Positions 1-64,000 of a stretch of 64,000 bases of DNA are shown piece by piece; positions within the stretch are counted from its first letter, which is position 1; every line of letters begins with the position of its first letter. Location of the stretch: NCBI GenBank assembly GCA_946480465.1, contig CAMLJY010000027.1, positions 13,385-77,384 on the forward strand, written 5' to 3'. Source of the stretch: an uncultured Burkholderiales bacterium. GTDB taxonomy: Bacteria; Pseudomonadota; Gammaproteobacteria; Burkholderiales; Burkholderiaceae. Under the pieces are notes generated by a model. That model was not told the origin of the DNA. It searched no databases and saw nothing but the letters and a program-made list of their open reading frames with translations. A program made the translations under genes and the position numbers.

Positions 1-95
1 CGGCGCGACGGCGCCGCGCCAGTACGCTCCTGCTGCGCGGAGCAATGCCGACGGCGGCGGCGGCGCCGCCGCTGGGTTCATCCCTCGGTTCGGCG

Positions 96-124
96 TTGAC
101 ATGATATGTCGGCCGCCCTATTCT
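96..124 (+). promoter_or_regulatory. Sigma-70 promoter of the stress operon
   Basis: A perfect -35 TTGACA (96-101) is followed after exactly 17 bases by TATTCT (119-124), a 4 of 6 match to the -10 consensus. Transcription would begin near 131, about 37 bases before the first gene at 168. No other good promoter is visible before the end of the eighth gene. Bases 1-95 hold nothing recognisable apart from GC-rich repeats of GGC triplets. Confidence 0.6.
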
Positions 125-131
125 GCGCGCA

Positions 132-148
132 CCGGCAGCCGCTGCCGG
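132..148. promoter_or_regulatory. Inverted repeat at the transcription start, possible operator
   Basis: CCGGCAGC and GCTGCCGG form a perfect 8-base inverted repeat with one base between, starting just at the predicted +1 of the promoter at 96-124. It could be an operator for a dimeric repressor or a 5-prime hairpin in the leader. No known regulator site was recognised. Confidence 0.35.
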
Positions 149-167
149 CCAAGCACGAAGGAGCTGG

Positions 168-584
168 ATGAACGCCTTGCACGAGCAGTTGCGCGGGCTG
201 GAAGGGCATGTCGAAGCCGCGATGGGCGGTGCCGCCGTGCAGCTGCAGCCCATCCCCGGCGCGGTGCCGGTGGTGCAGGTCAGCATCGACGGGCGGCAGG
301 AGCTGCCGATCTTCCTGACCAGCGCCGAGACGCAGCTCTTGTGCCTGTGCTACTTGTGGTCCGACGCCGAGATCCGGCCCGACAAGCGAGCCGAACTGAT
401 GGAGACGCTGCTGGACCTGAACCCGTCGGTGCCGCTGTCGGCCTTCGGCCGCGTCGGCGACCGCTTCGTGCTTTCGGGCGCGCTGCGGCGCGACGCCGGT
501 GTCGAGGAAATAGCGCGTGAAGTGGTCGTCCTTAGCGACAACGCGCTCGATGCCCTGGACGCCCTGTCCGACTACCTGCTGTGA
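168..584 (+). CDS. DUF2170 / YjfI-like protein
   Basis: A 138-residue soluble protein without signal peptide or membrane segment, resembling the DUF2170 family (E. coli YjfI). That family is known mainly from its neighbourhood beside PspA-like proteins (YjfJ) and has no established biochemical role. GAAGGAG lies 4 bases before the ATG, a strong ribosome site, and the promoter at 96-124 is directly upstream, so this is the first gene of the operon. The middle (ELPIFLTSAETQLLCLCYLW, about residues 45-64) is the most family-like part, and the C-terminus is acidic. The next gene overlaps or follows within 12 bases, pointing to translational coupling with the PspA-like protein. Family assignment is from pattern memory, not a search. 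Confidence 0.75.
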   Translation: MNALHEQLRGLEGHVEAAMGGAAVQLQPIPGAVPVVQVSIDGRQELPIFLTSAETQLLCLCYLWSDAEIRPDKRAELMETLLDLNPSVPLSAFGRVGDRFVLSGALRRDAGVEEIAREVVVLSDNALDALDALSDYLL

Positions 585-595
585 AGGAGAGCCGC

Positions 596-1333
596 GTGTC
601 CGTGATCCGCAAGATGGTGACCCTGCTGCGCGGCAGCGCGCGCGAACTGGGCGAGAGCCTGGTCGATGCGCATGCGACGACGATCTACGAGCAGGAGATC
701 GCCGATGCCCGCGGCGCCATCCGCGAGGCCAAGGACGAACTCGCGGCCGTGCTGGCGAAGCAGGTGCGCGCGCAGCGCGAGGCCGGGCGCCTGCAGGCCG
801 AGGCCGGGCGCTACGAGGCGATGGCCGTGGAGGCGTTGGACAAGGCGCAGGACGCCCTGGCCGAGGAGGTGGCCGCGAAGGTGCTGGCGCTGGAGGCCGA
901 CCTGGCCGAGCAGCAGCGGGCGGAAGCCACCTTCGCCGCGCAGGTGCAGCGCCTGAAGCAGCTGATCCAGGCCGCCGAGGCACGCCTGCGCGAACACGAG
1001 CGCGAGGCCGAGATCGCCAGGACGACCGAAAGCGTCTACCGCGCGACGCAATCGATCAGCGACAACATGGCCAGCGGCGGCGCGCGCCTGGTCAGCGCCC
1101 GCGAATCGCTGGAACGCATCAAGCGCCGACACGAGGACCTGGCCGATCGATTGCAGGCTGCCGAGCAGGTCGAGCGTGAACTGGGCGGTGGCGCCCTGGA
1201 CCGCAAGCTGGCCGAGGCCGGCATCGGCCCGGAAGCCGAACGCCGGCGCGCCGTCATGGACCGCATCCGCGCGAAGCGGGCCCGGCAGCCGTGCCCGGCC
1301 ACGCCGGCGCCCGGCTCGCCGGACAGGCCGTGA
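596..1333 (+). CDS. PspA/IM30 family protein (YjfJ-like)
   Basis: A 245-residue, almost wholly alpha-helical, Ala/Glu/Arg-rich coiled-coil protein with the PspA/IM30 start (amphipathic SVIRKMVTLLRGSA). Proteins of this family, related to ESCRT-III, polymerise on the inner face of the cytoplasmic membrane and stabilise it under stress. The start taken is GTG at 596, because AAGGAGA lies at 585-590; an in-frame GTG at 581 overlaps the upstream stop but would put the ribosome site inside the gene. A proline-rich tail ends the protein. In E. coli the YjfI-type gene precedes yjfJ in the same way. There is no PspF-type activator or PspB/C nearby, so it belongs to the YjfJ branch and not the classic psp operon. 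Confidence 0.85.
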   Translation: MSVIRKMVTLLRGSARELGESLVDAHATTIYEQEIADARGAIREAKDELAAVLAKQVRAQREAGRLQAEAGRYEAMAVEALDKAQDALAEEVAAKVLALEADLAEQQRAEATFAAQVQRLKQLIQAAEARLREHEREAEIARTTESVYRATQSISDNMASGGARLVSARESLERIKRRHEDLADRLQAAEQVERELGGGALDRKLAEAGIGPEAERRRAVMDRIRAKRARQPCPATPAPGSPDRP

Positions 1334-1335
1334 GC

Positions 1336-1665
1336 ATGCGCAAGCCGGCGCGCTGGAAGGGTTCGGACGAGGCCTTGCGCGCGGTGCAGGTCGCCTTCGA
1401 CGTCGAGCAGGCCGTGCTGGAAGCCGTGCGCACCGCGGCCTTCCAGAACAACCTGTCCACCTCGGACCAGATCCGCCGCCTGCTGTCGCTGCCCACGGCC
1501 ACCCGTCCGGTGCGGCCGCGGCTGACCGTGTCCCTGAATGCCGACGACTATGCGATGCTGGCCGAGCGCTTCGGCCTGGATGCGGAGGACCGGCTGGCGA
1601 TCAAGGAACGCGTGGCGGCCGAGCTGATGCGGTTCGCGGCCGCGAAACCGCCGCCGAGAAAGTAA
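1336..1665 (+). CDS. Small protein of unknown function, possibly ribbon-helix-helix-like
   Basis: A 109-residue basic protein whose ATG lies two bases after the stop of the PspA-like gene. No family was recognised. Two segments look alike in pattern: residues about 20-53 (FDVEQAVLEAV...LSTSDQIRRLL) and about 62-95 (LTVSLNADDYAMLAERF...AIKERVAAEL). Each has a short beta-type stretch followed by two predicted helices, the outline of a ribbon-helix-helix unit. That resemblance is inference only. If right, it could be a DNA-binding autoregulator of the operon, perhaps through the inverted repeat at 132-148. It carries no signal peptide and no membrane segment. Confidence 0.6.
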   Translation: MRKPARWKGSDEALRAVQVAFDVEQAVLEAVRTAAFQNNLSTSDQIRRLLSLPTATRPVRPRLTVSLNADDYAMLAERFGLDAEDRLAIKERVAAELMRFAAAKPPPRK

Positions 1666-1734
1666 TTCACGAAAGAAGCGGAACACCGCGGGCGGGCGAA
1701 CATGCACCGGCCGCGATCGACGACAAGAGGGGAC

Positions 1735-2370
1735 ATGGGCAACTTCAACACCGCCGTCTTTTCCTACCCGACCGCGGTCTTCACCGCGCTGCTGGGCATC
1801 GTCATCGTCTACTGGGTGCTGGCGATGATCGGCCTGGTCGACTTCGAGCACTCGGGGCTGGACCTGGACATCGAGGCGCAGGCCGATGCCGACCCGGCCG
1901 AACTGGGCACGCTGGCCAGCTACGTCGTGGCCTTCGGGCTCAGCGGCGTGCCGTTCTCGGTCGCGGTGAGCCTGGTCGTGCTGTACGGCTGGGTCGGCAG
2001 CTGCCTGGCCGGCATGTGGCTGCAGCCGCTGGTGCCCGCGGGCGTGCTGGGCTGGCTGGCCGGCACCGCGGTGTTCGGTGCCGCATCGGCGCTGGCCATC
2101 GTGCTGTCGGCGCGCACGATCCGGCCGCTGCGCAAGCTCTTCGTCACCCATGCCGCCATCTCCAATGCCGCGCTGGTCGGCCAGCTGTGCCGGGTGCTGA
2201 CCGGCGAGGTCAACCAGCGCATCGGCCGCGCGGAAGTGGCGCAGCGCGGCGCCAGCATCAACATCCGCGTGTGGGCGAAGGAGCCCAACGCGCTCACCAA
2301 GGGTTCGCCCGCGCGCATCGTCGACTACGACGCGGAGCGCGCACGCTACCTGATCACCCCCGAGAACTGA
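1735..2370 (+). CDS. YqiJ-like OB-fold membrane protein
   Basis: A 211-residue membrane protein with three hydrophobic segments (about residues 9-31, 60-85 and 93-122) followed by a soluble C-terminal part of about 80 residues ending in SPARIVDYDAERARYLI, the pattern of the OB-fold tail of YqiJ/NfeD-type partners of flotillins. In E. coli yqiJ directly precedes the flotillin gene yqiK, as here. NfeD-like proteins are thought to act with flotillins in membrane microdomains. AGAGGGG stands before the ATG at 1735; an in-frame ATG at 1702 lacks a ribosome site. Confidence 0.8.
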   Translation: MGNFNTAVFSYPTAVFTALLGIVIVYWVLAMIGLVDFEHSGLDLDIEAQADADPAELGTLASYVVAFGLSGVPFSVAVSLVVLYGWVGSCLAGMWLQPLVPAGVLGWLAGTAVFGAASALAIVLSARTIRPLRKLFVTHAAISNAALVGQLCRVLTGEVNQRIGRAEVAQRGASINIRVWAKEPNALTKGSPARIVDYDAERARYLITPEN

Positions 2371-2414
2371 TCTTCTCCCTCACCACCACTGCTTCGAAGT
2401 AACGAGGAAAATCG

Positions 2415-4571
2415 ATGGAACCGCTCATCATTGCCGCCATCGTGCTGGCCGTCCTGATCCTCGGCCTCTTCGCGATGTTCGCGAAGTTCTACCGGAAGAT
2501 CGAGCAGGGCTATGCGCTGATCGTCAACACGCTGCGCGCCGAGCCCGAGGTCACCTTCACCGGCCGCATGGTCTACCCGATCATCCACAAGGCCGAGCTG
2601 ATGGACATCTCGGTCAAGACCATCGAGATCGACCGCTCAGGACGTGAAGGCCTGATCTGCCGCGACAACATCCGCGCCGACATCAAGGTGCGCTTCTACG
2701 TGCGCGTCAACAAGACCGCGGAAGACGTGCTGAAGGTGGCGCAGGCGGTGGGCTGCGAGCGCGCGTCCAACCACGAGACGCTGGAGGAGCTGTTCTCCGC
2801 CAAGTTCTCCGAGGCGCTGAAGACGGTGGGCAAGAGCCTCGACTTCGTCGACCTGTACGGCGCGCGCGACCGCTTCCGCGACGAGATCATTGCGCAGATC
2901 GGCGACGACCTCTCGGGCTATGTGCTGGAAGACGCGGCCATCGACTACCTGGAGCAGACGCCGCTGGCGAAGCTGGACAACACCAACATCCTCGATGCGC
3001 AGGGCATCAAGAAGATCACCGAGCTGACGGCGGTGGAGCACGTGCGCACCAACGAGCTGCAGCGCAACGAGGAAATGCAGATCAAGAAGAAGAACGTCGA
3101 GACGCAGGAGGCGCTGCTGGAGCTGGAGCGCCAGGCCGCCGACGCCCAGGCCCGCCAGGCGCGCGAGGTGGCCAGCGTGCGCGCGCGCGAGGAAGCCGAG
3201 ACGCTGAAGATCCAGGCCGAGGAAAAGGCGAAGAGCGAACTGGCGCGGCTGCAGTCCGAGCAGGTCATCGCGGTGCAGAACGAGAACGTGCAGCGCGAGA
3301 AGGAAGTGGCCGAGAACAACCGCAAGCGCGCCGTCGCGATCGAGGAAGAAAAGGTCACGCGGGCGCGTGAGCTGGAGATCGTCGACCGCGAGAAGGAAGT
3401 GACGCTGCAGAAGATCGACAAGGACCGCGCGGTGGAGGTGCAGAAGAAGGCGATCGCCGACGTGATCCGCGAGCGCATCGTCGTCGAGCGCACGGTGGCC
3501 GAGCAGGAGGAGGCCATCAAGGAACTGCGCACCACGGCCGAGGCCGACCGCACCAAGAAGTCCACCATCATCATGGCCGAGGGCCAGGCCGAGGAAAAGC
3601 TGCTGCTGGAGGTGAAGGCGGCCGAGGCGCAGGAACGCCGCGCCAAGCACCTGGCCACCGAAGAGATCACGCTGGCCGAGGCGCGCCTGAAGGTGGCCGA
3701 GAAGGCCGCCGAGGCGAAGAAGCGCGAGGCCGAAGGCGTGGAGGCGCTGAGTGCCGCCGCCGGCCTGGCCGAGGCCAAGGTGCTGATGGTCAAGGCCGAT
3801 GCGCTGGAGAAGCAGGGCATGGCCGACGTGCACGTGCGCTCCGCCGGTGCCGAAGCGACGCTGAAGACCGGCCAGGCCGAGGCGCAGGTGATCGAGGCGC
3901 GCGCCTCGGCCGAGGCCGCCGGCCTGCGCGCCAAGCTGACCGCCGAGGCCGAGGGCAAGGAGAAGCTGGGCCAGGCCGACGTGAGCGTCAAGCTGCTGGA
4001 CGCCGACGCGACGGTGAAGGCCGGCCAGGCCGAGGCCGCCACCATCGAGGCGCGCTTCCTGGCCGAGGCCAAGGGCCTGCGGGACAAGTTCGACGCGATG
4101 AAGGCGATGAGCGCCGACACCCGCGACCACGAGGAATTCCGCATGCGGCTGGAGAAGTCGCATGTCGAGACCATGAAGGGCATCGAGGCGCAGACCACCA
4201 TCGCCAAGGACCAGGCCGGCGTGCTGGGCACGGCGATGGCCAACGCCAAGATCGACATCGTCGGCGGCGAGGGCGACTACTTCCAGCGCTTCGTCAGCGC
4301 GCTGGCGCTGGGCAAGGGCATCGATGGCGTGATCGCCAAGAGCCAGACGCTGCAGACGGGCCTGAAGGACCACCTGAACGGCGAGCGCGACATGGTGGGC
4401 GACCTGAAGGACCTGGTGGGCGCGCTGGGCTCCTCGTCCGCCGAACTGCAGAACCTGACGGTGGCCGGTCTCTTCGCCAAGGTGATGCGTGACGGCACCG
4501 ATCCGCAGAAGGCCGCGCTGCAGGCGGCGCTGCAATCGCTGCAGACGACGCAGCCGCGGCTGTCGCAATGA
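2415..4571 (+). CDS. Flotillin family protein (YqiK-like)
   Basis: A 718-residue SPFH/band-7 protein. One N-terminal membrane segment (residues about 4-26) is followed by an SPFH domain to about residue 190, a very long Ala/Glu coiled coil with repeated GQAEA-type units (about 200-560), and a C-terminal tail of about 150 residues. Flotillins form large oligomeric scaffolds in the cytoplasmic membrane and organise membrane microdomains. The gene follows the YqiJ-like partner after 44 bases with the ribosome site GAGGAAA. Its stop overlaps the start of the zinc-ribbon gene (ATGA). Length and order agree with E. coli YqiK, though this member is longer. Confidence 0.88.
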   Translation: MEPLIIAAIVLAVLILGLFAMFAKFYRKIEQGYALIVNTLRAEPEVTFTGRMVYPIIHKAELMDISVKTIEIDRSGREGLICRDNIRADIKVRFYVRVNKTAEDVLKVAQAVGCERASNHETLEELFSAKFSEALKTVGKSLDFVDLYGARDRFRDEIIAQIGDDLSGYVLEDAAIDYLEQTPLAKLDNTNILDAQGIKKITELTAVEHVRTNELQRNEEMQIKKKNVETQEALLELERQAADAQARQAREVASVRAREEAETLKIQAEEKAKSELARLQSEQVIAVQNENVQREKEVAENNRKRAVAIEEEKVTRARELEIVDREKEVTLQKIDKDRAVEVQKKAIADVIRERIVVERTVAEQEEAIKELRTTAEADRTKKSTIIMAEGQAEEKLLLEVKAAEAQERRAKHLATEEITLAEARLKVAEKAAEAKKREAEGVEALSAAAGLAEAKVLMVKADALEKQGMADVHVRSAGAEATLKTGQAEAQVIEARASAEAAGLRAKLTAEAEGKEKLGQADVSVKLLDADATVKAGQAEAATIEARFLAEAKGLRDKFDAMKAMSADTRDHEEFRMRLEKSHVETMKGIEAQTTIAKDQAGVLGTAMANAKIDIVGGEGDYFQRFVSALALGKGIDGVIAKSQTLQTGLKDHLNGERDMVGDLKDLVGALGSSSAELQNLTVAGLFAKVMRDGTDPQKAALQAALQSLQTTQPRLSQ

Positions 4572-5140
4572 CGCCTGAGGTGAGCGACATGCGGACTTCG
4601 CTGCGATGTGCCTGTGGTTCCGAAGGCGGCTGGCTCCTGGTGGAAGTGGCGGACGGCCTGCCGGCCTGCACCTGCCAGGCCTGCCATGGCCACCTGCTGG
4701 CCCTGGACGACTACCGGCGCTGGCATGCCCGCACCGGTGCCGCGGGCGTCGCCGACGTGGCGACGATCGACCTGCCGCCGAGCGATGCCACCGACAACGC
4801 GCGCCAGTGCCCGCACTGCGCACGCTTCATGCAGCGGCTGCGCGTCGGCGCGCCGGTGGATTTCCGCATCGACCGCTGCAGCCCCTGCCAGCAGGTGTGG
4901 TTCGACGACGGCGAGTGGACCGCGCTGGCCCAGGCCGGCCTGGCGGCCCGCCTGCTCGACGTGCTGTCCGACGGCTGGCAGCGCCAGGTGCAGGCCGACG
5001 ACCTGCGCGCGCGGCGCGAGGCCGACCTGTGCGAACGCCACGGCGCCGAGCGGTTGCACGAGCTGGCGCGCATGCGCGACTGGCTGAACGCGCAGCCCGA
5101 GCGTGAAGAGCTGCTGGCGCTGCTGCGCGCCGGCTGGTGA
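4568..5140 (+). CDS. Zinc-ribbon protein (TFIIB-type zinc finger)
   Basis: A 190-residue soluble protein with three Cys pairs. CAC at residues 14-16 and CTCQAC near 37-42 make a first possible zinc site. CPHC (about 79-82) with CSPC (about 102-105) followed by QVWFDDGEW match the zf-TFIIB family, where the second pair is followed by a WxDxGE motif. The helical C-terminal third has no recognised family. The ATG overlaps the stop of the flotillin gene, and its own stop overlaps the GTG of the ATPase gene, so it is translationally coupled on both sides. Function is unknown; a structural or adaptor role for the ATPase is inference. Confidence 0.7.
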   Translation: MTPEVSDMRTSLRCACGSEGGWLLVEVADGLPACTCQACHGHLLALDDYRRWHARTGAAGVADVATIDLPPSDATDNARQCPHCARFMQRLRVGAPVDFRIDRCSPCQQVWFDDGEWTALAQAGLAARLLDVLSDGWQRQVQADDLRARREADLCERHGAERLHELARMRDWLNAQPEREELLALLRAGW

Positions 5141-8100
5141 ACGGCATGAGCGAAGCGCTGGACGCCTCCCAGGCCGGCATGCCCGCCGCCGCCGGCACGC
5201 CCGCCGAGCGCCCGGTCGATCACACCGAGCAAATGGTGGCCGCCAGCGGCAGCTACGAGCTGCTGAAGTCGCGCCTGGCCACGCTGGGCGGCACGCTGCA
5301 GGCCAAGGCCCGGGGGCTGAACGAAGCCCGCGTCACCGCCTTCGGCCGCAGCGAACAGGCGCTGCTGAAGCGGCTGCGCGCGCGCACCGAGAACAACTGT
5401 GTCGCGCGCGACATCGTGCGCATCCACGACGGCTTGCTGCTGTTCGGCTACAACGTCTTCATCGGCCTGCGCAAGGAGACCGCGGTCTCCGACGTCTTTG
5501 CGCTCTATCGGCTGGATGAGGGCAGCGACGAACTGCAGCCCGTGCCTTTGGCCGGCAGCTTCCTGGAAGACCCGCGTTTCGCGTCCGACTTCCGCGAGCT
5601 GTACGCCTACTACAAGCAGGCCACGCTGATACAGCTGCGCGTCACCAGCGACAAGCTGCTGGCCGCGTTCCAGATCGGACAGCAGCTGACCGACGTGCGC
5701 GTCTTCCGCTGGGAGATCCAGCGCGACGGCCAGCTGCGCTACGTCGACAACCGCGGCGAACGCGACATCGCGTTGCCGGCGAGCCACGATTTCGAGTGGA
5801 CCGTGGCCACCCGCGAGGACCACGTCAGCGGCAAGCACCCGCACGTGAACGTGCTGGACACGGTGTTCGTCGAGACCCTGGGTGGCGACCTCACCGTCAA
5901 GGTGGAGAACAACACCGAGACCGGCCTCGGCATCTACAGCGAGCCGGTGGAGGATGCGCACCAGTCGCTGGCCGATGCGGACGTGGCCTACGCCCGCGTC
6001 GGGCAGCTGATCCTGCTGCGCATCAGGCCCTACCGCGAGACCACGCAGCGCTTCCTGGTCTACAACCCGCGCACGCAGCAGGTGCAGCGCATCGACGCCA
6101 TCGGCAGCGCCTGCGTGCAGCTGCCGGAGGACCACGGGATCATCTTTCCCGGCGGCTACTACCTGCAATCGGGCGAGCACAAGCGCTTCGACCTGCCCGG
6201 CGAGGTGGTGAGCGCGCTGCGCTTCAAGCGCATGATCCGCTCGCCCAACGGCGAGGACGTGCTCTATGTGTTCTACGAGCCGGGCAGCGGCCACTACGCG
6301 CTCTTCACCTACAACCTGATCGAGAAGACGCTGGCGACACCCATCCTCGCCAACGGCTACGCGCGCTTCGCTGATGGCCGCATGCTGGTGTTCCAGGCCG
6401 ACCGCGGCGAACCCACGCGCACGCACCCGATGCAGCTGTGGCGCACGCCCTTCGCCCATGAGGAACACGCGCACGCGCAACCGGCGGCGGAGGGATTCTT
6501 CGGCCGCATCGGCAACGCGGAATTGGTGCGTGGCATTTCCGACCTGGTCGGCATCGCCCGCGCGCTGGGCGAACAGGCGCCCACGCGCAGCGCGTACGAA
6601 GACCTGATCCGCCAGGCCGGCCGCGTCGGCGACGCCTTCTTCTGGCTGGGCGAGCCCGAGGCGCAGGGCATCGCCGATGACCTGCGCGCGGTGGCCGATG
6701 GTGCCCGCGCGACGCTGGCAGAGTTCGAGAAGGTCGATGCGATCCGTCGCGAGACGGCGAATGCCATCGAGCAGGCCACGCGCGCCCAGCGCGCGTTGCT
6801 GACCGACATCGCCAGCACGCTGTGGCGGCAGCCGGAAGACTTCGTGGGTGCGCTGGATCGGCTGCGCGAGCAGCGCGGTGCGCTGCACGGGTTGAAGGAC
6901 CTGCGTTATGCAGACGTCTCCGCCATCGCCGCGATGGACGTGGTGCTGGCGGCCGAGCAGCAGCGCGTAGGCGAACGGGCGCTGCAGTTCCTGGCTGCCG
7001 ACAATGCCTTCGACGGCCAGCAGCGCGGGCTGCAGCAGCGCGCGGCGGAGCTGGCGCAGGCCAGCACCTCCCCCGCGCTGGCCGAACTGCTGCGCCTGCT
7101 GGATGCCCAGGCCGCGGGCCTGGACCTCTTGACCGCGCAGCTGGGCAGCCTGCCCGGCGGCGATGCGGTGGTGCGCACCCGCATCCTCGACCGCATTTCC
7201 GCGCTGTACGCGGACATCAACAAGCTGCGCGCGGAAGCGCGGCAGCGCCGCAGGTCGCTGGGCGCGAGTGAAGCGCGGGCGGAATTCGGCGCGCAGTTCA
7301 AGCTCTTCGGCCAGGCGGTCGAGAACGCGCTGGAGTTCGCCGACACGCCCGAGAAGTGCGACGAGGCGCTGACCCGCCTCCTGGCGCAGCTGGAAGAGCT
7401 GGAAGGCCGCTTCGCGGAGCACGACGAGTTCATCAGTGACATCGCCGAGCAGCGCGAGACGGTGTACGAAGCGCTGGCCGCGCGCCGCCAGGGCCTGGTG
7501 GAAGCGCAGCAGCGCCGCGCGCAGGCGGTGGCCGAAGCCGCGGGCCGCATCCTGGACGGCATTCCGCGCCGCGTGGCCGCGCTGCGCGAGCCGGCGCAGG
7601 TGCACAGCTATTTCGCGGCCGACCCCATGCTGGGCAAGCTGCGCCAGCTGGTGGACGATTTGCGTTCGCTCGGCGCCGCGGTGGCGGCCGATGACATCGC
7701 GACCCGCCTGAAGGCCGCGCACGACGCAGCGCTGCGCGCGGTGCGCGACCAGCGCGAGCTGGTGGCCGACGACGGCCAGACGCTGAAGTTCGGCCCGCAC
7801 GCCTTCACGATCAACAGGCAGGCGCTGGACCTGGCCCTGGTGCCGTCCGGCGATGGGCTGGTCTGGCAGCTGACCGGCACCGACTACCAGGTGCCGGCGC
7901 ACGATGCCGAGCTGGAGGCGTTGAAGCCGTTCTGGCAGCAGGCGCTGCCGTCGGAGAGCGAACACCTGTCACGCGCCGAGTACCTGGCCGGCACGCTGCT
8001 GCGCGACCTGCTGGCCGGGCGCGGCGCCATCGACGCCGCGCTGCTGCAGGCCACGCCCGAGGGCACTGACCCCTTGCGCGATGCCGTGCGGGCCGCTGCG

Positions 8101-10350
8101 GCGGCGCGTTATCAGGAGGGCTACCAGAAAGGTGTGCACGACGAGGACGCGACGAAGCTGCTGAGGGCGCTGTGGGCCCTGCAGCAGCCGGCCGGCCTGC
8201 TGGTGCATGGGCCGGCGGCGCGCACCTTGGCGCTGGCCTGGTGGCAGCAGGCGCTGGACGACCCGGGCCGCGCCGCATTGCAGCGGCGCGCCCGCCAGGC
8301 GCTGCAGCTGCAGGCCGTGTTCGGTGCCGGCGCGGCCCTGCAGGCGCTGCAGAACGAGCTGGCCACGCAGCTGTCGGCTTTCGCCACCGAACGCGACGGT
8401 TCATCCGACCCGACGATCAGCGCCGACGCGGCCGCGTACTTGCCGCGTCAGCTGGCCGAGCCGCGCGGCGCCGAGGCGCCGGTCATCAGCGGTCCGGCCG
8501 AGGACCTGGCCGCGGCCCTGCAGCGCACCCTGGAACGCAGCGGCCAGTGGACCGCGTGGCTGCACGACCTGGACGCCGCCACGCCCGCCGAACGCTGGCG
8601 CACCGCGCGCGACTGGGTGGCGGCCTGCGCCGGCACGCAGGGCGATGCCGCGCTGCCGTGGATCGACGAAGCGGCCGGCGCACTGGCCTTGCGCGGTCCG
8701 CGCCAGCGCCACAACACCGAGCTGTCGGCCACGGTCGAAGGCCTGCTCGGCGACCACCCGCGCAACGCGGGCGGCCGCATGGTGCTGCAGCTCAACGACT
8801 TCTGGCGCCGCTTCGACCACCACGTCGGCCACGTGCAGCCCGGCTTCGAAGCCTTCCGCAAGCGACGCCACGCGCTGCTCGCCGCCGAGAAGCAGCGCCT
8901 GAAGCTGGCGCAGTTCCAGGCCAGGCCGCTGTCCACCTTCGTGCGCAACCGGCTGATCGACGAGGTCTACCTGCCGCTGGTGGGCGACAACCTGTCCAAG
9001 CAGCTGGGTGCGGCAGGCGCCGCCGCCCGCAGCGACCGCATGGGCCTGTTGCTGCTGATCTCGCCGCCGGGCTACGGCAAGACCACGCTGATGGAGTACG
9101 TGGCCGATCGCCTCGGCATGGTCTTCGTGCGCATCAACTGCCCGGTGCTGGGCCACCACGTCACCTCGGTCGACCCGGCCGCGGCGCCCAACAGCGCCGC
9201 GCGCCAGGAGCTGGAGAAGCTGAACCTGGGCCTGGCCATGGGCAGCAACGTGATGCTGTACCTGGACGACATCCAGCACACCGCGCCCGAGTTCCTGCAG
9301 AAGTTCATCGCGCTGGCCGACGGCACGCGGCGCATCGAAGGCGTGTGGGCCGGCGAGCCCCGCACCTACGACATGCGCGGCAAGCGCTTCGCGATCGTGA
9401 TGGCCGGCAACCCGTACACCGAGTCGGGCGAGGTCTTCAAGATCCCCGACATGCTGGCCAACCGCGCCGACATCCACAATCTGGGCGACGTGCTGTCCGG
9501 CCGCGAGGCGCTGTTCGCGCTGTCCTACCTGGAGAACTGCCTCACCTCCAACCCGGCGCTGTTGCCCTTGTCGTCACGCGACCCCAGGGACCTGCACCGC
9601 CTGGTCAAGATCGCCGAAGGCGGCGAGGTGGCCAGCAGCGAGTTCTCGCATCCCTACAGCGCGGCCGAACTGGAAGAGCTGGTCGCGCTGCTGAAGCGCC
9701 TGGGCCGCGCGCGCGATCTGCTGCTGAAGGTCAACCTGGCCTACATCGCCTCCGCGGCGCAGCAGGACGCCTACCGCGACGAGCCGCCCTTCAAGCTGCA
9801 GGGCAGCTACCGCAACATGGTGAAGCTGGCCGGCCGCATAACGCCGCTGATGAGCGACAGCGAGCTGGACGCACTGCTGCGCGACCACTACCGCGGCGAG
9901 GCGCAGACGCTGACCACCGGCGCCGAGGAGAACCTCTTGAAGCTGGCGCAGCTGCTGGGCAGCCCGACGGAGGACGAGGCGGCCCGCTGGCGCGCGATCA
10001 CCGAGGCCTTCCAGCGCCGCCGCCAATTGGGCGGCGAAGAGGTGGATGGCAGCACGCGCATCGCCTCCACGCTGCTGGAGGTGGCGCGCGCGGTGGGCGA
10101 GTTGAAGCCACCGCCGGTGCCGCCCGAACCGCCCGCCGCGCCGCCTGTCGAGCCCGGGCAGGAGCCCGAATCGCTGCGCCTGGCGCAAGCCGTGCTGGAG
10201 ATCGCGAAGACCTACCGCCAGCTCATCATGCCGCTGGTGGCCGCGACGGAAGAGCGCCTGAAGCTCGACCACAGTGCGTCGGGGCAGATGGAGCGGCTGG
10301 CCCGGCAGCTGGACGCGCGGCTGGCCGGTGCCAAGCGGCCGGCGGAATGA
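5137..10350 (+). CDS. Giant AAA+ ATPase with DUF3686 domain (annotated in relatives as DNA repair ATPase)
   Basis: A 1737-residue protein. Residues about 30-480 form a beta-rich region resembling DUF3686; about 500-860 are mostly helical coiled coil; after about 1290 comes a single AAA+ module of MoxR type. Walker A is SPPGYGKTT (1309-1317), Walker B LYLDD (1374-1378), sensor-1 Asn is in AGNP (N1425), and IPDMLANRAD (1436-1445) carries a likely arginine finger. The C-terminal about 250 residues are helical with a Pro-rich linker. The name DNA repair ATPase used for relatives is not backed by experiment that I know of. The GTG at 5137 overlaps the previous stop; an ATG at 5146 is an alternative. 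The downstream gene overlaps by ATGA. Confidence 0.82.
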   Translation: MNGMSEALDASQAGMPAAAGTPAERPVDHTEQMVAASGSYELLKSRLATLGGTLQAKARGLNEARVTAFGRSEQALLKRLRARTENNCVARDIVRIHDGLLLFGYNVFIGLRKETAVSDVFALYRLDEGSDELQPVPLAGSFLEDPRFASDFRELYAYYKQATLIQLRVTSDKLLAAFQIGQQLTDVRVFRWEIQRDGQLRYVDNRGERDIALPASHDFEWTVATREDHVSGKHPHVNVLDTVFVETLGGDLTVKVENNTETGLGIYSEPVEDAHQSLADADVAYARVGQLILLRIRPYRETTQRFLVYNPRTQQVQRIDAIGSACVQLPEDHGIIFPGGYYLQSGEHKRFDLPGEVVSALRFKRMIRSPNGEDVLYVFYEPGSGHYALFTYNLIEKTLATPILANGYARFADGRMLVFQADRGEPTRTHPMQLWRTPFAHEEHAHAQPAAEGFFGRIGNAELVRGISDLVGIARALGEQAPTRSAYEDLIRQAGRVGDAFFWLGEPEAQGIADDLRAVADGARATLAEFEKVDAIRRETANAIEQATRAQRALLTDIASTLWRQPEDFVGALDRLREQRGALHGLKDLRYADVSAIAAMDVVLAAEQQRVGERALQFLAADNAFDGQQRGLQQRAAELAQASTSPALAELLRLLDAQAAGLDLLTAQLGSLPGGDAVVRTRILDRISALYADINKLRAEARQRRRSLGASEARAEFGAQFKLFGQAVENALEFADTPEKCDEALTRLLAQLEELEGRFAEHDEFISDIAEQRETVYEALAARRQGLVEAQQRRAQAVAEAAGRILDGIPRRVAALREPAQVHSYFAADPMLGKLRQLVDDLRSLGAAVAADDIATRLKAAHDAALRAVRDQRELVADDGQTLKFGPHAFTINRQALDLALVPSGDGLVWQLTGTDYQVPAHDAELEALKPFWQQALPSESEHLSRAEYLAGTLLRDLLAGRGAIDAALLQATPEGTDPLRDAVRAAAAARYQEGYQKGVHDEDATKLLRALWALQQPAGLLVHGPAARTLALAWWQQALDDPGRAALQRRARQALQLQAVFGAGAALQALQNELATQLSAFATERDGSSDPTISADAAAYLPRQLAEPRGAEAPVISGPAEDLAAALQRTLERSGQWTAWLHDLDAATPAERWRTARDWVAACAGTQGDAALPWIDEAAGALALRGPRQRHNTELSATVEGLLGDHPRNAGGRMVLQLNDFWRRFDHHVGHVQPGFEAFRKRRHALLAAEKQRLKLAQFQARPLSTFVRNRLIDEVYLPLVGDNLSKQLGAAGAAARSDRMGLLLLISPPGYGKTTLMEYVADRLGMVFVRINCPVLGHHVTSVDPAAAPNSAARQELEKLNLGLAMGSNVMLYLDDIQHTAPEFLQKFIALADGTRRIEGVWAGEPRTYDMRGKRFAIVMAGNPYTESGEVFKIPDMLANRADIHNLGDVLSGREALFALSYLENCLTSNPALLPLSSRDPRDLHRLVKIAEGGEVASSEFSHPYSAAELEELVALLKRLGRARDLLLKVNLAYIASAAQQDAYRDEPPFKLQGSYRNMVKLAGRITPLMSDSELDALLRDHYRGEAQTLTTGAEENLLKLAQLLGSPTEDEAARWRAITEAFQRRRQLGGEEVDGSTRIASTLLEVARAVGELKPPPVPPEPPAAPPVEPGQEPESLRLAQAVLEIAKTYRQLIMPLVAATEERLKLDHSASGQMERLARQLDARLAGAKRPAE

Positions 10351-11072
10351 AGGTCGGCCGAATGACGAACGACGGTCCCACCACCGCCGAGCTGCTTGAC
10401 CAGCTGCAGCAAACGCTGGTCGATGAGGTGCTGAGCGACGACGAGAAGCGCAGCCTGGCGCAGGCCCTGCGCGAGGCGGAGCCGCCGGAAGACGCGCTGC
10501 GCCAGCTGCGCAACCGCGCCTTCACGCTGGTGCGCGAGCGCGCCGCCGAATCCACCGCCGTGCCGCTGCCGCTGTTGCGCTGGCTGGAAGGCGTGGTGCG
10601 CTGCATCGACAACGCCCGCGCGCCGGCGGAAGCCGTGCAGGCCATGGCCGCGTTCAGCCCCGGCGAGCAATGCCTGTCGCTGATCCGCGGCCACCTGCGC
10701 GGCGCGCGCCACCGCGCTGACCTGTGCGTCTTCACGCTGTCGGACGACCGCATCGCCGCCGAGGTGCTGGCCATGCACCGCCGCGGCGTGAAAGTGCGCC
10801 TGATCACCGATGGCGACAAGGCCTTCGACGCCGGCAGCGACGTGCATGCCTTGCGCCAAGCCGGCGTGCCGGTGGCTTTGGACGTCAGCGCCGCGCACAT
10901 GCACCACAAGTTCGCCCTCATCGACGGCGCCTGGCTGCTCAACGGCAGCTACAACTGGACCCGCAGCGCCTGCGAGCACAACGAGGAGAACGTGGTGCTG
11001 TGCAACCACCCGGCGCTGCTGGCGCAGTTCAGCGCGGTGTTTGAACGGCTCTGGGCGGCGCTGTCCACGTAG
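10347..11072 (+). CDS. Single-HKD phospholipase D-like protein
   Basis: A 241-residue protein. The first about 100 residues are helical and unrecognised; the rest is a PLD-fold domain. Its one HKD motif, HHKFALID, places the catalytic His at 186, Lys at 188 and Asp at 193, followed by GSYNWT as in Nuc and other phosphodiesterases. Proteins with one motif work as dimers and may cut DNA, RNA or phospholipid; the substrate here is not evident. There is no signal peptide. The ATG overlaps the stop of the ATPase gene. An in-frame ATG lies at 10362. It is the last gene of the operon; the next gene runs the other way. Confidence 0.82.
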   Translation: MKVGRMTNDGPTTAELLDQLQQTLVDEVLSDDEKRSLAQALREAEPPEDALRQLRNRAFTLVRERAAESTAVPLPLLRWLEGVVRCIDNARAPAEAVQAMAAFSPGEQCLSLIRGHLRGARHRADLCVFTLSDDRIAAEVLAMHRRGVKVRLITDGDKAFDAGSDVHALRQAGVPVALDVSAAHMHHKFALIDGAWLLNGSYNWTRSACEHNEENVVLCNHPALLAQFSAVFERLWAALST

Positions 11073-11114
11073 CGCCGCCGGCGCCCGGCCGCTCCGAAGC
11101 GGCCGCGCAGCTTC

Positions 11115-12557
11115 TCAGGCGGCTGCCCGCGTACCCGCGGGACCCTGTGCCGCGCCAGCGCCGCGCCGGCCGCGCCACCGGGCCTGCAGCACCCGCGCCA
11201 CGATGGCAGGCCGCATCAGCGACGGCGGCGCGGCCAGCAGGTGCGACACACGCTGGAAGGCCACCGCCACCACCGCGTCCTGCTGCGCGGCATCGAACAC
11301 CTTGGCCACGTAGGCGTTGATCACGCGCACCGGCCATGGCCGCTCACCTTGCACGCTGGGGATCGCGAGGTCGGCGCCCACCGCGGTCTGCCAGGCGATG
11401 TCGACCACGCGGGCCGCGGCGCGGAAGTAGCGCCCGGCCAGCTTGCGCTCGCCACCGGACAGCGCCGCCTGCAGCGCCTCGGCCTCGCAGGCGGCGACGC
11501 TCATGCCCTGGCCGAACACCGGGTTGAAGCTGCAGATGCTGTCGCCGATGGCGAGCACACCTTCGGGCAGGCGCAGCCGCTCGTAGAAGCGGCGCTGGCT
11601 GTGCGGGAAGCGGTAGCCGAAGGGTTCGCAGACGAACTCGGCGTCCTGGACCACGGCGGCCAGCTCGGGCGGCGCGCTGCGCTGCGCGCGGGCGATGAAG
11701 CCGGCGCGGTCCAGCGGCGGTGCGTCGTCGCCATAGCCACCCAGCGTCACCACCCAGCGATCGCCTTCCTGGCTCAGCAGCACCGACGGCACGGGGTGGT
11801 CCGCGGTGGCCGCGGTGATCACCGCCTCCAGCCCGGGCGCGTGCTGCGGTTCGCGCTTCAGGTAGGCGGTGGCGTAGCGGATGTCGACCTGCACCTGCTG
11901 CTCCTGCGGCGTGGCGTGGCCCAGCTCGGCCAGCCACTTCGGCAGGCGCGATGCGCGGCCGCTCGCGTCCACCACCAGCGCCGCGCGCAGCACGGCACCG
12001 GGGCCGCGGGCTTCGTCGTCCGCGGGGCGCCAGCGCAGGCCGTCGATGCGCTGCCCGCGCATGGGGCCGGCGAGCCCCTGCGCGTCCACGCCGGTGACCA
12101 CGCGCAGCCGTGGCAGCACCAGCACCCGGCGGCGCAGCACGCCTTCGATCGCAGCGCGGCCCAGGCACAGGCCTTGCGCATCGGCCCGCGCCTGAGCGAA
12201 GCGGCGGCGGCCGGCGTAGAACGCCGCCTGCAGGCCGACGTCGCCCAGCTGCCCGCCGGCCGCGAGCCACTCGTCGCCGATGCCGGGGAACAGCGCCTCG
12301 ATGGCCTGCCGGCCACGCGCCAGCAGCGCATGGGTGTGGCGGGTGTGCGGCGTGGCGCGGCGCGGCTCGTCGCCGGCGGTCAGCGGATGGCGGTCGAGCA
12401 GCCACACCTCCTCGAAGTGATCGTGCAGCACGCGCGCCGCGAGCAGGCCGGCCAGGCTGCCGCCGATCACGACGGCCCGTTTCGGCGCCGCCACGCGGGC
12501 CTGCACCTCTTCTTGATGGCAAAGCGCGGCCAGCGCGCGGGTGTCCAGCAGGGCCAT
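11115..12557 (-). CDS. FAD-dependent oxidoreductase / monooxygenase
   Basis: A 480-residue flavoprotein. A Rossmann dinucleotide site, VVIGGSLAGLLAARVL (about residues 28-43), and a second flavin motif, GVLAIGDSICSFNPVFGQGM (about 330-349), place it with the group that includes aromatic hydroxylases, halogenase-like and geranylgeranyl-reductase-like enzymes. The substrate is not predictable. CTGGAGA precedes the ATG. It is divergent from a TetR gene 183 bases away, so the regulator may control it. No membrane segment or signal peptide. Confidence 0.75.
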   Translation of the reverse strand: MALLDTRALAALCHQEEVQARVAAPKRAVVIGGSLAGLLAARVLHDHFEEVWLLDRHPLTAGDEPRRATPHTRHTHALLARGRQAIEALFPGIGDEWLAAGGQLGDVGLQAAFYAGRRRFAQARADAQGLCLGRAAIEGVLRRRVLVLPRLRVVTGVDAQGLAGPMRGQRIDGLRWRPADDEARGPGAVLRAALVVDASGRASRLPKWLAELGHATPQEQQVQVDIRYATAYLKREPQHAPGLEAVITAATADHPVPSVLLSQEGDRWVVTLGGYGDDAPPLDRAGFIARAQRSAPPELAAVVQDAEFVCEPFGYRFPHSQRRFYERLRLPEGVLAIGDSICSFNPVFGQGMSVAACEAEALQAALSGGERKLAGRYFRAAARVVDIAWQTAVGADLAIPSVQGERPWPVRVINAYVAKVFDAAQQDAVVAVAFQRVSHLLAAPPSLMRPAIVARVLQARWRGRRGAGAAQGPAGTRAAA

Positions 12558-12689
12558 CGTGGGTCTCCAGGGGGTGATGCTGCAGGTACGTCCGGCCATG
12601 CACCCTGGATGCAGGCGCTGCATCGTTGACCCCGCGAAGCGGGGGTGGCTCGCCGACCCGTGGCCCCGACGGCGGGCACGGCCATCGGC

Positions 12690-12718
12690 TTGCGATAACA
12701 GGTCGACCGACCAATAAT
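12690..12718 (+). promoter_or_regulatory. Promoter and possible TetR operator
   Basis: TTGCGA (12690-12695), a 17-base spacer and AATAAT (12713-12718) form a sigma-70-type promoter pointing at the TetR gene at 12741. The spacer contains GGTCGACCGACC (12701-12712), which includes the perfect palindrome GGTCGACC. That position would suit repression of both the TetR operon and the divergent oxidoreductase. The operator call is inference. Confidence 0.45.
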
Positions 12719-12740
12719 CACCCGGTCCCGACCGCTCACC

Positions 12741-13388
12741 ATGCCCCGGCCCTCCCAGCAACTCGACCAGGCCCTGCTGCGCAGCGGGCGCGCGCTGTAT
12801 CCGGCGCTGGGCTGCAGCGGCTTGTCGCAGCGCAAGCTGGCGGAGCACGCGGGCGTCAGCCCGGGCATGTTCCATTACCACTTCGCCAGCAAGGACGACT
12901 TCCTGCGCACGCTGCTGCAGCAGCTGTACGAGGAGATGTACGGCCCGCTGGCCGAGAGCGCCGGCGGCGAAGGCCAGCCGCTGGAACGGCTGCGGCGCGC
13001 GCTGTTCGGGCTCGCCCGCTTCGTGCGCGAACAACGGCCGCTGCTGATGCGCCTGGCGCTCGACGCCGGCGCCGGCCACGCCGTGGTGCAGCAGTTCATG
13101 CGCGACAACGCGCCGCGCCACCTGGGCGTGCTGCTGCGGCTGTTGAAGGAGGCTGAGCGCGCCGGCCAGCTGCCCGCGCTGCGCCACCCGCTGCAGCGCC
13201 TGGCGGTGTTGATGGGCACCGTGGTGGCGCCGCTGCTGATGGCGCCGGCGGTGGCGGCGCTGGGCATTGCCACGCCGGGCCCGTCGATCGAAACCCAGGT
13301 GTGCAGCGATGCGGCCATTGGCGCCCGCATCGCCCTGGCCTTGGCCGCGTTGCGCGGCGAGGCGCCCGATCCGCAGGTGTGGCGATGA
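12741..13388 (+). CDS. TetR/AcrR family transcriptional regulator
   Basis: A 215-residue repressor-type protein with an N-terminal helix-turn-helix (LSQRKLAEHAGVSPGMFHYHF, about residues 28-48) and a helical ligand domain. It leads an operon with a HlyD-type adaptor, an ABC ATPase and a permease, the same design as the E. coli cecR(ybiH)-ybhGFSR locus, where the TetR protein controls the exporter. Its stop overlaps the ATG of the adaptor gene. The inducing compound is unknown. Confidence 0.85.
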   Translation: MPRPSQQLDQALLRSGRALYPALGCSGLSQRKLAEHAGVSPGMFHYHFASKDDFLRTLLQQLYEEMYGPLAESAGGEGQPLERLRRALFGLARFVREQRPLLMRLALDAGAGHAVVQQFMRDNAPRHLGVLLRLLKEAERAGQLPALRHPLQRLAVLMGTVVAPLLMAPAVAALGIATPGPSIETQVCSDAAIGARIALALAALRGEAPDPQVWR

Positions 13389-14347
13389 CCCCGTGGCCGC
13401 GTCTTTTGTGCATTGGCGCCATGGCCCTGCTGCTGGCGGGCTGCGATCGTGCAGCACCGGCCGGCTGGGCGGGTTATGCCGAAGGCGACTATGTCTACGT
13501 CGCCGCGCCCCTGGCTGGCACGCTCGCCGCGCTGCCGGTGGCGGCGGGCGCCTCGGTGGCGCAGGGCGCGCTGCTCTTCACGCTGGATGCCGAGGCGGAG
13601 CGGCTGGCGCGCGCCGAGGCCCAGGCGCGCCGCAACGCGGCCGAAGCCCAGGCCGCCAACACCGACAGCGGCCGCCGTGCCGACGAGATCGCGGTGACCG
13701 AGGCGCAGCTGGCCCGCGCCCGCGCCCAGGCCGCGCTGGCGAAGAACGAACTGGCGCGGGTGCAGGCCCTGGTGGCGCAGCATTTCGTCTCGCCGGCGCA
13801 GCTGGACGACGCGCGCACCGCCGAGGCACAGGCGCGCGCGCAGGTGGCCGAGCTGGACGCCGCGCTGCGCGTGGCGCGCCTGCCGGCCCGAACGCAGGAA
13901 CGCGCGGCCGCCCACGCCAGCGCCGGCGCCGCAGCGGAAGCCGTGAAGCAGGCCGACTGGCGCCTGGCGCAGAAGACCCAGCGCGCACCGGCGGCCGCGC
14001 AGGTGGCCGACACCTTCTTCCGTCCCGGCGAGTGGGTGCCGGCCGGGCAGCCTGTGGTGTCGCTGCTGCCGCTGGGTGCGGTGAAGGCGCGCTTCTACGT
14101 CGCTGAAAGCGAGGCCGGCGCGCTGGCGCCCGGCCAGGCGGTGACGATCCGCTGCGACGGCTGCGGCGCGCCGATCGCCGCGCGCATCGCCCGCATCGCG
14201 ACGCAGGCCGAGTACACGCCGCCGGTGATCTATTCGAACTCGCAGCGCGCCAACCTGGTGTTCATGGTCGAGGCCAGGCCCGACACACCGGCCGACGCCG
14301 CGCGCCTGCGGCCCGGCCAGCCCATCGACGTTCGGAAGGTCGAATGA
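13385..14347 (+). CDS. HlyD-family efflux adaptor lipoprotein (YbhG-like)
   Basis: A 320-residue periplasmic adaptor. The signal ends in the lipobox LAGC with the lipidated Cys at residue 20. A split lipoyl/barrel-sandwich region (about residues 33-65 and 195-235) flanks a long Ala-rich alpha-helical hairpin (about 70-190). Such proteins link an inner-membrane pump to an outer-membrane channel. The gene overlaps the TetR stop by ATGA and is followed by ABC transporter genes. No TolC-type channel gene is in the cluster, so a shared channel elsewhere is implied. Confidence 0.85.
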   Translation: MTPWPRLLCIGAMALLLAGCDRAAPAGWAGYAEGDYVYVAAPLAGTLAALPVAAGASVAQGALLFTLDAEAERLARAEAQARRNAAEAQAANTDSGRRADEIAVTEAQLARARAQAALAKNELARVQALVAQHFVSPAQLDDARTAEAQARAQVAELDAALRVARLPARTQERAAAHASAGAAAEAVKQADWRLAQKTQRAPAAAQVADTFFRPGEWVPAGQPVVSLLPLGAVKARFYVAESEAGALAPGQAVTIRCDGCGAPIAARIARIATQAEYTPPVIYSNSQRANLVFMVEARPDTPADAARLRPGQPIDVRKVE

Positions 14348-14414
14348 GATCGCGGCGCGCGCCCGGATCGCCGGCGCTCGAGCGTGCGCCGGCTTCTCCG
14401 CATCGCCCGGAGGA

Positions 14415-15167
14415 ATGGGCGTGCTAGCGATCGATGTACGCGGCCTCACGAAACGCTTCGGCGGCCGCACCGTCGTCGACCACGTGGACCTGCAGCTCGA
14501 GCGTGGCCGCATCTGCGGCTTCCTGGGGCCGAACGGCAGCGGCAAGACGACGACGATCCGCATGATCTGCGGCCTGCTGAAGGCCGACGAAGGCAGCGGC
14601 ACCTGCCTGGGCCTGGACATCGCCGCCGGCGGCGCCGAGATCAAGCGCCAGGTCGGCTACATGACGCAGAAGTTCGGTCTCTACGAGGACCTGTCGATCC
14701 GCGAGAACCTGGACTTCATTGCGCGCCTGTTCCAGCTGCCGGGACGGCGCGCGCAAGTGGATGCTGCGCTCGACCGCCTGGGCCTCACGTCGCGCCAGAA
14801 GCAGCTGGCCGGCGAGCTGTCCGGCGGTTGGAAGCAACGCCTGGCGCTGGCCGCCTGCCTGCTGCACGAGCCGCAATTGCTGCTGCTGGACGAGCCCACC
14901 GCCGGCGTCGACCCCAAGGCCCGGCGCGAGTTCTGGGACGAGATTCACCAGCTGGCCGGGCAGGGCATCACCGTGCTGGTCTCCACGCACTACATGGACG
15001 AGGCCGAGCGCTGCCACGAGCTGTGCTACATCGCCTACGGCCACGTGCTGGCGCGTGGCACGGCCGCGCAGATCGTCGAACAGGCCGGCGCGCGCGACCT
15101 GGAAGACGCCTTCGTGCGCCTCGTCGACCGCGCGCAGGACAACTTCGCCGCGGCTCCCTCGCGATGA
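14415..15167 (+). CDS. ABC transporter ATP-binding protein
   Basis: A 250-residue nucleotide-binding subunit with Walker [10 protein letters not shown] (39-47), signature LSGGWKQR (about 136-143), Walker [13 protein letters not shown] and the H-loop STHYMDEA. The order adaptor, ATPase, ABC-2 permease matches Ybh-type drug exporters; E. coli YbhF carries two ATPase domains, this one has one. CCGGAGG precedes the ATG closely. The stop overlaps the permease ATG. Confidence 0.88.
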
Positions 15168-16306
15168 CCATGAACGGCGGCCTGTCCCTCGCCCGCACCG
15201 CCGCGGTCTTCGTCAAGGAGCTGCAGCAGATGCTGCGCGACCGCCTGACCTTCGCGATGGCGGTGGGCGTGCCCATCCTGCAGCTGGTGCTGTTCGGCTA
15301 CGCGATCAACACCGATCCCAAGGGTTTGCCCACGGTGCTGGTGGCCGAGGACGGCGGACCGCTGGCGCGCAGCGTCTCGGCGGCGCTGCAGAACTCCGGC
15401 TACTTCCACATCGTCACGCACACGGGGCGCGAGGCCGAGGGCGAGGCGCTGCTCGAACGCGGCGACGCGCAGTTCATGGTGGTGATTCCGCCCGATTTCA
15501 CGCGTCGCCTCGTGCGCGGCGAACGGGCGCCGATGCTGATCGCCGTCGATGCCACCGACCCCTCCGCCTCGGGCAACGCCATCGCGGCGCTGCAGCCGCT
15601 GCTCACGCAGGCGCTGCGCGCCGACGCCACCGGCCCGCTGGCCCACCTGGCGACCAAGGAAGCGCCGATCGACGTGCGCATCCACCGCCGCTACAACCCC
15701 GAGGGCCTGTCGCGCTACAACATCGTGCCGGGCCTGATCGGCACCATCCTGACCATGACGATGGTGATGCTCACCAGCCTCGCGATGACGCGCGAGCGCG
15801 AGCGCGGCACGATGGAAAACCTGCTCGCCACGCCGGTGCGCCCGCTGGAGGTGATGCTGGGCAAGATCCTGCCCTACGTGCTGGTGGGCTACATCCAGCT
15901 GGGCGTGATCATGCTGGCCGCGTGGCTCTTGTTCGAGGTGCCGATGGTCGGCAGCCTGGCGCTGCTGATGGCGATGATCGGCGTCTTCATGCTCGCCAAC
16001 CTGGGCGTGGGCTTCACCTTCTCCACGCTCGCGAAGAACCAGCTGCAGGCGCTGCAGATGACCTTCTTCTTCTTCCTGCCGTCGATGCTGCTGTCGGGCT
16101 TCATGTTCCCCTTCCGCGGCATGCCGCACTGGGCGCAGGCGCTGGGCGAGGTGCTGCCGCTCACGCACTTCCTGCGCATCGTGCGCGGCATCCTGCTCAA
16201 GGGCAATGGCCTGGCCGAGCTGCTGCCCGAGCTGTGGCCGATGCTCGCTTTCCTGCTGGCCGCCGGCGCGCTGGCGATGGCACGCTATCGTCGGACGCTC
16301 GATTGA
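15164..16306 (+). CDS. ABC-2 type permease (YbhS/YbhR-like)
   Basis: A 380-residue inner-membrane permease with an N-terminal membrane helix (about residues 29-47), a large periplasmic loop and five C-terminal membrane helices, the ABC-2 design. [15 protein letters not shown] is the conserved cytoplasmic coupling segment of this family. Only one permease gene is present, so it would act as a homodimer with the upstream ATPase, whereas E. coli uses YbhS plus YbhR. Last gene of the tetR-hlyD-ABC operon. Confidence 0.87.
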
Positions 16307-16337
16307 CGAGCGTGACCACCCCCGAGGAGGAGAGCCG

Positions 16338-17990
16338 ATGCCCGCCTGGCTGCTGGCGCTGGACCGCCATTTCCCCATCCGCTACCTGACGCTGCTGGCC
16401 GCGGCCATCACCGCGCTGCTGGGCGGCTTCGTGTGGGTCGGCTTCGGCCACCTCGCCTGGGCCGCGCTGCTGGGCGCGGCCGGCGTCGCCGTCGGCATCC
16501 ACGACCTGCGGCAATCGCGGCATGCGGTGCTGCGCAACTACCCGCTCATCGGCCACCTGCGCTTTCTGCTGGAATGGATCCGGCCCGAGATCCGCCAGTA
16601 CTTCATCGAAAGCGAGCGCGAGGCGATTCCGTTCTCGCGCCAGCAGCGCTCGCTGGTCTACCAGCGCAGCAAGGGCGAATCGGACAAGCGGCCCTTCGGC
16701 ACCCAGCTGGACGTGCATGAACCGGGTTATGAGTGGATCAACCACTCGCTGCAGCCCACCGCCTTGCCGTCGCATGACTTCCGGGTCGAGGTCGGTGGCG
16801 GCGAGGGGAGCCGCTGCACGCAGCCTTACCTCGCCAGCGTGTTCAACATCTCGGCGATGAGCTTCGGCTCGCTGTCGGCGAACGCCATCCTGGCGCTGAA
16901 TGCCGGCGCCAAGCTGGGCGGCTTCGCGCACGACACCGGCGAAGGCTCCATCAGTGCCTACCACCGCGTGCACGGCGGCCACCTGATCTGGGAGATCGGC
17001 TCCGGCTACTTCGGCTGCCGCAACGAGGACGGCAGCTTCAACGAAGAGCGCTTCGAAGCGGCCGCGCGCGACGAGCAGGTCAAGATGGTCGAGCTGAAGC
17101 TGAGCCAGGGCGCCAAGCCCGGTCACGGCGGCGTGCTGCCGGGGCCGAAGGTGACGGTGGAGATCGCGCAGGCGCGCGGCGTGCTGCCGGGCATCGACTG
17201 CATCTCGCCGGCGTCGCACAGCGCCTTCGAGACGCCGGTGCAGATGCTGAAGTTCCTGGACCGGCTGCGCGTGCTGTCCGGCGGCAAGCCGGTGGGTTTC
17301 AAGTTCTGCATCGGCCATCCCTGGGAGTGGTTCGCCATCGCCAAGGCCATGCGCGAGACCGGGCTGCTGCCGGACTTCATCGTCGTCGACGGCGCCGAAG
17401 GCGGCACCGGCGCCGCGCCGCTGGAATTCACCGACCACGTCGGCGCCCCGCTGCAGGAAGGCCTGCGCCTGGTGCACAACACGCTGGTGGGCCTGAACCT
17501 GCGCCAGCGGGTGAAGATCGGCTGCGCCGGCAAGATCGTCAGCGCCTTCGACATCGCCCGCGCGATGGCGCTGGGGGCCGACTGGTGCAATTCGGCGCGT
17601 GGCTTCATGTTCGCGCTGGGCTGCATCCAGGCCCAGAGCTGCCACACCGGCCATTGCCCGACGGGCGTCACCACCCAGGACCCGCTGCGGCAGAAGGCGC
17701 TGTTCGTGCCCACCAAGGCCGAACGGGTGTTCCGCTTCCACGAGAACACGCTGGAGGCGCTGAAGGAACTGGTGCAGGCGGCTGGCCTGTCGCACCCCAA
17801 CCAGATCACGCCGGCCCACATCGTGCGGCGCACCAGCGACCACCAGGTGCGCCTGCTGGCCACACTGCTGCCGACGCTGCGGCCGGGCGAGCTGATCGCG
17901 GCCGAGCGCGGCGACCTGCCCTGGCCGCACCAGGTGTTCGAGCTGTACTGGGGCCTGGCCTCGCCGCACAGCTTCAGGCCGCAGAGCTGA
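16338..17990 (+). CDS. FMN-binding glutamate synthase family protein
   Basis: A 550-residue protein with two N-terminal membrane segments (about residues 16-35 and 38-55) followed by a GltB-type (beta/alpha)8 FMN domain (about 130-520). Landmarks are [11 protein letters not shown], the run [27 protein letters not shown], and a Cys cluster with spacing C-x5-C-x4-C ([12 protein letters not shown]) as in the [3Fe-4S] site of glutamate synthase. It lacks the glutaminase domain, so it is not a full glutamate synthase; stand-alone members have no settled role. A strong GAGGAGGAGA ribosome site precedes the ATG. Confidence 0.82.
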
Positions 17991-18019
17991 GCCGCACGGT
18001 GCGGCGCGCAGTGCGGCGC

Positions 18020-18037
18020 GCGTGACGCGCGTCACGC
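18020..18037. repeat. Perfect 18-base palindrome
   Basis: GCGTGAC-GCGC-GTCACGC is fully self-complementary and lies between the GltB-like gene (stop 17990) and the regulator gene at 18132. No T-run follows, so it is a poor intrinsic terminator. It may be an operator for the downstream regulator or a Rho-independent-like roadblock. Confidence 0.4.
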
Positions 18038-18131
18038 CGCGCTGCCGCGCTCCCCCGCGGCCCGGGGATGTAGGCGACCACGCGCCTGCTCAGAATGAGT
18101 TACATCGAGATACGAGGCCGTCGTGGGGACC

Positions 18132-18782
18132 ATGAAGACCGTGCTGCTTGCCGGACACGCCCCGGCACAAAACCAGGCGTGGATCGAGGAGCTGCGCGCC
18201 AGCGGCGAGTGGGAGATCCTGGGACCGGTGCAGAGCTTTGGCGCCGCGCGGGTGCTGTTGCACCGGCATCACCCGGACCTGCTGATTGCCGAGTTGCGGC
18301 TGGTCGACGGCACCGTGCTGGACATGATCCGCCTGCTGCGCGTCGGGCTGCACGACCTGTCGACGCAGGTCCTGGTGGTGGCCCAGGGCGAGGGTGACCT
18401 GTTGCTGCTGGATGCGTTGCAGGAAGGCGCAGACAGCTTCTACGACGCCGCCGACCCGAAGGCGGATCCGCTCGCCGTCCATGCGTGCGACACGCTGGCC
18501 GGCGGGGCCGACATCGCGCCCTGGATCGCGCGCCGGCTGCTCGACCATTTCGAGCAGCGCCGCGAGGTGGCCGTGTCGGTGTTCGACGAGATGATCAGCC
18601 CGCTGGCGCTCACCGCCGACGAAGTGCTGCTGCTGCGCCTGCTGTCCTGCGGCCGCCGCCTGGGCGAGATCGCCAGGCACGAGGGCGTGGCGCCGCGGGT
18701 GCTGTCGGCCCGGGTACGGGCCATCTACCGCAAGATGCAGTGGGATCTGCGCGCCGGCGACCTGGGCTTGCAGGCCGCATGA
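18132..18782 (+). CDS. LuxR/NarL-type regulator with degenerate receiver domain
   Basis: A 216-residue protein with a receiver-like N-terminal domain (about 1-120) and a C-terminal helix-turn-helix (about 155-205, LTADEVLLLRLLSCGRRLGEIARHEGV). The position expected to hold the phospho-accepting Asp reads LLIAELRL, with Glu in its place, the N-terminal acidic pair is missing (LLAGHAP) and the usual Lys after the fourth strand is not seen. It is therefore likely phosphorylation-independent. No histidine kinase is adjacent. An upstream in-frame GTG at 18123 is possible; ATG 18132 fits the family start better. Confidence 0.7.
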   Translation: MKTVLLAGHAPAQNQAWIEELRASGEWEILGPVQSFGAARVLLHRHHPDLLIAELRLVDGTVLDMIRLLRVGLHDLSTQVLVVAQGEGDLLLLDALQEGADSFYDAADPKADPLAVHACDTLAGGADIAPWIARRLLDHFEQRREVAVSVFDEMISPLALTADEVLLLRLLSCGRRLGEIARHEGVAPRVLSARVRAIYRKMQWDLRAGDLGLQAA

Positions 18783-18849
18783 CATGCGCGGGGGGCCCGC
18801 AGGGGCCACGGGAACGAGGACCGGCGGGCTGCCCGGCCGGCCGAGCGGC

Positions 18850-19464
18850 TCAGGCGGCCGGCGGCGCGGTTTCGCTGAAGCTGGCGCGGACGGCCAGCTT
18901 TTCGGCCAGGCGGCCGAGGTTCGGGTGGTCGCCGCGCCAGTCGATCTCCGGGAAGCGGAAGTCGAGGTAACCGAGGGCGACGCCGACCGAGACGTCGGCC
19001 AGCGTGAAGTGGTTGCCGTTGCACCAGGGCTTGTCGCCCAGGCCCTGGCTCATGGCCTTCAGCGAGGAGCGCACGCGGCTCATCTGGCGGTCGATCCAGG
19101 GCTGGCTGCGCGCCGCGCCCCGCGGTTCCCAGGTGGCTTCCAGGCGCGCCAGGATGGCGGCGTCGCACACCCCGTCGCCCAGCGCCTCCCAGGTGCGCAC
19201 CTCCACCCGTTCGCGGCCCGAAGGCGGGATCAGCTTGCCCACCGGCGACAGCGTGTCCACGTACTCGACGATCACGCGGGAGTCGAACACCGCCTCGCCA
19301 CCTTCCATCACCAGGCAGGGAACCTTGCCGAGCGGGTTGGACTTCAGGATCGCGTCCTGCGCCCACACGTCTTCCAGCACCAGCTGGTAGTCCAGCTTCT
19401 TCTCCGCCATCACCACCCGCACCTTGCGCACGTAGGGGCTGGTCAACGAACCGATCAGTTTCAT
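18850..19464 (-). CDS. Glutathione S-transferase
   Basis: A 204-residue cytosolic protein with the N-terminal thioredoxin-like domain (MKLIGSLTSPYVRKVRV, SNPLGKVPCLVMEGGEAVFDSRVIVEYVD) and the helical C-terminal domain (NHFTLADVSVGVALGYLDFR). The cis-Pro motif KVPCL and the glutathione-binding E/D-S pair (VFDSR) are present, and a Ser near residue 6 or 9 would be the activator of glutathione. The ATG at 19464 matches the family start. Its substrate is unknown. It is monocistronic, reading away from the pilin operon. Confidence 0.87.
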   Translation of the reverse strand: MKLIGSLTSPYVRKVRVVMAEKKLDYQLVLEDVWAQDAILKSNPLGKVPCLVMEGGEAVFDSRVIVEYVDTLSPVGKLIPPSGRERVEVRTWEALGDGVCDAAILARLEATWEPRGAARSQPWIDRQMSRVRSSLKAMSQGLGDKPWCNGNHFTLADVSVGVALGYLDFRFPEIDWRGDHPNLGRLAEKLAVRASFSETAPPAA

Positions 19465-19585
19465 GGGGGGCCGGAAGGGGGTTCCGGCGCGAGGCGGCCG
19501 GGTCGAATTCATTCTAGCGAGGCGACCCTCGGCGACGGTGACCCGCGCCGCCGCCGCAGCCGCTTGTGGTGGCTGCCCCACGGCA

Positions 19586-19628
19586 CCGACGAACGGTCGA
19601 ATTCCGGCCGACGAACGGTCGATTTCGG
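19586..19628. promoter_or_regulatory. Tandem direct repeat with AlgR-consensus cores upstream of the minor pilin operon
   Basis: Two head-to-tail copies of a 21-22-base unit lie at 19586-19607 and 19608-19628. Each contains GACGAACGG (19588-19596 and 19610-19618), whose complement CCGTTCGTC is the published AlgR binding consensus. AlgR directly activates the minor pilin operon in Pseudomonas aeruginosa. The 22-base period puts both sites on about the same helix face, 48-78 bases before the pilE start at 19666. Confidence 0.5.
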
Positions 19629-19665
19629 ATTCAAGCGGCTCGGCCGTCCGGTCGAAATCACCGAT

Positions 19666-20091
19666 ATGCACCCGAAGTTCAATCCCACCCGCCGAGTCGC
19701 CGGTTTCACGCTGCTCGAACTGATGATCACGGTGGCCATCGTCGGGATCATCGGCGCGATCGCGTTCCCGAGCTACCAGGCCAGCATCCGCAAGGGCCGG
19801 CGCGCCGATGCGGCCGACGCCGCCGCCAACGTGCTGCAGGCCCAGGAACGCTGGCGCGCCAACAACGTCAGCTACACCTCGACGCTGTCGAACCTCAAGA
19901 TCACCAGCAGTTCGACCACTGGCGGCTACTACACCTTCGCGATCTCGGCCGCCGGCGCCACCGGCTACACGCTGAGCTTCACGCCCGTGGCGGCCAAGGG
20001 ACAGAACAAGGACACCGATTGCACGGCGATGACCGTCACGGTGAACAACGGCGCACCGACCTATGCGCCGCCGACCTGCTGGAGCCGCTGA
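19666..20091 (+). CDS. pilE: Type IV pilin-like protein PilE
   Basis: A 141-residue prepilin with a type III signal cut after Gly13 (VAG/FTLLELMITVAIVGIIGAI) and the conserved Glu at mature position 5. The C-terminal half has Cys residues in the pattern of a disulfide-bound loop (DTDC...PPTC). It is the first gene of the five-gene minor pilin cluster and would join PilV, W and X at the pilus tip or priming complex. The stop overlaps the next start (TGATG). In many relatives pilE comes last, after pilY1; here it leads. Confidence 0.85.
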   Translation: MHPKFNPTRRVAGFTLLELMITVAIVGIIGAIAFPSYQASIRKGRRADAADAAANVLQAQERWRANNVSYTSTLSNLKITSSSTTGGYYTFAISAAGATGYTLSFTPVAAKGQNKDTDCTAMTVTVNNGAPTYAPPTCWSR

Positions 20092-20594
20092 TGCAGCGCC
20101 GACGCACCCGGGGCCTGACGCTCACCGAAGTGCTGGTGGGCCTGGCCATCACTGCCGTGCTGGCCGGCCTGGCCGCACCGTCCTTCATCGAGAGCATGGG
20201 CCGCACCCGGCTGGAAGGCGCGATCAGCACCCTGGCGACCGACCTGCACTACACCCGTGCGGAAGCGGTCCGGCGCGGCAGCAAGGTGGCCGACACCACG
20301 CAGGCCGCGGCGACGCTGACCATCGACGGCACGGGCAAGAGCTACACCATCACCGTCGCTCCGATCGCCGGCGGCGCCGCAACGGAGCTGAAGACGGTGG
20401 ACCTGCCGAACGGGGTTACGCTGACCGCCAACGTCGAGGTCGCCTTCAGCGGCTTGCGCGGGATCGCCGCGGCGAAGGAGATCTACGCGTCCAGCACCGA
20501 GACGTCGGGCCAGCTGAAGATCACCACCAATGCGCTCGGCCACATCGCCACCTGTGCCGTGGGCGGCGGCTACCTGGGGCATCCGTCATGCTGA
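20091..20594 (+). CDS. FimT/FimU (GspH) family pseudopilin
   Basis: A 167-residue minor pilin with a short leader cut after Gly8 (TRG/LTLTEVLVGLAITAVLA) and Glu at mature position 5. The body (ISTLATDLHYTRAEAVRRG) is the conserved GspH/FimT segment. It overlaps pilE upstream by one base and pilW downstream by seven, so the operon is tightly coupled. Either fimT or fimU could be the ortholog; sequence alone does not decide. Confidence 0.85.
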   Translation: MQRRRTRGLTLTEVLVGLAITAVLAGLAAPSFIESMGRTRLEGAISTLATDLHYTRAEAVRRGSKVADTTQAAATLTIDGTGKSYTITVAPIAGGAATELKTVDLPNGVTLTANVEVAFSGLRGIAAAKEIYASSTETSGQLKITTNALGHIATCAVGGGYLGHPSC

Positions 20595-21280
20595 CTCTCC
20601 GTGTCCCGCGGCGCGCCCGGCGGTCCGTCCAGCGCGGCTTGTCGATCCTGGAGCTGCTCATCGGCGTGGCCATCGGCATGGTGGTCATCAGCGGTGCGTC
20701 GATGCTGTTTGCCAGCAACGTCACCAGCTCGCGCCTGCTGCTTGCGGAATCCCGCTTGAACGAGGACCTGCGCAACGCGGTGGACCTGCTCACGCGCGAC
20801 CTGCGCCGCGCAGGCTACTGGGGCGGTGCGATCAAGGGCACGATCGCCATCGGCGGCACTTCGGCGACCAAGGAGAACCCCTACCGGGTGACCAGCGGTG
20901 CCGACCACGAGTTGAACTACCACTTCTCGCGCGAGAACGGGACCGACGACGATGCCTTGGCCGCCAGCGAGACATTCGGCTTCCGCCTGCACGACAACGC
21001 CTTGCAGATGCAAGCCGGCACCGGATGGACGGACGTGACCGACAAGCAGACGGTCAAGGTCACGCGCTTCACCGTCACGCCCAGCGAGCGCCAGGTCAGC
21101 CTGGGCGATGTGTGCCCCACCGTGTGCACGATCGGCACTCCCAACTGTCCGGTGGCGACGGTTCGCAGCTACGCCGTCTATCTGGAAGGCGAGTCGGTGC
21201 GCGATGCCAGCATCAAGCGCAGCCTGCGCTCGACGGTGCGCGTGCGCAATGACCAGGTCAGCGGCAGCTGCCCAGCCTGA
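20588..21280 (+). CDS. pilW: PilW family minor pilin
   Basis: A 230-residue prepilin with leader cut after Gly17 (VQRG/LSILELLIGVAIGMVVISG) and the Glu5 equivalent, then the PilW-typical LLAESRLNEDLRNAVDLLTRDLRRAGYWGG. Four Cys near the end (VCPTVC, NCP, SCPA) may form disulfides in the periplasm. It is a little short for PilW. The start overlaps the previous gene by seven bases. Confidence 0.85.
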   Translation: MLTLRVPRRARRSVQRGLSILELLIGVAIGMVVISGASMLFASNVTSSRLLLAESRLNEDLRNAVDLLTRDLRRAGYWGGAIKGTIAIGGTSATKENPYRVTSGADHELNYHFSRENGTDDDALAASETFGFRLHDNALQMQAGTGWTDVTDKQTVKVTRFTVTPSERQVSLGDVCPTVCTIGTPNCPVATVRSYAVYLEGESVRDASIKRSLRSTVRVRNDQVSGSCPA

Positions 21281-21291
21281 AGGAAACCAAG

Positions 21292-22635
21292 ATGCATCAC
21301 CGTTCACCCGTTTCCTCCCGGCGCGCGCAGCGCGGCGTCGCGACCCTGGTCGTCGCGCTGCTGATGCTCTTCGTGATCTCGCTCGGCGCGCTGTACGTCA
21401 ACCGCGGCGTGATGGTCGAGCAGCGCACCTCGGGCGCGCAGATGCAGGCCACGCAGGCCCATGAAGTGGCGGAGGCTGCGATCGAATGGGCCACCGGCAT
21501 GCTGAATGCGCCCTACGACATCGGTTCCGACTGCAAGTACGCCAATGCGACCGGCAACACCTCGTTCCGCAAGCGTTATGCGATGACGCAGTGGGACGCG
21601 GCCACGCCCAGCACCAACATCATCCCGGCCAACGTCTACCCGGGCTGCAAGATCAATCCGAGCACCGGCGCGCTGACCTGCAACTGTCCGAGCACCGCCG
21701 TGCCAGGCAAGGTTGCCGACCCCGGCACGGCGCTCGAGCCCGGCTTCACCGTCGCCTTCGAGGCGGTGCCGGATCCCGACACTCCGGGACAGAACCTGGC
21801 CGACGCGGTCAAGATCACCGCCTGGGCCTGCTCGGCGCAGACCGGCGAGTGCGCCTGGAACAACTACCAGGCTTCCGAGGGTCATGCCCGGGTCACGGTG
21901 ATGCTGAAGCTGGGGCTGTCGCCGCGCGCGCCGGCCGCGCCGCTGACCTGCGGCACGTCCTGCGACGTCAAGGGCTCGTTCAACATCGTCAATGAAGACG
22001 TCGCGACCAACGGCATCCTGATCAATGCCGGCACGACCATCACGACGGCCGGCAGCACGACGCTCGTGAGCCTGCCGGGCCAGCCGGTCGACAACGCGAA
22101 GATCGCCGACGACGCGTCGCTGAAGTCGCTGTCCAGCTCCGATCCGACCTGCGACAAGTCGGCGATGTTCAAGGCCTACTTCAGCATGACGATCGAGCGC
22201 TTCCGCGACTCGCCGACCACCAAGGTGCTGAGCTGCACCAGCACGTCCGACTGCAAGTCCAAGCTCGATGAAGCGTACAGCCAGGGCTGGCGTTCGTTCT
22301 ACTTCGAGTCGGACCTGCAGCTGAGCGGCAATAACACCTATGGGACGCAGGCCGATCCGATCATCATCGTCACGCCCAATGCGATCAAGATCAACGGCAA
22401 CAACGAGTTCTACGGATTGATCTTCTCGAACAGTGCCGACTGGAACGACATCGGCACCGGCTCGGCCACCATCCACGGCGCGCAGGTCACCTGTGCCGCC
22501 TACAACACCAACGGCAACGGCACGCTGGACTATGACCCGGATGCGCTGAAGAACGTCCGCCGCATGAGCGCTCCGCTGGTGCGCGTGCCGGGCAGCTGGC
22601 GCGACTTCATCATCCAATCGGACGCGCTGAAATGA
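21292..22635 (+). CDS. pilX: PilX-type pilus assembly protein, unusually long
   Basis: A 447-residue protein with a PilX N-terminus: leader ending in Gly15 (AQRG/VATLVVALLMLFVISLGALYVNRG) and no Glu at mature position 5, as usual for PilX/GspK-like proteins. Typical PilX proteins are around 200 residues, so about 250 extra residues follow, rich in Thr, Asn and Cys (KVLSCTSTSDCKSK, GDSCD-type pairs). A ribosome site AAGGAAA precedes the ATG. Its stop overlaps the pilV start. The extension may be an adhesive tip domain; that is inference. Confidence 0.8.
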   Translation: MHHRSPVSSRRAQRGVATLVVALLMLFVISLGALYVNRGVMVEQRTSGAQMQATQAHEVAEAAIEWATGMLNAPYDIGSDCKYANATGNTSFRKRYAMTQWDAATPSTNIIPANVYPGCKINPSTGALTCNCPSTAVPGKVADPGTALEPGFTVAFEAVPDPDTPGQNLADAVKITAWACSAQTGECAWNNYQASEGHARVTVMLKLGLSPRAPAAPLTCGTSCDVKGSFNIVNEDVATNGILINAGTTITTAGSTTLVSLPGQPVDNAKIADDASLKSLSSSDPTCDKSAMFKAYFSMTIERFRDSPTTKVLSCTSTSDCKSKLDEAYSQGWRSFYFESDLQLSGNNTYGTQADPIIIVTPNAIKINGNNEFYGLIFSNSADWNDIGTGSATIHGAQVTCAAYNTNGNGTLDYDPDALKNVRRMSAPLVRVPGSWRDFIIQSDALK

Positions 22636-23801
22636 GCCACCGCCACCATCGCCCGCAGCGGGGCTTTTCGCTGATCGAGTCGCTGATCGCGCTGGTCGTC
22701 ACCTCGTTCGGCTTGCTGGCGATCGCGGGCATCAGCCTGAAGCTGGCGCACAACGAAGACGTCGCACGGCAGCGCGGCGAGGCCGTGCGGCTGGCGCAGG
22801 AAAAGATCGAAGAGCTGCGTTCCTTCTCGCAGATCGACAGCGCGGCCGGTGTCGTCTCCTGGGAGGGCCTGGCCGCCGCCACGGACACGATCACGCAGGG
22901 CACCGTCTTCAACGGCGAGGCCTACCAGGCCAACACCACGTTCGAGCGCAGCTGGGAGCTGCTGGACACCGTGGACGACCCGTGGCGCCGCGTGAAGGTG
23001 ACCGTGGCCTGGACCGACCGCGTCAACGGCGCGGCGGACAAGCAGTCGCTGTCCTTCAGCACCATCCTGTCGAAGACCGATCCCTTCGACAGCGGCTCGC
23101 TGGCCTTTCCGCTCGCCGGCAACACGACGCTGAAGCGGCCCAAGAACCGCAACATGAACATCCCGGTGCCGGCGCTGGACCTGAACAACGGCAAGAGCGT
23201 GGTGCAGCTCACCGGCACGTTCGCCGTCGTGTTCTCCAACGACACCGGCTACGTCGTGCTGACCTGCAGCAAGACCGTCACGACGGCGGAAGACCTCGAG
23301 ACGGGCTGCGTCGAGAGCAATGCGTACATCATCGCGGGCTACGTGTCGCTGGCGGGCTCGGCGTCCTTTCCGAGCGGCCTGGCGATGAGCACCGCGGACC
23401 TGTCCGGGATCGACAGTTCGCACACCACCTGTTCACTCGGCAACGCGGTGGACCAGAACACCGGCGCGACGATCTCCGGCTACAAGTACTACCTCTGCGT
23501 GATCAGCGTTCCGACCGCGGGCGCCACCTGGTCCGGCACGATGCGGCTGGCCGCCGCCGACCTGAACGCCGGATCGACGAACTACACCGTCTGCCGTTTC
23601 CAGTTCGGTGAGTCGAGCGATGCCAACAGCAACATGCGCAACGTGCAGCCCTACGCGAGCGTGGCCGAGTCGCTGGACAACCAGAACTACGTGATCGGCA
23701 GTGCCGCGTCCTGCCCCACGGTGACCGGACTGGCCACCACGCTGCACCAGAGCTGCCGCAACAGCAACGGCAACCGCGCCACCGACTGCCCGGCCAGCTG
23801 A
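22632..23801 (+). CDS. pilV: PilV-type minor pilin, unusually long
   Basis: A 389-residue prepilin with leader cut after Gly11 (PQRG/FSLIESLIALVVTSFGLLAIAG), Glu5 equivalent and the PilV-typical ARQRGEAVRLAQEKIEELR. PilV proteins are commonly under 200 residues; here a Ser/Thr-rich region with scattered Cys (TCSK, GCVES, TTCSL, TVCRF, SCPT, SCRN) fills the rest. It is the last gene of the operon. No pilY1 follows; the next gene runs the other way. Confidence 0.82.
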   Translation: MSHRHHRPQRGFSLIESLIALVVTSFGLLAIAGISLKLAHNEDVARQRGEAVRLAQEKIEELRSFSQIDSAAGVVSWEGLAAATDTITQGTVFNGEAYQANTTFERSWELLDTVDDPWRRVKVTVAWTDRVNGAADKQSLSFSTILSKTDPFDSGSLAFPLAGNTTLKRPKNRNMNIPVPALDLNNGKSVVQLTGTFAVVFSNDTGYVVLTCSKTVTTAEDLETGCVESNAYIIAGYVSLAGSASFPSGLAMSTADLSGIDSSHTTCSLGNAVDQNTGATISGYKYYLCVISVPTAGATWSGTMRLAAADLNAGSTNYTVCRFQFGESSDANSNMRNVQPYASVAESLDNQNYVIGSAASCPTVTGLATTLHQSCRNSNGNRATDCPAS

Positions 23802-23820
23802 CGCTGCCGTGCCCGCGGCC

Positions 23821-25104
23821 TCAGCGCCGCAGCGTCCAGTCCACCGCCGTCTCCCGCCCGCCCAGCCGCAAGCGCGCAAGGGCGGGTGCGCTTTCGGCGA
23901 TCACCTCGCCCGCGCGGATCACCGCCAGGCGCGTGGCCCGCAGGCGGATGGCCTCCACCGGCGTCCGTGCCTGCAGCAGCACCGCATCGGCGCGGCAGCC
24001 GATATCCAGGCCATAGCCGTCCAGGCCCATGACCCGCGCGGCGTTCACGGTCACCGCGTCGAAGCAGGCCTTCATGCCCGCCTGCGAGGTCATCTGCGCG
24101 ACGTGCAGGCCCATCTGCGCCACCTCCAGCATGTCGCCCGAGCCCATCGCGTACCACGGGTCCATCACGCAGTCGTGGCCGAAGGCGACGTTGATGCCGG
24201 CGGCCAGCAGCTCGGGCACGCGCGTCATGCCGCGGCGCTTGGGGTAGCTGTCGTGCCGGCCCTGCAGCGTGATGTTGATCAGCGGATTGGCCACGGCGTG
24301 CAATTGCGCCTCGCGCATCAGCGGCAGCAGCTTGGACACGTAGTAGTTGTCCATCGAATGCATCGAGGTCAGGTGCGATCCGGTCACCCGGCCGTGCAGC
24401 CCCAGGCGCTGCGTGTGGAAGGCCAGCGTCTCGACGTGGCGCGACAGCGGGTCGTCGCTCTCGTCGCAGTGCATGTCCACGCGCAGGCCGCGCTCGGCCG
24501 CCAGCTCGCACAGGATCTTCACGCTCTCGGCGCCGTCGGCCATCGTGCGCTCGAAGTGCGGGATGCCGCCCACCACGTCGACGCCCATGTCGAGCGCGCG
24601 CTCCAGGTTGGCCAGCGCCGTCGGCGAGCGCAGCAGGCCGTCCTGCGGAAAGGCCACCAGCTGCAGGTCGATCCAGGGCTTCACCCGCTCGCGCACCTGC
24701 AGCAGCGCTTCCACGGCCAGCAAGCGGTCGTCGCAGACGTCCACGTGCGTCCGGATGGCCAGCAGCCCGCGGGCGATGGCCCAGTCGCAGTACTGCAGCG
24801 CCCGGTCCACCAGCGCGTCCTGGTCGAGCAGCGGCTTCAGCTCGCCCCACAGCGCGATGCCTTCGAGCAGCGTGCCGCTGTCGTTGACCCGAGGCAGGCC
24901 GTAGGACAGCGTGGCATCCATGTGGAAATGCGCATCGACGAATGGCGGGCTCAGCAGCCAGCCCTGGGCATCGAGCACCGGCTCGCCTGGCGCCGCGGCC
25001 AGCGCGGGGCCGGACGCGGATGCGATGGCGGCGATGCGGCCGTCGCGCAGCAGCAGGTCCATGCCCTGTCGGCCGTCGGGCAGGGTGGCATTGCGGATCA
25101 GCAT
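23821..25104 (-). CDS. Amidohydrolase, cytosine deaminase (CodA)-like
   Basis: A 427-residue metal-dependent hydrolase. HFH at residues 59-61 (FVDAHFHMD), a later HCDESDD, SHLTSMHS and FGHDCVMDPW form the metal and catalytic pattern of the cytosine deaminase/isocytosine deaminase branch. The N- and C-terminal beta-rich parts make the usual composite domain (LIRNATLPDG, GCRADAVLLQA). It is divergent from an FAD oxidoreductase-Bug-dioxygenase operon, suggesting a shared role in degrading a nitrogen heterocycle; that is inference. The ATG at 25104 aligns with family N-termini. Confidence 0.83.
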   Translation of the reverse strand: MLIRNATLPDGRQGMDLLLRDGRIAAIASASGPALAAAPGEPVLDAQGWLLSPPFVDAHFHMDATLSYGLPRVNDSGTLLEGIALWGELKPLLDQDALVDRALQYCDWAIARGLLAIRTHVDVCDDRLLAVEALLQVRERVKPWIDLQLVAFPQDGLLRSPTALANLERALDMGVDVVGGIPHFERTMADGAESVKILCELAAERGLRVDMHCDESDDPLSRHVETLAFHTQRLGLHGRVTGSHLTSMHSMDNYYVSKLLPLMREAQLHAVANPLINITLQGRHDSYPKRRGMTRVPELLAAGINVAFGHDCVMDPWYAMGSGDMLEVAQMGLHVAQMTSQAGMKACFDAVTVNAARVMGLDGYGLDIGCRADAVLLQARTPVEAIRLRATRLAVIRAGEVIAESAPALARLRLGGRETAVDWTLRR

Positions 25105-25249
25105 CGCGGGTTCTCCGTGGGTTCGTCGTCGGTTGTGCGCCACGCCCGAGGGATAGAGCGCATTGCCATAGGCTACCGCCTCGCGCAGCATGGCCCGGCC
25201 TGCCGCTTGCTCCGACTGCTGCCCCCGTCCCGCTGATCGCCCGCCGCTG

Positions 25250-26578
25250 ATGCGCACCTTGACCGAACCCGCCCGCGAAACGCCGGTGATCGCCGAGGCC
25301 GAGGTGGTGGTGCTGGGCGGCGGACCGGCCGGCATCACCGCCGCGGCCGCGGCGGCACGCGCCGGGCGCCGCACGCTGCTGGTCGAGCGCTACGGCTTTC
25401 TCGGCGGCATGGGCACGGCCGCCGGCGTCACCAACTTCTGCGGCCTGCACGCCAACGTGCACGGCCAGGTCACGCAGGTGGTGCGCGGCCTGGCCGACGA
25501 GCTGCTCGACCGCCTGCGTGCGCTGGGTGGCCTGAACGAACCGCACGAGCTCTTCGGCGGCAGGATCGCCGCGCAGGCCTACGACAACGCGGCGCTGAAG
25601 GTCGCGGCCGACCAGCTGGTGCTGGGCCATGGGGCGCGGCTGCTGTTCCACGCGTGGGCAGCCGGCGTGGTGATGCGCGATGAGCACCAGATCGCCGCGC
25701 TGCTGGTCGAGACCAAGTCGGGCCGCGGTGCCATCGCGGCCGAGGTCTTCATCGATTGTTCCGGCGATGCCGACCTGGCCGCCGCCGCCGGCGTGCCCTG
25801 TGACAAGGACGAACTGCTCTACCCGTCGACGATGTTCCGCATCAACGGCGTCGACGCCGCGCGCGCGGGTGATGCGTGGAACCGCATCGGCCGGTTGATG
25901 GCCGCGGCCGAGGCGCGCGGGCGGCGCTTTCCGCGCCGCGCGCCGATCGTCCGGCCGCAGAAGAACCCGGGCGAGTGGCGCGTCAACGTCACCCAGCTGG
26001 CCAATCCCGACGGCAGCGCGGTGGACGGCACCGATGCCTGGCAGCTCTCCGCCGCCGAGGTCGAGGGCCGGCGCCAGATCGTCGACTTCATGGACTTCCT
26101 GCGCAGCGATGCGCCGGGCTTCGAAGCCGCCTACCTGCTGGAGATCGCGCCGCAGGTCGGCATCCGCGAGACGCGGCGCGTGCAGGGCCTGGCGCGCCTG
26201 ACCGAGCAGGACGTGCTCGGCTGCGCCCGCTTCGCCGATGCGATCGGCGTCAACGGCTGGCCGATCGAGGCCCACGTGGCCGGCGACGTGCGCTTCACCT
26301 TCCCGCCCGGCCTGGGCACGCACTGCGGCTACAACCAGCTGCCGCTGGGCATGGTGCTGCCGCAGCGGGTGGACAACCTGCTGGTGGCCGGCCGCTGCGC
26401 CTCGATGACGCACGGCGGGCAGTCGGCCGCGCGCGTCAGCGGCGCCTGTTTCGTGATGGGCGAGGCCGCCGGAACCACCGCCGCGCTCGCGCTGGCCCGA
26501 CACTGCGCGCCTCGGGCCGTGTCGGCGGCCAGCGTGCGCGACGAGCTGCGCGGCCATGGCGTCTTCCTGGGCGATTGA
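25250..26578 (+). CDS. FAD-dependent oxidoreductase
   Basis: A 442-residue flavoprotein of the FAD_oxidored (PF12831-like) type: VVVLGGGPAGITAAAAAARAG at the N-terminus (about 20-40), LLVERYGFLGGMGTAAGV, VFIDCSGDADLAAAAGV in the middle, and NLLVAGRCASMTHGGQSAARV near the end. No signal peptide. The ATG overlaps a preceding TGA by sharing bases (ctgATG). The neighbours are a Bug-type binding protein and a dioxygenase, so it probably belongs to a catabolic pathway. Confidence 0.8.
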   Translation: MRTLTEPARETPVIAEAEVVVLGGGPAGITAAAAAARAGRRTLLVERYGFLGGMGTAAGVTNFCGLHANVHGQVTQVVRGLADELLDRLRALGGLNEPHELFGGRIAAQAYDNAALKVAADQLVLGHGARLLFHAWAAGVVMRDEHQIAALLVETKSGRGAIAAEVFIDCSGDADLAAAAGVPCDKDELLYPSTMFRINGVDAARAGDAWNRIGRLMAAAEARGRRFPRRAPIVRPQKNPGEWRVNVTQLANPDGSAVDGTDAWQLSAAEVEGRRQIVDFMDFLRSDAPGFEAAYLLEIAPQVGIRETRRVQGLARLTEQDVLGCARFADAIGVNGWPIEAHVAGDVRFTFPPGLGTHCGYNQLPLGMVLPQRVDNLLVAGRCASMTHGGQSAARVSGACFVMGEAAGTTAALALARHCAPRAVSAASVRDELRGHGVFLGD

Positions 26579-26626
26579 GCGCCATTCCCCATCCTTCATT
26601 GCCCCTTTCATCGAGGAGATCCGTTC

Positions 26627-27646
26627 GTGACGATCAGCAAACGCCAACTGCTTTCGCTGCTTGCCGGTGCGCCCGCGGCGCTGGCGCTGCCCGCGTGGGC
26701 CCAGGCGCCGGCGCGGCCGGCCGCCGGTGGCACCGCGGCACCCGCCGTGCCGTGGCCCACGCAGCCGCTGAAGATCCTGGTCGGCTTTCCCCCGGGGTCG
26801 ACGCCGGACCTGGCGGCCCGCGCGATCGCCGAGGCGCTGGGCCGCAACATCGGCCAGCCGGTGGTGGTCGAGAACCGCCCCGGTGCCAGCGGCAACATCG
26901 CCGCCGACCTGGTCGCCAAGTCCACCGACAACCACACCATCGGCGTGCTGATCAACGGCAACCTGACGGTGGCGAAGATGCTGAACGACAAGCTGCCGTT
27001 CGATCCGGCGAAGGACTTCACGCCGCTCTCGCTGATCGGCACCGCCCCGCTATTGCTCACGGTGAGCGGCCAGGCGACGGGCCGGACGCCGACCGAGTGG
27101 CTGCACTGGGCGCGCAGCCTCGAGGGCAGGGGCAACTACGGCACGCCGGGCGTCGGCACCGTCGGGCACCTGGGCATGGAGCTGATCAAGAGCAAGACCG
27201 GCATCCAGGCGGTGCACGTGCCCTTTGCCGGCAACCCGCAGGTCATCAACGCGATGCTGGCCGGGCAGGTGCAGCTGGCGCTGCTGCCACCGGGGCTGGC
27301 GCTGCCGCACGTGCGCAGCGGCAGGTTGAAGGCGGTGGGTCTGACCTCGCCGGGGCGCAGCACGCTGGTGACCGACCAGCCGACGCTGCGCGAGGCGGCG
27401 GTGACCGGCGCCGATCTGGAGATCTGGACCGCTGCCGCCGGCCCGGCGTCGATGCCGGCGCCGGTTGTGGCCCGGCTCGGCGCGGCGATCGTCGAGGCGG
27501 TGCGCGCACCCGACTCGCGGCAGCGCCTGCTGAACGCCGGCTGGCAGGCCGTGGGCACCGCCCCCGAAGGCCTGGTCAACCGCATGAAGGCGGACACCGC
27601 GCAGCTGGGCGGCATCATCCAGATGCGCGGCATCAAGTCGGAATGA
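26627..27646 (+). CDS. Bug-family (tripartite tricarboxylate transporter) solute-binding protein
   Basis: A 339-residue exported protein. The signal peptide ends near ALPAWAQ (about residue 25). The mature part shows the Bug/TctC pattern: WPTQPLKILVGFPPGSTPDLAARAIAE, VVVENRPGASGNIAADLVAKS, and GTVGHLGMELIKSKTGI. These proteins bind small, often carboxylated, compounds in the periplasm; Burkholderiales carry many without adjacent membrane subunits, and none is adjacent here. GAGGAGA precedes the GTG start. The stop overlaps the next ATG. Confidence 0.88.
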   Translation: MTISKRQLLSLLAGAPAALALPAWAQAPARPAAGGTAAPAVPWPTQPLKILVGFPPGSTPDLAARAIAEALGRNIGQPVVVENRPGASGNIAADLVAKSTDNHTIGVLINGNLTVAKMLNDKLPFDPAKDFTPLSLIGTAPLLLTVSGQATGRTPTEWLHWARSLEGRGNYGTPGVGTVGHLGMELIKSKTGIQAVHVPFAGNPQVINAMLAGQVQLALLPPGLALPHVRSGRLKAVGLTSPGRSTLVTDQPTLREAAVTGADLEIWTAAAGPASMPAPVVARLGAAIVEAVRAPDSRQRLLNAGWQAVGTAPEGLVNRMKADTAQLGGIIQMRGIKSE

Positions 27647-28488
27647 GCATGCTGCTGTCCCGCGAGCAGATAGCGCGTTATCACGCCGAAGGCTTCCTGG
27701 TGCTGCCCGGCTTCAAGAGCGCGGCCGAGGTGGCGGCGCTGCGCGAGCGGGCCCTGGCCATCGTCGAAGCCTTCGAGCCCGGCGCCAGGCGCACGATCTT
27801 CAGCACCACCGACCAGGCCCGCGGCACCGGCGACGACTTCCTCGCGTCGGCCGAGGGCATCCACTGCTTCTTCGAGGAAGAGGCCTTCGGCCCCGACGGC
27901 GAGCTGCGCCAGGCCAAGGCGCTGTCGATCAACAAGATCGGCCACGCGATGCACGACCTGGACCCGGTCTTCGAGCGCTTCTCCCGCGGGCCCCGCATGG
28001 CGGCGCTGGCGCGCGACCTGGGTCTGGCCGACGCGAAGCTGTGGCAATCGATGTACATCTTCAAGCAGCCCGGCATCGGTGGCGAGGTGAAGTGGCACCA
28101 GGACGCGACCTTCTTCGACACCACGCCCTGCAGCGTCACCGCCTTCTGGTTCGCGCTGGAAGACGCCACCCGCGACAACGGCTGCCTGTGGGTGGAGCCC
28201 GGCGGACACCGCGGCCCGCTGCGCGAGCGCTTCGTGCGCGAGGGCAACGTGGTGCGCATGGAGACGCTGGACCGCACGCCCTGGCCGGACGACGCCGTGG
28301 CCGTGCCGGTGGAGGTCGAGGCCGGCACGCTGGTCTGCTTCCACGGCCTGCTGCCGCACTGGAGCGCACCGAACCGCTCGCCGCAGTCGCGCCACGCCTA
28401 CACGCTGCATGCGACCGACGGCAGCAGCGCCTATTCGCCGGCCAACTGGCTGCAGCGCGCCAGGCTGCCGCTGCGCGGCTTCGACTGA
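27643..28488 (+). CDS. Phytanoyl-CoA dioxygenase family protein
   Basis: A 281-residue Fe(II)/2-oxoglutarate oxygenase of the PhyH family. The metal motif H-x-D is at residues 152-154 (KWHQDATFF), with the distal His in CFHGLLPHWSAPNRS and the 2-oxoglutarate Arg near SRHAYTLH. The DNGCLWVEPGGHRG loop is typical. It overlaps the Bug gene by ATGA and ends the operon. The real substrate is unknown and need not be a CoA ester. Confidence 0.85.
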   Translation: MSMLLSREQIARYHAEGFLVLPGFKSAAEVAALRERALAIVEAFEPGARRTIFSTTDQARGTGDDFLASAEGIHCFFEEEAFGPDGELRQAKALSINKIGHAMHDLDPVFERFSRGPRMAALARDLGLADAKLWQSMYIFKQPGIGGEVKWHQDATFFDTTPCSVTAFWFALEDATRDNGCLWVEPGGHRGPLRERFVREGNVVRMETLDRTPWPDDAVAVPVEVEAGTLVCFHGLLPHWSAPNRSPQSRHAYTLHATDGSSAYSPANWLQRARLPLRGFD

Positions 28489-28512
28489 GGCAGCCGCGCG
28501 GCGAGGGGCGGT

Positions 28513-28539
28513 CCCCTCCGGCATCGTGGCCGGACGGGG
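28513..28539. terminator. Hairpin between convergent genes
   Basis: CCCCTCCGGC and GCCGGACGGGG pair with one bulged base around a 6-base loop, followed by ATGTTTCT on the plus strand. It lies between the dioxygenase and dadA stops and could stop transcription for the plus-strand operon; the T-run is weak. Confidence 0.45.
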
Positions 28540-28564
28540 ATGTTTCTAACGATCGATGGGCGCG

Positions 28565-29863
28565 TCAGGCGGTGCGCAGCGTGCTGGCGCCGCGCCGGTC
28601 CTCGCGCGTGAGGCCGGTGAAGGCGAAGTCCAGTGCCGGCAAGCGCCCGGAGACGATCTCGGCAATCGCCTTGCCCGAGCCGGCGGAGTGCGTCCAGCCC
28701 AGCGTGCCGTGGCCGGTGTTGAGGAACAGGTTGGCGATCTTCGAGCGGCCGACATAGGGCACGTTCGACGGCGTGGCCGGGCGCAGGCCGGTCCAATAGC
28801 GGGCGCCCTGGCCGTCGGTCATGCGCGGGAACAGCTCGCGCACGCGCCGCACGATGGCCTCGCAGCGGGTCAGGTTCAGCGTGGTGTCGTAGCCGTTCAG
28901 CTCCGCCGTGCCTGCGATGCGCAGGCGGTTGCCCAGGCGCGAGAACACCAGCTTGTACTCGTCGTCCGTCAGCGACACGGAGTACGACTGCGCCGAGTCG
29001 ATCACCGGCAAGGTCACCGAGTAGCCCTTGGCCGGGTAGATGTTCAGCGAAATGCCCAACTGCTTCGCGAATCCGGCCGAGAACGAGCCCAGGCACAACA
29101 CGAAGCGGTCCGCGGTGAGCGTGCGCACGATGCCCAGCGCATCAGCTGCCTGCACCGCATCCAGCCGGTCGCCGGCGTGCTGCAGTCCGACGATGCGCGT
29201 CTCGTACAGGAACTGCACGCCCGCGGCGGCGCAGCGCGCGGCCAGGGCTTGCGTGAAGGCGTGGGCATCGCCCGATTCGTCGCTGGGCGTCATGCTGCCG
29301 CCGACGATGCGCTCGCGGCATTGCGCGAGCGCGGGCTCGATGGCCACGCACTCGTCGGCCGTCTTCATGTCCAGCTCGCAGCCGTGCTCGCGCATCACGC
29401 GCGCGGGCTCCTGCGCGGCGGCGTATTCGGCCTCGCTCGTGTAGAAGTGCAGGATGCCCTTCGTCAGCTGGTCGTACTGCAGGCCCAGCTCTGCGCGCAG
29501 CTGCTGCAAGGTGGTGCGGCTGTAGAGGCCCAGGTTGACGATCTGGCGGATGTTGTGACGCGTGCGCGCCGGCGTGCATTCACGCAGGAAGGACAGCCCC
29601 CACAGCCACTGCCGCGCATCCGGGCGCAGTCGGAACAACAGCGGCGCATCCTCCTTCGCCAGCCACTTCAGCACCTTCAGCGGCGCCCCCGGGTTGGCCC
29701 AGGGCTCGGCATGCGAGACCGAGATCTGCCCGCCGTTGGCGAAGCTGGTTTCGAGGCCGGCCGCGGGCTGGCGGTCGATGACGGTGACCTCGTGGCCTGC
29801 CTGGCGCAGGAACCAGGCCGAGGTGATGCCGGTGACGCCGGCGCCGAGCACGATGACTTTCAT
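28565..29863 (-). CDS. dadA: D-amino acid dehydrogenase (DadA-type FAD oxidoreductase)
   Basis: A 432-residue flavoenzyme with MKVIVLGAGVTGITSAWFLRQAG at the N-terminus, LETSFANGGQISVSHAEPWANPGAPLKVLKWL and, at the end, YWTGLRPATPSNVPYVG and GHGTLGWTHSAGSGKAIAE, all typical of DadA. DadA oxidises D-amino acids, chiefly D-Ala, to the keto acid and ammonia at the cytoplasmic membrane. The leader carries a tandem glycine riboswitch (30001-30200), so expression should answer glycine. That hints that glycine or a related amino acid is a substrate or signal. The ATG at 29863 is the family start. No racemase gene is adjacent. Confidence 0.85.
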   Translation of the reverse strand: MKVIVLGAGVTGITSAWFLRQAGHEVTVIDRQPAAGLETSFANGGQISVSHAEPWANPGAPLKVLKWLAKEDAPLLFRLRPDARQWLWGLSFLRECTPARTRHNIRQIVNLGLYSRTTLQQLRAELGLQYDQLTKGILHFYTSEAEYAAAQEPARVMREHGCELDMKTADECVAIEPALAQCRERIVGGSMTPSDESGDAHAFTQALAARCAAAGVQFLYETRIVGLQHAGDRLDAVQAADALGIVRTLTADRFVLCLGSFSAGFAKQLGISLNIYPAKGYSVTLPVIDSAQSYSVSLTDDEYKLVFSRLGNRLRIAGTAELNGYDTTLNLTRCEAIVRRVRELFPRMTDGQGARYWTGLRPATPSNVPYVGRSKIANLFLNTGHGTLGWTHSAGSGKAIAEIVSGRLPALDFAFTGLTREDRRGASTLRTA

Positions 29864-30000
29864 GGGGAGCACTCTCCGATTCGCAAGGACAACGCTGAAG
29901 CGAAACGAACGAGAGTGGCGCGCAGGACGTGCTGGCGGCCGGTCCCGGGAGGGACGCGAAGCGCGCGCGGCAAGGCCCGTGATGCCTTCTCTCGCGCCGC

Positions 30001-30200
30001 TCCCGCTGTCCTTGGTACCTGAGAGATTCGGGCCGGTCCCCGCGGGGATGCCCTTGCTCCTTCGGTGGAAGCCCTGGGCGGGCTTCACTCTCCAGTGTCG
30101 GCTGTGACCGGAACCAGTACCGGGCCTGAGCGTGTATGGGAGGTTGCGCCTTCGGCGGCAGTGCCTGCTTCGCAGGACGCTGCGCTCTCCTGGTTCCGGG
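30001..30200 (-). promoter_or_regulatory. Tandem glycine riboswitch (gcvT motif) in the dadA leader
   Basis: Read on the minus strand, aptamer 1 (about 30200-30108) has GGAGAG (30190-30185), GCCGCCGAAGGCGCAA (30159-30144) and a closing stem GGAACC/GGTTCC. Aptamer 2 (about 30095-30003) has GGAGAG (30093-30088), CCGAAGGAGCAAG (30065-30053) and CTCTCAGGTACC with AAGGACAG (30025-30006). These are the conserved gcvT-motif blocks, twice, in the right order. About 140 bases of expression platform follow before dadA, including a GTCCC/GGGAC hairpin and CGGAGAG close to the start codon. Confidence 0.9.
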
Positions 30201-30431
30201 GGCGGATTCTCGGTGGAGGCGCCTCGGCGGGTCAAGCGGCGTAGCGCTGCCCGCGCGCGCGTCCACGGGCTGCACGTCGTGGACCGCCACGGCCGAGCGA
30301 GTGCGTGGTGCCATGGGAGTGCGATGCCGCAAGCACCAACTTCCTTCTACCTCGCGCCCTGCCTCTCGCCGCCCCGCGTGGCGGCTTGGTGCATCCCGGG
30401 CAAGACACGCGACGCTTGACCGTCTCCGGAC
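30201..30431. other. Gap between the riboswitch and vapC
   Basis: About 230 bases with no convincing gene. It should hold the dadA promoter on the minus strand, but no clear -35/-10 pair was seen. GTCCAC and GTGGAC (within 30261-30285) can pair. Long frames across it and the riboswitch have no protein-like composition. Confidence 0.4.
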
Positions 30432-30854
30432 TTACTGCAGCGCGGTCCAGCGCAGGCCTGAAAAGCGGGCGAAGTCGCGGTCGAAGCTGATCAGCTCCGC
30501 GTTGTGTTCGATGGCCATCGCCGCAAGGTGCGCGTCCGAGACCAGCGATCCGCCCTGGCCCACGCCGATCAGCAGGCGGGACAGGATGGCCGCGTGGCGA
30601 TCACCGGGCGCCAGGGTGGTTGCAGCAGGGTGGTCGAGCCAGCTGTGCACCACCTGCAGCGCGTCTTCCACCGTCAGCGGGTTGCTGAGGATGCCGTTGC
30701 GCGTGGTGAGGCGAAGAAAGCCCAGCAGCACGGTCCAAGGCAGGCCGACGTCGCCTTCGGTGAAAGCCTGCTGCAGCGCTTGCTTGGCCACTGCATGCTG
30801 TGGCGACGCGGTGTTCACTGCGTACAGCAGCACGTTCACGTCCGGCAGCTTCAT
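30432..30854 (-). CDS. vapC: PIN-domain toxin (VapC family)
   Basis: A 140-residue PIN-domain ribonuclease. The first acidic residue is Asp5 (MKLPDVNVLLYAVN); others are in SDAHLAAMAIEHNAELISFDRDFARF. These line the metal site of VapC toxins, which usually cut tRNA or rRNA. The ATG overlaps the antitoxin stop, so translation is coupled, and the pair shares the palindromic operators at 31127-31161. Confidence 0.85.
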   Translation of the reverse strand: MKLPDVNVLLYAVNTASPQHAVAKQALQQAFTEGDVGLPWTVLLGFLRLTTRNGILSNPLTVEDALQVVHSWLDHPAATTLAPGDRHAAILSRLLIGVGQGGSLVSDAHLAAMAIEHNAELISFDRDFARFSGLRWTALQ

Positions 30855-31108
30855 GCGCCGCGTGCCAGCTTGGCCGCCAGGTCGCGGTCTTCCAGCTCTT
30901 CGGCCAGGGCCAGGGCCTTGGTCAGGTCCACCCGCGCGCTGCCCATGTCGTGGCATGGCCATTGGGGGGGCGGTGCCTTGCCGCGCCGCGGCCGCAGCCC
31001 GGCGCGCACAGCCTCGTTCAGCGTCACCTTGAAGGGCTTGCCGCTGCGGTAGGCCGCCTTGGTGAGCATTTCCTTGACGTCGGGATCGAGCGTGATGGTG
31101 GTGCGCAT
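30851..31108 (-). CDS. vapB: VapB-type antitoxin
   Basis: An 85-residue protein with an N-terminal ribbon-helix-helix segment (MRTTITLDPDVKEMLTKAAYRSGKPFKVTLNEAVRAGL) and a charged C-terminal tail that would wrap the toxin. CAGGAGG stands before the ATG. RHH antitoxins bind short palindromes in their own promoter; two identical copies of GCATCATGATGC lie just upstream. Confidence 0.85.
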   Translation of the reverse strand: MRTTITLDPDVKEMLTKAAYRSGKPFKVTLNEAVRAGLRPRRGKAPPPQWPCHDMGSARVDLTKALALAEELEDRDLAAKLARGA

Positions 31109-31126
31109 GCGTACCTCCTGAGATGA

Positions 31127-31161
31127 GCATCATGATGCCATGACCTGGCGCATCATGATGC
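31127..31161. promoter_or_regulatory. Doubled palindromic operator of vapBC
   Basis: The perfect 12-base palindrome GCATCATGATGC occurs at 31127-31138 and again at 31150-31161, starts 23 bases apart. They lie 19-53 bases upstream of vapB on the minus strand, where its promoter must be, and also upstream of the binding-protein gene at 31233, which the same repressor could affect. Confidence 0.7.
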
Positions 31162-31232
31162 TTTTCAGGTTCCCGGGCAGGTGGAGCGTGGTGCCGCTAG
31201 GATGCGGCACCGCCCGCGAGAAGGAGCCCGCC

Positions 31233-32726
31233 ATGATCCGCCGCCGCACCGCCTTGAGCCTGCCCGCCGCCGCGTTCGCCCTGCAGCCCTGGTGGGCCGA
31301 GGCGCAGGGATCGAAGAAGGATTCGCTGGTGCTGGCGATGACGCTGGAGCCGCCGGGGCTCGACCCCACCGCGGGCGCGGCGTCTGCGATCGGCGAGGTC
31401 GTGCTCTACAACGTCTTCGAGACGCTGACCAAGATCAACGGCGACTCGTCCGTCACGCCGCTGCTGGCGCAGAGCTGGACCGTGACGCCTGACAACAAGA
31501 CCTGGGCCTTCAAGCTGCGCCCCGGCGTGAAGTTCCAGAACGGCGAGCCTTTCAACGCCAAGGCGGTGAAGTTCTCGTTCGAGCGCGCGGCCGAGGCCGC
31601 CAGCGTCAACAAGGACAAGGCCACCTTCGCCAACATCGTCAACATCGCGCTCACCGACGACCTGACCGTCGTGCTGACGCTGAAGAACCAGAACCCCGAC
31701 TTCCTGTTCCAGCTCGGCCAGGCGACCGCTGTCATCGTCGAACCCAAGAGCGCGGCGACCAACGCGACGCAGCCGGTGGGCACCGGCCCCTACAGGCTGG
31801 AAAGCTGGGCCAAGGGCTCGTCCATCGTGCTGGCGCGCTGGGACGGTTTCCGCGACCCCGCCTCGATCAAGCTGCGCCGGGTGACGGTGCGCTTCATCAG
31901 CGACACGGCGGCCCAGGTGGCCGCGATGCTGGCCGGGGACGTCGACCACTTCCCGCGCATTGCCGCCGCGCGCACGCTGGAGCAGTTCAAGCGCGACAAG
32001 CGCTTCCAGGTCACCATCAGCGGCTCGCGCGCCAAGACCATCCTCGCCATCAACAACAAGAAGAAGCCGCTGGACGATGTGCGGGTGCGCCGCGCCATCG
32101 CGATGGCGATCGACCGCAAGCAGGTGGTCGAAGGCGCGGCCGAGGGCTTCGGCACGCCGATCGGCAGCTTCTACGTGCCGGGTGCGCCCGGCTACGTCGA
32201 CCTGACCGCCGTGAACGCCTACAACCCGGAGCGCGCCAAGGCCTTGCTGAAGGAAGCCGGCGTGACGACACCGCTGGAGTTGTCGCTGAAGCTGCCGCCG
32301 CCGCCCTATGCGCGCCAGGGCGGCGAGGTGATCGCGGCGATGCTGGCCAAGGTCGGCATCGTCGCGAAGCAGGAGAACGTGGAGTGGGCGCAGTGGCTCT
32401 CGGGCGTCTACGGCCAGAAGGCCTATGACCTGACGCTCGTCTCGCACGTCGAGCCGCTGGACTTCGGCAACTTCGCGCGGCCGGGGTACTACTGGAACTA
32501 CGAGTCCACCAAGTTCAACGAGCTGTGGGCGAGGGTCAACGCCACGGCCGACACGAAGCAGCGCCATCAACTGCTGGCCGAGCTGCAGCGCCTGGTGGCC
32601 GACGATGCCGTGGCGGCCTACCTCTACCAGCCGACCTGGATCACCGTGTCCAGCGCGCGGCTCAAGGGCATCTGGAAGGACATGCCGATCTTCGCCAACG
32701 ACCTGTCCGCGCTGTCCTGGGCCTAA
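31233..32726 (+). CDS. ABC transporter substrate-binding protein (family 5, peptide/nickel type)
   Basis: A 497-residue exported binding protein. The signal has a twin-arginine-like start (MIRRRTALSLPAAAFAL) and likely ends near WAEAQG (about residue 25). Family motifs are LAMTLEPPGLDPTAG, VLYNVFETLTKI, SWTVTPDNKTWAFKLRPGVKFQNGEPFNAKAVKFSFER and NNKKKPLDDVRVRRAIAMAID. Such proteins bring peptides or other small molecules to a Dpp/Opp-type importer, but no permease or ATPase gene is nearby. GAAGGAG precedes the ATG. A TPR gene follows after 17 bases. Confidence 0.87.
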   Translation: MIRRRTALSLPAAAFALQPWWAEAQGSKKDSLVLAMTLEPPGLDPTAGAASAIGEVVLYNVFETLTKINGDSSVTPLLAQSWTVTPDNKTWAFKLRPGVKFQNGEPFNAKAVKFSFERAAEAASVNKDKATFANIVNIALTDDLTVVLTLKNQNPDFLFQLGQATAVIVEPKSAATNATQPVGTGPYRLESWAKGSSIVLARWDGFRDPASIKLRRVTVRFISDTAAQVAAMLAGDVDHFPRIAAARTLEQFKRDKRFQVTISGSRAKTILAINNKKKPLDDVRVRRAIAMAIDRKQVVEGAAEGFGTPIGSFYVPGAPGYVDLTAVNAYNPERAKALLKEAGVTTPLELSLKLPPPPYARQGGEVIAAMLAKVGIVAKQENVEWAQWLSGVYGQKAYDLTLVSHVEPLDFGNFARPGYYWNYESTKFNELWARVNATADTKQRHQLLAELQRLVADDAVAAYLYQPTWITVSSARLKGIWKDMPIFANDLSALSWA

Positions 32727-32743
32727 ATCGAGAAGGGCGCGTC

Positions 32744-34075
32744 ATGGTCGACGCCCACGACCCCTTCGGCCTGCCGATCCGGGTGCGGCACCCGGGCAGC
32801 GCCGCGGCGGTCGCGGGCTTCATCAACGGCTTCCTCGGCTACACGCCGCGCATCCTCGACGTGCTGGGGGCGGCCGAGCAGGACGACAGCCTCATCGTGC
32901 AGGCCTGCGCCGCGGCGCTGCAGATGTTCGCCGAGAACGCCCAGGGCGCCGCCAGCGCACGGCGCCAGCTGGCGCGTGCGCGGTCGGCCGGCCTGCCTTG
33001 CACGGAAAGGGAGCGGCAGTTCGGCGAAGCCGTGCAGCTGTGGGTGGAGGGCGACGCACCCGCCGCGCTGGCCGCGCATGCCCAGGCGCTGGCGCGCTGG
33101 CCGCGCGACCTGTGCACGCTGAAGCTGGCGCAGTACCACGCCTTCAACCTCGGCGATGCACCGGCGCTGCTGCGGCTGGCGCTGGCCGCGCTGCCGGCCG
33201 CGCACGACCAGGCCTGGCTGCACGGCATGCTGGCCTTCGGCTGGGAGCAGTGCCACCGGCTCGACGAGGCCGAGCATGCAGCCCGCCTGGCGCTGGCGAT
33301 GCGGCCGGACGAACCCTGGGCCCAGCATGCGCTGGCCCACGTGATGCTGGCCGACGGCCGCCTGCGCGAAGGCGCGGCCTTCCTGCGCGCGGCCAGCAGC
33401 CAGTGGCAGGGCCTGACGTCCTTCATGCGCACCCACAACTGGTGGCACCTGGCCCTGTTCCTGATCGAGCTGGGGGACGAGGCGGGCGCGCTGGCGCTGT
33501 ACGACCACCAGGTCTGGGGCGTCGACAAGTCCTACTCGCAGGACCAGGTGGGCGCGGTGTCGCTGCTGGCGCGGCTGGAGCTGGCGGGCGTGGACGTCGG
33601 CGAGCGCTGGCAGGAGCTGGCCGGCTGGCTGACCGGGCGGCTGGAAGACCGGGTGCAGCCCTTCCTGGACCTGCAGTACCTGTACGGCCTGGCCCGCGCC
33701 GGGCGGCCCGAGGCGGAACGGCTGCTGGCGCGCATCGAGGCCTTCGCCCCGACCGCGCCGCCGGCCTTGCGCGAGGCCTGGCAGCGCGTGGCGGTGCCGG
33801 CCGGCCGTGGCCTGCTGGCGCATGCTCAGGGGCGCTGGGCCGAGGCGGCCGAGGCGCTGGAACAGGCGCTGCCGCGGCTGGCGGCCATCGGTGGCAGCCA
33901 CGCGCAGCGCGAACTCTTCGAGCAGCTCCACCTCGACGCGCTGCAGCGCGGCAGCCGCTGGGCGGGCGCGCTGAACCTGGTGCAGCCGATGGCCGGGCGG
34001 CAGCCGCAGTCGCTGCGGCTGAAGCGGCGCGCGCAGGCGATCAGCGCGGCCCTGGGCTTGCCGCTGCCCGCCTGA
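32744..34075 (+). CDS. Tetratricopeptide repeat protein (TTC38-like)
   Basis: A 443-residue soluble, helical protein with several degenerate TPR units between about residues 90 and 430 (for example AWLHGMLAFGWEQCHRLDEAEHAARLALAMRPDEPWAQHALAHVML). FMRTHNWWHLALFLIELGDEAGALALYD resembles the TTC38 family, found in bacteria and eukaryotes without a defined activity. The start at 32744 has AGAAGGG upstream and lies 17 bases after the binding-protein stop, so the two are probably co-transcribed. Confidence 0.75.
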   Translation: MVDAHDPFGLPIRVRHPGSAAAVAGFINGFLGYTPRILDVLGAAEQDDSLIVQACAAALQMFAENAQGAASARRQLARARSAGLPCTERERQFGEAVQLWVEGDAPAALAAHAQALARWPRDLCTLKLAQYHAFNLGDAPALLRLALAALPAAHDQAWLHGMLAFGWEQCHRLDEAEHAARLALAMRPDEPWAQHALAHVMLADGRLREGAAFLRAASSQWQGLTSFMRTHNWWHLALFLIELGDEAGALALYDHQVWGVDKSYSQDQVGAVSLLARLELAGVDVGERWQELAGWLTGRLEDRVQPFLDLQYLYGLARAGRPEAERLLARIEAFAPTAPPALREAWQRVAVPAGRGLLAHAQGRWAEAAEALEQALPRLAAIGGSHAQRELFEQLHLDALQRGSRWAGALNLVQPMAGRQPQSLRLKRRAQAISAALGLPLPA

Positions 34076-34105
34076 CGAGGGATGCCGGGCGCGGGACCGC
34101 CGGCC

Positions 34106-34897
34106 TCAGGCCGCGCCCAGCGCCTCCAGCGCTTCCAGGTCCCGCACCTCCCAGCGCCCCGCGGCCACGCGCAGCACGCCGGAGCGTTCCAGCTTCTTCA
34201 GCCCCGCATTCACCCGCTGCCGGCTGGCGCCCAGCAGGTCCGCCACGTCCTGCTGCGACAGCTTCAGCGCGATTCGCAGGCCGCCCGCTTCGCGCTGGCC
34301 GAATCGCCGTGCCAGCTGCAGCAGCTGGCGCGCCAGGCGGTTCTCCAGCGGCAGCGACACCGCATCGGCGAAGAGACCCATCATCGTGCGGGCACGGCGG
34401 CAGTTCAGCCGCGCCAGCGCCAGGCCCAGGTCGGGGCTGCGCGCGAGCAGCTGCAACAGGTCGTCCTTGCGCAGCACGAGGATCGTGGAGTCGGCGCAGG
34501 TTTCCGCGTCGCAGGGCTGGCCCATGCCGTCGATCAACGGGATGTCGCCGAACCAGCCGCCGGGTTCGACCAGCTGGAAGCTGACCTGCTTGCCCGAAGC
34601 CAGCGCGGTCGACAGCCGCACCGCGCCGGCGGCGACGCCGAACCAGGCGTCGGCGCTGCCGGCGCCGCGGGTCAGCACCACGCCGGCGCGCAGGCGCCGC
34701 ACCGTGGAGCGGGCCAGGATCGCGTGCTGCAGGTCCGGCGCGAGGCTTGCGAACCAGGCGTCGCCGCGCACCGCCTGTTCCTCCGCGGCGCTGAGCTTGG
34801 CGCTGCCGGCCACGGCCGCCAGGTTCAGCGGCCGGGCTGGCCGGTCGGCGCCGTCGGTCTGCGGGGGGAACGAGCGGAGCAGGGGCTGGGCGGACAT
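34106..34897 (-). CDS. Crp/Fnr family transcriptional regulator
   Basis: A 263-residue regulator with a cyclic-nucleotide-binding-type domain (about residues 55-165, VRLSTALASGKQVSFQLVEPGGWFGDIPLIDG) and a C-terminal winged helix (KLSQQDVADLLGASRQRVNAGLKKLERSGVL). The Cys cluster of Fnr is absent, and the phosphate cassette is not that of Crp, so the effector is unknown. Divergent from a TetR gene with a palindrome between them. Confidence 0.85.
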   Translation of the reverse strand: MSAQPLLRSFPPQTDGADRPARPLNLAAVAGSAKLSAAEEQAVRGDAWFASLAPDLQHAILARSTVRRLRAGVVLTRGAGSADAWFGVAAGAVRLSTALASGKQVSFQLVEPGGWFGDIPLIDGMGQPCDAETCADSTILVLRKDDLLQLLARSPDLGLALARLNCRRARTMMGLFADAVSLPLENRLARQLLQLARRFGQREAGGLRIALKLSQQDVADLLGASRQRVNAGLKKLERSGVLRVAAGRWEVRDLEALEALGAA

Positions 34898-34938
34898 CGC
34901 GACACCTTGGTGAGGAACAGCGGACAGCTCGAAAAAAT

Positions 34939-34956
34939 ACCGAGCGCTCGCTCGGT
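34939..34956. promoter_or_regulatory. Inverted repeat between Crp/Fnr and TetR genes, likely TetR operator
   Basis: ACCGAGCG-CT-CGCTCGGT is a perfect 8-base inverted repeat with a 2-base spacer, of the form often bound by TetR proteins. It is followed by a -10-like TACAAT (34968-34973) toward the TetR gene, and sits directly beside a -10-like TATTTT read toward the Crp/Fnr gene, so one protein bound here could shut both promoters. Confidence 0.55.
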
Positions 34957-35020
34957 TTCGGCGAGTCTACAATCCGCCCGCCCTGGGGTCAACGCGAGAT
35001 CGACAGCCCCCTGGCGCAAC

Positions 35021-35806
35021 ATGCCGACGCCCGCCGCCCACCCGCTGCCGCGTGTTCAGCCCATGCCGCTCGACCTGCCTTCGCCCCGGTTCCTGTTCGC
35101 CGACTTCAAGCGTGTCGCACCGGTGGACGCCACCAGCGTGTGGCCGTTGCTGCTGGAGCGCAACGCGAACCGCATGACGGTCAAGCGTCCCGCGGCGGCG
35201 ATGGAGAACCTGCGCGCGATCGTCGAGACGACCTTCCGCCTCGCCAACAAGGTGGGCTTCGGCGCGATGACGCTGCGCGACCTCAGTCGCGAGTGCGGCC
35301 TGTCGATGGGCGGCCTGTACGGCTACATCGCCAGCAAGGACGACCTGGCCGCGATGATCGAGGACGTGATCCGCTACCTCGCCGGCGAGATCCCGTCCTG
35401 GTTCGCCGGGCGCTTCACGCCGGCCGAGCGGCTCGACGCCACGCTGCGCTCGCACGTCTACATCAGCGAACTGCTGCAGCCGTGGTTCTATTTCGTGTTC
35501 CTGGAGTCGCGCACGCTGTCGGACAGCCAGCGCCAGGTGGCCAAGGCGGCGGAGATGGCGGTGCACGATGGCTTCGCCACGCTGGTGGTCGATGCCGGTG
35601 TCGACGATCCGGCCGAAGCCCACCTGCTGGCGGGCCACTTCATTGCGCTGGTGCAGGACTGGTACGTCAAGCGCTGGAAGTACCGGCAGGCCAAGATCGG
35701 CGTCGATGCCTTCGCCAACAGCCTTGGCCGGCTGGCGCTGGCGCGCATCGCGGCATCGGTGCCGCCGGCGGCCGCCGGGCCGCGGCTGGTGGCGGCCTCA
35801 GGCTGA
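35021..35806 (+). CDS. TetR/AcrR family transcriptional regulator
   Basis: A 261-residue regulator, longer than most because about 60 residues precede the helix-turn-helix (MTLRDLSRECGLSMGGLYGYIASKDDL, about 86-112). The C-terminal domain (LQPWFYFVFLESRTLSDSQRQVAKAAE) is helical and of unknown ligand. An ATG at 35063 is an alternative start that shortens the extension. Its last 9 bases overlap the end of the convergent phosphatase gene. The palindrome at 34939-34956 is its likely operator. Confidence 0.82.
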   Translation: MPTPAAHPLPRVQPMPLDLPSPRFLFADFKRVAPVDATSVWPLLLERNANRMTVKRPAAAMENLRAIVETTFRLANKVGFGAMTLRDLSRECGLSMGGLYGYIASKDDLAAMIEDVIRYLAGEIPSWFAGRFTPAERLDATLRSHVYISELLQPWFYFVFLESRTLSDSQRQVAKAAEMAVHDGFATLVVDAGVDDPAEAHLLAGHFIALVQDWYVKRWKYRQAKIGVDAFANSLGRLALARIAASVPPAAAGPRLVAASG

Positions 35807-36445
35807 GGCCGGCACCGTGCTGGGCTGCTCCGGCAGCCCGGCAAGGTGCTCGGCATCGGCCCAGCGCAGCACCTGCAGGCGGTCTTCCGCCCAGCGCAGC
35901 CGGTTGATGCCGGTGTTGGGGATCGCGCAATCGCGGGCGCCGTGCAGCGGCAGGCCGTGCGCATTGCGCCACAGCATGTCCAGCACGCCGCCGTGCGTGA
36001 CGACGGCGACGCGCCGGCCGGCAAAGGCGGCCAGCGTGGCCGCCAGCGCGCGCTGCACGCGCTCGAAGAACATGCGGTTGCTCTCGGCGCCGCCGGGCAG
36101 CGCGTAGTCGGCCTCGTGCCGCACCCAGCGGTCCCACAGCGCCGTGTGCTGGCCGCGGATGGTCGGCACGTCCAGGCCTTCCAGCACGCCGAAGCACTGC
36201 TCGCGCCACAGCGGCTCGATCTCCACCGCCAGGCCGCGCGGACGGGCCAGCGGCAGAGCGGTGGCCCGCGCGCGCTGCAGGTCGCTGGCCACCAGCACGT
36301 CGATCGGCTCGCCGGCCAACCGTTCGCCCAGCAGCTCGGCCTGGCGCAGGCCGGTGTCGTTCAGCGGTACGTCGATGTGGCCCTGGAAGCGGTGCTGGCG
36401 GTTCCAGTCGGTCTCGCCATGGCGGATCACGATCAGTTCGGTCAT
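35798..36445 (-). CDS. Histidine phosphatase family protein
   Basis: A 215-residue protein of the phosphoglycerate-mutase-like superfamily. The RHG motif holds the phospho-accepting His9 (IVIRHGETDWN), and the second His is in VVTHGGVLDML. The E in the FGVLEGL segment is the usual acid. Relatives include cobalamin-pathway and general phosphatases; no cobalamin genes are nearby, so the substrate stays open. Monocistronic and divergent from glutaminase. Confidence 0.85.
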   Translation of the reverse strand: MTELIVIRHGETDWNRQHRFQGHIDVPLNDTGLRQAELLGERLAGEPIDVLVASDLQRARATALPLARPRGLAVEIEPLWREQCFGVLEGLDVPTIRGQHTALWDRWVRHEADYALPGGAESNRMFFERVQRALAATLAAFAGRRVAVVTHGGVLDMLWRNAHGLPLHGARDCAIPNTGINRLRWAEDRLQVLRWADAEHLAGLPEQPSTVPASA

Positions 36446-36549
36446 CCCGGAATTGTCGGGGCGCAAGCCGCCCGCGTGCGGCGTTCCATGCGCGCCGGAG
36501 GTGGTTCGAGGGCACACTTCAGCGCCTTTTTTCGTCGCCGGAGCCTCCT

Positions 36550-37464
36550 TTGAACTACCAGGCCATCCTCGAACAGATCCACGAAGAGCTGAAGCCGGTG
36601 ATCGGTCAGGGCCGGGTCGCGAGCTACATCCCGGAACTGGCCCGGGTCTCGCCGCAGCACTTCGGCATGGCCGTGGTGTGCATCGACGGCACGGTGCACA
36701 CGGTGGGCGACGCGCGGGTGAACTTCTCGATCCAGAGCATCAGCAAGCTCTTCACGCTGGTGATGGCGCTGAAGACCGAGGGCGACGCGCTGTGGGACCG
36801 CCTGGGCCGCGAGCCCTCGGGCAACCCCTTCAACTCGCTGGTGCAGCTGGAGCACGAGCACGGCAAGCCGCGCAATCCCTTCATCAACGCCGGCGCGCTG
36901 GTGGTCACCGACATCCTGTGCACCCGCCATGCCGTGCCCGAGACCGCCGCGGTCGAGTTCCTGCGCAAGCTGGCCGGCAGCCCCGACATCCAGTACGACC
37001 GCCGCGTCGCCAAGTCCGAGCGCGACACCGCGCACCGCAATGCCGCGATGGCCTACTTCATGAAGAGCTTCGGCAACCTGAAGAATCCCGTCGGCCAGGT
37101 GCTGGACGCCTACTGCCGCCATTGCGCCATCGAGATGAACTGCGTCGACCTCGCTCGCGCGGTGCTGTTCCTGGCCAACCACGGCGTGCTGCCGTCCACC
37201 GGCGAACGCCTGCTCACCGCCAGCGCCGCGAAGCGCCTGAATGCGCTGATGCTGACCTGCGGCACCTACGACGCGGCCGGCGACTTCGCCTTTCGCGTCG
37301 GCCTGCCGGCCAAGAGCGGCGTCGGCGGCGGCATCCTGGCGCTGGTGCCGGGCGAATGCGGCGTGTGCGTCTGGTCGCCGGGGCTGGAGCCTTCGGGCAA
37401 CTCGCTGGCGGGCTCGCTGGCGCTGGAGGCCTTCACCACCATCACCGGACGTTCGATCTTCTGA
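36550..37464 (+). CDS. glsA: Glutaminase
   Basis: A 304-residue enzyme that converts glutamine to glutamate and ammonia. The serine-hydrolase motif S-x-x-K is at residues 63-66 (IQSISKLF), with NPFINAGALV, YFMKSFGN and GGILALVPG all conserved in bacterial glutaminases, and length matches the family. The start is a TTG at 36550 with GGAG about 8 bases before it; no ATG or GTG fits the family N-terminus (NYQAILEQIHEEL), so weak initiation is expected. Confidence 0.93.
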   Translation: MNYQAILEQIHEELKPVIGQGRVASYIPELARVSPQHFGMAVVCIDGTVHTVGDARVNFSIQSISKLFTLVMALKTEGDALWDRLGREPSGNPFNSLVQLEHEHGKPRNPFINAGALVVTDILCTRHAVPETAAVEFLRKLAGSPDIQYDRRVAKSERDTAHRNAAMAYFMKSFGNLKNPVGQVLDAYCRHCAIEMNCVDLARAVLFLANHGVLPSTGERLLTASAAKRLNALMLTCGTYDAAGDFAFRVGLPAKSGVGGGILALVPGECGVCVWSPGLEPSGNSLAGSLALEAFTTITGRSIF

Positions 37465-37507
37465 CGCACCTCAGCCGAAAGACGCGGCCATGCGCCGCGC
37501 CCGCTGC

Positions 37508-38296
37508 TCAGAGGTCGAAGTCGTAGTCGATCGTCAGCGGCGCGTGGTCGGAGAAGCGCTGGTCGAGGTAGATCGCCTCGCGCTTGGCCTGGGCGGCGAT
37601 GCCGGGCGTCGCCAGGTGGTAGTCCAGCCGCCACCCCACGTTCTTGGCCCAGGCCTGGCCGCGGTTGCTCCACCAGGTGTACTGCTCGGGGTGCGGGTTC
37701 AGGCGCCGGAACACGTCGACCAGCCCCGCCTCCTCCAGCAGCCGCGTCATCCACGCGCGCTCTTCCGGCAGGAAGCCGGAGTTCTTCTGGTTGCTCTTCC
37801 AGTTCTTCAGGTCGATTTCCTTGTGCGCGATGTTGATGTCGCCCACGAGGATGAATTCCCGTTCGCCCTTCAGCGCCAGCAGGTGCGGGTACACCACGTC
37901 GAGGAAGCGGAACTTCGCTGCCTGGCGTTCCTCGCCGGAGGAACCGCTGGGGAAATAGCAGCTGATGATGCTGAGCTTGCGACGAGGCGTGTCGAAGCGT
38001 GCCTCGATGTAGCGGCCCTCGGCATCGAATTCCGGGTTGCCCAGCCCGGCGATCACCGCGCTGGGTTCGCGGCGCGTGTACAGGCCCACGCCGGAGTACC
38101 CCTTCTTCTGCGCGAAGTGGAAATGGCCGGCCATGCCTGCGAGCGAATCGAAGCGGCCGGCCACGTCCTCCGCCTGGGCCTTCACTTCCTGCACCCCCAT
38201 ACAATCGGCGCCCACGCTTTCCGCCCAGGCGACGAGGCCCTTGTTGGCGGCCGAGCGGATGCCGTTCAGGTTGAGCGTGACGAGACGAAAAGCCAA
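37508..38296 (-). CDS. xthA: Exodeoxyribonuclease III
   Basis: A 262-residue AP endonuclease/3-prime exonuclease of the endonuclease-exonuclease-phosphatase fold. RLVTLNLNGIRSAANKG at the N-terminus, GVQEVKAQ (metal Glu), IISCYFPSG, VGDINIAHKEIDLKN and the end YLDQRFSDHAPLTIDYDF are diagnostic. It repairs abasic sites in base-excision repair. The TTG at 38296 is preferred since CTGGAG lies 7 bases before it and it matches the family start; another TTG at 38311 would overlap pyrE start bases. Divergent from pyrE with almost no space between. Confidence 0.9.
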   Translation of the reverse strand: MAFRLVTLNLNGIRSAANKGLVAWAESVGADCMGVQEVKAQAEDVAGRFDSLAGMAGHFHFAQKKGYSGVGLYTRREPSAVIAGLGNPEFDAEGRYIEARFDTPRRKLSIISCYFPSGSSGEERQAAKFRFLDVVYPHLLALKGEREFILVGDINIAHKEIDLKNWKSNQKNSGFLPEERAWMTRLLEEAGLVDVFRRLNPHPEQYTWWSNRGQAWAKNVGWRLDYHLATPGIAAQAKREAIYLDQRFSDHAPLTIDYDFDL

Positions 38297-38310
38297 GGGT
38301 GACTCCAGCA

Positions 38311-39003
38311 ATGCATTCCGGAACGGCCTCCACCGACACGCTGGCGCAAGACTTCGTCCGTTTCGCGGTCGAAGCCGGCGTGCTGCGTTTCGGAGAGTTC
38401 AAGACCAAGGCCGGGCGGCTGTCGCCCTACTTCTTCAATGCCGGCCTGTTCGACGACGGCGCCAAGCTGGGCCGACTGGCCGAATTCTATGCACGCCGCC
38501 TGCTCGATTCGGGCCTGCAGTTCGACATGCTGTTCGGCCCGGCCTACAAGGGCATCACGCTGGCCGCGGCCATTGCCATCGAGCTGGCCCGCCTGGGCCG
38601 CAACGTGCCGTATGCGTACAACCGCAAGGAGGCCAAAGATCACGGTGAAGGCGGCACGCTGGTCGGCGCGCCGGTGCGCGGCCGCGTTCTGATCGTCGAC
38701 GACGTGATTTCGGCAGGAACCTCGGTGCGTGAATCGATCGCGATGATCCAGGCCGCGGGCGCCACGCCCGCCGGCGTGGCGATTGCGCTGGACCGGCAGG
38801 AAAAGGCCGCGGAAGCCGGCGCCGACCTGCCCTGGTCCGCGGTGCAGTACGTGCGCGAGCAACTGCAGCTCCCGGTCGTGGCCGTCGCCACGCTGGCCGA
38901 CCTGATGCAGGTGCTGCAAGGCACCAGCGATGCCACGCTGGCCGCGCATGCCGCGAACGTGGCCGCCTACCGCGACCGCTACGGCGTGGCCACCGGGGGA
39001 TGA
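38311..39003 (+). CDS. pyrE: Orotate phosphoribosyltransferase
   Basis: A 230-residue pyrimidine-synthesis enzyme that joins orotate and PRPP to give orotidine monophosphate. The PRPP motif VLIVDDVISAGTS is at about residues 128-140, and FGPAYKGITLAAAIA and the Lys-rich loop AYNRKEAKDHGEGG are in place. AAGGGTGA precedes the ATG at 38311. An in-frame GTG at 38299 is possible but lacks the spacing. The DUF4124 gene starts just after its stop. Confidence 0.93.
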   Translation: MHSGTASTDTLAQDFVRFAVEAGVLRFGEFKTKAGRLSPYFFNAGLFDDGAKLGRLAEFYARRLLDSGLQFDMLFGPAYKGITLAAAIAIELARLGRNVPYAYNRKEAKDHGEGGTLVGAPVRGRVLIVDDVISAGTSVRESIAMIQAAGATPAGVAIALDRQEKAAEAGADLPWSAVQYVREQLQLPVVAVATLADLMQVLQGTSDATLAAHAANVAAYRDRYGVATGG

Positions 39004-39004
39004 C

Positions 39005-39718
39005 GTGACGCGCTGGCGCCGTGCCTCGTTCGCGCTGGCTGGTGCGGCCGCGGCCTTGCCCGTGCTGGCGCAGGCGCCGGGCGCGTCTTCGGCGAACCCC
39101 AGCATCTACACCTGCATTGACGACCAAGGCCGGCGGCTGACCTCCGACCGCCCGATCGCCGCCTGCACGAACAAGGAGCAGCGCGTCCTGAACCGCGATG
39201 GCTCGCTGCGCCGCATCGTGCCGCCGACGCTGACCGCCGAGGAGCGAGCCGAGCGCGAGGCCGCCGAGCGCCGTGCCGAGCTGCAGCGCGCCGCGCAGGC
39301 TGATGCGGTGCGCCGCGACCGCAACCTCGTCGCGCGCTTCCCGAACGAGGCGGCCCACAACAGGGCGCGTGAAGCGGCGCTGGACTCCGTGCGCGCCGCG
39401 ATGAAGGCGACCGAGAAGCGCCAGGCCGAGCTGGCCGCGGAGCGCAAGCCGCTGGACGACGAGGCCGAGTTCTACAGGGGCAAGTCGATCCCGATGCGCC
39501 TGAAGCAGCAGATCGACGCCAACGACGCCGCCGCGGAGGCGCAGAAGGCCGCGGTGGTCAACCAGCAGGCCGAGGTGGTGCGCATCAACAGGCTCTACGA
39601 CGAGGAGCTGGCCCGGCTGCGCAAGCTGTGGGCGGGCGCGCCGGCGGGGTCGCTGCCGGTGACGACGGTGTCGACGCCACCGGCCAAGGCCGCGCCGGGC
39701 CGCACGAAGACGCCTTGA
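39005..39718 (+). CDS. DUF4124 domain-containing exported protein
   Basis: A 237-residue exported protein. A signal peptide (MTRWRRASFALAGAAAALPVLAQ) is followed by a short DUF4124-like domain (about 33-70, SIYTCIDDQGRRLTSDRPIAACTNKEQRVLN) with two Cys, then a charged helical region to about 210 and a Pro/Thr tail. DUF4124 occurs in many beta- and gammaproteobacterial periplasmic proteins of unknown job. The GTG start lies 2 bases after the pyrE stop. Confidence 0.78.
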   Translation: MTRWRRASFALAGAAAALPVLAQAPGASSANPSIYTCIDDQGRRLTSDRPIAACTNKEQRVLNRDGSLRRIVPPTLTAEERAEREAAERRAELQRAAQADAVRRDRNLVARFPNEAAHNRAREAALDSVRAAMKATEKRQAELAAERKPLDDEAEFYRGKSIPMRLKQQIDANDAAAEAQKAAVVNQQAEVVRINRLYDEELARLRKLWAGAPAGSLPVTTVSTPPAKAAPGRTKTP

Positions 39719-39722
39719 GCGT

Positions 39723-39742
39723 GCGGCGGGGGCTCCCGCCGC
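39723..39742. terminator. Hairpin between convergent genes
   Basis: GCGGCGGG and CCCGCCGC pair perfectly around a 4-base loop between the DUF4124 gene and gatB. No T-run follows on either strand, so a factor-dependent or bidirectional pause site is as likely as an intrinsic terminator. Confidence 0.4.
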
Positions 39743-39799
39743 GCTGCCATGATGGGTTGGCGGACCAGCGCCGCGGGCCGGGCTGCGGAGCCTGACCGA

Positions 39800-41248
<1,449 letters not shown>

Positions 41249-41256
41249 TCGTGTTC

Positions 41257-42743
41257 TCAGTGCTCCGCCGGGGCCTGGGCGTGCCAGTCCGTCGCCTGCT
41301 GGAAGGCATGGGCTGCATGCAGCAGCGTGCCTTCGCCGAAGTAGTTCCCGATCAGCTGCAGGCCCACCGGCATCGCGTGTTCGCCGAAGCCGGCAGGCAC
41401 GCTCATCCCGGGCAGGCCGGCCAGGCTGGCGGGCAGCGTGAAGATGTCGGCGAGGTAGGCCTTCACCGGGTCGTCGCCCTGCTCGCCCAGCTTCCAGGCG
41501 ATGCTCGGGGCCACGGGGCCGGCGATGACGTCGCACTCGACGAAGCAGCGCTGGAAGTCGTCGGCGATCATGCGGCGCAGCTTCTGCGCCTGCAGGTAGT
41601 AGGCGTCGTAGTAGCCGTGGCTGAGCACGTAGGTGCCGATCATGATGCGGCGCTTCACCTCGGGCCCGAAGCCCTCGGCGCGCGTCTTCTTGTACATGTC
41701 CAGCAGGTCGGTGTACTGCTTGGCGCGGTGGCCGAACTTCACGCCGTCGAAGCGCGAGAGGTTCGAGCTGGCCTCGGCCGGCGCGATGATGTAGTAGACG
41801 GGAATCGACAGCTCGGTGCGCGGCAGGCTCACGTCCACCAGCTTGGCGCCCAGCTTCTCGAACTCCACCAGCGCGCGGCGCACGGTGATGTCCACGTCAC
41901 TCGCCAGGCCGGCCGGGAAGAACTCCTTCGGCAGGCCGATGCGCAGGCCTTCCAGCGGCCGCGCCGCGCTGGCGCCGGGGCGTGCCGTGAGCATCTGCGC
42001 ATGGAAGTCCTGCGGCGGGCGCTGGGCGCTCGTGGAGTCGCGTTCGTCGAAGCCGCTCATGGCCGACAGCAGCAGCGCGCAGTCTTCCGCCGAGCGCGCC
42101 AGCGGCCCGGCCTGGTCCAGGCTGGAGGCGAAGGCGATCATCCCGTAGCGCGAGCACACGCCATAGGTCGGCTTGATGCCGGTGACGCCGGTGAAGGACG
42201 CGGGCTGGCGGATCGAGCCGCCGGTGTCGGTGCCGGTGGTGGCCGGGACCAGGCGCGCAGCCACCGCGGTGGCCGAGCCGCCCGACGAGCCGCCGGGCAC
42301 GCGGCTGGTGTCCCAGGGGTTCAGTGCCGCGCCGTAGGCGGAGTTCTCGTTGGCCGAGCCCATCGCGAACTCGTCGCAGTTCAGCTTGCCCAGGCTCACG
42401 GTGCCGGACGCCTTCAGGCGCGCGACGACGGTGGCGTCGAAGGGGCTGCGGTAGCCGGCCAGCATCTTCGAGCCGGCGGTGGTGGGCTGGTCGGCGGTGA
42501 CGAAGATGTCCTTGTGCGCCAGCGGCACGCCCAGCAGGGCGCCGGTTTCGCCGCCGGCGCGGCGCGCATCGGCAGCGCGCGCGGCCTGCAGCGCGGAGTC
42601 CGCGTCCACGTGCAGAAAGGCCCCGAGCGACTGGTGCGCGGCGATGCGCGCCAGCAGGTGCTTCACCAGCTCCTCGCTGGACAGCTCGCGCGAGGCCAGT
42701 GCACGGCCGAGCCCCGCGACACCAAGGGAATGCAGATCCAGGC

Positions 42744-42747
<4 letters not shown>
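41257..42747 (-). CDS. gatA: Asp-tRNA(Asn)/Glu-tRNA(Gln) amidotransferase subunit A
   Basis: A 496-residue amidase-signature protein that frees ammonia from glutamine. The catalytic Lys79 (PLAHKD), cis-Ser154 (GGSSGGSA) and nucleophile Ser178 ([11 protein letters not shown]) are all present. The ammonia passes to GatB. Its ATG overlaps the gatC stop. It reads away from mreB. Confidence 0.96.
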
Positions 42748-44316
<1,569 letters not shown>

Positions 44317-44377
44317 TGTCCTGAGGTGATGCCGGCGCGGTTTGCCGGCACACCCCCATCAGCGCGGGCGCACTGTC

Positions 44378-45322
44378 ATGCCACTGGGCACTCTGGACCG
44401 CACCCCGCCGCCGTTCTTCCGCCAGGGAACACCGGCGCTGACCAAGCTCGTGCTCTGTTCGGCACTGGCGGTGTTCCTGATGGCCGCTGACAACCGCCTG
44501 AAGCTCACGCAGCCGCTGCGCGCCGCATTGGCCACCGTGCTGCTGCCGGCCCAGCGCGCCCTGATGGCGCCTGTGAACCTGTTCTACGCCGGCGTCGACC
44601 ACCTGCAGGGCCTGAACCGCGCGCTGGCGGCGGAGGACCGCGTGCGCAAGCAGTTGGTCTCGCATGCCGATCGCCTGGCCCGCGGCGAGCAGCTGGCGCA
44701 GGAGAACGCGCGCTTGCGCGCGTTGCTGGAGTTGCGGCCGGCGATGCAGGTGCGCTCTGTGCCGGCCGAGGTGATGTACGAGGCCGCGGATCCGTATTCG
44801 CGCAAGGTCTTCATCGACCGTGGCGCGACGCATGGCGTGGTGCTGGGCTCGCCGGTGGTCAACGAAAGCGGCGTGCTCGGCCAGGTCACCCGCGTCTTTC
44901 CCCTGCACGCCATGGTGACGCTGCTCACCGACAAGGACGCCGCCGTGCCGGTGCTGAACACCCGTAGCCAGCAGCGCAGCGCGGCCTTCGGCGGTGCCGA
45001 TGGCGGATTGCTGGAGCTGCGCTTCATGGCGGGCAATGCCGACGTCCAGGTGGGCGACAAGCTGACGACCAGCGGCGTCGATGGCGTCTACCCGGCGGGC
45101 CTGCCGGTGGCCCAGGTGGCCAGCGTCGACCGCCGCGCCAATTCGGGCTTTGCGCGCGTGCTGCTGGCGCCAGCGGCCGGGATCGACGGCGTGCGCCACG
45201 TGCTGGTGCTGGAGCCCTTGTCTGCGCAGTTGCCGCCGATTCCCGAGCTGGCGGCGTCGGCGCCGAAGGCCGCGGCCAAGGGCGGCAAGCCGGCTGCGAA
45301 GGCCTCGGGGATCGCGCCGTGA
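44378..45322 (+). CDS. mreC: Rod shape-determining protein MreC
   Basis: A 314-residue protein with one membrane helix (about residues 23-38, KLVLCSALAVFLMAAD), a coiled coil (about 70-115) and two periplasmic beta-barrel domains (SPVVNESGVLGQV, LLTDKDAAVPV). A Lys/Ala/Pro tail ends it. MreC links MreB to the PBP2-RodA pair. It starts 61 bases after mreB. Confidence 0.93.
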   Translation: MPLGTLDRTPPPFFRQGTPALTKLVLCSALAVFLMAADNRLKLTQPLRAALATVLLPAQRALMAPVNLFYAGVDHLQGLNRALAAEDRVRKQLVSHADRLARGEQLAQENARLRALLELRPAMQVRSVPAEVMYEAADPYSRKVFIDRGATHGVVLGSPVVNESGVLGQVTRVFPLHAMVTLLTDKDAAVPVLNTRSQQRSAAFGGADGGLLELRFMAGNADVQVGDKLTTSGVDGVYPAGLPVAQVASVDRRANSGFARVLLAPAAGIDGVRHVLVLEPLSAQLPPIPELAASAPKAAAKGGKPAAKASGIAP

Positions 45323-45350
45323 GCAGGTCCATGTCGCAGGGGCGCGCGCC

Positions 45351-45872
45351 ATGATCATGCCGCGTGGGGCCGACCAGCTGCTGCTGCCGGTCAATCCGCT
45401 GTTCATCGGCCTGTCACTGCTGCTGGCGCTGGCGCTGGAGATGCTGCCGATCGGCCGCCATGCCGCTTCGCCTGACGTGCTGGCGCTGGTGCTGGTGTTC
45501 TGGATCGTGCACCAGCCGCAGCGCGTGGGCGTGGGCCTGGCCTTCCTGTTCGGCCTGGTGATCGACGTGCACGAGGGCGCCGTGCTCGGACAGCATGCGC
45601 TGGCCTACACGCTGCTCGCGTACTTCGCGGTCAGCATCCATCGCCGGCTGCTGTGGTTCTCGGTGCCCGCGCAGGCGGTGCAGATCCTGCCGCTGTTCTT
45701 CGCGGCACATGGCGTCTCGGTGCTCACCCGTCTGATGGTCGGCGGCATGTTCCCCGGCTGGCCGGTGCTGCTGGCACCGCTCTTCGAGGCGCTGCTGTGG
45801 CCGGTGGTTTCGTGGCTGCTGCTGGCGCCGCAGCGCCGCGCGCCCGATCCCGACGAGAACCGTCCCTTGTGA
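45351..45872 (+). CDS. mreD: Rod shape-determining protein MreD
   Basis: A 173-residue inner-membrane protein with about five membrane helices and the MreD signature GLAFLFGLVIDVHEGAVLGQHALAYTLLAY. It partners MreC. The start ATG at 45351 follows the mreC stop by 28 bases; mrdA begins 10 bases after its stop. Confidence 0.92.
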   Translation: MIMPRGADQLLLPVNPLFIGLSLLLALALEMLPIGRHAASPDVLALVLVFWIVHQPQRVGVGLAFLFGLVIDVHEGAVLGQHALAYTLLAYFAVSIHRRLLWFSVPAQAVQILPLFFAAHGVSVLTRLMVGGMFPGWPVLLAPLFEALLWPVVSWLLLAPQRRAPDPDENRPL

Positions 45873-45882
45873 GGCGGCGGCC

Positions 45883-47946
45883 GTGACCGAGATCAAGGAC
45901 CTCGAGCGCGAACTGAGCCGGTTCAAGGGCCGGCTGGTCGCGGCGGCGCTGTTCGTGCTGGTGTGCTTCGGCCTGCTGGCCTCGCGCCTGGTCTGGCTGC
46001 AGGTGTTCCGCCACGAGGAGCTGCGCACCCAGGCCGAGGCGAACCGGATCGCCGTGGTCCCCATCGTGCCGAACCGCGGAATCATCACCGACCGCAACGG
46101 CGTCGTACTGGCCACGAACTACTCGGCGTACACGCTCGAGATCACGCCGTCCAAGGTCGAAGGCGAACTCGAGCCGGTGATCGATGCGCTCAGCACGCTG
46201 GTCGACATCCAGCTGCGCGATCGCCGCCGCTTCAAGCGCCTGCTGGAGGAGAGCAAGAGCTTCGAGTCGCTGCCGATCCGCACCAAGCTCAGCGACGAGG
46301 AAGTGGCCCGCTTCATGGCGCAGCGCTTCCGATTCCCCGGCGTCGACGTGCGGGCGCGTCTCTTCCGCAACTACCCCGAAGGCGATTCCGCCAGCCACCT
46401 GCTCGGCTACATCGGCCGCATCAACGCCCGGGAGAAGGAGGCGATGGAGGAGTGGGACGAGGAGGCCCGCGGCAACTACCGCGGCACCGACTACATCGGC
46501 AAGCTGGGCCTGGAGCAGAGCTACGAGCGCGAGCTGCACGGCACCACGGGCTTCGAAGAGGTCGAGACCAGCGCCGGCGGCCGCGCGGTGCGCCGGCTGC
46601 GCAGCCACCCGGCCACCCCCGGCAACACGCTGGTGCTGTCGGTGGACGTGCGGCTGCAGCAGCTGATCGAGAAGCTCTACGGCGAGCGCCGCGGCGCGCT
46701 GGTGGCCATCGATCCGCACACCGGCGAGGTGCTGGCCTTCGTCAGCAAGCCCACCTTCGATCCCAACCTGTTCGTCGACGGCATTGACGTCGACAGCTGG
46801 CGCGAGCTGAACGAGTCGATCGACAAGCCGCTGTTGAACCGTGCGCTGCGCGGCCTGTATCCCCCGGGCTCCACGTTCAAGCCCTTCATGGGCCTGATCG
46901 GGCTGGCCACGGGCAAGCGCACGCCGCAGCAGGGCATTTCCGACCCTGGCTACTTCATGTTCGGTGGCCACCGATTCCGCGACGACAAGGAAGGCGGCCA
47001 CGGCTTCGTCGACCTGTACCGCTCGATCGTCCACAGCTGCGACACCTACTACTACGTACTGGCCAGCGAGCTGGGCGTGGACCTGATGGCCGAGCATCTT
47101 GCCCCCTTCGGCTTCGGCCAGCTGACCGGCATCGACCTGGAAGGCGAAGTACGCGGCATCCTGCCCTCGACGGCGTGGAAGAAGCGGGCCTACCGCAAGC
47201 CCGAGCAGCAGAAGTGGTACGCGGGCGAGACCATCTCGCTGGGCATCGGCCAGGGCTACAACAGCTACACGATGCTGCAGCTGGCGCTGGCCACCGGCAC
47301 GCTGGCGACCGGCGGGGAGCGGCACCGGCCGCACCTGGTGCGCGAGGTGGTCGACGTCGTCCGCAACGAGCGGCGCGCGATTGGCACCGAGCGCATGGAG
47401 CCTGTGCCGATCAAGCCTGAGCACCTTGCGGAGATCCGCCGCGCGCTGATCGGCGTCAACCTCGAGGGCACTTCGGCCGGCGCCTTCCGCGGTGCCGCCT
47501 ACACCTCGGCCGGCAAGACCGGCACGGCCCAGGTGATCGCGATCAAGCAGGGCGAGAAGTACAACGCCGCGAAGCTGGCCGAGCACCACCGCGACCACGC
47601 GCTGTACATGGCCTATGCGCCGGCCGAGGACCCGAAGATCGCGGTGGCGCTGATCGTCGAGAACGCCGGCTTCGGTGCGCAGAACGCGGCGCCCATCGCG
47701 CGTCGCGTGTTCGACTACTGGGTCGCCGGCCTGTACCCCGCGGACGAGGACATCGCGGCGGTGCAGCAGGGTCAGTCGCCGGCGCCGCTGAAGCCGCCGC
47801 GGCCGTTGGCCTCGGTGGCCTTCTCGAAGGCTCCGGCCGCATCGGCGGCGCCAGCCGCTGCCGCGGCCGTGGTGCCCACGTCAGCCGCCAGCGCGGCAGC
47901 GCCGGCACGGGCCCTGCCCGCCGCCGCGTCAGGGGGTGCGCGGTGA
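45883..47946 (+). CDS. mrdA: Penicillin-binding protein 2 (peptidoglycan transpeptidase)
   Basis: A 687-residue class B PBP. A membrane helix near residues 19-38 is followed by the dimerisation region and the transpeptidase domain: S330-T-F-K333 holds the acyl serine, S385-C-D387 the second motif and K545-T-G547 the third. A low-complexity Ala/Pro tail covers about residues 640-687. PBP2 crosslinks the lateral wall with RodA, whose GTG overlaps its stop. Confidence 0.95.
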   Translation: MTEIKDLERELSRFKGRLVAAALFVLVCFGLLASRLVWLQVFRHEELRTQAEANRIAVVPIVPNRGIITDRNGVVLATNYSAYTLEITPSKVEGELEPVIDALSTLVDIQLRDRRRFKRLLEESKSFESLPIRTKLSDEEVARFMAQRFRFPGVDVRARLFRNYPEGDSASHLLGYIGRINAREKEAMEEWDEEARGNYRGTDYIGKLGLEQSYERELHGTTGFEEVETSAGGRAVRRLRSHPATPGNTLVLSVDVRLQQLIEKLYGERRGALVAIDPHTGEVLAFVSKPTFDPNLFVDGIDVDSWRELNESIDKPLLNRALRGLYPPGSTFKPFMGLIGLATGKRTPQQGISDPGYFMFGGHRFRDDKEGGHGFVDLYRSIVHSCDTYYYVLASELGVDLMAEHLAPFGFGQLTGIDLEGEVRGILPSTAWKKRAYRKPEQQKWYAGETISLGIGQGYNSYTMLQLALATGTLATGGERHRPHLVREVVDVVRNERRAIGTERMEPVPIKPEHLAEIRRALIGVNLEGTSAGAFRGAAYTSAGKTGTAQVIAIKQGEKYNAAKLAEHHRDHALYMAYAPAEDPKIAVALIVENAGFGAQNAAPIARRVFDYWVAGLYPADEDIAAVQQGQSPAPLKPPRPLASVAFSKAPAASAAPAAAAAVVPTSAASAAAPARALPAAASGGAR

Positions 47947-49097
47947 TCACCATCGTCGAGCGGCCCTCGGTCTGGCGGCGCCTCAAGCCGGTGCTGTCCG
48001 GCTTCGACCTGCCGCTCGCGCTGGGCCTGATGCTGCTCGCGGCGATCGGCCTGACGATCATGTTTTCCGCCGGCTTCGACCACGGCACCCGCTTCGTCGA
48101 CCATGCCCGCAACATGGCACTGGGCTTCGGCGTGATGTTCGTGATGGCGCAGCTGCCGCCGCAGCGGCTGATGCGCCTGGCCGTGCCGCTGTACACGCTG
48201 GGCGTGGCGCTGCTGATCGCCACGGCGCTCTTCGGCATCACGAAGAAGGGCGCGACGCGCTGGCTCAACGTGGGCATCGTGATCCAGCCCAGCGAGATCA
48301 TGAAGCTGGCGATGCCGCTGATGCTGGCGTGGTGGTTCCAGAAGCGCGAGGGCCAGTTGACCGTCACGGACTTCACCGTGGCCGGATTGCTGCTGTTGCT
48401 GCCGGTCGGCCTGGTCGTCAAGCAGCCCGACCTGGGCACCGCGATCCTGATCCTCTCGGCGGGCGTCTACGTGATCTTCTTCGCCGGGCTGTCGTGGAAG
48501 CTGATCGTGCCGGTGGTCGCGGCGGCGGCCATCGGCCTCACCGCGCTGGTGCTCAGCGGGGACACGATCTGCCAGCCCGACAAGACCTGGCCGCTGCTGC
48601 GGGAGTACCAGAAGCACCGCGTCTGCACGCTGCTGGACCCGACCGCCGACCCGCTCGGCAAAGGCTTTCACATCATCCAGGGCATGATCGCGATCGGATC
48701 CGGCGGCCTCACCGGCAAGGGCTTCATGAAGGGCACGCAGACCCACCTGGAGTTCATCCCCGAGCGCACCACCGACTTCATCTTCGCCGCCTACGCCGAA
48801 GAGTTCGGCCTGCTCGGCGTCGGCGTGCTGATGCTGGCCTTCTGCTTCGTCATCCTGCGCGGCCTGGTGCTCGCGGCGCAGGCGCCCACCGTGTTCTCGC
48901 GCCTGCTGGCGGGCGCCATCTCGCTCAGCTTCTTCACCTATGCCTTCGTCAACATGGGCATGGTCAGCGGCATCCTGCCGGTGGTCGGCATCCCGCTGCC
49001 GCTGGTGAGCTACGGCGGCACCGCCATGGTCACGCTGGGGCTGGCATTGGGCATCCTGATGTCGATTGCGCGCAGCCGGGGGTTGATGCAGCGCTGA
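47943..49097 (+). CDS. rodA: Rod shape-determining protein RodA (SEDS glycosyltransferase)
   Basis: A 384-residue membrane protein of the SEDS family with about ten helices. GATRWLNVGIVIQPSEIMKLAMPLMLAWW, KQPDLGTAILI, ERTTDFIFAAYAEEFGLLG and PLVSYGGTAMVTLGLALGILMS are diagnostic; the catalytic Asp is expected in the large loop between helices 7 and 8. It polymerises glycan strands for PBP2. GTG start overlapping mrdA; last gene of the operon. Confidence 0.95.
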   Translation: MITIVERPSVWRRLKPVLSGFDLPLALGLMLLAAIGLTIMFSAGFDHGTRFVDHARNMALGFGVMFVMAQLPPQRLMRLAVPLYTLGVALLIATALFGITKKGATRWLNVGIVIQPSEIMKLAMPLMLAWWFQKREGQLTVTDFTVAGLLLLLPVGLVVKQPDLGTAILILSAGVYVIFFAGLSWKLIVPVVAAAAIGLTALVLSGDTICQPDKTWPLLREYQKHRVCTLLDPTADPLGKGFHIIQGMIAIGSGGLTGKGFMKGTQTHLEFIPERTTDFIFAAYAEEFGLLGVGVLMLAFCFVILRGLVLAAQAPTVFSRLLAGAISLSFFTYAFVNMGMVSGILPVVGIPLPLVSYGGTAMVTLGLALGILMSIARSRGLMQR

Positions 49098-49107
49098 CGG
49101 CGGTGCC

Positions 49108-50640
49108 TCACGCCGCGGGGCCCGATGTCCCCGGGGTGCCGGCAGTCACGGCCGGCGGCGGTTCGCGGCCGACGAGCGGGATGCGCACCGTGAACAGCGC
49201 GCCCGGCCCAGGCTGGCCCGAGGCCAGGGTGCGGGGCCGCGCTTCCGAGATCGAGATCTCCGCGCCGTGCTGCTGCACGATTTCCTGCACGATCGCCAGG
49301 CCCAGCCCGCTGCCGTCCACGTCGGTGCCGAGTGCGCGGTAGAAGGGCCGGAACACCAGCTCGCGCTCCGCTTCGGCGATGCCGGGGCCGGTGTCCTCCA
49401 CCTGCAGCACCACCACCTGGCCGAAGGGATCGTCGACCACCCGCACCGTCACGCTGCCGCCCGCGGGCGTGTACTGCAGCGCGTTGTCGACCAGGTTGCG
49501 GATCATTTCGCGGATCAGCAGCGGCTGGCCGAGCAGTTGTCCATGCAGTGGCTGGCCCTCGTCCGGGCCCTCGTAGCCCAGGTCGATGCGCTTGTCCATC
49601 GCGCGCGGCACGAAGTCACGCACGGTCTCGCGCGCCAGGCGGGCGATGTTCACCTCCTGCCGGCCGCGCGCGCTTTCCTTGTCCTCGGCGCGCGCCATCG
49701 CCAGCAGCTGGTTCACCATGTGAGCGGCCCGCTGGCTGGCATGCGCGATCTGCTGCAGCGAGCGCTTCAGCGCCTTCGGGTCCTGCTGACCCGCGTCGAT
49801 CTCGCGTTGGGCCAGCTCGGCCTGCATGCGCAGGCCGGCCAACGGCGTCTTCAGCTGGTGCGCCGCATCCGCCAGGAAGTGCTTCTGCGCACCCATCGAA
49901 TGGTCCAGCCGGCCCAGCAGGTCGTTGATTGCGCTCACCAGCGGCGCGACCTCCTCGGGCACGTCGCGCTCATGCAGCGGCGACAGGTCGTGGCTTTCCC
50001 GGCGGCGGATGCGCTGCTGCAATTCGTTCAGGGGCTTGATGCCGCGCGCGAGCGCGAACCACACCAGCAGCACTGCCAGCGGCAGCACGACGAACTGCGG
50101 CACGATGACGCCCTTGATGATCTCTGTGGCCAGGCGCGAGCGCTTGTCCAGTGTCTCGGCCACCTGCACCAGCGGTGGCGATTCGCCCTCCAGGCCGGTC
50201 GAGGGCAGCCACACGTAGGCCACGCGCACGGATTCGGAGAGCACCTCGTCATCACGGAAGCGCAGTTCCTGCGCCGGCGCGGGCGCTTCCTCCGGCACCG
50301 GCAGATCGCGGTCGCCGGCAATGAACTCGCCGCGCGCGCCCAGCACCTGGAAGTACACGCGATCGCTGTCGTCGGCACGCAGCACCTCGTTGGCGATCTC
50401 GGGCAGGCGCAAGCGGACACTGCTGCGGCCGGTGCTGCTCTCGCGCTCCACCACCACCTGGCGGGCGATGGTGCGTGCGGTCTCCGACAGCGAGCGGTCG
50501 AACGGCCGGTTGGCGATGCTCTGCGCCACCAGCCAGGTCAGGGCCACGCTCATCGGCCACAGCAGCAGCAGCGGCGCGAGCATCCAGTCGAGGATCTCGC
50601 CGAAGAGCGAACGCTGTTCCCGCTGCGGGTGGGCTTGCAT
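49108..50640 (-). CDS. Sensor histidine kinase (TctE-like)
   Basis: A 510-residue two-component sensor. Membrane helices at about 21-42 and 178-198 flank a periplasmic domain of about 135 residues resembling the 2CSK_N sensor. A HAMP-like linker follows; the phospho-acceptor is His261 (LADAAHQLKTPLAGL), with N-, G1- and G2-box motifs NLVDNALQYTP, DTGPGI and GSGLGLAIV. The Pro/Thr-rich tail is extra. Its response regulator gene lies just upstream, separated by a strong hairpin. TctE senses tricarboxylates; the ligand here is unproven. Confidence 0.88.
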   Translation of the reverse strand: MQAHPQREQRSLFGEILDWMLAPLLLLWPMSVALTWLVAQSIANRPFDRSLSETARTIARQVVVERESSTGRSSVRLRLPEIANEVLRADDSDRVYFQVLGARGEFIAGDRDLPVPEEAPAPAQELRFRDDEVLSESVRVAYVWLPSTGLEGESPPLVQVAETLDKRSRLATEIIKGVIVPQFVVLPLAVLLVWFALARGIKPLNELQQRIRRRESHDLSPLHERDVPEEVAPLVSAINDLLGRLDHSMGAQKHFLADAAHQLKTPLAGLRMQAELAQREIDAGQQDPKALKRSLQQIAHASQRAAHMVNQLLAMARAEDKESARGRQEVNIARLARETVRDFVPRAMDKRIDLGYEGPDEGQPLHGQLLGQPLLIREMIRNLVDNALQYTPAGGSVTVRVVDDPFGQVVVLQVEDTGPGIAEAERELVFRPFYRALGTDVDGSGLGLAIVQEIVQQHGAEISISEARPRTLASGQPGPGALFTVRIPLVGREPPPAVTAGTPGTSGPAA

Positions 50641-50714
50641 GGTTGCTCCGCAGCATAGCCGTGGAGCTCAGCTGGAGGCGGCCGACGCGTGATCGTCGAT
50701 GGACGTTCAGCCGA

Positions 50715-50747
50715 AGGCTTAGCAGCCGACGGCGGGGCCGTCGGCTG

Positions 50748-50755
<8 letters not shown>
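50715..50755. terminator. Perfect 19-base inverted repeat between regulator and kinase genes
   Basis: Arms at 50715-50733 and 50737-50755 are exactly complementary with a 3-base GGG loop, one of the strongest hairpins in the window. It starts inside the last codons of the regulator gene (stop at 50748-50750) and lies before the kinase start (50640). No T-run follows on either strand, so it is more likely an attenuator or mRNA 3-prime protector than a full terminator. Confidence 0.6.
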
Positions 50756-51419
<664 letters not shown>

Positions 51420-51564
51420 GGCTGTCTCCTGCTGCCGGGCTGCGCGGGGTCTTTCGCACCCGCTGTCATGCGCAATGATTCTAGGCAGTTGCCAATGGCA
51501 GCGACGTCCGCCTTGTCAAGCGCAGGATTGGGGAGGCCCGGCCACAGGATCGTCTGAGAAATCA

Positions 51565-51593
51565 CTGTACAAACATCCAGCCGCTGACATAAT
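51565..51593 (+). promoter_or_regulatory. recA promoter with LexA box
   Basis: CTGTACAAACATCCAG (51565-51580) fits the LexA (SOS) box, CTG-N10-CAG. Its first six bases can serve as a weak -35 (CTGTAC), with CATAAT (51588-51593) as -10 after 17 bases, so LexA would block the polymerase site. Transcription would begin near 51600, just before recA. Confidence 0.7.
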
Positions 51594-51615
51594 CCGCCCC
51601 AACCAGGAGAGACGC

Positions 51616-52662
<1,047 letters not shown>

Positions 52663-52666
52663 GGCC

Positions 52667-53200
52667 TTGGCGCCGACGAAGCCGGCGTCATTGAAAGTGC
52701 GCGCGCTGCAATGGCTCGCGCAGCGTGAGCACAGCCCGGTGGAGTTGCGTGGCAAGCTGATGCGCTTGGCGCAGCGCGGCTCCTCAGCGCGCCAAGCGGC
52801 CGCTGATACCGATCGCGACTCGCCTGACGACGAGGCGCCCGGGACGGAAGCCGTCGCGGCTGAAGTGGAGGCCGTGATGGCCTGGCTGACGGCCCATGGC
52901 TATCTGTCGCAGCAGCGCTTCGTCGAAAGCCGAGTGAACGCACGCCAGTCGCGCTTTGGCAATCTGCGCATCACACGTGAACTGCAACAGCACGGCGTGG
53001 CCATGGATGCGGAAGTGCAGCAGGCATTGCGTGCTTCCGAATACGACCGCGCACGCGAGGTCTGGCAGCGCCGCTATGGCGGCGGACCACCACAGGACGC
53101 GGCCGCGCGGGTTCGGCAGATGCGCTTCCTGACCGGCCGCGGCTTCTCGCCCGAGATCGTCCGCCGCGTGCTGCGAGGCCCCGCCGGTCGTGATGACTGA
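52667..53200 (+). CDS. recX: Regulatory protein RecX
   Basis: A 177-residue inhibitor/modulator of RecA filaments. SLKVRALQWLAQREHSPVELRGKLMR is the RecX start, AHGYLSQQRFVESRVNARQSRFGNLRITREL the middle helical repeat. A Thr/Asp-rich insert of about 30 residues (about 47-70) separates the first two helical units, more than in compact RecX. The start is uncertain: TTG at 52667, 5 bases after the recA stop, or TTG at 52691. Both are weak, consistent with low RecX levels. Confidence 0.83.
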   Translation: MAPTKPASLKVRALQWLAQREHSPVELRGKLMRLAQRGSSARQAAADTDRDSPDDEAPGTEAVAAEVEAVMAWLTAHGYLSQQRFVESRVNARQSRFGNLRITRELQQHGVAMDAEVQQALRASEYDRAREVWQRRYGGGPPQDAAARVRQMRFLTGRGFSPEIVRRVLRGPAGRDD

Positions 53201-53384
53201 AACGTTGTAACCGCGTTGTACCGCCGCCGCAGCAGCGGGCAGCCGACGGTCAGCTGTCAGGGTTGACGCAGCGCAGCATGCTAAATTTCGCGGGTTTTTC
53301 AAGGCCGGCGCCAGTCCGGCCGGCTGCCGCCGTCGGGGCACCGCCGGCCGGCATCTCTTCCCGTCCCCTTGCAGCGAGCCCCCG

Positions 53385-54545
<1,161 letters not shown>

Positions 54546-54561
54546 GCCCGAAGGAATCGAA

Positions 54562-55455
54562 ATGAGCATCCTGATCAACAAGGACACCAAGGTCATCACC
54601 CAGGGCATCACCGGCAAGACGGGCCAGTTCCACACCCGTGGCTGCGTGGCCTATGCCAACGGCAAGAACTGCTTCGTCGCCGGCGTGAACCCGAAGAAGG
54701 CTGGCGAGGACTTCGAAGGCATTCCGATCTACGCGAGCGTGAAGGACGCCAAGGCGCAGACTGGCGCTACCGTCAGCGTGATCTACGTCCCGCCCGCGGG
54801 TGCTGCGGCCGCGATCTGGGAAGCGGTGGAGGCGGATCTCGACCTGGCCATCTGCATCACCGAAGGCATTCCCGTGCGTGACATGCTGGAGGTGCGCAAC
54901 AAGATGAAGGCCAAGGAGGCCGCCGGCGGCAAGAAGACGCTGTTGCTGGGCCCGAATTGCCCCGGCCTGATCACGCCGGACGAAATCAAGATCGGCATCA
55001 TGCCCGGCCACATCCACCGCAAGGGCCGCATCGGCGTGGTGTCGCGCTCGGGCACGCTGACCTATGAAGCCGTCGCCCAGTTGACCGAGATCGGACTGGG
55101 CCAGTCCAGCGCGGTCGGCATCGGCGGTGATCCCATCAATGGCCTCAAGCACATCGACGTGATGAAGGCCTTCAACGACGATCCGGACACCGACGCGGTG
55201 ATCATGATCGGCGAGATCGGCGGCCCCGACGAGGCCGAGGCGGCACGCTGGTGCAAGGACCACATGAAGAAGCCGATCGTCGGCTTCATCGCCGGCGTCA
55301 CTGCGCCTCCGGGCAAGCGCATGGGCCATGCTGGCGCGCTGATCTCCGGCGGCGCGGACACGGCGGACGCGAAGCTCGCCATCATGGAAGAGTGCGGATT
55401 CACGATCACGCGCAATCCCAGCGAGATGGGGCGGCTGTTGAAGTCCCTGCTCTGA
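54562..55455 (+). CDS. sucD: Succinate-CoA ligase subunit alpha
   Basis: A 297-residue CoA-binding subunit. The N-terminal Rossmann fold ([20 protein letters not shown]) and the phospho-His region ([13 protein letters not shown], His256) are intact. Together with SucC it interconverts succinyl-CoA and succinate. AAGGAA lies before the ATG. A hairpin follows the stop. Confidence 0.97.
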
Positions 55456-55493
55456 CCGGCTCGTGGCGCCGTCAGGCGCTGCCGCCACCTGCT

Positions 55494-55521
55494 CGACGGG
55501 CCACCTGCGTGTGGCCCGTCG
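55494..55521 (+). terminator. Terminator of the sucCD operon
   Basis: CGACGGGCCAC and GTGGCCCGTCG form a perfect 11-base stem with a 6-base loop, followed by ATCTTTC. It ends 39 bases after the sucD stop, before the TerC gene. The T-run is short. Confidence 0.65.
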
Positions 55522-55617
55522 ATCTTTCGGAGGTATGTAGTCACCACAGCAGCAGGCCGCAGACCGGCACTTACACTCTCGCCGCTTTCAGATCGCCGCT
55601 TTCGAAGGGACGCCCGG

Positions 55618-56343
55618 ATGGATCAGTTCATGCACGTCGATTTCTGGATCGCCGTTGGCCAGATCATCATGATCGACATCCTGCTCGGTGGCGACAACGC
55701 GGTGGTCATTGCGCTGGCGTGCCGCAGCCTGCCGCCCGCGCAACGCACGAAGGGCATCATCTGGGGCACCGCTGGCGCCATCGTCCTGCGCGTGATCCTG
55801 ATCTTCTTTGCGCTGACGCTGCTGAAGATCTCGTACCTGAAGCTGGTGGGTGCTGCGTTGCTCATCTGGATCGGCATCAAGCTGCTGCTGCCGGAGGAAG
55901 GCGACGAGCACGGCAACATCCAGGCCAGCGACAAGCTCTGGGCGGCCGTTCGCACCGTGATCGTGGCTGACTTCGTGATGAGCCTGGACAACGTCATCGC
56001 GATCGCGGGCGCCGCGGAAGGCGCCGGTGGCGACCACAAGATGCCCCTGGTCGTCTTCGGCCTGCTGGTCAGCATCCCGATCATCGTCTGGGGCAGTCAG
56101 TTCGTGATCAAGCTGATGGACCGCTTCCCCATCGTCATCACCCTCGGCGGCATGCTGCTGGGTTGGATCGCCGGGACCATGGCGGTGGGCGATCCTGCGC
56201 TGGCCTCACTGATCCAGCAGACCAACGGCGAAGCCGCCCCCATGGTCCGCTACAGCGCCGGCATTGCCGGAGCCGTGCTGGTCCTGGTGGTCGGCCTCGC
56301 CTTGAAGCGCCGGCGGCCGGCCGCGGCAGCAGCCCGGGAGTAG
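55618..56343 (+). CDS. TerC family integral membrane protein
   Basis: A 241-residue protein with about seven membrane helices and the acidic TerC motifs IMIDILLGGDNAVVIALA and VADFVMSLDNVIAIAGAA, two copies of the D-N pair that bind metal in this family. Members of the TerC/YjbE branch export Mn(II) or help metal loading of exported proteins. The C-terminus is basic (KRRRPA). It follows sucCD after a terminator. No yybP-ykoY riboswitch was seen in the 160-base leader. Confidence 0.87.
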   Translation: MDQFMHVDFWIAVGQIIMIDILLGGDNAVVIALACRSLPPAQRTKGIIWGTAGAIVLRVILIFFALTLLKISYLKLVGAALLIWIGIKLLLPEEGDEHGNIQASDKLWAAVRTVIVADFVMSLDNVIAIAGAAEGAGGDHKMPLVVFGLLVSIPIIVWGSQFVIKLMDRFPIVITLGGMLLGWIAGTMAVGDPALASLIQQTNGEAAPMVRYSAGIAGAVLVLVVGLALKRRRPAAAAARE

Positions 56344-56444
56344 CCTCGGCAGGGGCTGCCCTCGGGTGGCCGCGCTGGCACACGCGCCGCCCGCGGTGGC
56401 TTTGTGGTAGCTTGCGGCGGGACCCTTCACCCCGCCGGGCTGCG

Positions 56445-57386
56445 ATGCAACACGCGACCTCGAACGATCCGCCTTCGGGCTGGTGGCGCCGCTGGTGGCC
56501 GCAGCGGCCGGCCGTGACCGCGTCGGCACCAGCCCCCAACCCCTCGCTGCCCGCCCAGTTAGGTCGCTTCCTCGTCACCGGCCTCCTGGGCCGTGGCGCC
56601 TCGGGCCAGGTGTACGTCGGCCAAGCCGCCGACCAGCTGGTGGCGATCAAGACGCTGGAACTCGACGCGGCGCTGCCCGCGCGGGAGCAGGCGGAGCAGC
56701 GCGAGCGCTTCGAGCGGCAGGCGCAGGTCATGCGCCACCTGGCGCACCCGGACATCGTGCGCGTGGTCGACCAGGGGCAGGTCGGCACCATGCCCTGGAT
56801 CGCGATGGAGCTGGCGCCCGGTGTCGAGCTGTCGCGCTACTGCCGGCCGAATCGGCTGTTGCCGGAGCCCGTGGTGCTGCGGGTCATCGCGCGCGTCGCT
56901 GGAGCGCTGGCGCACGCCCACGCCCGCGGCGTGGTTCACCGGGATCTCAAACCTGCCAACGTCCGCATCGACCTGGCCTCCGACCGCATCAAGCTCCTCG
57001 ACTTCGGTGTCGCCCGGATCGAGGATTCCGCGGTCACCCGCACGGGGGTGACGCTCGGCACGCCGGCCTACATGGCACCTGAGCAACTGACCGGTGAGCA
57101 GGCGGATGCGCGGAGCGACGTCTACGCGCTGGGCGTGATGCTCTACGAGTTGCTGTCTGGCCGGCTGCCGCACCCCGCGACGACCCTCGGGGAGTTGCTG
57201 CGCGCGGTCTCCGCCGGGGAGCCCTTGCCGCTTGGCCACTGGCGGCCCGATCTACCCGCCGGGCTCGTGGAGCTGGTGTCGGTGATGCTGCGGCGCGAGC
57301 CTGGCCACCGTCCACAGGACTTGCACCTCCTCGCTGCCGACCTGCTTCAATGGGCTGATGAACTCGTGCGCGCCGCACCCCCGTGA
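56445..57386 (+). CDS. Serine/threonine protein kinase
   Basis: A 313-residue Hanks-type kinase with all key parts: Gly-rich loop LLGRGASGQVYVG (48-59), ATP Lys69 (VAIKTL), catalytic HRDLKPAN (His165-Arg-Asp167), DFG (Asp186) and the APE-like MAPEQL. It has no membrane helix or PASTA/sensor domain, so it is cytosolic, and the first about 40 residues are Pro/Trp-rich. A PP2C phosphatase and an FHA protein gene follow, the usual reversing and reading partners. Its target is unknown. Confidence 0.93.
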   Translation: MQHATSNDPPSGWWRRWWPQRPAVTASAPAPNPSLPAQLGRFLVTGLLGRGASGQVYVGQAADQLVAIKTLELDAALPAREQAEQRERFERQAQVMRHLAHPDIVRVVDQGQVGTMPWIAMELAPGVELSRYCRPNRLLPEPVVLRVIARVAGALAHAHARGVVHRDLKPANVRIDLASDRIKLLDFGVARIEDSAVTRTGVTLGTPAYMAPEQLTGEQADARSDVYALGVMLYELLSGRLPHPATTLGELLRAVSAGEPLPLGHWRPDLPAGLVELVSVMLRREPGHRPQDLHLLAADLLQWADELVRAAPP

Positions 57387-57489
57387 TGTCCCCCACGCGC
57401 TGCGCATACCGCAGCGACTGACTCGCCCGAAGTAAGAGGCACAATCAACCGACTCCGCCTTGAACGCCGACCACCGCCCCGACCGTCGC

Positions 57490-58275
57490 ATGAGCTTCGA
57501 GTTCTTCCATGCCGTGGACACGGGTCGCGCGCGCTCGAACAATGAGGATTCCGTCGCGATCGACGAGCACAACGCGCTCGCCGTGCTCGCTGACGGCATG
57601 GGCGGCTACAACGCCGGCGAGGTCGCCAGCAACATGGCGACTTCGTTCATCAAGAGCGAACTCGGCCGTTGGCTGCATGAGGCCGGCGGCAAGGCCAACG
57701 ATGCCGAGGTGCGCCGCGCGATGGACATCTGCGTCGACAACGCGAACCGCGCGATCTTCAATGCCGCCAACGCCAATCCGCAGTACGCGGGCATGGGCAC
57801 GACGCTGGTGGTGGCGGTGTTCCGCGAAGGGCAGCTTCGGCTCGGCCACGTCGGTGATTCACGGGCCTATCGCTACCGCGGCGGACAGTTGTCGCAGATC
57901 ACCCGCGACCACTCGCTGCTGCAGGAGCAGATCGATGCCGGGCTCATCACCCCCGAGCAGGCCGCCTTCTCGGCCAACAAGAACCTGGTGACTCGCGCCG
58001 TGGGCGTCGAGGACACGGTGCTGCTGGAGACGCATCTGCACGACGTGCAAGCGGGAGACCTGTACCTGATGTGCTCGGACGGTCTGTCGGACATGCTGGA
58101 CAACGCCACCTTGGCCCAGCTGTTGCAGACGCACGACGAGTTGCCGAAGGCCGGCCGCGCGCTGATCGATGCCGCCAATGAAGCAGGCGGAAAGGATAAT
58201 ATCGCGCTCGTTCTCGTGCGAGTCGCGGGGAATCCGGCGTCGAACGCCAAGCCGTGGTGGCGCTTCGGGCGCTGA
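57490..58275 (+). CDS. PP2C-family Ser/Thr phosphatase
   Basis: A 261-residue metal-dependent phosphatase with the PP2C motifs in order: RSNNEDS (Asp20), LADGMGGYNAGE (Asp35), GMGTTLVVAV, VGDSRAYRYRGG, SDGLSDML and GGKDNIALVLVRV. It should remove phosphate set by the neighbouring kinase. ATG 57490 has no strong ribosome site; a TTG at 57460 would add ten residues. The FHA gene begins 58 bases after its stop. Confidence 0.92.
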   Translation: MSFEFFHAVDTGRARSNNEDSVAIDEHNALAVLADGMGGYNAGEVASNMATSFIKSELGRWLHEAGGKANDAEVRRAMDICVDNANRAIFNAANANPQYAGMGTTLVVAVFREGQLRLGHVGDSRAYRYRGGQLSQITRDHSLLQEQIDAGLITPEQAAFSANKNLVTRAVGVEDTVLLETHLHDVQAGDLYLMCSDGLSDMLDNATLAQLLQTHDELPKAGRALIDAANEAGGKDNIALVLVRVAGNPASNAKPWWRFGR

Positions 58276-58332
58276 CCAGGACCGACGAGCCGGGCGGGGC
58301 GAGGACCCGGAAGACAAGAGACAAGGGCAAGC

Positions 58333-59031
58333 ATGGGCAAGTTGGTGGTGTCGCTCGATGGCGTGGTTATCAAGGAAGTCCAGATCACGAAGGACAAGAC
58401 CACGCTCGGGCGCCGTCCGTACAACGACATCGTGATCGACAACCTCGCCGTCAGTGGCGAGCATGCCGTGCTCCAGATGGTGGGCCAGGACGTCTTCATC
58501 GAGGACCTCAACAGCACCAACGGCACGTACATCAACGGCAAGGCGATCAAGAAGCAGCTGCTGGCCCACAACGACACCGTCGAGATCGGCAAGTACAAGA
58601 TCAAGTACCTGGTCGAAGACAACGGCGACTACGAAAAGACCATGATCATGCGGCCCGGTGCAGTGGCGCCCATGCATCACTCCGGTCCGCCGTCAGGGCA
58701 TGGCGCCTTCAACCCCAGTGCCACCACACCCCGTCCGACGCTTGGCGGCGCCGCGGGCAGTGTCAGCAGCCTGCCGGCCTCGATCAAGGTGTTGAGCGGC
58801 GCGGCCGCGGGCCGCGAAGTCACGCTGACCAAGGTGGTGACCACCGTCGGCAAGCCGGGTGTCCAGGTTGCGTCGATCACGAAGCGGCCAGGTGGCTACG
58901 TGATCGCGCACGTGGAAGGCCTGTCGAGGCCGAGCATCAATGGCATGCCCCTCGCCAGCGACATCGCACCGCTGAAGAACGGTGACCTGATCGAGTTGGC
59001 CGGCACGCAGATGCAGTTCATCCAGGCTTGA
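58333..59031 (+). CDS. Double FHA-domain protein
   Basis: A 232-residue soluble protein. The first FHA domain (about 20-85) has LGRRPYNDI, SGEHAVL and LNSTNGTYING, the phosphothreonine-binding pattern. A linker rich in Pro, His and Gly (about 105-145) leads to a second, degenerate FHA-like domain (about 148-230, TTVGKPGVQVASI, SINGMPL) that lacks the Arg and Ser of the binding site. It is the likely reader or substrate of the kinase two genes upstream. The ribosome site AAGGGCAAGC is close to the ATG. Confidence 0.9.
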   Translation: MGKLVVSLDGVVIKEVQITKDKTTLGRRPYNDIVIDNLAVSGEHAVLQMVGQDVFIEDLNSTNGTYINGKAIKKQLLAHNDTVEIGKYKIKYLVEDNGDYEKTMIMRPGAVAPMHHSGPPSGHGAFNPSATTPRPTLGGAAGSVSSLPASIKVLSGAAAGREVTLTKVVTTVGKPGVQVASITKRPGGYVIAHVEGLSRPSINGMPLASDIAPLKNGDLIELAGTQMQFIQA

Positions 59032-59348
59032 CCGCGCGTGCATTGAGCGGGCGGCCGACGGTCTGAGCGGCGGCCCCACTTCCGCGGCTGGTGGTTGCGA
59101 TGTGGGCATCCGAAGTGGCGTCCTGGGGTTCTACGGCGCGCCCTCTCGATCCACCTGGCTCGCTCGATCGGCGTGGCTTGCTGCGTTGGATCGTGAACTT
59201 CCTCACATCGGCGGCGCGACGCGTGTTCGCCTTCATCATTCCCCGCCCAACTGTGGACTAGGCGCCTTGCGGCCCTTCCTCCGCGGCGCGACGATCGAGC
59301 TTTGCCACGGCCCAGCGGCCGGCGCCCGCGCGGGTGCCTCACACTTCC
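59032..59348. other. 317-base gap between FHA and phosphodiesterase genes
   Basis: No known gene. It holds one short frame with protein-like composition (59100-59261, listed separately). No clear promoter or terminator hairpin was seen. The promoter of the downstream gene probably lies here. Confidence 0.4.
59100..59261 (+). CDS. Possible 53-residue small protein
   Basis: An ATG frame of 53 codons ending in TAG. The C-terminal half, LLRWIVNFLTSAARRVFAFI, could form a short amphipathic or membrane-associated helix with basic residues. No good ribosome site precedes it and no relative is known to me, so it may be chance. Confidence 0.22.
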   Translation: MWASEVASWGSTARPLDPPGSLDRRGLLRWIVNFLTSAARRVFAFIIPRPTVD

Positions 59349-60134
59349 ATGCAAATCCGGGTACTCGGCTGCTCTGGGTCGATCGCGGCGGGATGCCGTA
59401 CGACTGCCTTCCTGCTTGACGACGACATCCTGATCGACGCCGGAACAGGGGTCGGCGACCTGACGCTCGAAGAGCTGGAACGCATCGATCACATCCTGCT
59501 GAGCCATTCGCACCTGGATCACGTGCTGGGCGTGCCGCTGCTGGCCGACAGCGTGATGCGCCGCCGGGCGGGGCGGCCGCCGATCCAGGTTCATGCCCTG
59601 CCGGAGACGCTCGCGGCCCTGCGCGACCACCTCTTCAACGGTGCGATCTGGCCCGACTTCACGCGCTTGCCCTCGGCCGACCACCCCGTCATCTCGCTGC
59701 ATCCCTTCCAAACGGGGGAGGTGCTGGACGTGGCCGGGCGGCGCATCGAGGTGCTGTCGGCGCTGCACACGGTGCCGGCGGTGGGCTTTGCCGTCCTGCC
59801 GGCAAGCGATGAGGTCGCTCGCGGGGCCTGGGTCTTTACCGGCGACACGGCCCCGGAAGCCGCGCTTTGGGACCGTTTGCAGGCACTGCCCACCGCCATC
59901 CTCGTGGTGGAGACGGCGTTCGGCAACGACGAGCACCTCGTCGCCGACATCAGCCGGCACATGCATCCCGCTTCGCTCGGCCGGCAACTGCAGCGCATCC
60001 CGCCGGATGTCGACGTCTACATCACCCACATCAAGCCGGGTGAGCTCGACCCGGTGATGAGCGAGATCGGCGCGCTGGGCGACCGCCACCGCATCCACGC
60101 GCTGGTCGCCGGACAAGTGATGTCGCTCGACTGA
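59349..60134 (+). CDS. Metallo-beta-lactamase fold hydrolase, class II cAMP phosphodiesterase-like
   Basis: A 261-residue cytosolic enzyme. The metal motif H-x-H-x-D-H is at residues 53-58 (SHSHLDH), with further ligands in SALHTVPAVG, FTGDTAPE and THIKPGE. The N-terminus (MQIRVLGCSGSIAAGCRTTAFLLDDDILIDAGTG) and the order of motifs fit the class II 3-prime,5-prime-cyclic-nucleotide phosphodiesterases (PDEase_II). It could tune cyclic nucleotide levels next to the kinase module, which is inference. Monocistronic or the last gene of the signalling cluster. Confidence 0.8.
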   Translation: MQIRVLGCSGSIAAGCRTTAFLLDDDILIDAGTGVGDLTLEELERIDHILLSHSHLDHVLGVPLLADSVMRRRAGRPPIQVHALPETLAALRDHLFNGAIWPDFTRLPSADHPVISLHPFQTGEVLDVAGRRIEVLSALHTVPAVGFAVLPASDEVARGAWVFTGDTAPEAALWDRLQALPTAILVVETAFGNDEHLVADISRHMHPASLGRQLQRIPPDVDVYITHIKPGELDPVMSEIGALGDRHRIHALVAGQVMSLD

Positions 60135-60250
60135 GCGCAGGTGACGTTTTCTGTCGCCTGTTGCCGCGGAAAGTGACCCGATTGGGCAGTGGCACCTGCC
60201 GAGGCGTGACAAATCACCGCTGAGGAGGCTGGCTAGGGGCGAGAACAGGC

Positions 60251-60266
60251 TGGCACGGCCTTCGCA
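60251..60266 (+). promoter_or_regulatory. Sigma-54 promoter of pilA
   Basis: TGGCACGGCCTTCGCA matches the sigma-54 consensus TGGCACG-N4-TTGC with one change (TCGC for TTGC); GG and GC are 12 bases apart as required. Transcription would begin near 60278, about 42 bases before pilA. Major pilin genes are classically RpoN- and PilR-dependent. Confidence 0.65.
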
Positions 60267-60319
60267 ACTGTTCAGGCACAGAGTCCCCCCTTCCCCACCC
60301 CGCCCCGCAGGAGCACCTC

Positions 60320-60769
60320 ATGAACCGCAGCATCCGCCGCAACGTCCAACAGGGTTTCACCCTGATCGAACTGATGATCGTCGTCGCGATCATCGGCATC
60401 CTGGCCGCCATCGCGCTGCCGGCCTACCAAGACTATGTCGGTAAGGCGCAAACGTCCGAGCCGTTCACGTTGATGGAAGGCTCGAAGACCGCCATCGCCG
60501 CAGAATGCCAGGAGGTTGGCGCTTGCGCAGGCCTGACCGTTGCGCCGACCTTGCCTGCGGCCGCCGGCAAGTATTCCGATGTCGGACAGCCGGATGCCGC
60601 CGGTGTGGTGACGGCAACGATGAAGGGCGCTGGTTCTCCGGTGATCACCGACCTTCAAGGCGCGACCTTCACGATGACCCCGTCGTTGGGCGGCGGTTCG
60701 GTGACCTGGGCTTGCTCCACCTCGCTGGCCGGTGCACTGTTGAAGTTCAAGCCGAAGGCCTGCACCTGA
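60320..60769 (+). CDS. pilA: Type IV major pilin
   Basis: A 149-residue prepilin. The leader is cut after Gly12 ([31 protein letters not shown]) with Glu at mature position 5. Four Cys ([18 protein letters not shown]) allow two disulfides, including the C-terminal D-region loop. The fiber is built from this subunit. It has its own sigma-54 promoter and a strong terminator hairpin at 60814-60843, so it is transcribed alone at high level. Confidence 0.93.
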
Positions 60770-60813
60770 CATGTGGTCGGCGCAAGGCGCCGACTCGCAG
60801 AGCTCAACATGGC

Positions 60814-60843
60814 AGAGGCGTCAAGCTCCGGCTTGACGCCTCT
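60814..60843 (+). terminator. Intrinsic terminator after pilA
   Basis: AGAGGCGTCAAGC and GCTTGACGCCTCT form a perfect 13-base stem with a TCCG loop, followed by TTCC. It separates pilA from the accessory gene at 60895; partial read-through would give a lower level of the latter. Confidence 0.7.
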
Positions 60844-60894
60844 TTCCACGTTGTGAATCGTTAGGCTCTATGCGCCTTAGTTCAGGTTGACGCT

Positions 60895-61659
60895 ATGGCA
60901 CGCTTCGATCTTCGGTCGCGCTCAACGGCTGCATCGATTCATTTTTTCGGCAGCGCCATCGTCGCGGCTTTGGCCGCGGCGCTGGTCTTCCTGGTGTGGT
61001 TCCCAAACCCCTACCAGATGCTGGCAGGAGGCACGGGTCTCTTCGTGTTGATCGTCAGTGTTGACGTGGTCATGGGGCCACTGATCACTTTCGCGGTGTT
61101 CAACAGGGCCAAGCCGCCGGCTGAATTGAAGCGGGACTTGACCATCGTTGTGCTGCTGCAGGTCGCCGCATTGGCGTATGGCCTGCATACGATGCTGCTT
61201 GCGCGCCCCGTGGCGCTTGCTCTGGAGGGCGACCGCTTTCGCGTCGTACCGGCAGTGGATGTGCTGCTGGAAGAGCTGCCCCAGGCGCCAGCCGAACTGC
61301 GGTCCCTGTCGCTGACCGGGCCGCGGCTCCTGAGGACCGTGGTGCCGACCGATGCCGCGGCCAAGTTCGACGCGATCGAAAAGGCCATTGTTGGTAACGA
61401 CGTCGGTACGCGGCCAAAGTACTGGCGACCCTGGGATGAGACGGCCCGCGAGGAAGTGCGGCAGAGCGCCAAGCCGCTGTCCGAACTGCCGCCCGAGGCG
61501 CGCGACTCGGTAGCCTTGGCCCGGGCCCTGGAGGCCACAGCTCTTCCGAAGGAGCATCTGCGCTATCTCCCACTCATTTCGCGCTACTTTGAGGGAGTCG
61601 TGCTTGTCGACAGCCAATCCGGCAACGTGGCCGGCTTCGCTCTGTTCTACGCATACTGA
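60895..61659 (+). CDS. TfpX/TfpZ family type IV pilin accessory protein
   Basis: A 254-residue membrane protein. The N-terminal part has about four hydrophobic helices (about 16-35, 42-66, 81-103 and a weaker one), followed by a soluble domain; FVWFPNPYQMLAGG and VDVVMGPLITFAVFN are typical of TfpX/TfpZ. In Pseudomonas such proteins are encoded next to particular pilA alleles and help assembly of that pilin. The place right after pilA fits. Confidence 0.85.
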   Translation: MARFDLRSRSTAASIHFFGSAIVAALAAALVFLVWFPNPYQMLAGGTGLFVLIVSVDVVMGPLITFAVFNRAKPPAELKRDLTIVVLLQVAALAYGLHTMLLARPVALALEGDRFRVVPAVDVLLEELPQAPAELRSLSLTGPRLLRTVVPTDAAAKFDAIEKAIVGNDVGTRPKYWRPWDETAREEVRQSAKPLSELPPEARDSVALARALEATALPKEHLRYLPLISRYFEGVVLVDSQSGNVAGFALFYAY

Positions 61660-62161
61660 GCTCTGCGTGATCGGTGTCGGGGCGGCCGAGCTCACTCCCT
61701 AGAATTGCGGCGATGGTGCGTCGTGACGCCGAGAAAGACCGAACCCGAAGCGGGAGGTTCGACCCCGAGCTTGCTGCGCCATTTGCAGAGGGCGGAGTCC
61801 CGTCCCTGGCCCCGGGTATCGGCGGGAGACCGCAGTCCCCGAGCGGGACGGCGGAAGCCCGTGAGGCGGCGCAAGCCGCGCAGCGGGGAGTGAGCATGCA
61901 GGCCGCAACATCAAGTGAAGCCTGCAGTTCGACAGCATTACAACCCGCAGGCCGAGCCGCTCATGTCGCGGCGAAGGCAGCACCGTTCGCCTGCTCGGCA
62001 CGATCCCCTACCCCGGTCAGAATCCCGGCGGGGTGACTCTGCGTCATGCGTCGGGCCGACGACCACCGCCAGGCCGTGTGCGGGGAATCCGCATGCCCAG
62101 TTTCAACGGGAGCGCTGGCTCTGATCCGGCCTTAGGGCCGAGTAGGAACAAACGTCCACCA
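61660..62161. other. 502-base gap, probably structured, no convincing gene
   Basis: Several short perfect stems cluster here: GCGTC-GT-GACGC (61718-61729), CGAACC/GGTTCG (61740-61761), CCGTCCC/GGGACGG (61800-61851), GCGGC-GCAA-GCCGC with a GNRA-type loop (61866-61879) and GCCTGC/GCAGGC (61920-61952). Long open frames cross it in several phases but none has a family-like sequence. It may be a non-coding RNA, an intron or mobile-element remnant, or a decayed gene. It was not recognised as RNase P RNA, tmRNA, 6S, SRP or tRNA. Confidence 0.4.
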
Positions 62162-63940
62162 ATGCACCTTCAGCCCGGCTTCGACAATCCCGCCACCCGC
62201 CTTGGCCCGTCGTTGGGGTTGACGCTCGCGCCGCTGATTCCCGCGCTGATCGCCTTCAACCTTCCGCCGTCCTCGACCGCGTTGAATCAGTACGTCGCGT
62301 GCGGCGTCTGGGGTGTCGTCACCGCATGGGTGGGCCTACTACACCTCCGACGGCGGACATGGCCTCTCGTGGCTGCGCTGGTGGCGTGCCTGGTTGGCGT
62401 GGCTGCGGTGCTCCTGTTTGGGGAGCTACCGGGCACGCTCGGCTTGTCGGCAGCTGCAGTGCTCGCGGCCGCCATGGTGGTCGCGTGCACCTCCGGCGCA
62501 CTGGGTGCTGCGCCCGGAGCCCCGCGGTTCTTTGCGTCCTTTGCCGCGGGCTTATCCGGCGCCGGCCTGCTGAGTGCATTGGTCGCCATGGTTCAGGTCT
62601 TCTTGCCGGACATCGCTGACGGCGACGTGATTGCCCGTTCTGGACTGCCAGGCCGTGCCGTCGGCAACCTGCGCCAGCCCAACCACCTGTGCAGCCTGCT
62701 GCTTTGGGGCGTTATCTCCGCCGTGGCATTGCTCGACATGCGGCGTTTGGCCCTGAAGTGGAGCGTCGCGCTGGTGGTGCTGATGGTGTTTGCCGTCGAA
62801 CTCAGCGCTTCGCGCACCGGCGCGCTCGGCCTGCTCCTGCTGGCGCTCTGGGGTGTGCTGGACAAGCGCTTGTCGCGTGCCGCGCGCTGGCTGCTGATCC
62901 TCACGCCGGTGATCTACGGCCTGTCCTATGGCGCAATGGCGCTGTACGGCCATTGGACCGACCAGGCCTTCGGCGCGGAGGCCCGCATCGCCAGCGGGGA
63001 CGGTGGCGGCGGCGAGAGTCCCAATTCCCGCACCCGCATCTGGGCGAACGCCCTTGCACTGATCGCGCAGCAACCGTGGACCGGCGTGGGCTTCGGTGAG
63101 TTCAACATCGCCTGGTCACTCACCGCCTTCCCTGGCCGGCCGACGGCTTTTTTCGACCACACGCACAACCTTCCGCTGCAATTGGCCGTGGAGCTGGGCC
63201 TGCCACTGTCCGGGCTGATCCTCGCGCTGTTGGGCGTGGCACTGTTCCGGGCCTGGAGGTGCAGCGGCGAAGCCACCGGCGATGCAGGCACCGCCGCGCG
63301 CGCGGCGTTCATGCTGGTGTTGATGATCGGCCTGCACAGCCTGTTCGAGTACCCGCTGTGGTACGCCTACTTCCTGCTGCCCACGGCTTTTGCCTGGGGT
63401 TTCGCGCTGGGCTCGGGCCGTGAGTCGTCACCGCGGAACGCGGATTCGCGGCCGTCCGGGAGCCCGGACGACTGGACGATGCATGCCGGCCGCGCCATCG
63501 GCCTGCTGATGGTCGTGGGATCCTTGTATGCGGTGGCCGATTACCTGCGCATCGCGTCGATCTACTCGCCCGGCACCGACGCCGCGCCGCTCGACGAGCG
63601 CATCGCGCGCGGCCAGCGCAGCCTGCTGTTCGGCCACCATGCCGACTACGCTGCCGCTACCAGTCCGGAACCGCTGCCCGGCCGCGACCTGGCGTTCCGG
63701 CGGGCCACGCACCACCTGCTCGATACCCGCTTGATGATGTCCTGGGCCGAGTACCTGGCCGAGCGCGGCGAGACCGACAAGGCCCGCTGGCTGGCCGAGC
63801 GCCTTCGCGAATTCCGCAACCCGGCCTCGGACGACTTCTTCGCAGTGTGTGACGGTGCCGCTGCGGATGCGTCGCCGCAGCCCTTCCAGTGCGACCCGCC
63901 GCAGCGGCCCTACCACTGGCGCGAGTTCGTGCAGCGCTGA
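62162..63940 (+). CDS. O-antigen ligase / PglL-type oligosaccharyltransferase (Wzy_C family)
   Basis: A 592-residue membrane protein with about eleven helices in the first 430 residues, the Wzy_C ligase signature (WTGVGFGEFNIAW, DHTHNLPLQLAVELGLPLSGL) in the large periplasmic loop, and a soluble helical C-terminal domain (about 500-592). The GNLRQPNHLCSLLLWG motif points to the PglL branch, which moves glycans onto pilins. Beside pilA and a TfpX/TfpZ gene this role is likely, though a lipopolysaccharide ligase cannot be excluded. The ATG at 62162 has no strong ribosome site. Confidence 0.85.
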   Translation: MHLQPGFDNPATRLGPSLGLTLAPLIPALIAFNLPPSSTALNQYVACGVWGVVTAWVGLLHLRRRTWPLVAALVACLVGVAAVLLFGELPGTLGLSAAAVLAAAMVVACTSGALGAAPGAPRFFASFAAGLSGAGLLSALVAMVQVFLPDIADGDVIARSGLPGRAVGNLRQPNHLCSLLLWGVISAVALLDMRRLALKWSVALVVLMVFAVELSASRTGALGLLLLALWGVLDKRLSRAARWLLILTPVIYGLSYGAMALYGHWTDQAFGAEARIASGDGGGGESPNSRTRIWANALALIAQQPWTGVGFGEFNIAWSLTAFPGRPTAFFDHTHNLPLQLAVELGLPLSGLILALLGVALFRAWRCSGEATGDAGTAARAAFMLVLMIGLHSLFEYPLWYAYFLLPTAFAWGFALGSGRESSPRNADSRPSGSPDDWTMHAGRAIGLLMVVGSLYAVADYLRIASIYSPGTDAAPLDERIARGQRSLLFGHHADYAAATSPEPLPGRDLAFRRATHHLLDTRLMMSWAEYLAERGETDKARWLAERLREFRNPASDDFFAVCDGAAADASPQPFQCDPPQRPYHWREFVQR

Positions 63941-64000
63941 TCCACCGTAACTGTCCGAGAACCCCCGTTCTTGCGTCCTGTTAGCTGATGCCGGATCGTT
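63941..64000. other. Window end after the ligase gene
   Basis: AGAAC-CCCC-GTTCT (about 63958-63972) can form a small hairpin just after the stop and may be part of a terminator. Nothing else is recognisable before the window ends. Confidence 0.35.

Follow-up and report, generated by a model that had tools for sequence, protein, structure and literature searches.

Do the eight same-strand (+) genes at 168–11 072 of this 64-kb window (the whole stretch of DNA that was analysed) form a genuine operon and, if so, what controls it and what would its products do?

Layout and conservation of the operon

The successive gene junctions measure −4, +2, +69, +44, −4, −4 and −4 bp, i.e. four are 4-bp overlaps, and the +69 spacing becomes +36 with an alternative YqiJ start. 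A sigma70-type promoter (TTGACA-17-TATTCT; 10/12 consensus matches) is located upstream at 96–124 on the + strand. The first 11.6 kb contains no other such match, whichever strand is read, and shuffled sequences led us to expect 0.3. Both the eight-gene operon and the single good promoter of the original prediction were thus recovered. Scanning the window for the sigma54 consensus gave 258 matches versus 301 expected, and a simple sigma54 scan of the upstream regions revealed no convincing consensus site, either here or in DUF2170 relatives, with the groups not separated.

The arrangement is not due to chance because the gene set is conserved in relatives. We analysed 80 loci, taken from 450 relatives (homologues came from the best 120 of 6328, of 2273 and of 459). 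The core YqiJ–flotillin–ATPase genes share order and strand in 74 of the 80, and they are present in all 8 Pseudomonadota genomes carrying the ATPase as well as in 3 out of 3 such genomes of a second phylum. Six loci lack the core, four of which lie at contig ends (L026, L064, L066 and L079); in the other two (L029 and L071) upstream DNA is present, yet a relaxed search found no flotillin or YqiJ match over chance (best 0.12). The original prediction had raised two doubts, that the set might be confined to close relatives and that its order might be scattered elsewhere. The first holds for the complete set, since all eight genes were found in 11/80 loci, betaproteobacterial ones only; the second does not, given the ordered core.

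Membrane genes and relationship to known operons

The gene set, the protein families and the catalytic motifs were established by computation. Pfam and family-profile matches agree with the membrane module (PspA, flotillin and YqiJ), AAA+ ATPase and PLD-fold enzyme that had been proposed. The first gene (168–584, +) encodes a DUF2170 protein of the YjfI/BacA family, CesT/Tir-like (Pfam PF09938, 6.2e-25; solved relative 8q8o, E 0.001). It is followed by PspA/YjfJ, an ESCRT-III-like membrane protein (581–1333, +; PF04012, PspA_IM30, 9.3e-30; family profile to Escherichia coli YjfJ, 5.5e-47). After gene 3, considered below, come the YqiJ membrane protein (1735–2370, +, alternative start 1702), with hydrophobic segments and a family-profile match to E. 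coli YqiJ at 2e-5, and a YqiK-type flotillin (2415–4571, +; 27% identity to YqiK, 9e-34; family profile 1.3e-50), whose hydrophobic residues 1–27 correspond to an N-terminal transmembrane (TM) segment. No relevant Pfam model matched flotillin or YqiJ directly; of four relatives scanned, only L032 gave matches to Flot and YqiJ_N, and neither cleared the Pfam cut-off. A zinc-ribbon protein (4568–5140, +) with two stretches matching PF13453 (Zn_ribbon_TFIIB, 9.1e-7) precedes the ATPase and PLD genes.

These eight genes constitute a genuine operon, and membrane-stress operons of this type have been described in bacteria before. A CesT/Tir–PspA–band-7/flotillin–AAA+ neighbourhood was described by Ravi et al. 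in 2024 (PMC11237479), and the DUF2170–PspA dyad, flotillin, YqiJ and beta-propeller AAA+ protein of that type are all present here, the propeller being assigned from the Pfam match to DUF3686. In its section on this group, the text of that paper mentions no RHH gene and no separate zinc-ribbon protein. In Pseudomonas aeruginosa, cotranscription of bacABCDEF and a bacA mutant have been reported (PMC10948618); there DUF2170 is BacA, PspA is BacB and the SPFH protein is PA14_16180, with two further cotranscribed genes, and the short NfeD protein is PA14_16160 (PMC13086221). The six-gene order DUF2170–PspA–YqiJ–flotillin–ATPase–PLD is found here with two extra genes, and all six bac genes are present in 34/80 loci; this correspondence is drawn from the six-gene Pseudomonas loci of our sample. 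Unlike the operon studied here, those Pseudomonas loci lack the RHH gene, the zinc ribbon and the palindrome (see below), and sigma54 control was proposed by the authors of the bac study for P. aeruginosa only (PMC10948618). It follows that the statement in the original prediction that no experimental account of the whole set is known holds for the eight-gene form, for which the literature searched yielded none, and fails for the six-gene form, which fits the bac operon, and for the neighbourhood already described (PMC11237479).

The ATPase and the PLD protein

The largest gene (5137–10350, +) encodes a 1737 aa ATPase composed of DUF3686, DUF7902 and a MoxR-type AAA+ domain (Pfam DUF3686, 1.3e-195, plus AAA); its key active-site residues are kept in 80 to 81 of 81 rows. 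As modelled, the AAA+ core is MoxR-like, closest to CbbQ/NorQ among the matches listed. The protein differs from these MoxR enzymes by its length and its DUF3686 and DUF7902 arms, and none of the eight proteins matched a VWA family in Pfam. Given an ESCRT-III-like PspA and an ATPase in the same operon, one could envisage a bacterial ESCRT-III/Vps4 analogue, in which the ATPase would disassemble PspA polymers in the manner of Vps4, and ESCRT-like analogues have indeed been proposed by Ravi et al. (PMC11237479). We consider this unlikely. The best rows listed for the AAA+ model are MoxR; that no Vps4-type chains are among those listed does not count against the analogue.

The last gene (10347–11072, +, alternative start 10362) encodes a single-HKD PLD protein, MitoPLD-like (Pfam PLDc_2, 9.7e-31). 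The catalytic H, K and D are found in 42 of 43 PLD rows, the remaining row being a gap. Among solved structures, its PLD domain is nearest to mitochondrial cardiolipin hydrolase (1.6e-27). It shares the single HKD domain with MitoPLD/Zucchini and differs in lacking the TM anchor (no 19-residue segment at KD of at least 1.6) and in having ~100 N-terminal residues that fall outside the match. Some operons without the PLD gene carry rhomboid or M50B-like proteases; the terms rhomboid, M50, operator and palindrom are absent from the main text of Ravi et al. (PMC11237479).

The nearness to mitochondrial cardiolipin hydrolase, together with these intramembrane proteases, suggests that the output is editing of a lipid or a membrane protein. 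The mitochondrial cardiolipin hydrolase family has reported nuclease members, and the PLD protein could instead be a nuclease, with nucleic-acid cleavage as output. It matches the Nuc and NucT structures (5.3e-9 and 3.1e-4) and NCBIfam NucT (2.2e-9, below its cut-off), and it has no TM segment; mitochondrial cardiolipin hydrolase nevertheless scores far better. We regard the nuclease reading as a real possibility, at somewhat below even chances.

Is the operon an anti-phage system?

The operon could also be a dedicated anti-phage system: its membrane sensors would activate the ATPase together with the PLD protein, and the latter, as a nuclease, would degrade phage nucleic acid or kill the host. 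Induction of PA3728–PA3732, five genes of the bac operon, was reported for every phage-infected PAO1 sample, at each of the two time points (PMC12041424), the distribution among genomes is patchy (8/398, 9/200, 20/149 and 3/198), and the PLD protein is weakly similar to DISARM DrmC and to DpdK. Against this, PADLOC gave no strong defence-family match for the eight proteins (weak matches only, the best being 4.7e-7, for PLD). The neighbours, 127 of 294 flanking ORFs from 36/80 loci after dropping those <100 or >1000 aa, came from crude calling that includes spurious frames. They matched 21 PADLOC families at E 1e-10, each by one member only and with no background set; a few match defence models well (MkoC, 3.2e-44; PDC-S37, 6.5e-36). 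Among the 25 of 122 Pfam families listed for them, most are metabolic and regulatory. When viral contigs were searched with the ATPase as single query, one stretch matched a pattern and no relative was confirmed. A dedicated form of the anti-phage role put forward originally therefore draws no support from the defence-family models run on the eight proteins and no clear support from the neighbours, and we judge it improbable.

A link with interbacterial antagonism was also considered: PA3729 occurs in the co-IP tables of one study at fold 1.30 and 1.28 (PMC8926400), which is no evidence for it.

Gene 3 and a proposed palindromic operator

The original prediction had left gene 3 (1336–1665, +) unidentified. 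We assign it here to a ribbon-helix-helix (RHH)-like family, its product being a small, putative tandem-RHH protein and proposed autoregulator; Foldseek returned no match under E 0.001. This overlooked gene appears to encode the operon's switch, paired with a promoter palindrome that recurs across many bacteria. The proposed operator, GACATGATATGTC, is a 13-bp palindrome at 98–110, on the −35 box, and it is the sole copy in the window.

Among the 80 loci, the palindrome GACATNNNATGTC is present upstream in 31/33 with the RHH gene versus 1/47 others, six of which (L005, L026, L028, L064, L066 and L079) begin ~530 bases or less before the first gene found, so that upstream DNA is short or missing. 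Restriction to loci with DUF2170, as in 29 of the 47, gave 31/32 versus 0/29. There are 44 copies in 27.3 kb of upstream DNA and 1 in 1.80 Mb elsewhere, and GACATNNNATGTC ranks first of 1024 arms × 13 gaps in both RHH sets. The second of these, set B, comprises 18 regions: L166, L169 and L170 were left out (no DUF2170), and the gene start of L164 was set by hand and later borne out.

The tie between gene and palindrome was shown by computation; binding and repression by the RHH protein are inferred. The palindrome could also be read by another regulator and merely travel with the RHH gene: the tie is one of co-occurrence, its left half is at the same time the −35 box, and two genomes (G144 and G199) have an RHH gene elsewhere and a flotillin operon without the site. 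Three observations argue against this. The palindrome was found in 18/19 of a second sample; gene and palindrome changed together in 5/5 independent pairs in most random pairings (4/5 in a few; P not past 0.05); and in G939 and G011 a flotillin operon has the site and no RHH gene, the latter being elsewhere in the genome. We hold a different regulator to be a poor prospect.

We thus favour gene 3 as the regulator, and the operon, a member of the known PspA–flotillin–AAA+ membrane-stress operons, is probably a version carrying its own switch that works as follows. The RHH protein would bind GACATNNNATGTC overlapping the −35 box and keep the operon low, and membrane damage would lift this repression. 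PspA and DUF2170 would then act at the inner membrane beside a flotillin–YqiJ scaffold, where the cytosolic ATPase, with its long N-terminal arms, may remodel or disassemble complexes. The PLD enzyme, or an intramembrane protease in some relatives, would edit a membrane lipid or substrate. The signal, the substrates and membrane repair itself are what we infer here.

Outside the PspF system, little is known of how YjfJ-type PspA operons are controlled. The classical PspF–PspABC system shares a PspA family protein with this operon; it differs in that PspB, PspC and PspF are not among the eight genes (the comparison covering DNA from the first base of the window onwards) and in that the promoter here is of sigma70 type and bears the palindrome. 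A second type of PspA operon, the spermidine-synthase group of Ravi et al., is likewise marked by the palindrome: it has the DUF2170–PspA dyad, a DUF4178-like protein, the RHH gene and the same palindrome upstream; no flotillin, MoxR ATPase or PLD was found in the stretches examined. It is quite likely that a single tandem-RHH regulator and GACATNNNATGTC define a Pseudomonadota membrane-stress regulon, distinct from PspF, LiaRS and ClgR, which joins the polyamine/DUF350 and flotillin/MoxR/PLD PspA operons, in trans where they are apart. If so, the functions of flotillin, MoxR ATPase and PLD would be tied to the same signal as the PspA–polyamine operon. The operon type was already known; new are the tie between RHH gene and palindrome, the MoxR-like ATPase, the PLD nearness to mitochondrial cardiolipin hydrolase and the proteases in operons without PLD. 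Since such an operator can be spotted by eye in genome sequence and has a likely regulator, the regulon is testable. At the operator, a TTGACA −35 box is present in 47/49 cases and a −10 box with at least 4/6 matches in 37/49, these 37 having at least 5/6 at the −35 box.

The operon and its promoter

All eight genes of the original prediction were found in the window, on one strand between 168 and 11072. Four junctions are 4-bp stop-start overlaps, one is a 2-bp gap, and the other two gaps measure 44 bp and 69 bp, the latter shrinking to 36 bp if an earlier start is used. The good promoter claimed for the operon was also borne out: a sigma70-type promoter at 96–124 is the only match of its type within the first 11.6 kb (0.3 expected). 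The DUF2170, PspA, zinc-ribbon, DUF3686/AAA+ and PLD identities are backed by family searches, and the flotillin and YqiJ proteins were recognised through profiles built from related proteins, with hits to E. coli YqiK (1.3e-50) and YqiJ (2e-5), respectively. Downstream of the operon (12741–17987 and 18784–22632) lie genes for a TetR regulator and HlyD-type and ABC exporters, followed by glutamate-synthase-like and type IV pilin-like genes.

Conservation of the gene set

A scan of genome contigs for relatives yielded 450 encoding stretches, the best 80 of which were analysed as loci with family profiles. The per-gene counts among these best 80 of 450 are lower bounds, since contig ends cut some loci: ATPase 80, flotillin 76, YqiJ 74, PspA 62, DUF2170 61, PLD 42, gene 3 (the ribbon-helix-helix, RHH, gene) 33 and zinc ribbon 28. 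Of the idea that the whole set stays together, the part concerning the YqiJ-flotillin-ATPase core held (74/80 of the best 80 of 450, with the same order on one strand in 74/74); the part concerning all eight genes did not, as they occur jointly in only 11/80, each betaproteobacterial by record title. The six-gene set named after P. aeruginosa bacABCDEF (DUF2170, PspA, YqiJ, flotillin, ATPase and PLD) was present in 34 of these best 80 of 450.

The ATPase is uncommon and patchily distributed, and it is nearly always accompanied by flotillin. Counting the centre genomes, DUF3686 was found in 8/398 whole genomes from the phylum and 9/200 from the family of G001, in 3/198 from the phylum of G003 (a Breznakiella) and in 20/149 from the genus of G004 (a Pseudomonas); no control genome matched (n = 14). 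YqiJ, flotillin and ATPase adjoin one another in 9/9 further DUF3686 genomes, and with G001 (L002) and G003 (L032) added the side-by-side core amounts to 8/8 and 3/3 in the two phyla. In one genome (G011) the ATPase frame contains a single in-frame TGA.

Taken together, the eight genes make up a variant of an already described operon type. Ravi et al. (2024; PMC11237479) report CesT/Tir (DUF2170)-PspA with band-7/flotillin, AAA+ ATPase and YqiJ, an ATPase with a beta-propeller and coiled coil in this neighbourhood, and PLD joining in some Proteobacteria. In P. aeruginosa, the six genes bacA-F form one operon by RT-PCR, for which a sigma54 site was proposed; the other five increased 6.1- to 13.5-fold when BacA was absent (Wallart et al. 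2024; PMC10948618). The first paper on the bac genes is PMC2587700. Judging from gene order in Pseudomonas loci rather than in P. aeruginosa itself, bacE and bacF probably encode the ATPase and PLD. The operon of the flotillin, named PaFlo3, includes a short NfeD gene, and deletion lowered biofilm by about 20% (PMC13086221); PA3732 is listed among targets with several CsrA/RsmA-family sites (PMC4066749). DUF3686 by name was not found in the literature searched.

A palindrome accompanying the RHH gene

Gene 3 (1336–1665) encodes a predicted small tandem RHH-like protein, whose proposed target is a 13-bp palindrome on the -35 box (98..110). The RHH family occurs in 23/398 genomes. In a second sample of previously unseen RHH loci (19 strong and 2 weak; 319 kb), the exact site was found 5' of DUF2170 in 18/19 strong loci, the exception (L166) stopping at a contig end, and in 0/2 weak loci, both without PspA and DUF2170. 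The 319 kb hold 38 exact copies, 31 at DUF2170 and 7 being third copies ~4 kb off (L152 2323, L153 2479, L154 14326, L155 3032, L156 14411, L157 14024 and L159 2877); the one in L152 precedes a cluster that includes DUF350 and spermine synthase genes.

A motif ranking (1024 arms × 13 gaps) was run on two RHH sets and 29 non-RHH loci. GACAT with gap 3 was top-ranked in both RHH sets with DUF2170 (31/32 and 18/18) and was not top among the 29 non-RHH loci, where a different arm came first. The TTGACA -35 box lies inside the site in 47/49 site-bearing regions, and 37/49 combine a -10 of at least 4/6 with a -35 of at least 5/6. The starts of paired palindromes are separated by 15 bp in L018, L019, L020, L027, L036, L037, L041, L097, L163, L164 and L168 (L097, in G158, having two sites beside its RHH operon); the spacing is 29 bp in L031 and L033–L035, and 31 to 39 bp in L076, L126, L150–L157, L159 and L160.

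Kinship was taken into account with a quick ATPase tree (74 usable rows), seven rows without upstream DNA being omitted and L063 counted as lacking RHH. Gene and site changed together in 5/5 independent pairs (P = 0.0625, the minimum attainable with five pairs); in a few of 200 random pairings the figure was 4/5. The closest ATPase in the tree, from Aquabacterium, shares 86% identity with that of the window, which therefore probably comes from an Aquabacterium relative (Sphaerotilaceae); among the nearest rows, two Aquabacterium loci lack gene and site and a third has both.

The site pattern was also searched in 11 genomes, 8 of them with the RHH operon. Four of these (G001, G932, G933 and G936) carry copies only at the operon promoter and the other four have one or two extra copies each. 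Since G004 and G002, which lack RHH, contain two copies and one, none within their operon loci, about one chance copy per genome is normal; the backward control pattern occurs in 0 to 2 places per genome.

The RHH gene may lie elsewhere in the genome. The Aliikangiella locus L076 (PspA-rhomboid-YqiJ-flotillin-ATPase) has two sites and lacks the RHH gene, which is found elsewhere in that genome in a DUF2170-PspA cluster that adjoins a spermidine-synthase gene and likewise bears two sites. In G011, too, a site precedes the flotillin operon (L095), and a different contig carries the RHH gene in a cluster DUF350-spermine synthase-DUF2170-PspA-DUF4178-like-RHH with three sites (the DUF4178 match being slightly below cut-off). 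In L095 (10140–10797) a zinc-ribbon gene diverges from the flotillin operon, with a palindrome in between. G144 and G199 also have the RHH gene elsewhere, yet their flotillin operons carry no site within 2 mismatches. Seven genomes (G004, G002, G732, G940, G941, G942 and G003) gave no RHH match at E 0.001.

PspA and flotillins have established membrane roles, on which the membrane role proposed for the operon is based. An RHH-controlled membrane-stress operon is the best supported mechanism: the RHH protein would hold expression of the operon at the -35 box. The order of events, the signal and the substrates are what we infer. The putative RHH-operator pair, predicted from sequence, is the part not found in print in the literature searched: by title and abstract, searches with the site sequence returned only unrelated work, and those for an RHH or operator link to PspA or flotillin operons led to Ravi et al. 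alone. In P. aeruginosa, PA3728–PA3732 are reported to belong to 17 genes raised in every phage-infected sample at both times (PMC12041424), an induction as compatible with membrane stress as with defence. A few ORFs neighbouring 36 scanned loci match defence models well (MkoC, MkoA and PDC-S37).

PLD, and proteases in loci without it

For the PLD protein and its ALTERNATIVES, the PLD domain gave matches to mitochondrial cardiolipin hydrolase (1.6e-27) and to bacterial Nuc (5.3e-9). Of 43 rows, 42 keep the catalytic H, K and D and one has a gap there. The N-terminal residues 1–100 (window 10347–10650) lie outside the PLD match; part of this stretch aligns weakly to DrmC of DISARM.

PLD was missing from 38 loci, and the neighbouring ORFs of 16 of these were examined one by one with Pfam. 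Intramembrane proteases appeared among these ORFs: the ORF next after the ATPase encodes a rhomboid in L056, L065 and L072 and an M50B-like peptidase in L055 and L060, while a rhomboid lies one ORF further on in L077 and within the operon in L076. Neither 'rhomboid' nor 'M50' occurs in the main text of Ravi et al. (PMC11237479). The other nine loci showed a CHAP protein, unrelated families or no match; the CHAP-domain protein follows the ATPase in L073 of Frischella (15127–15720).
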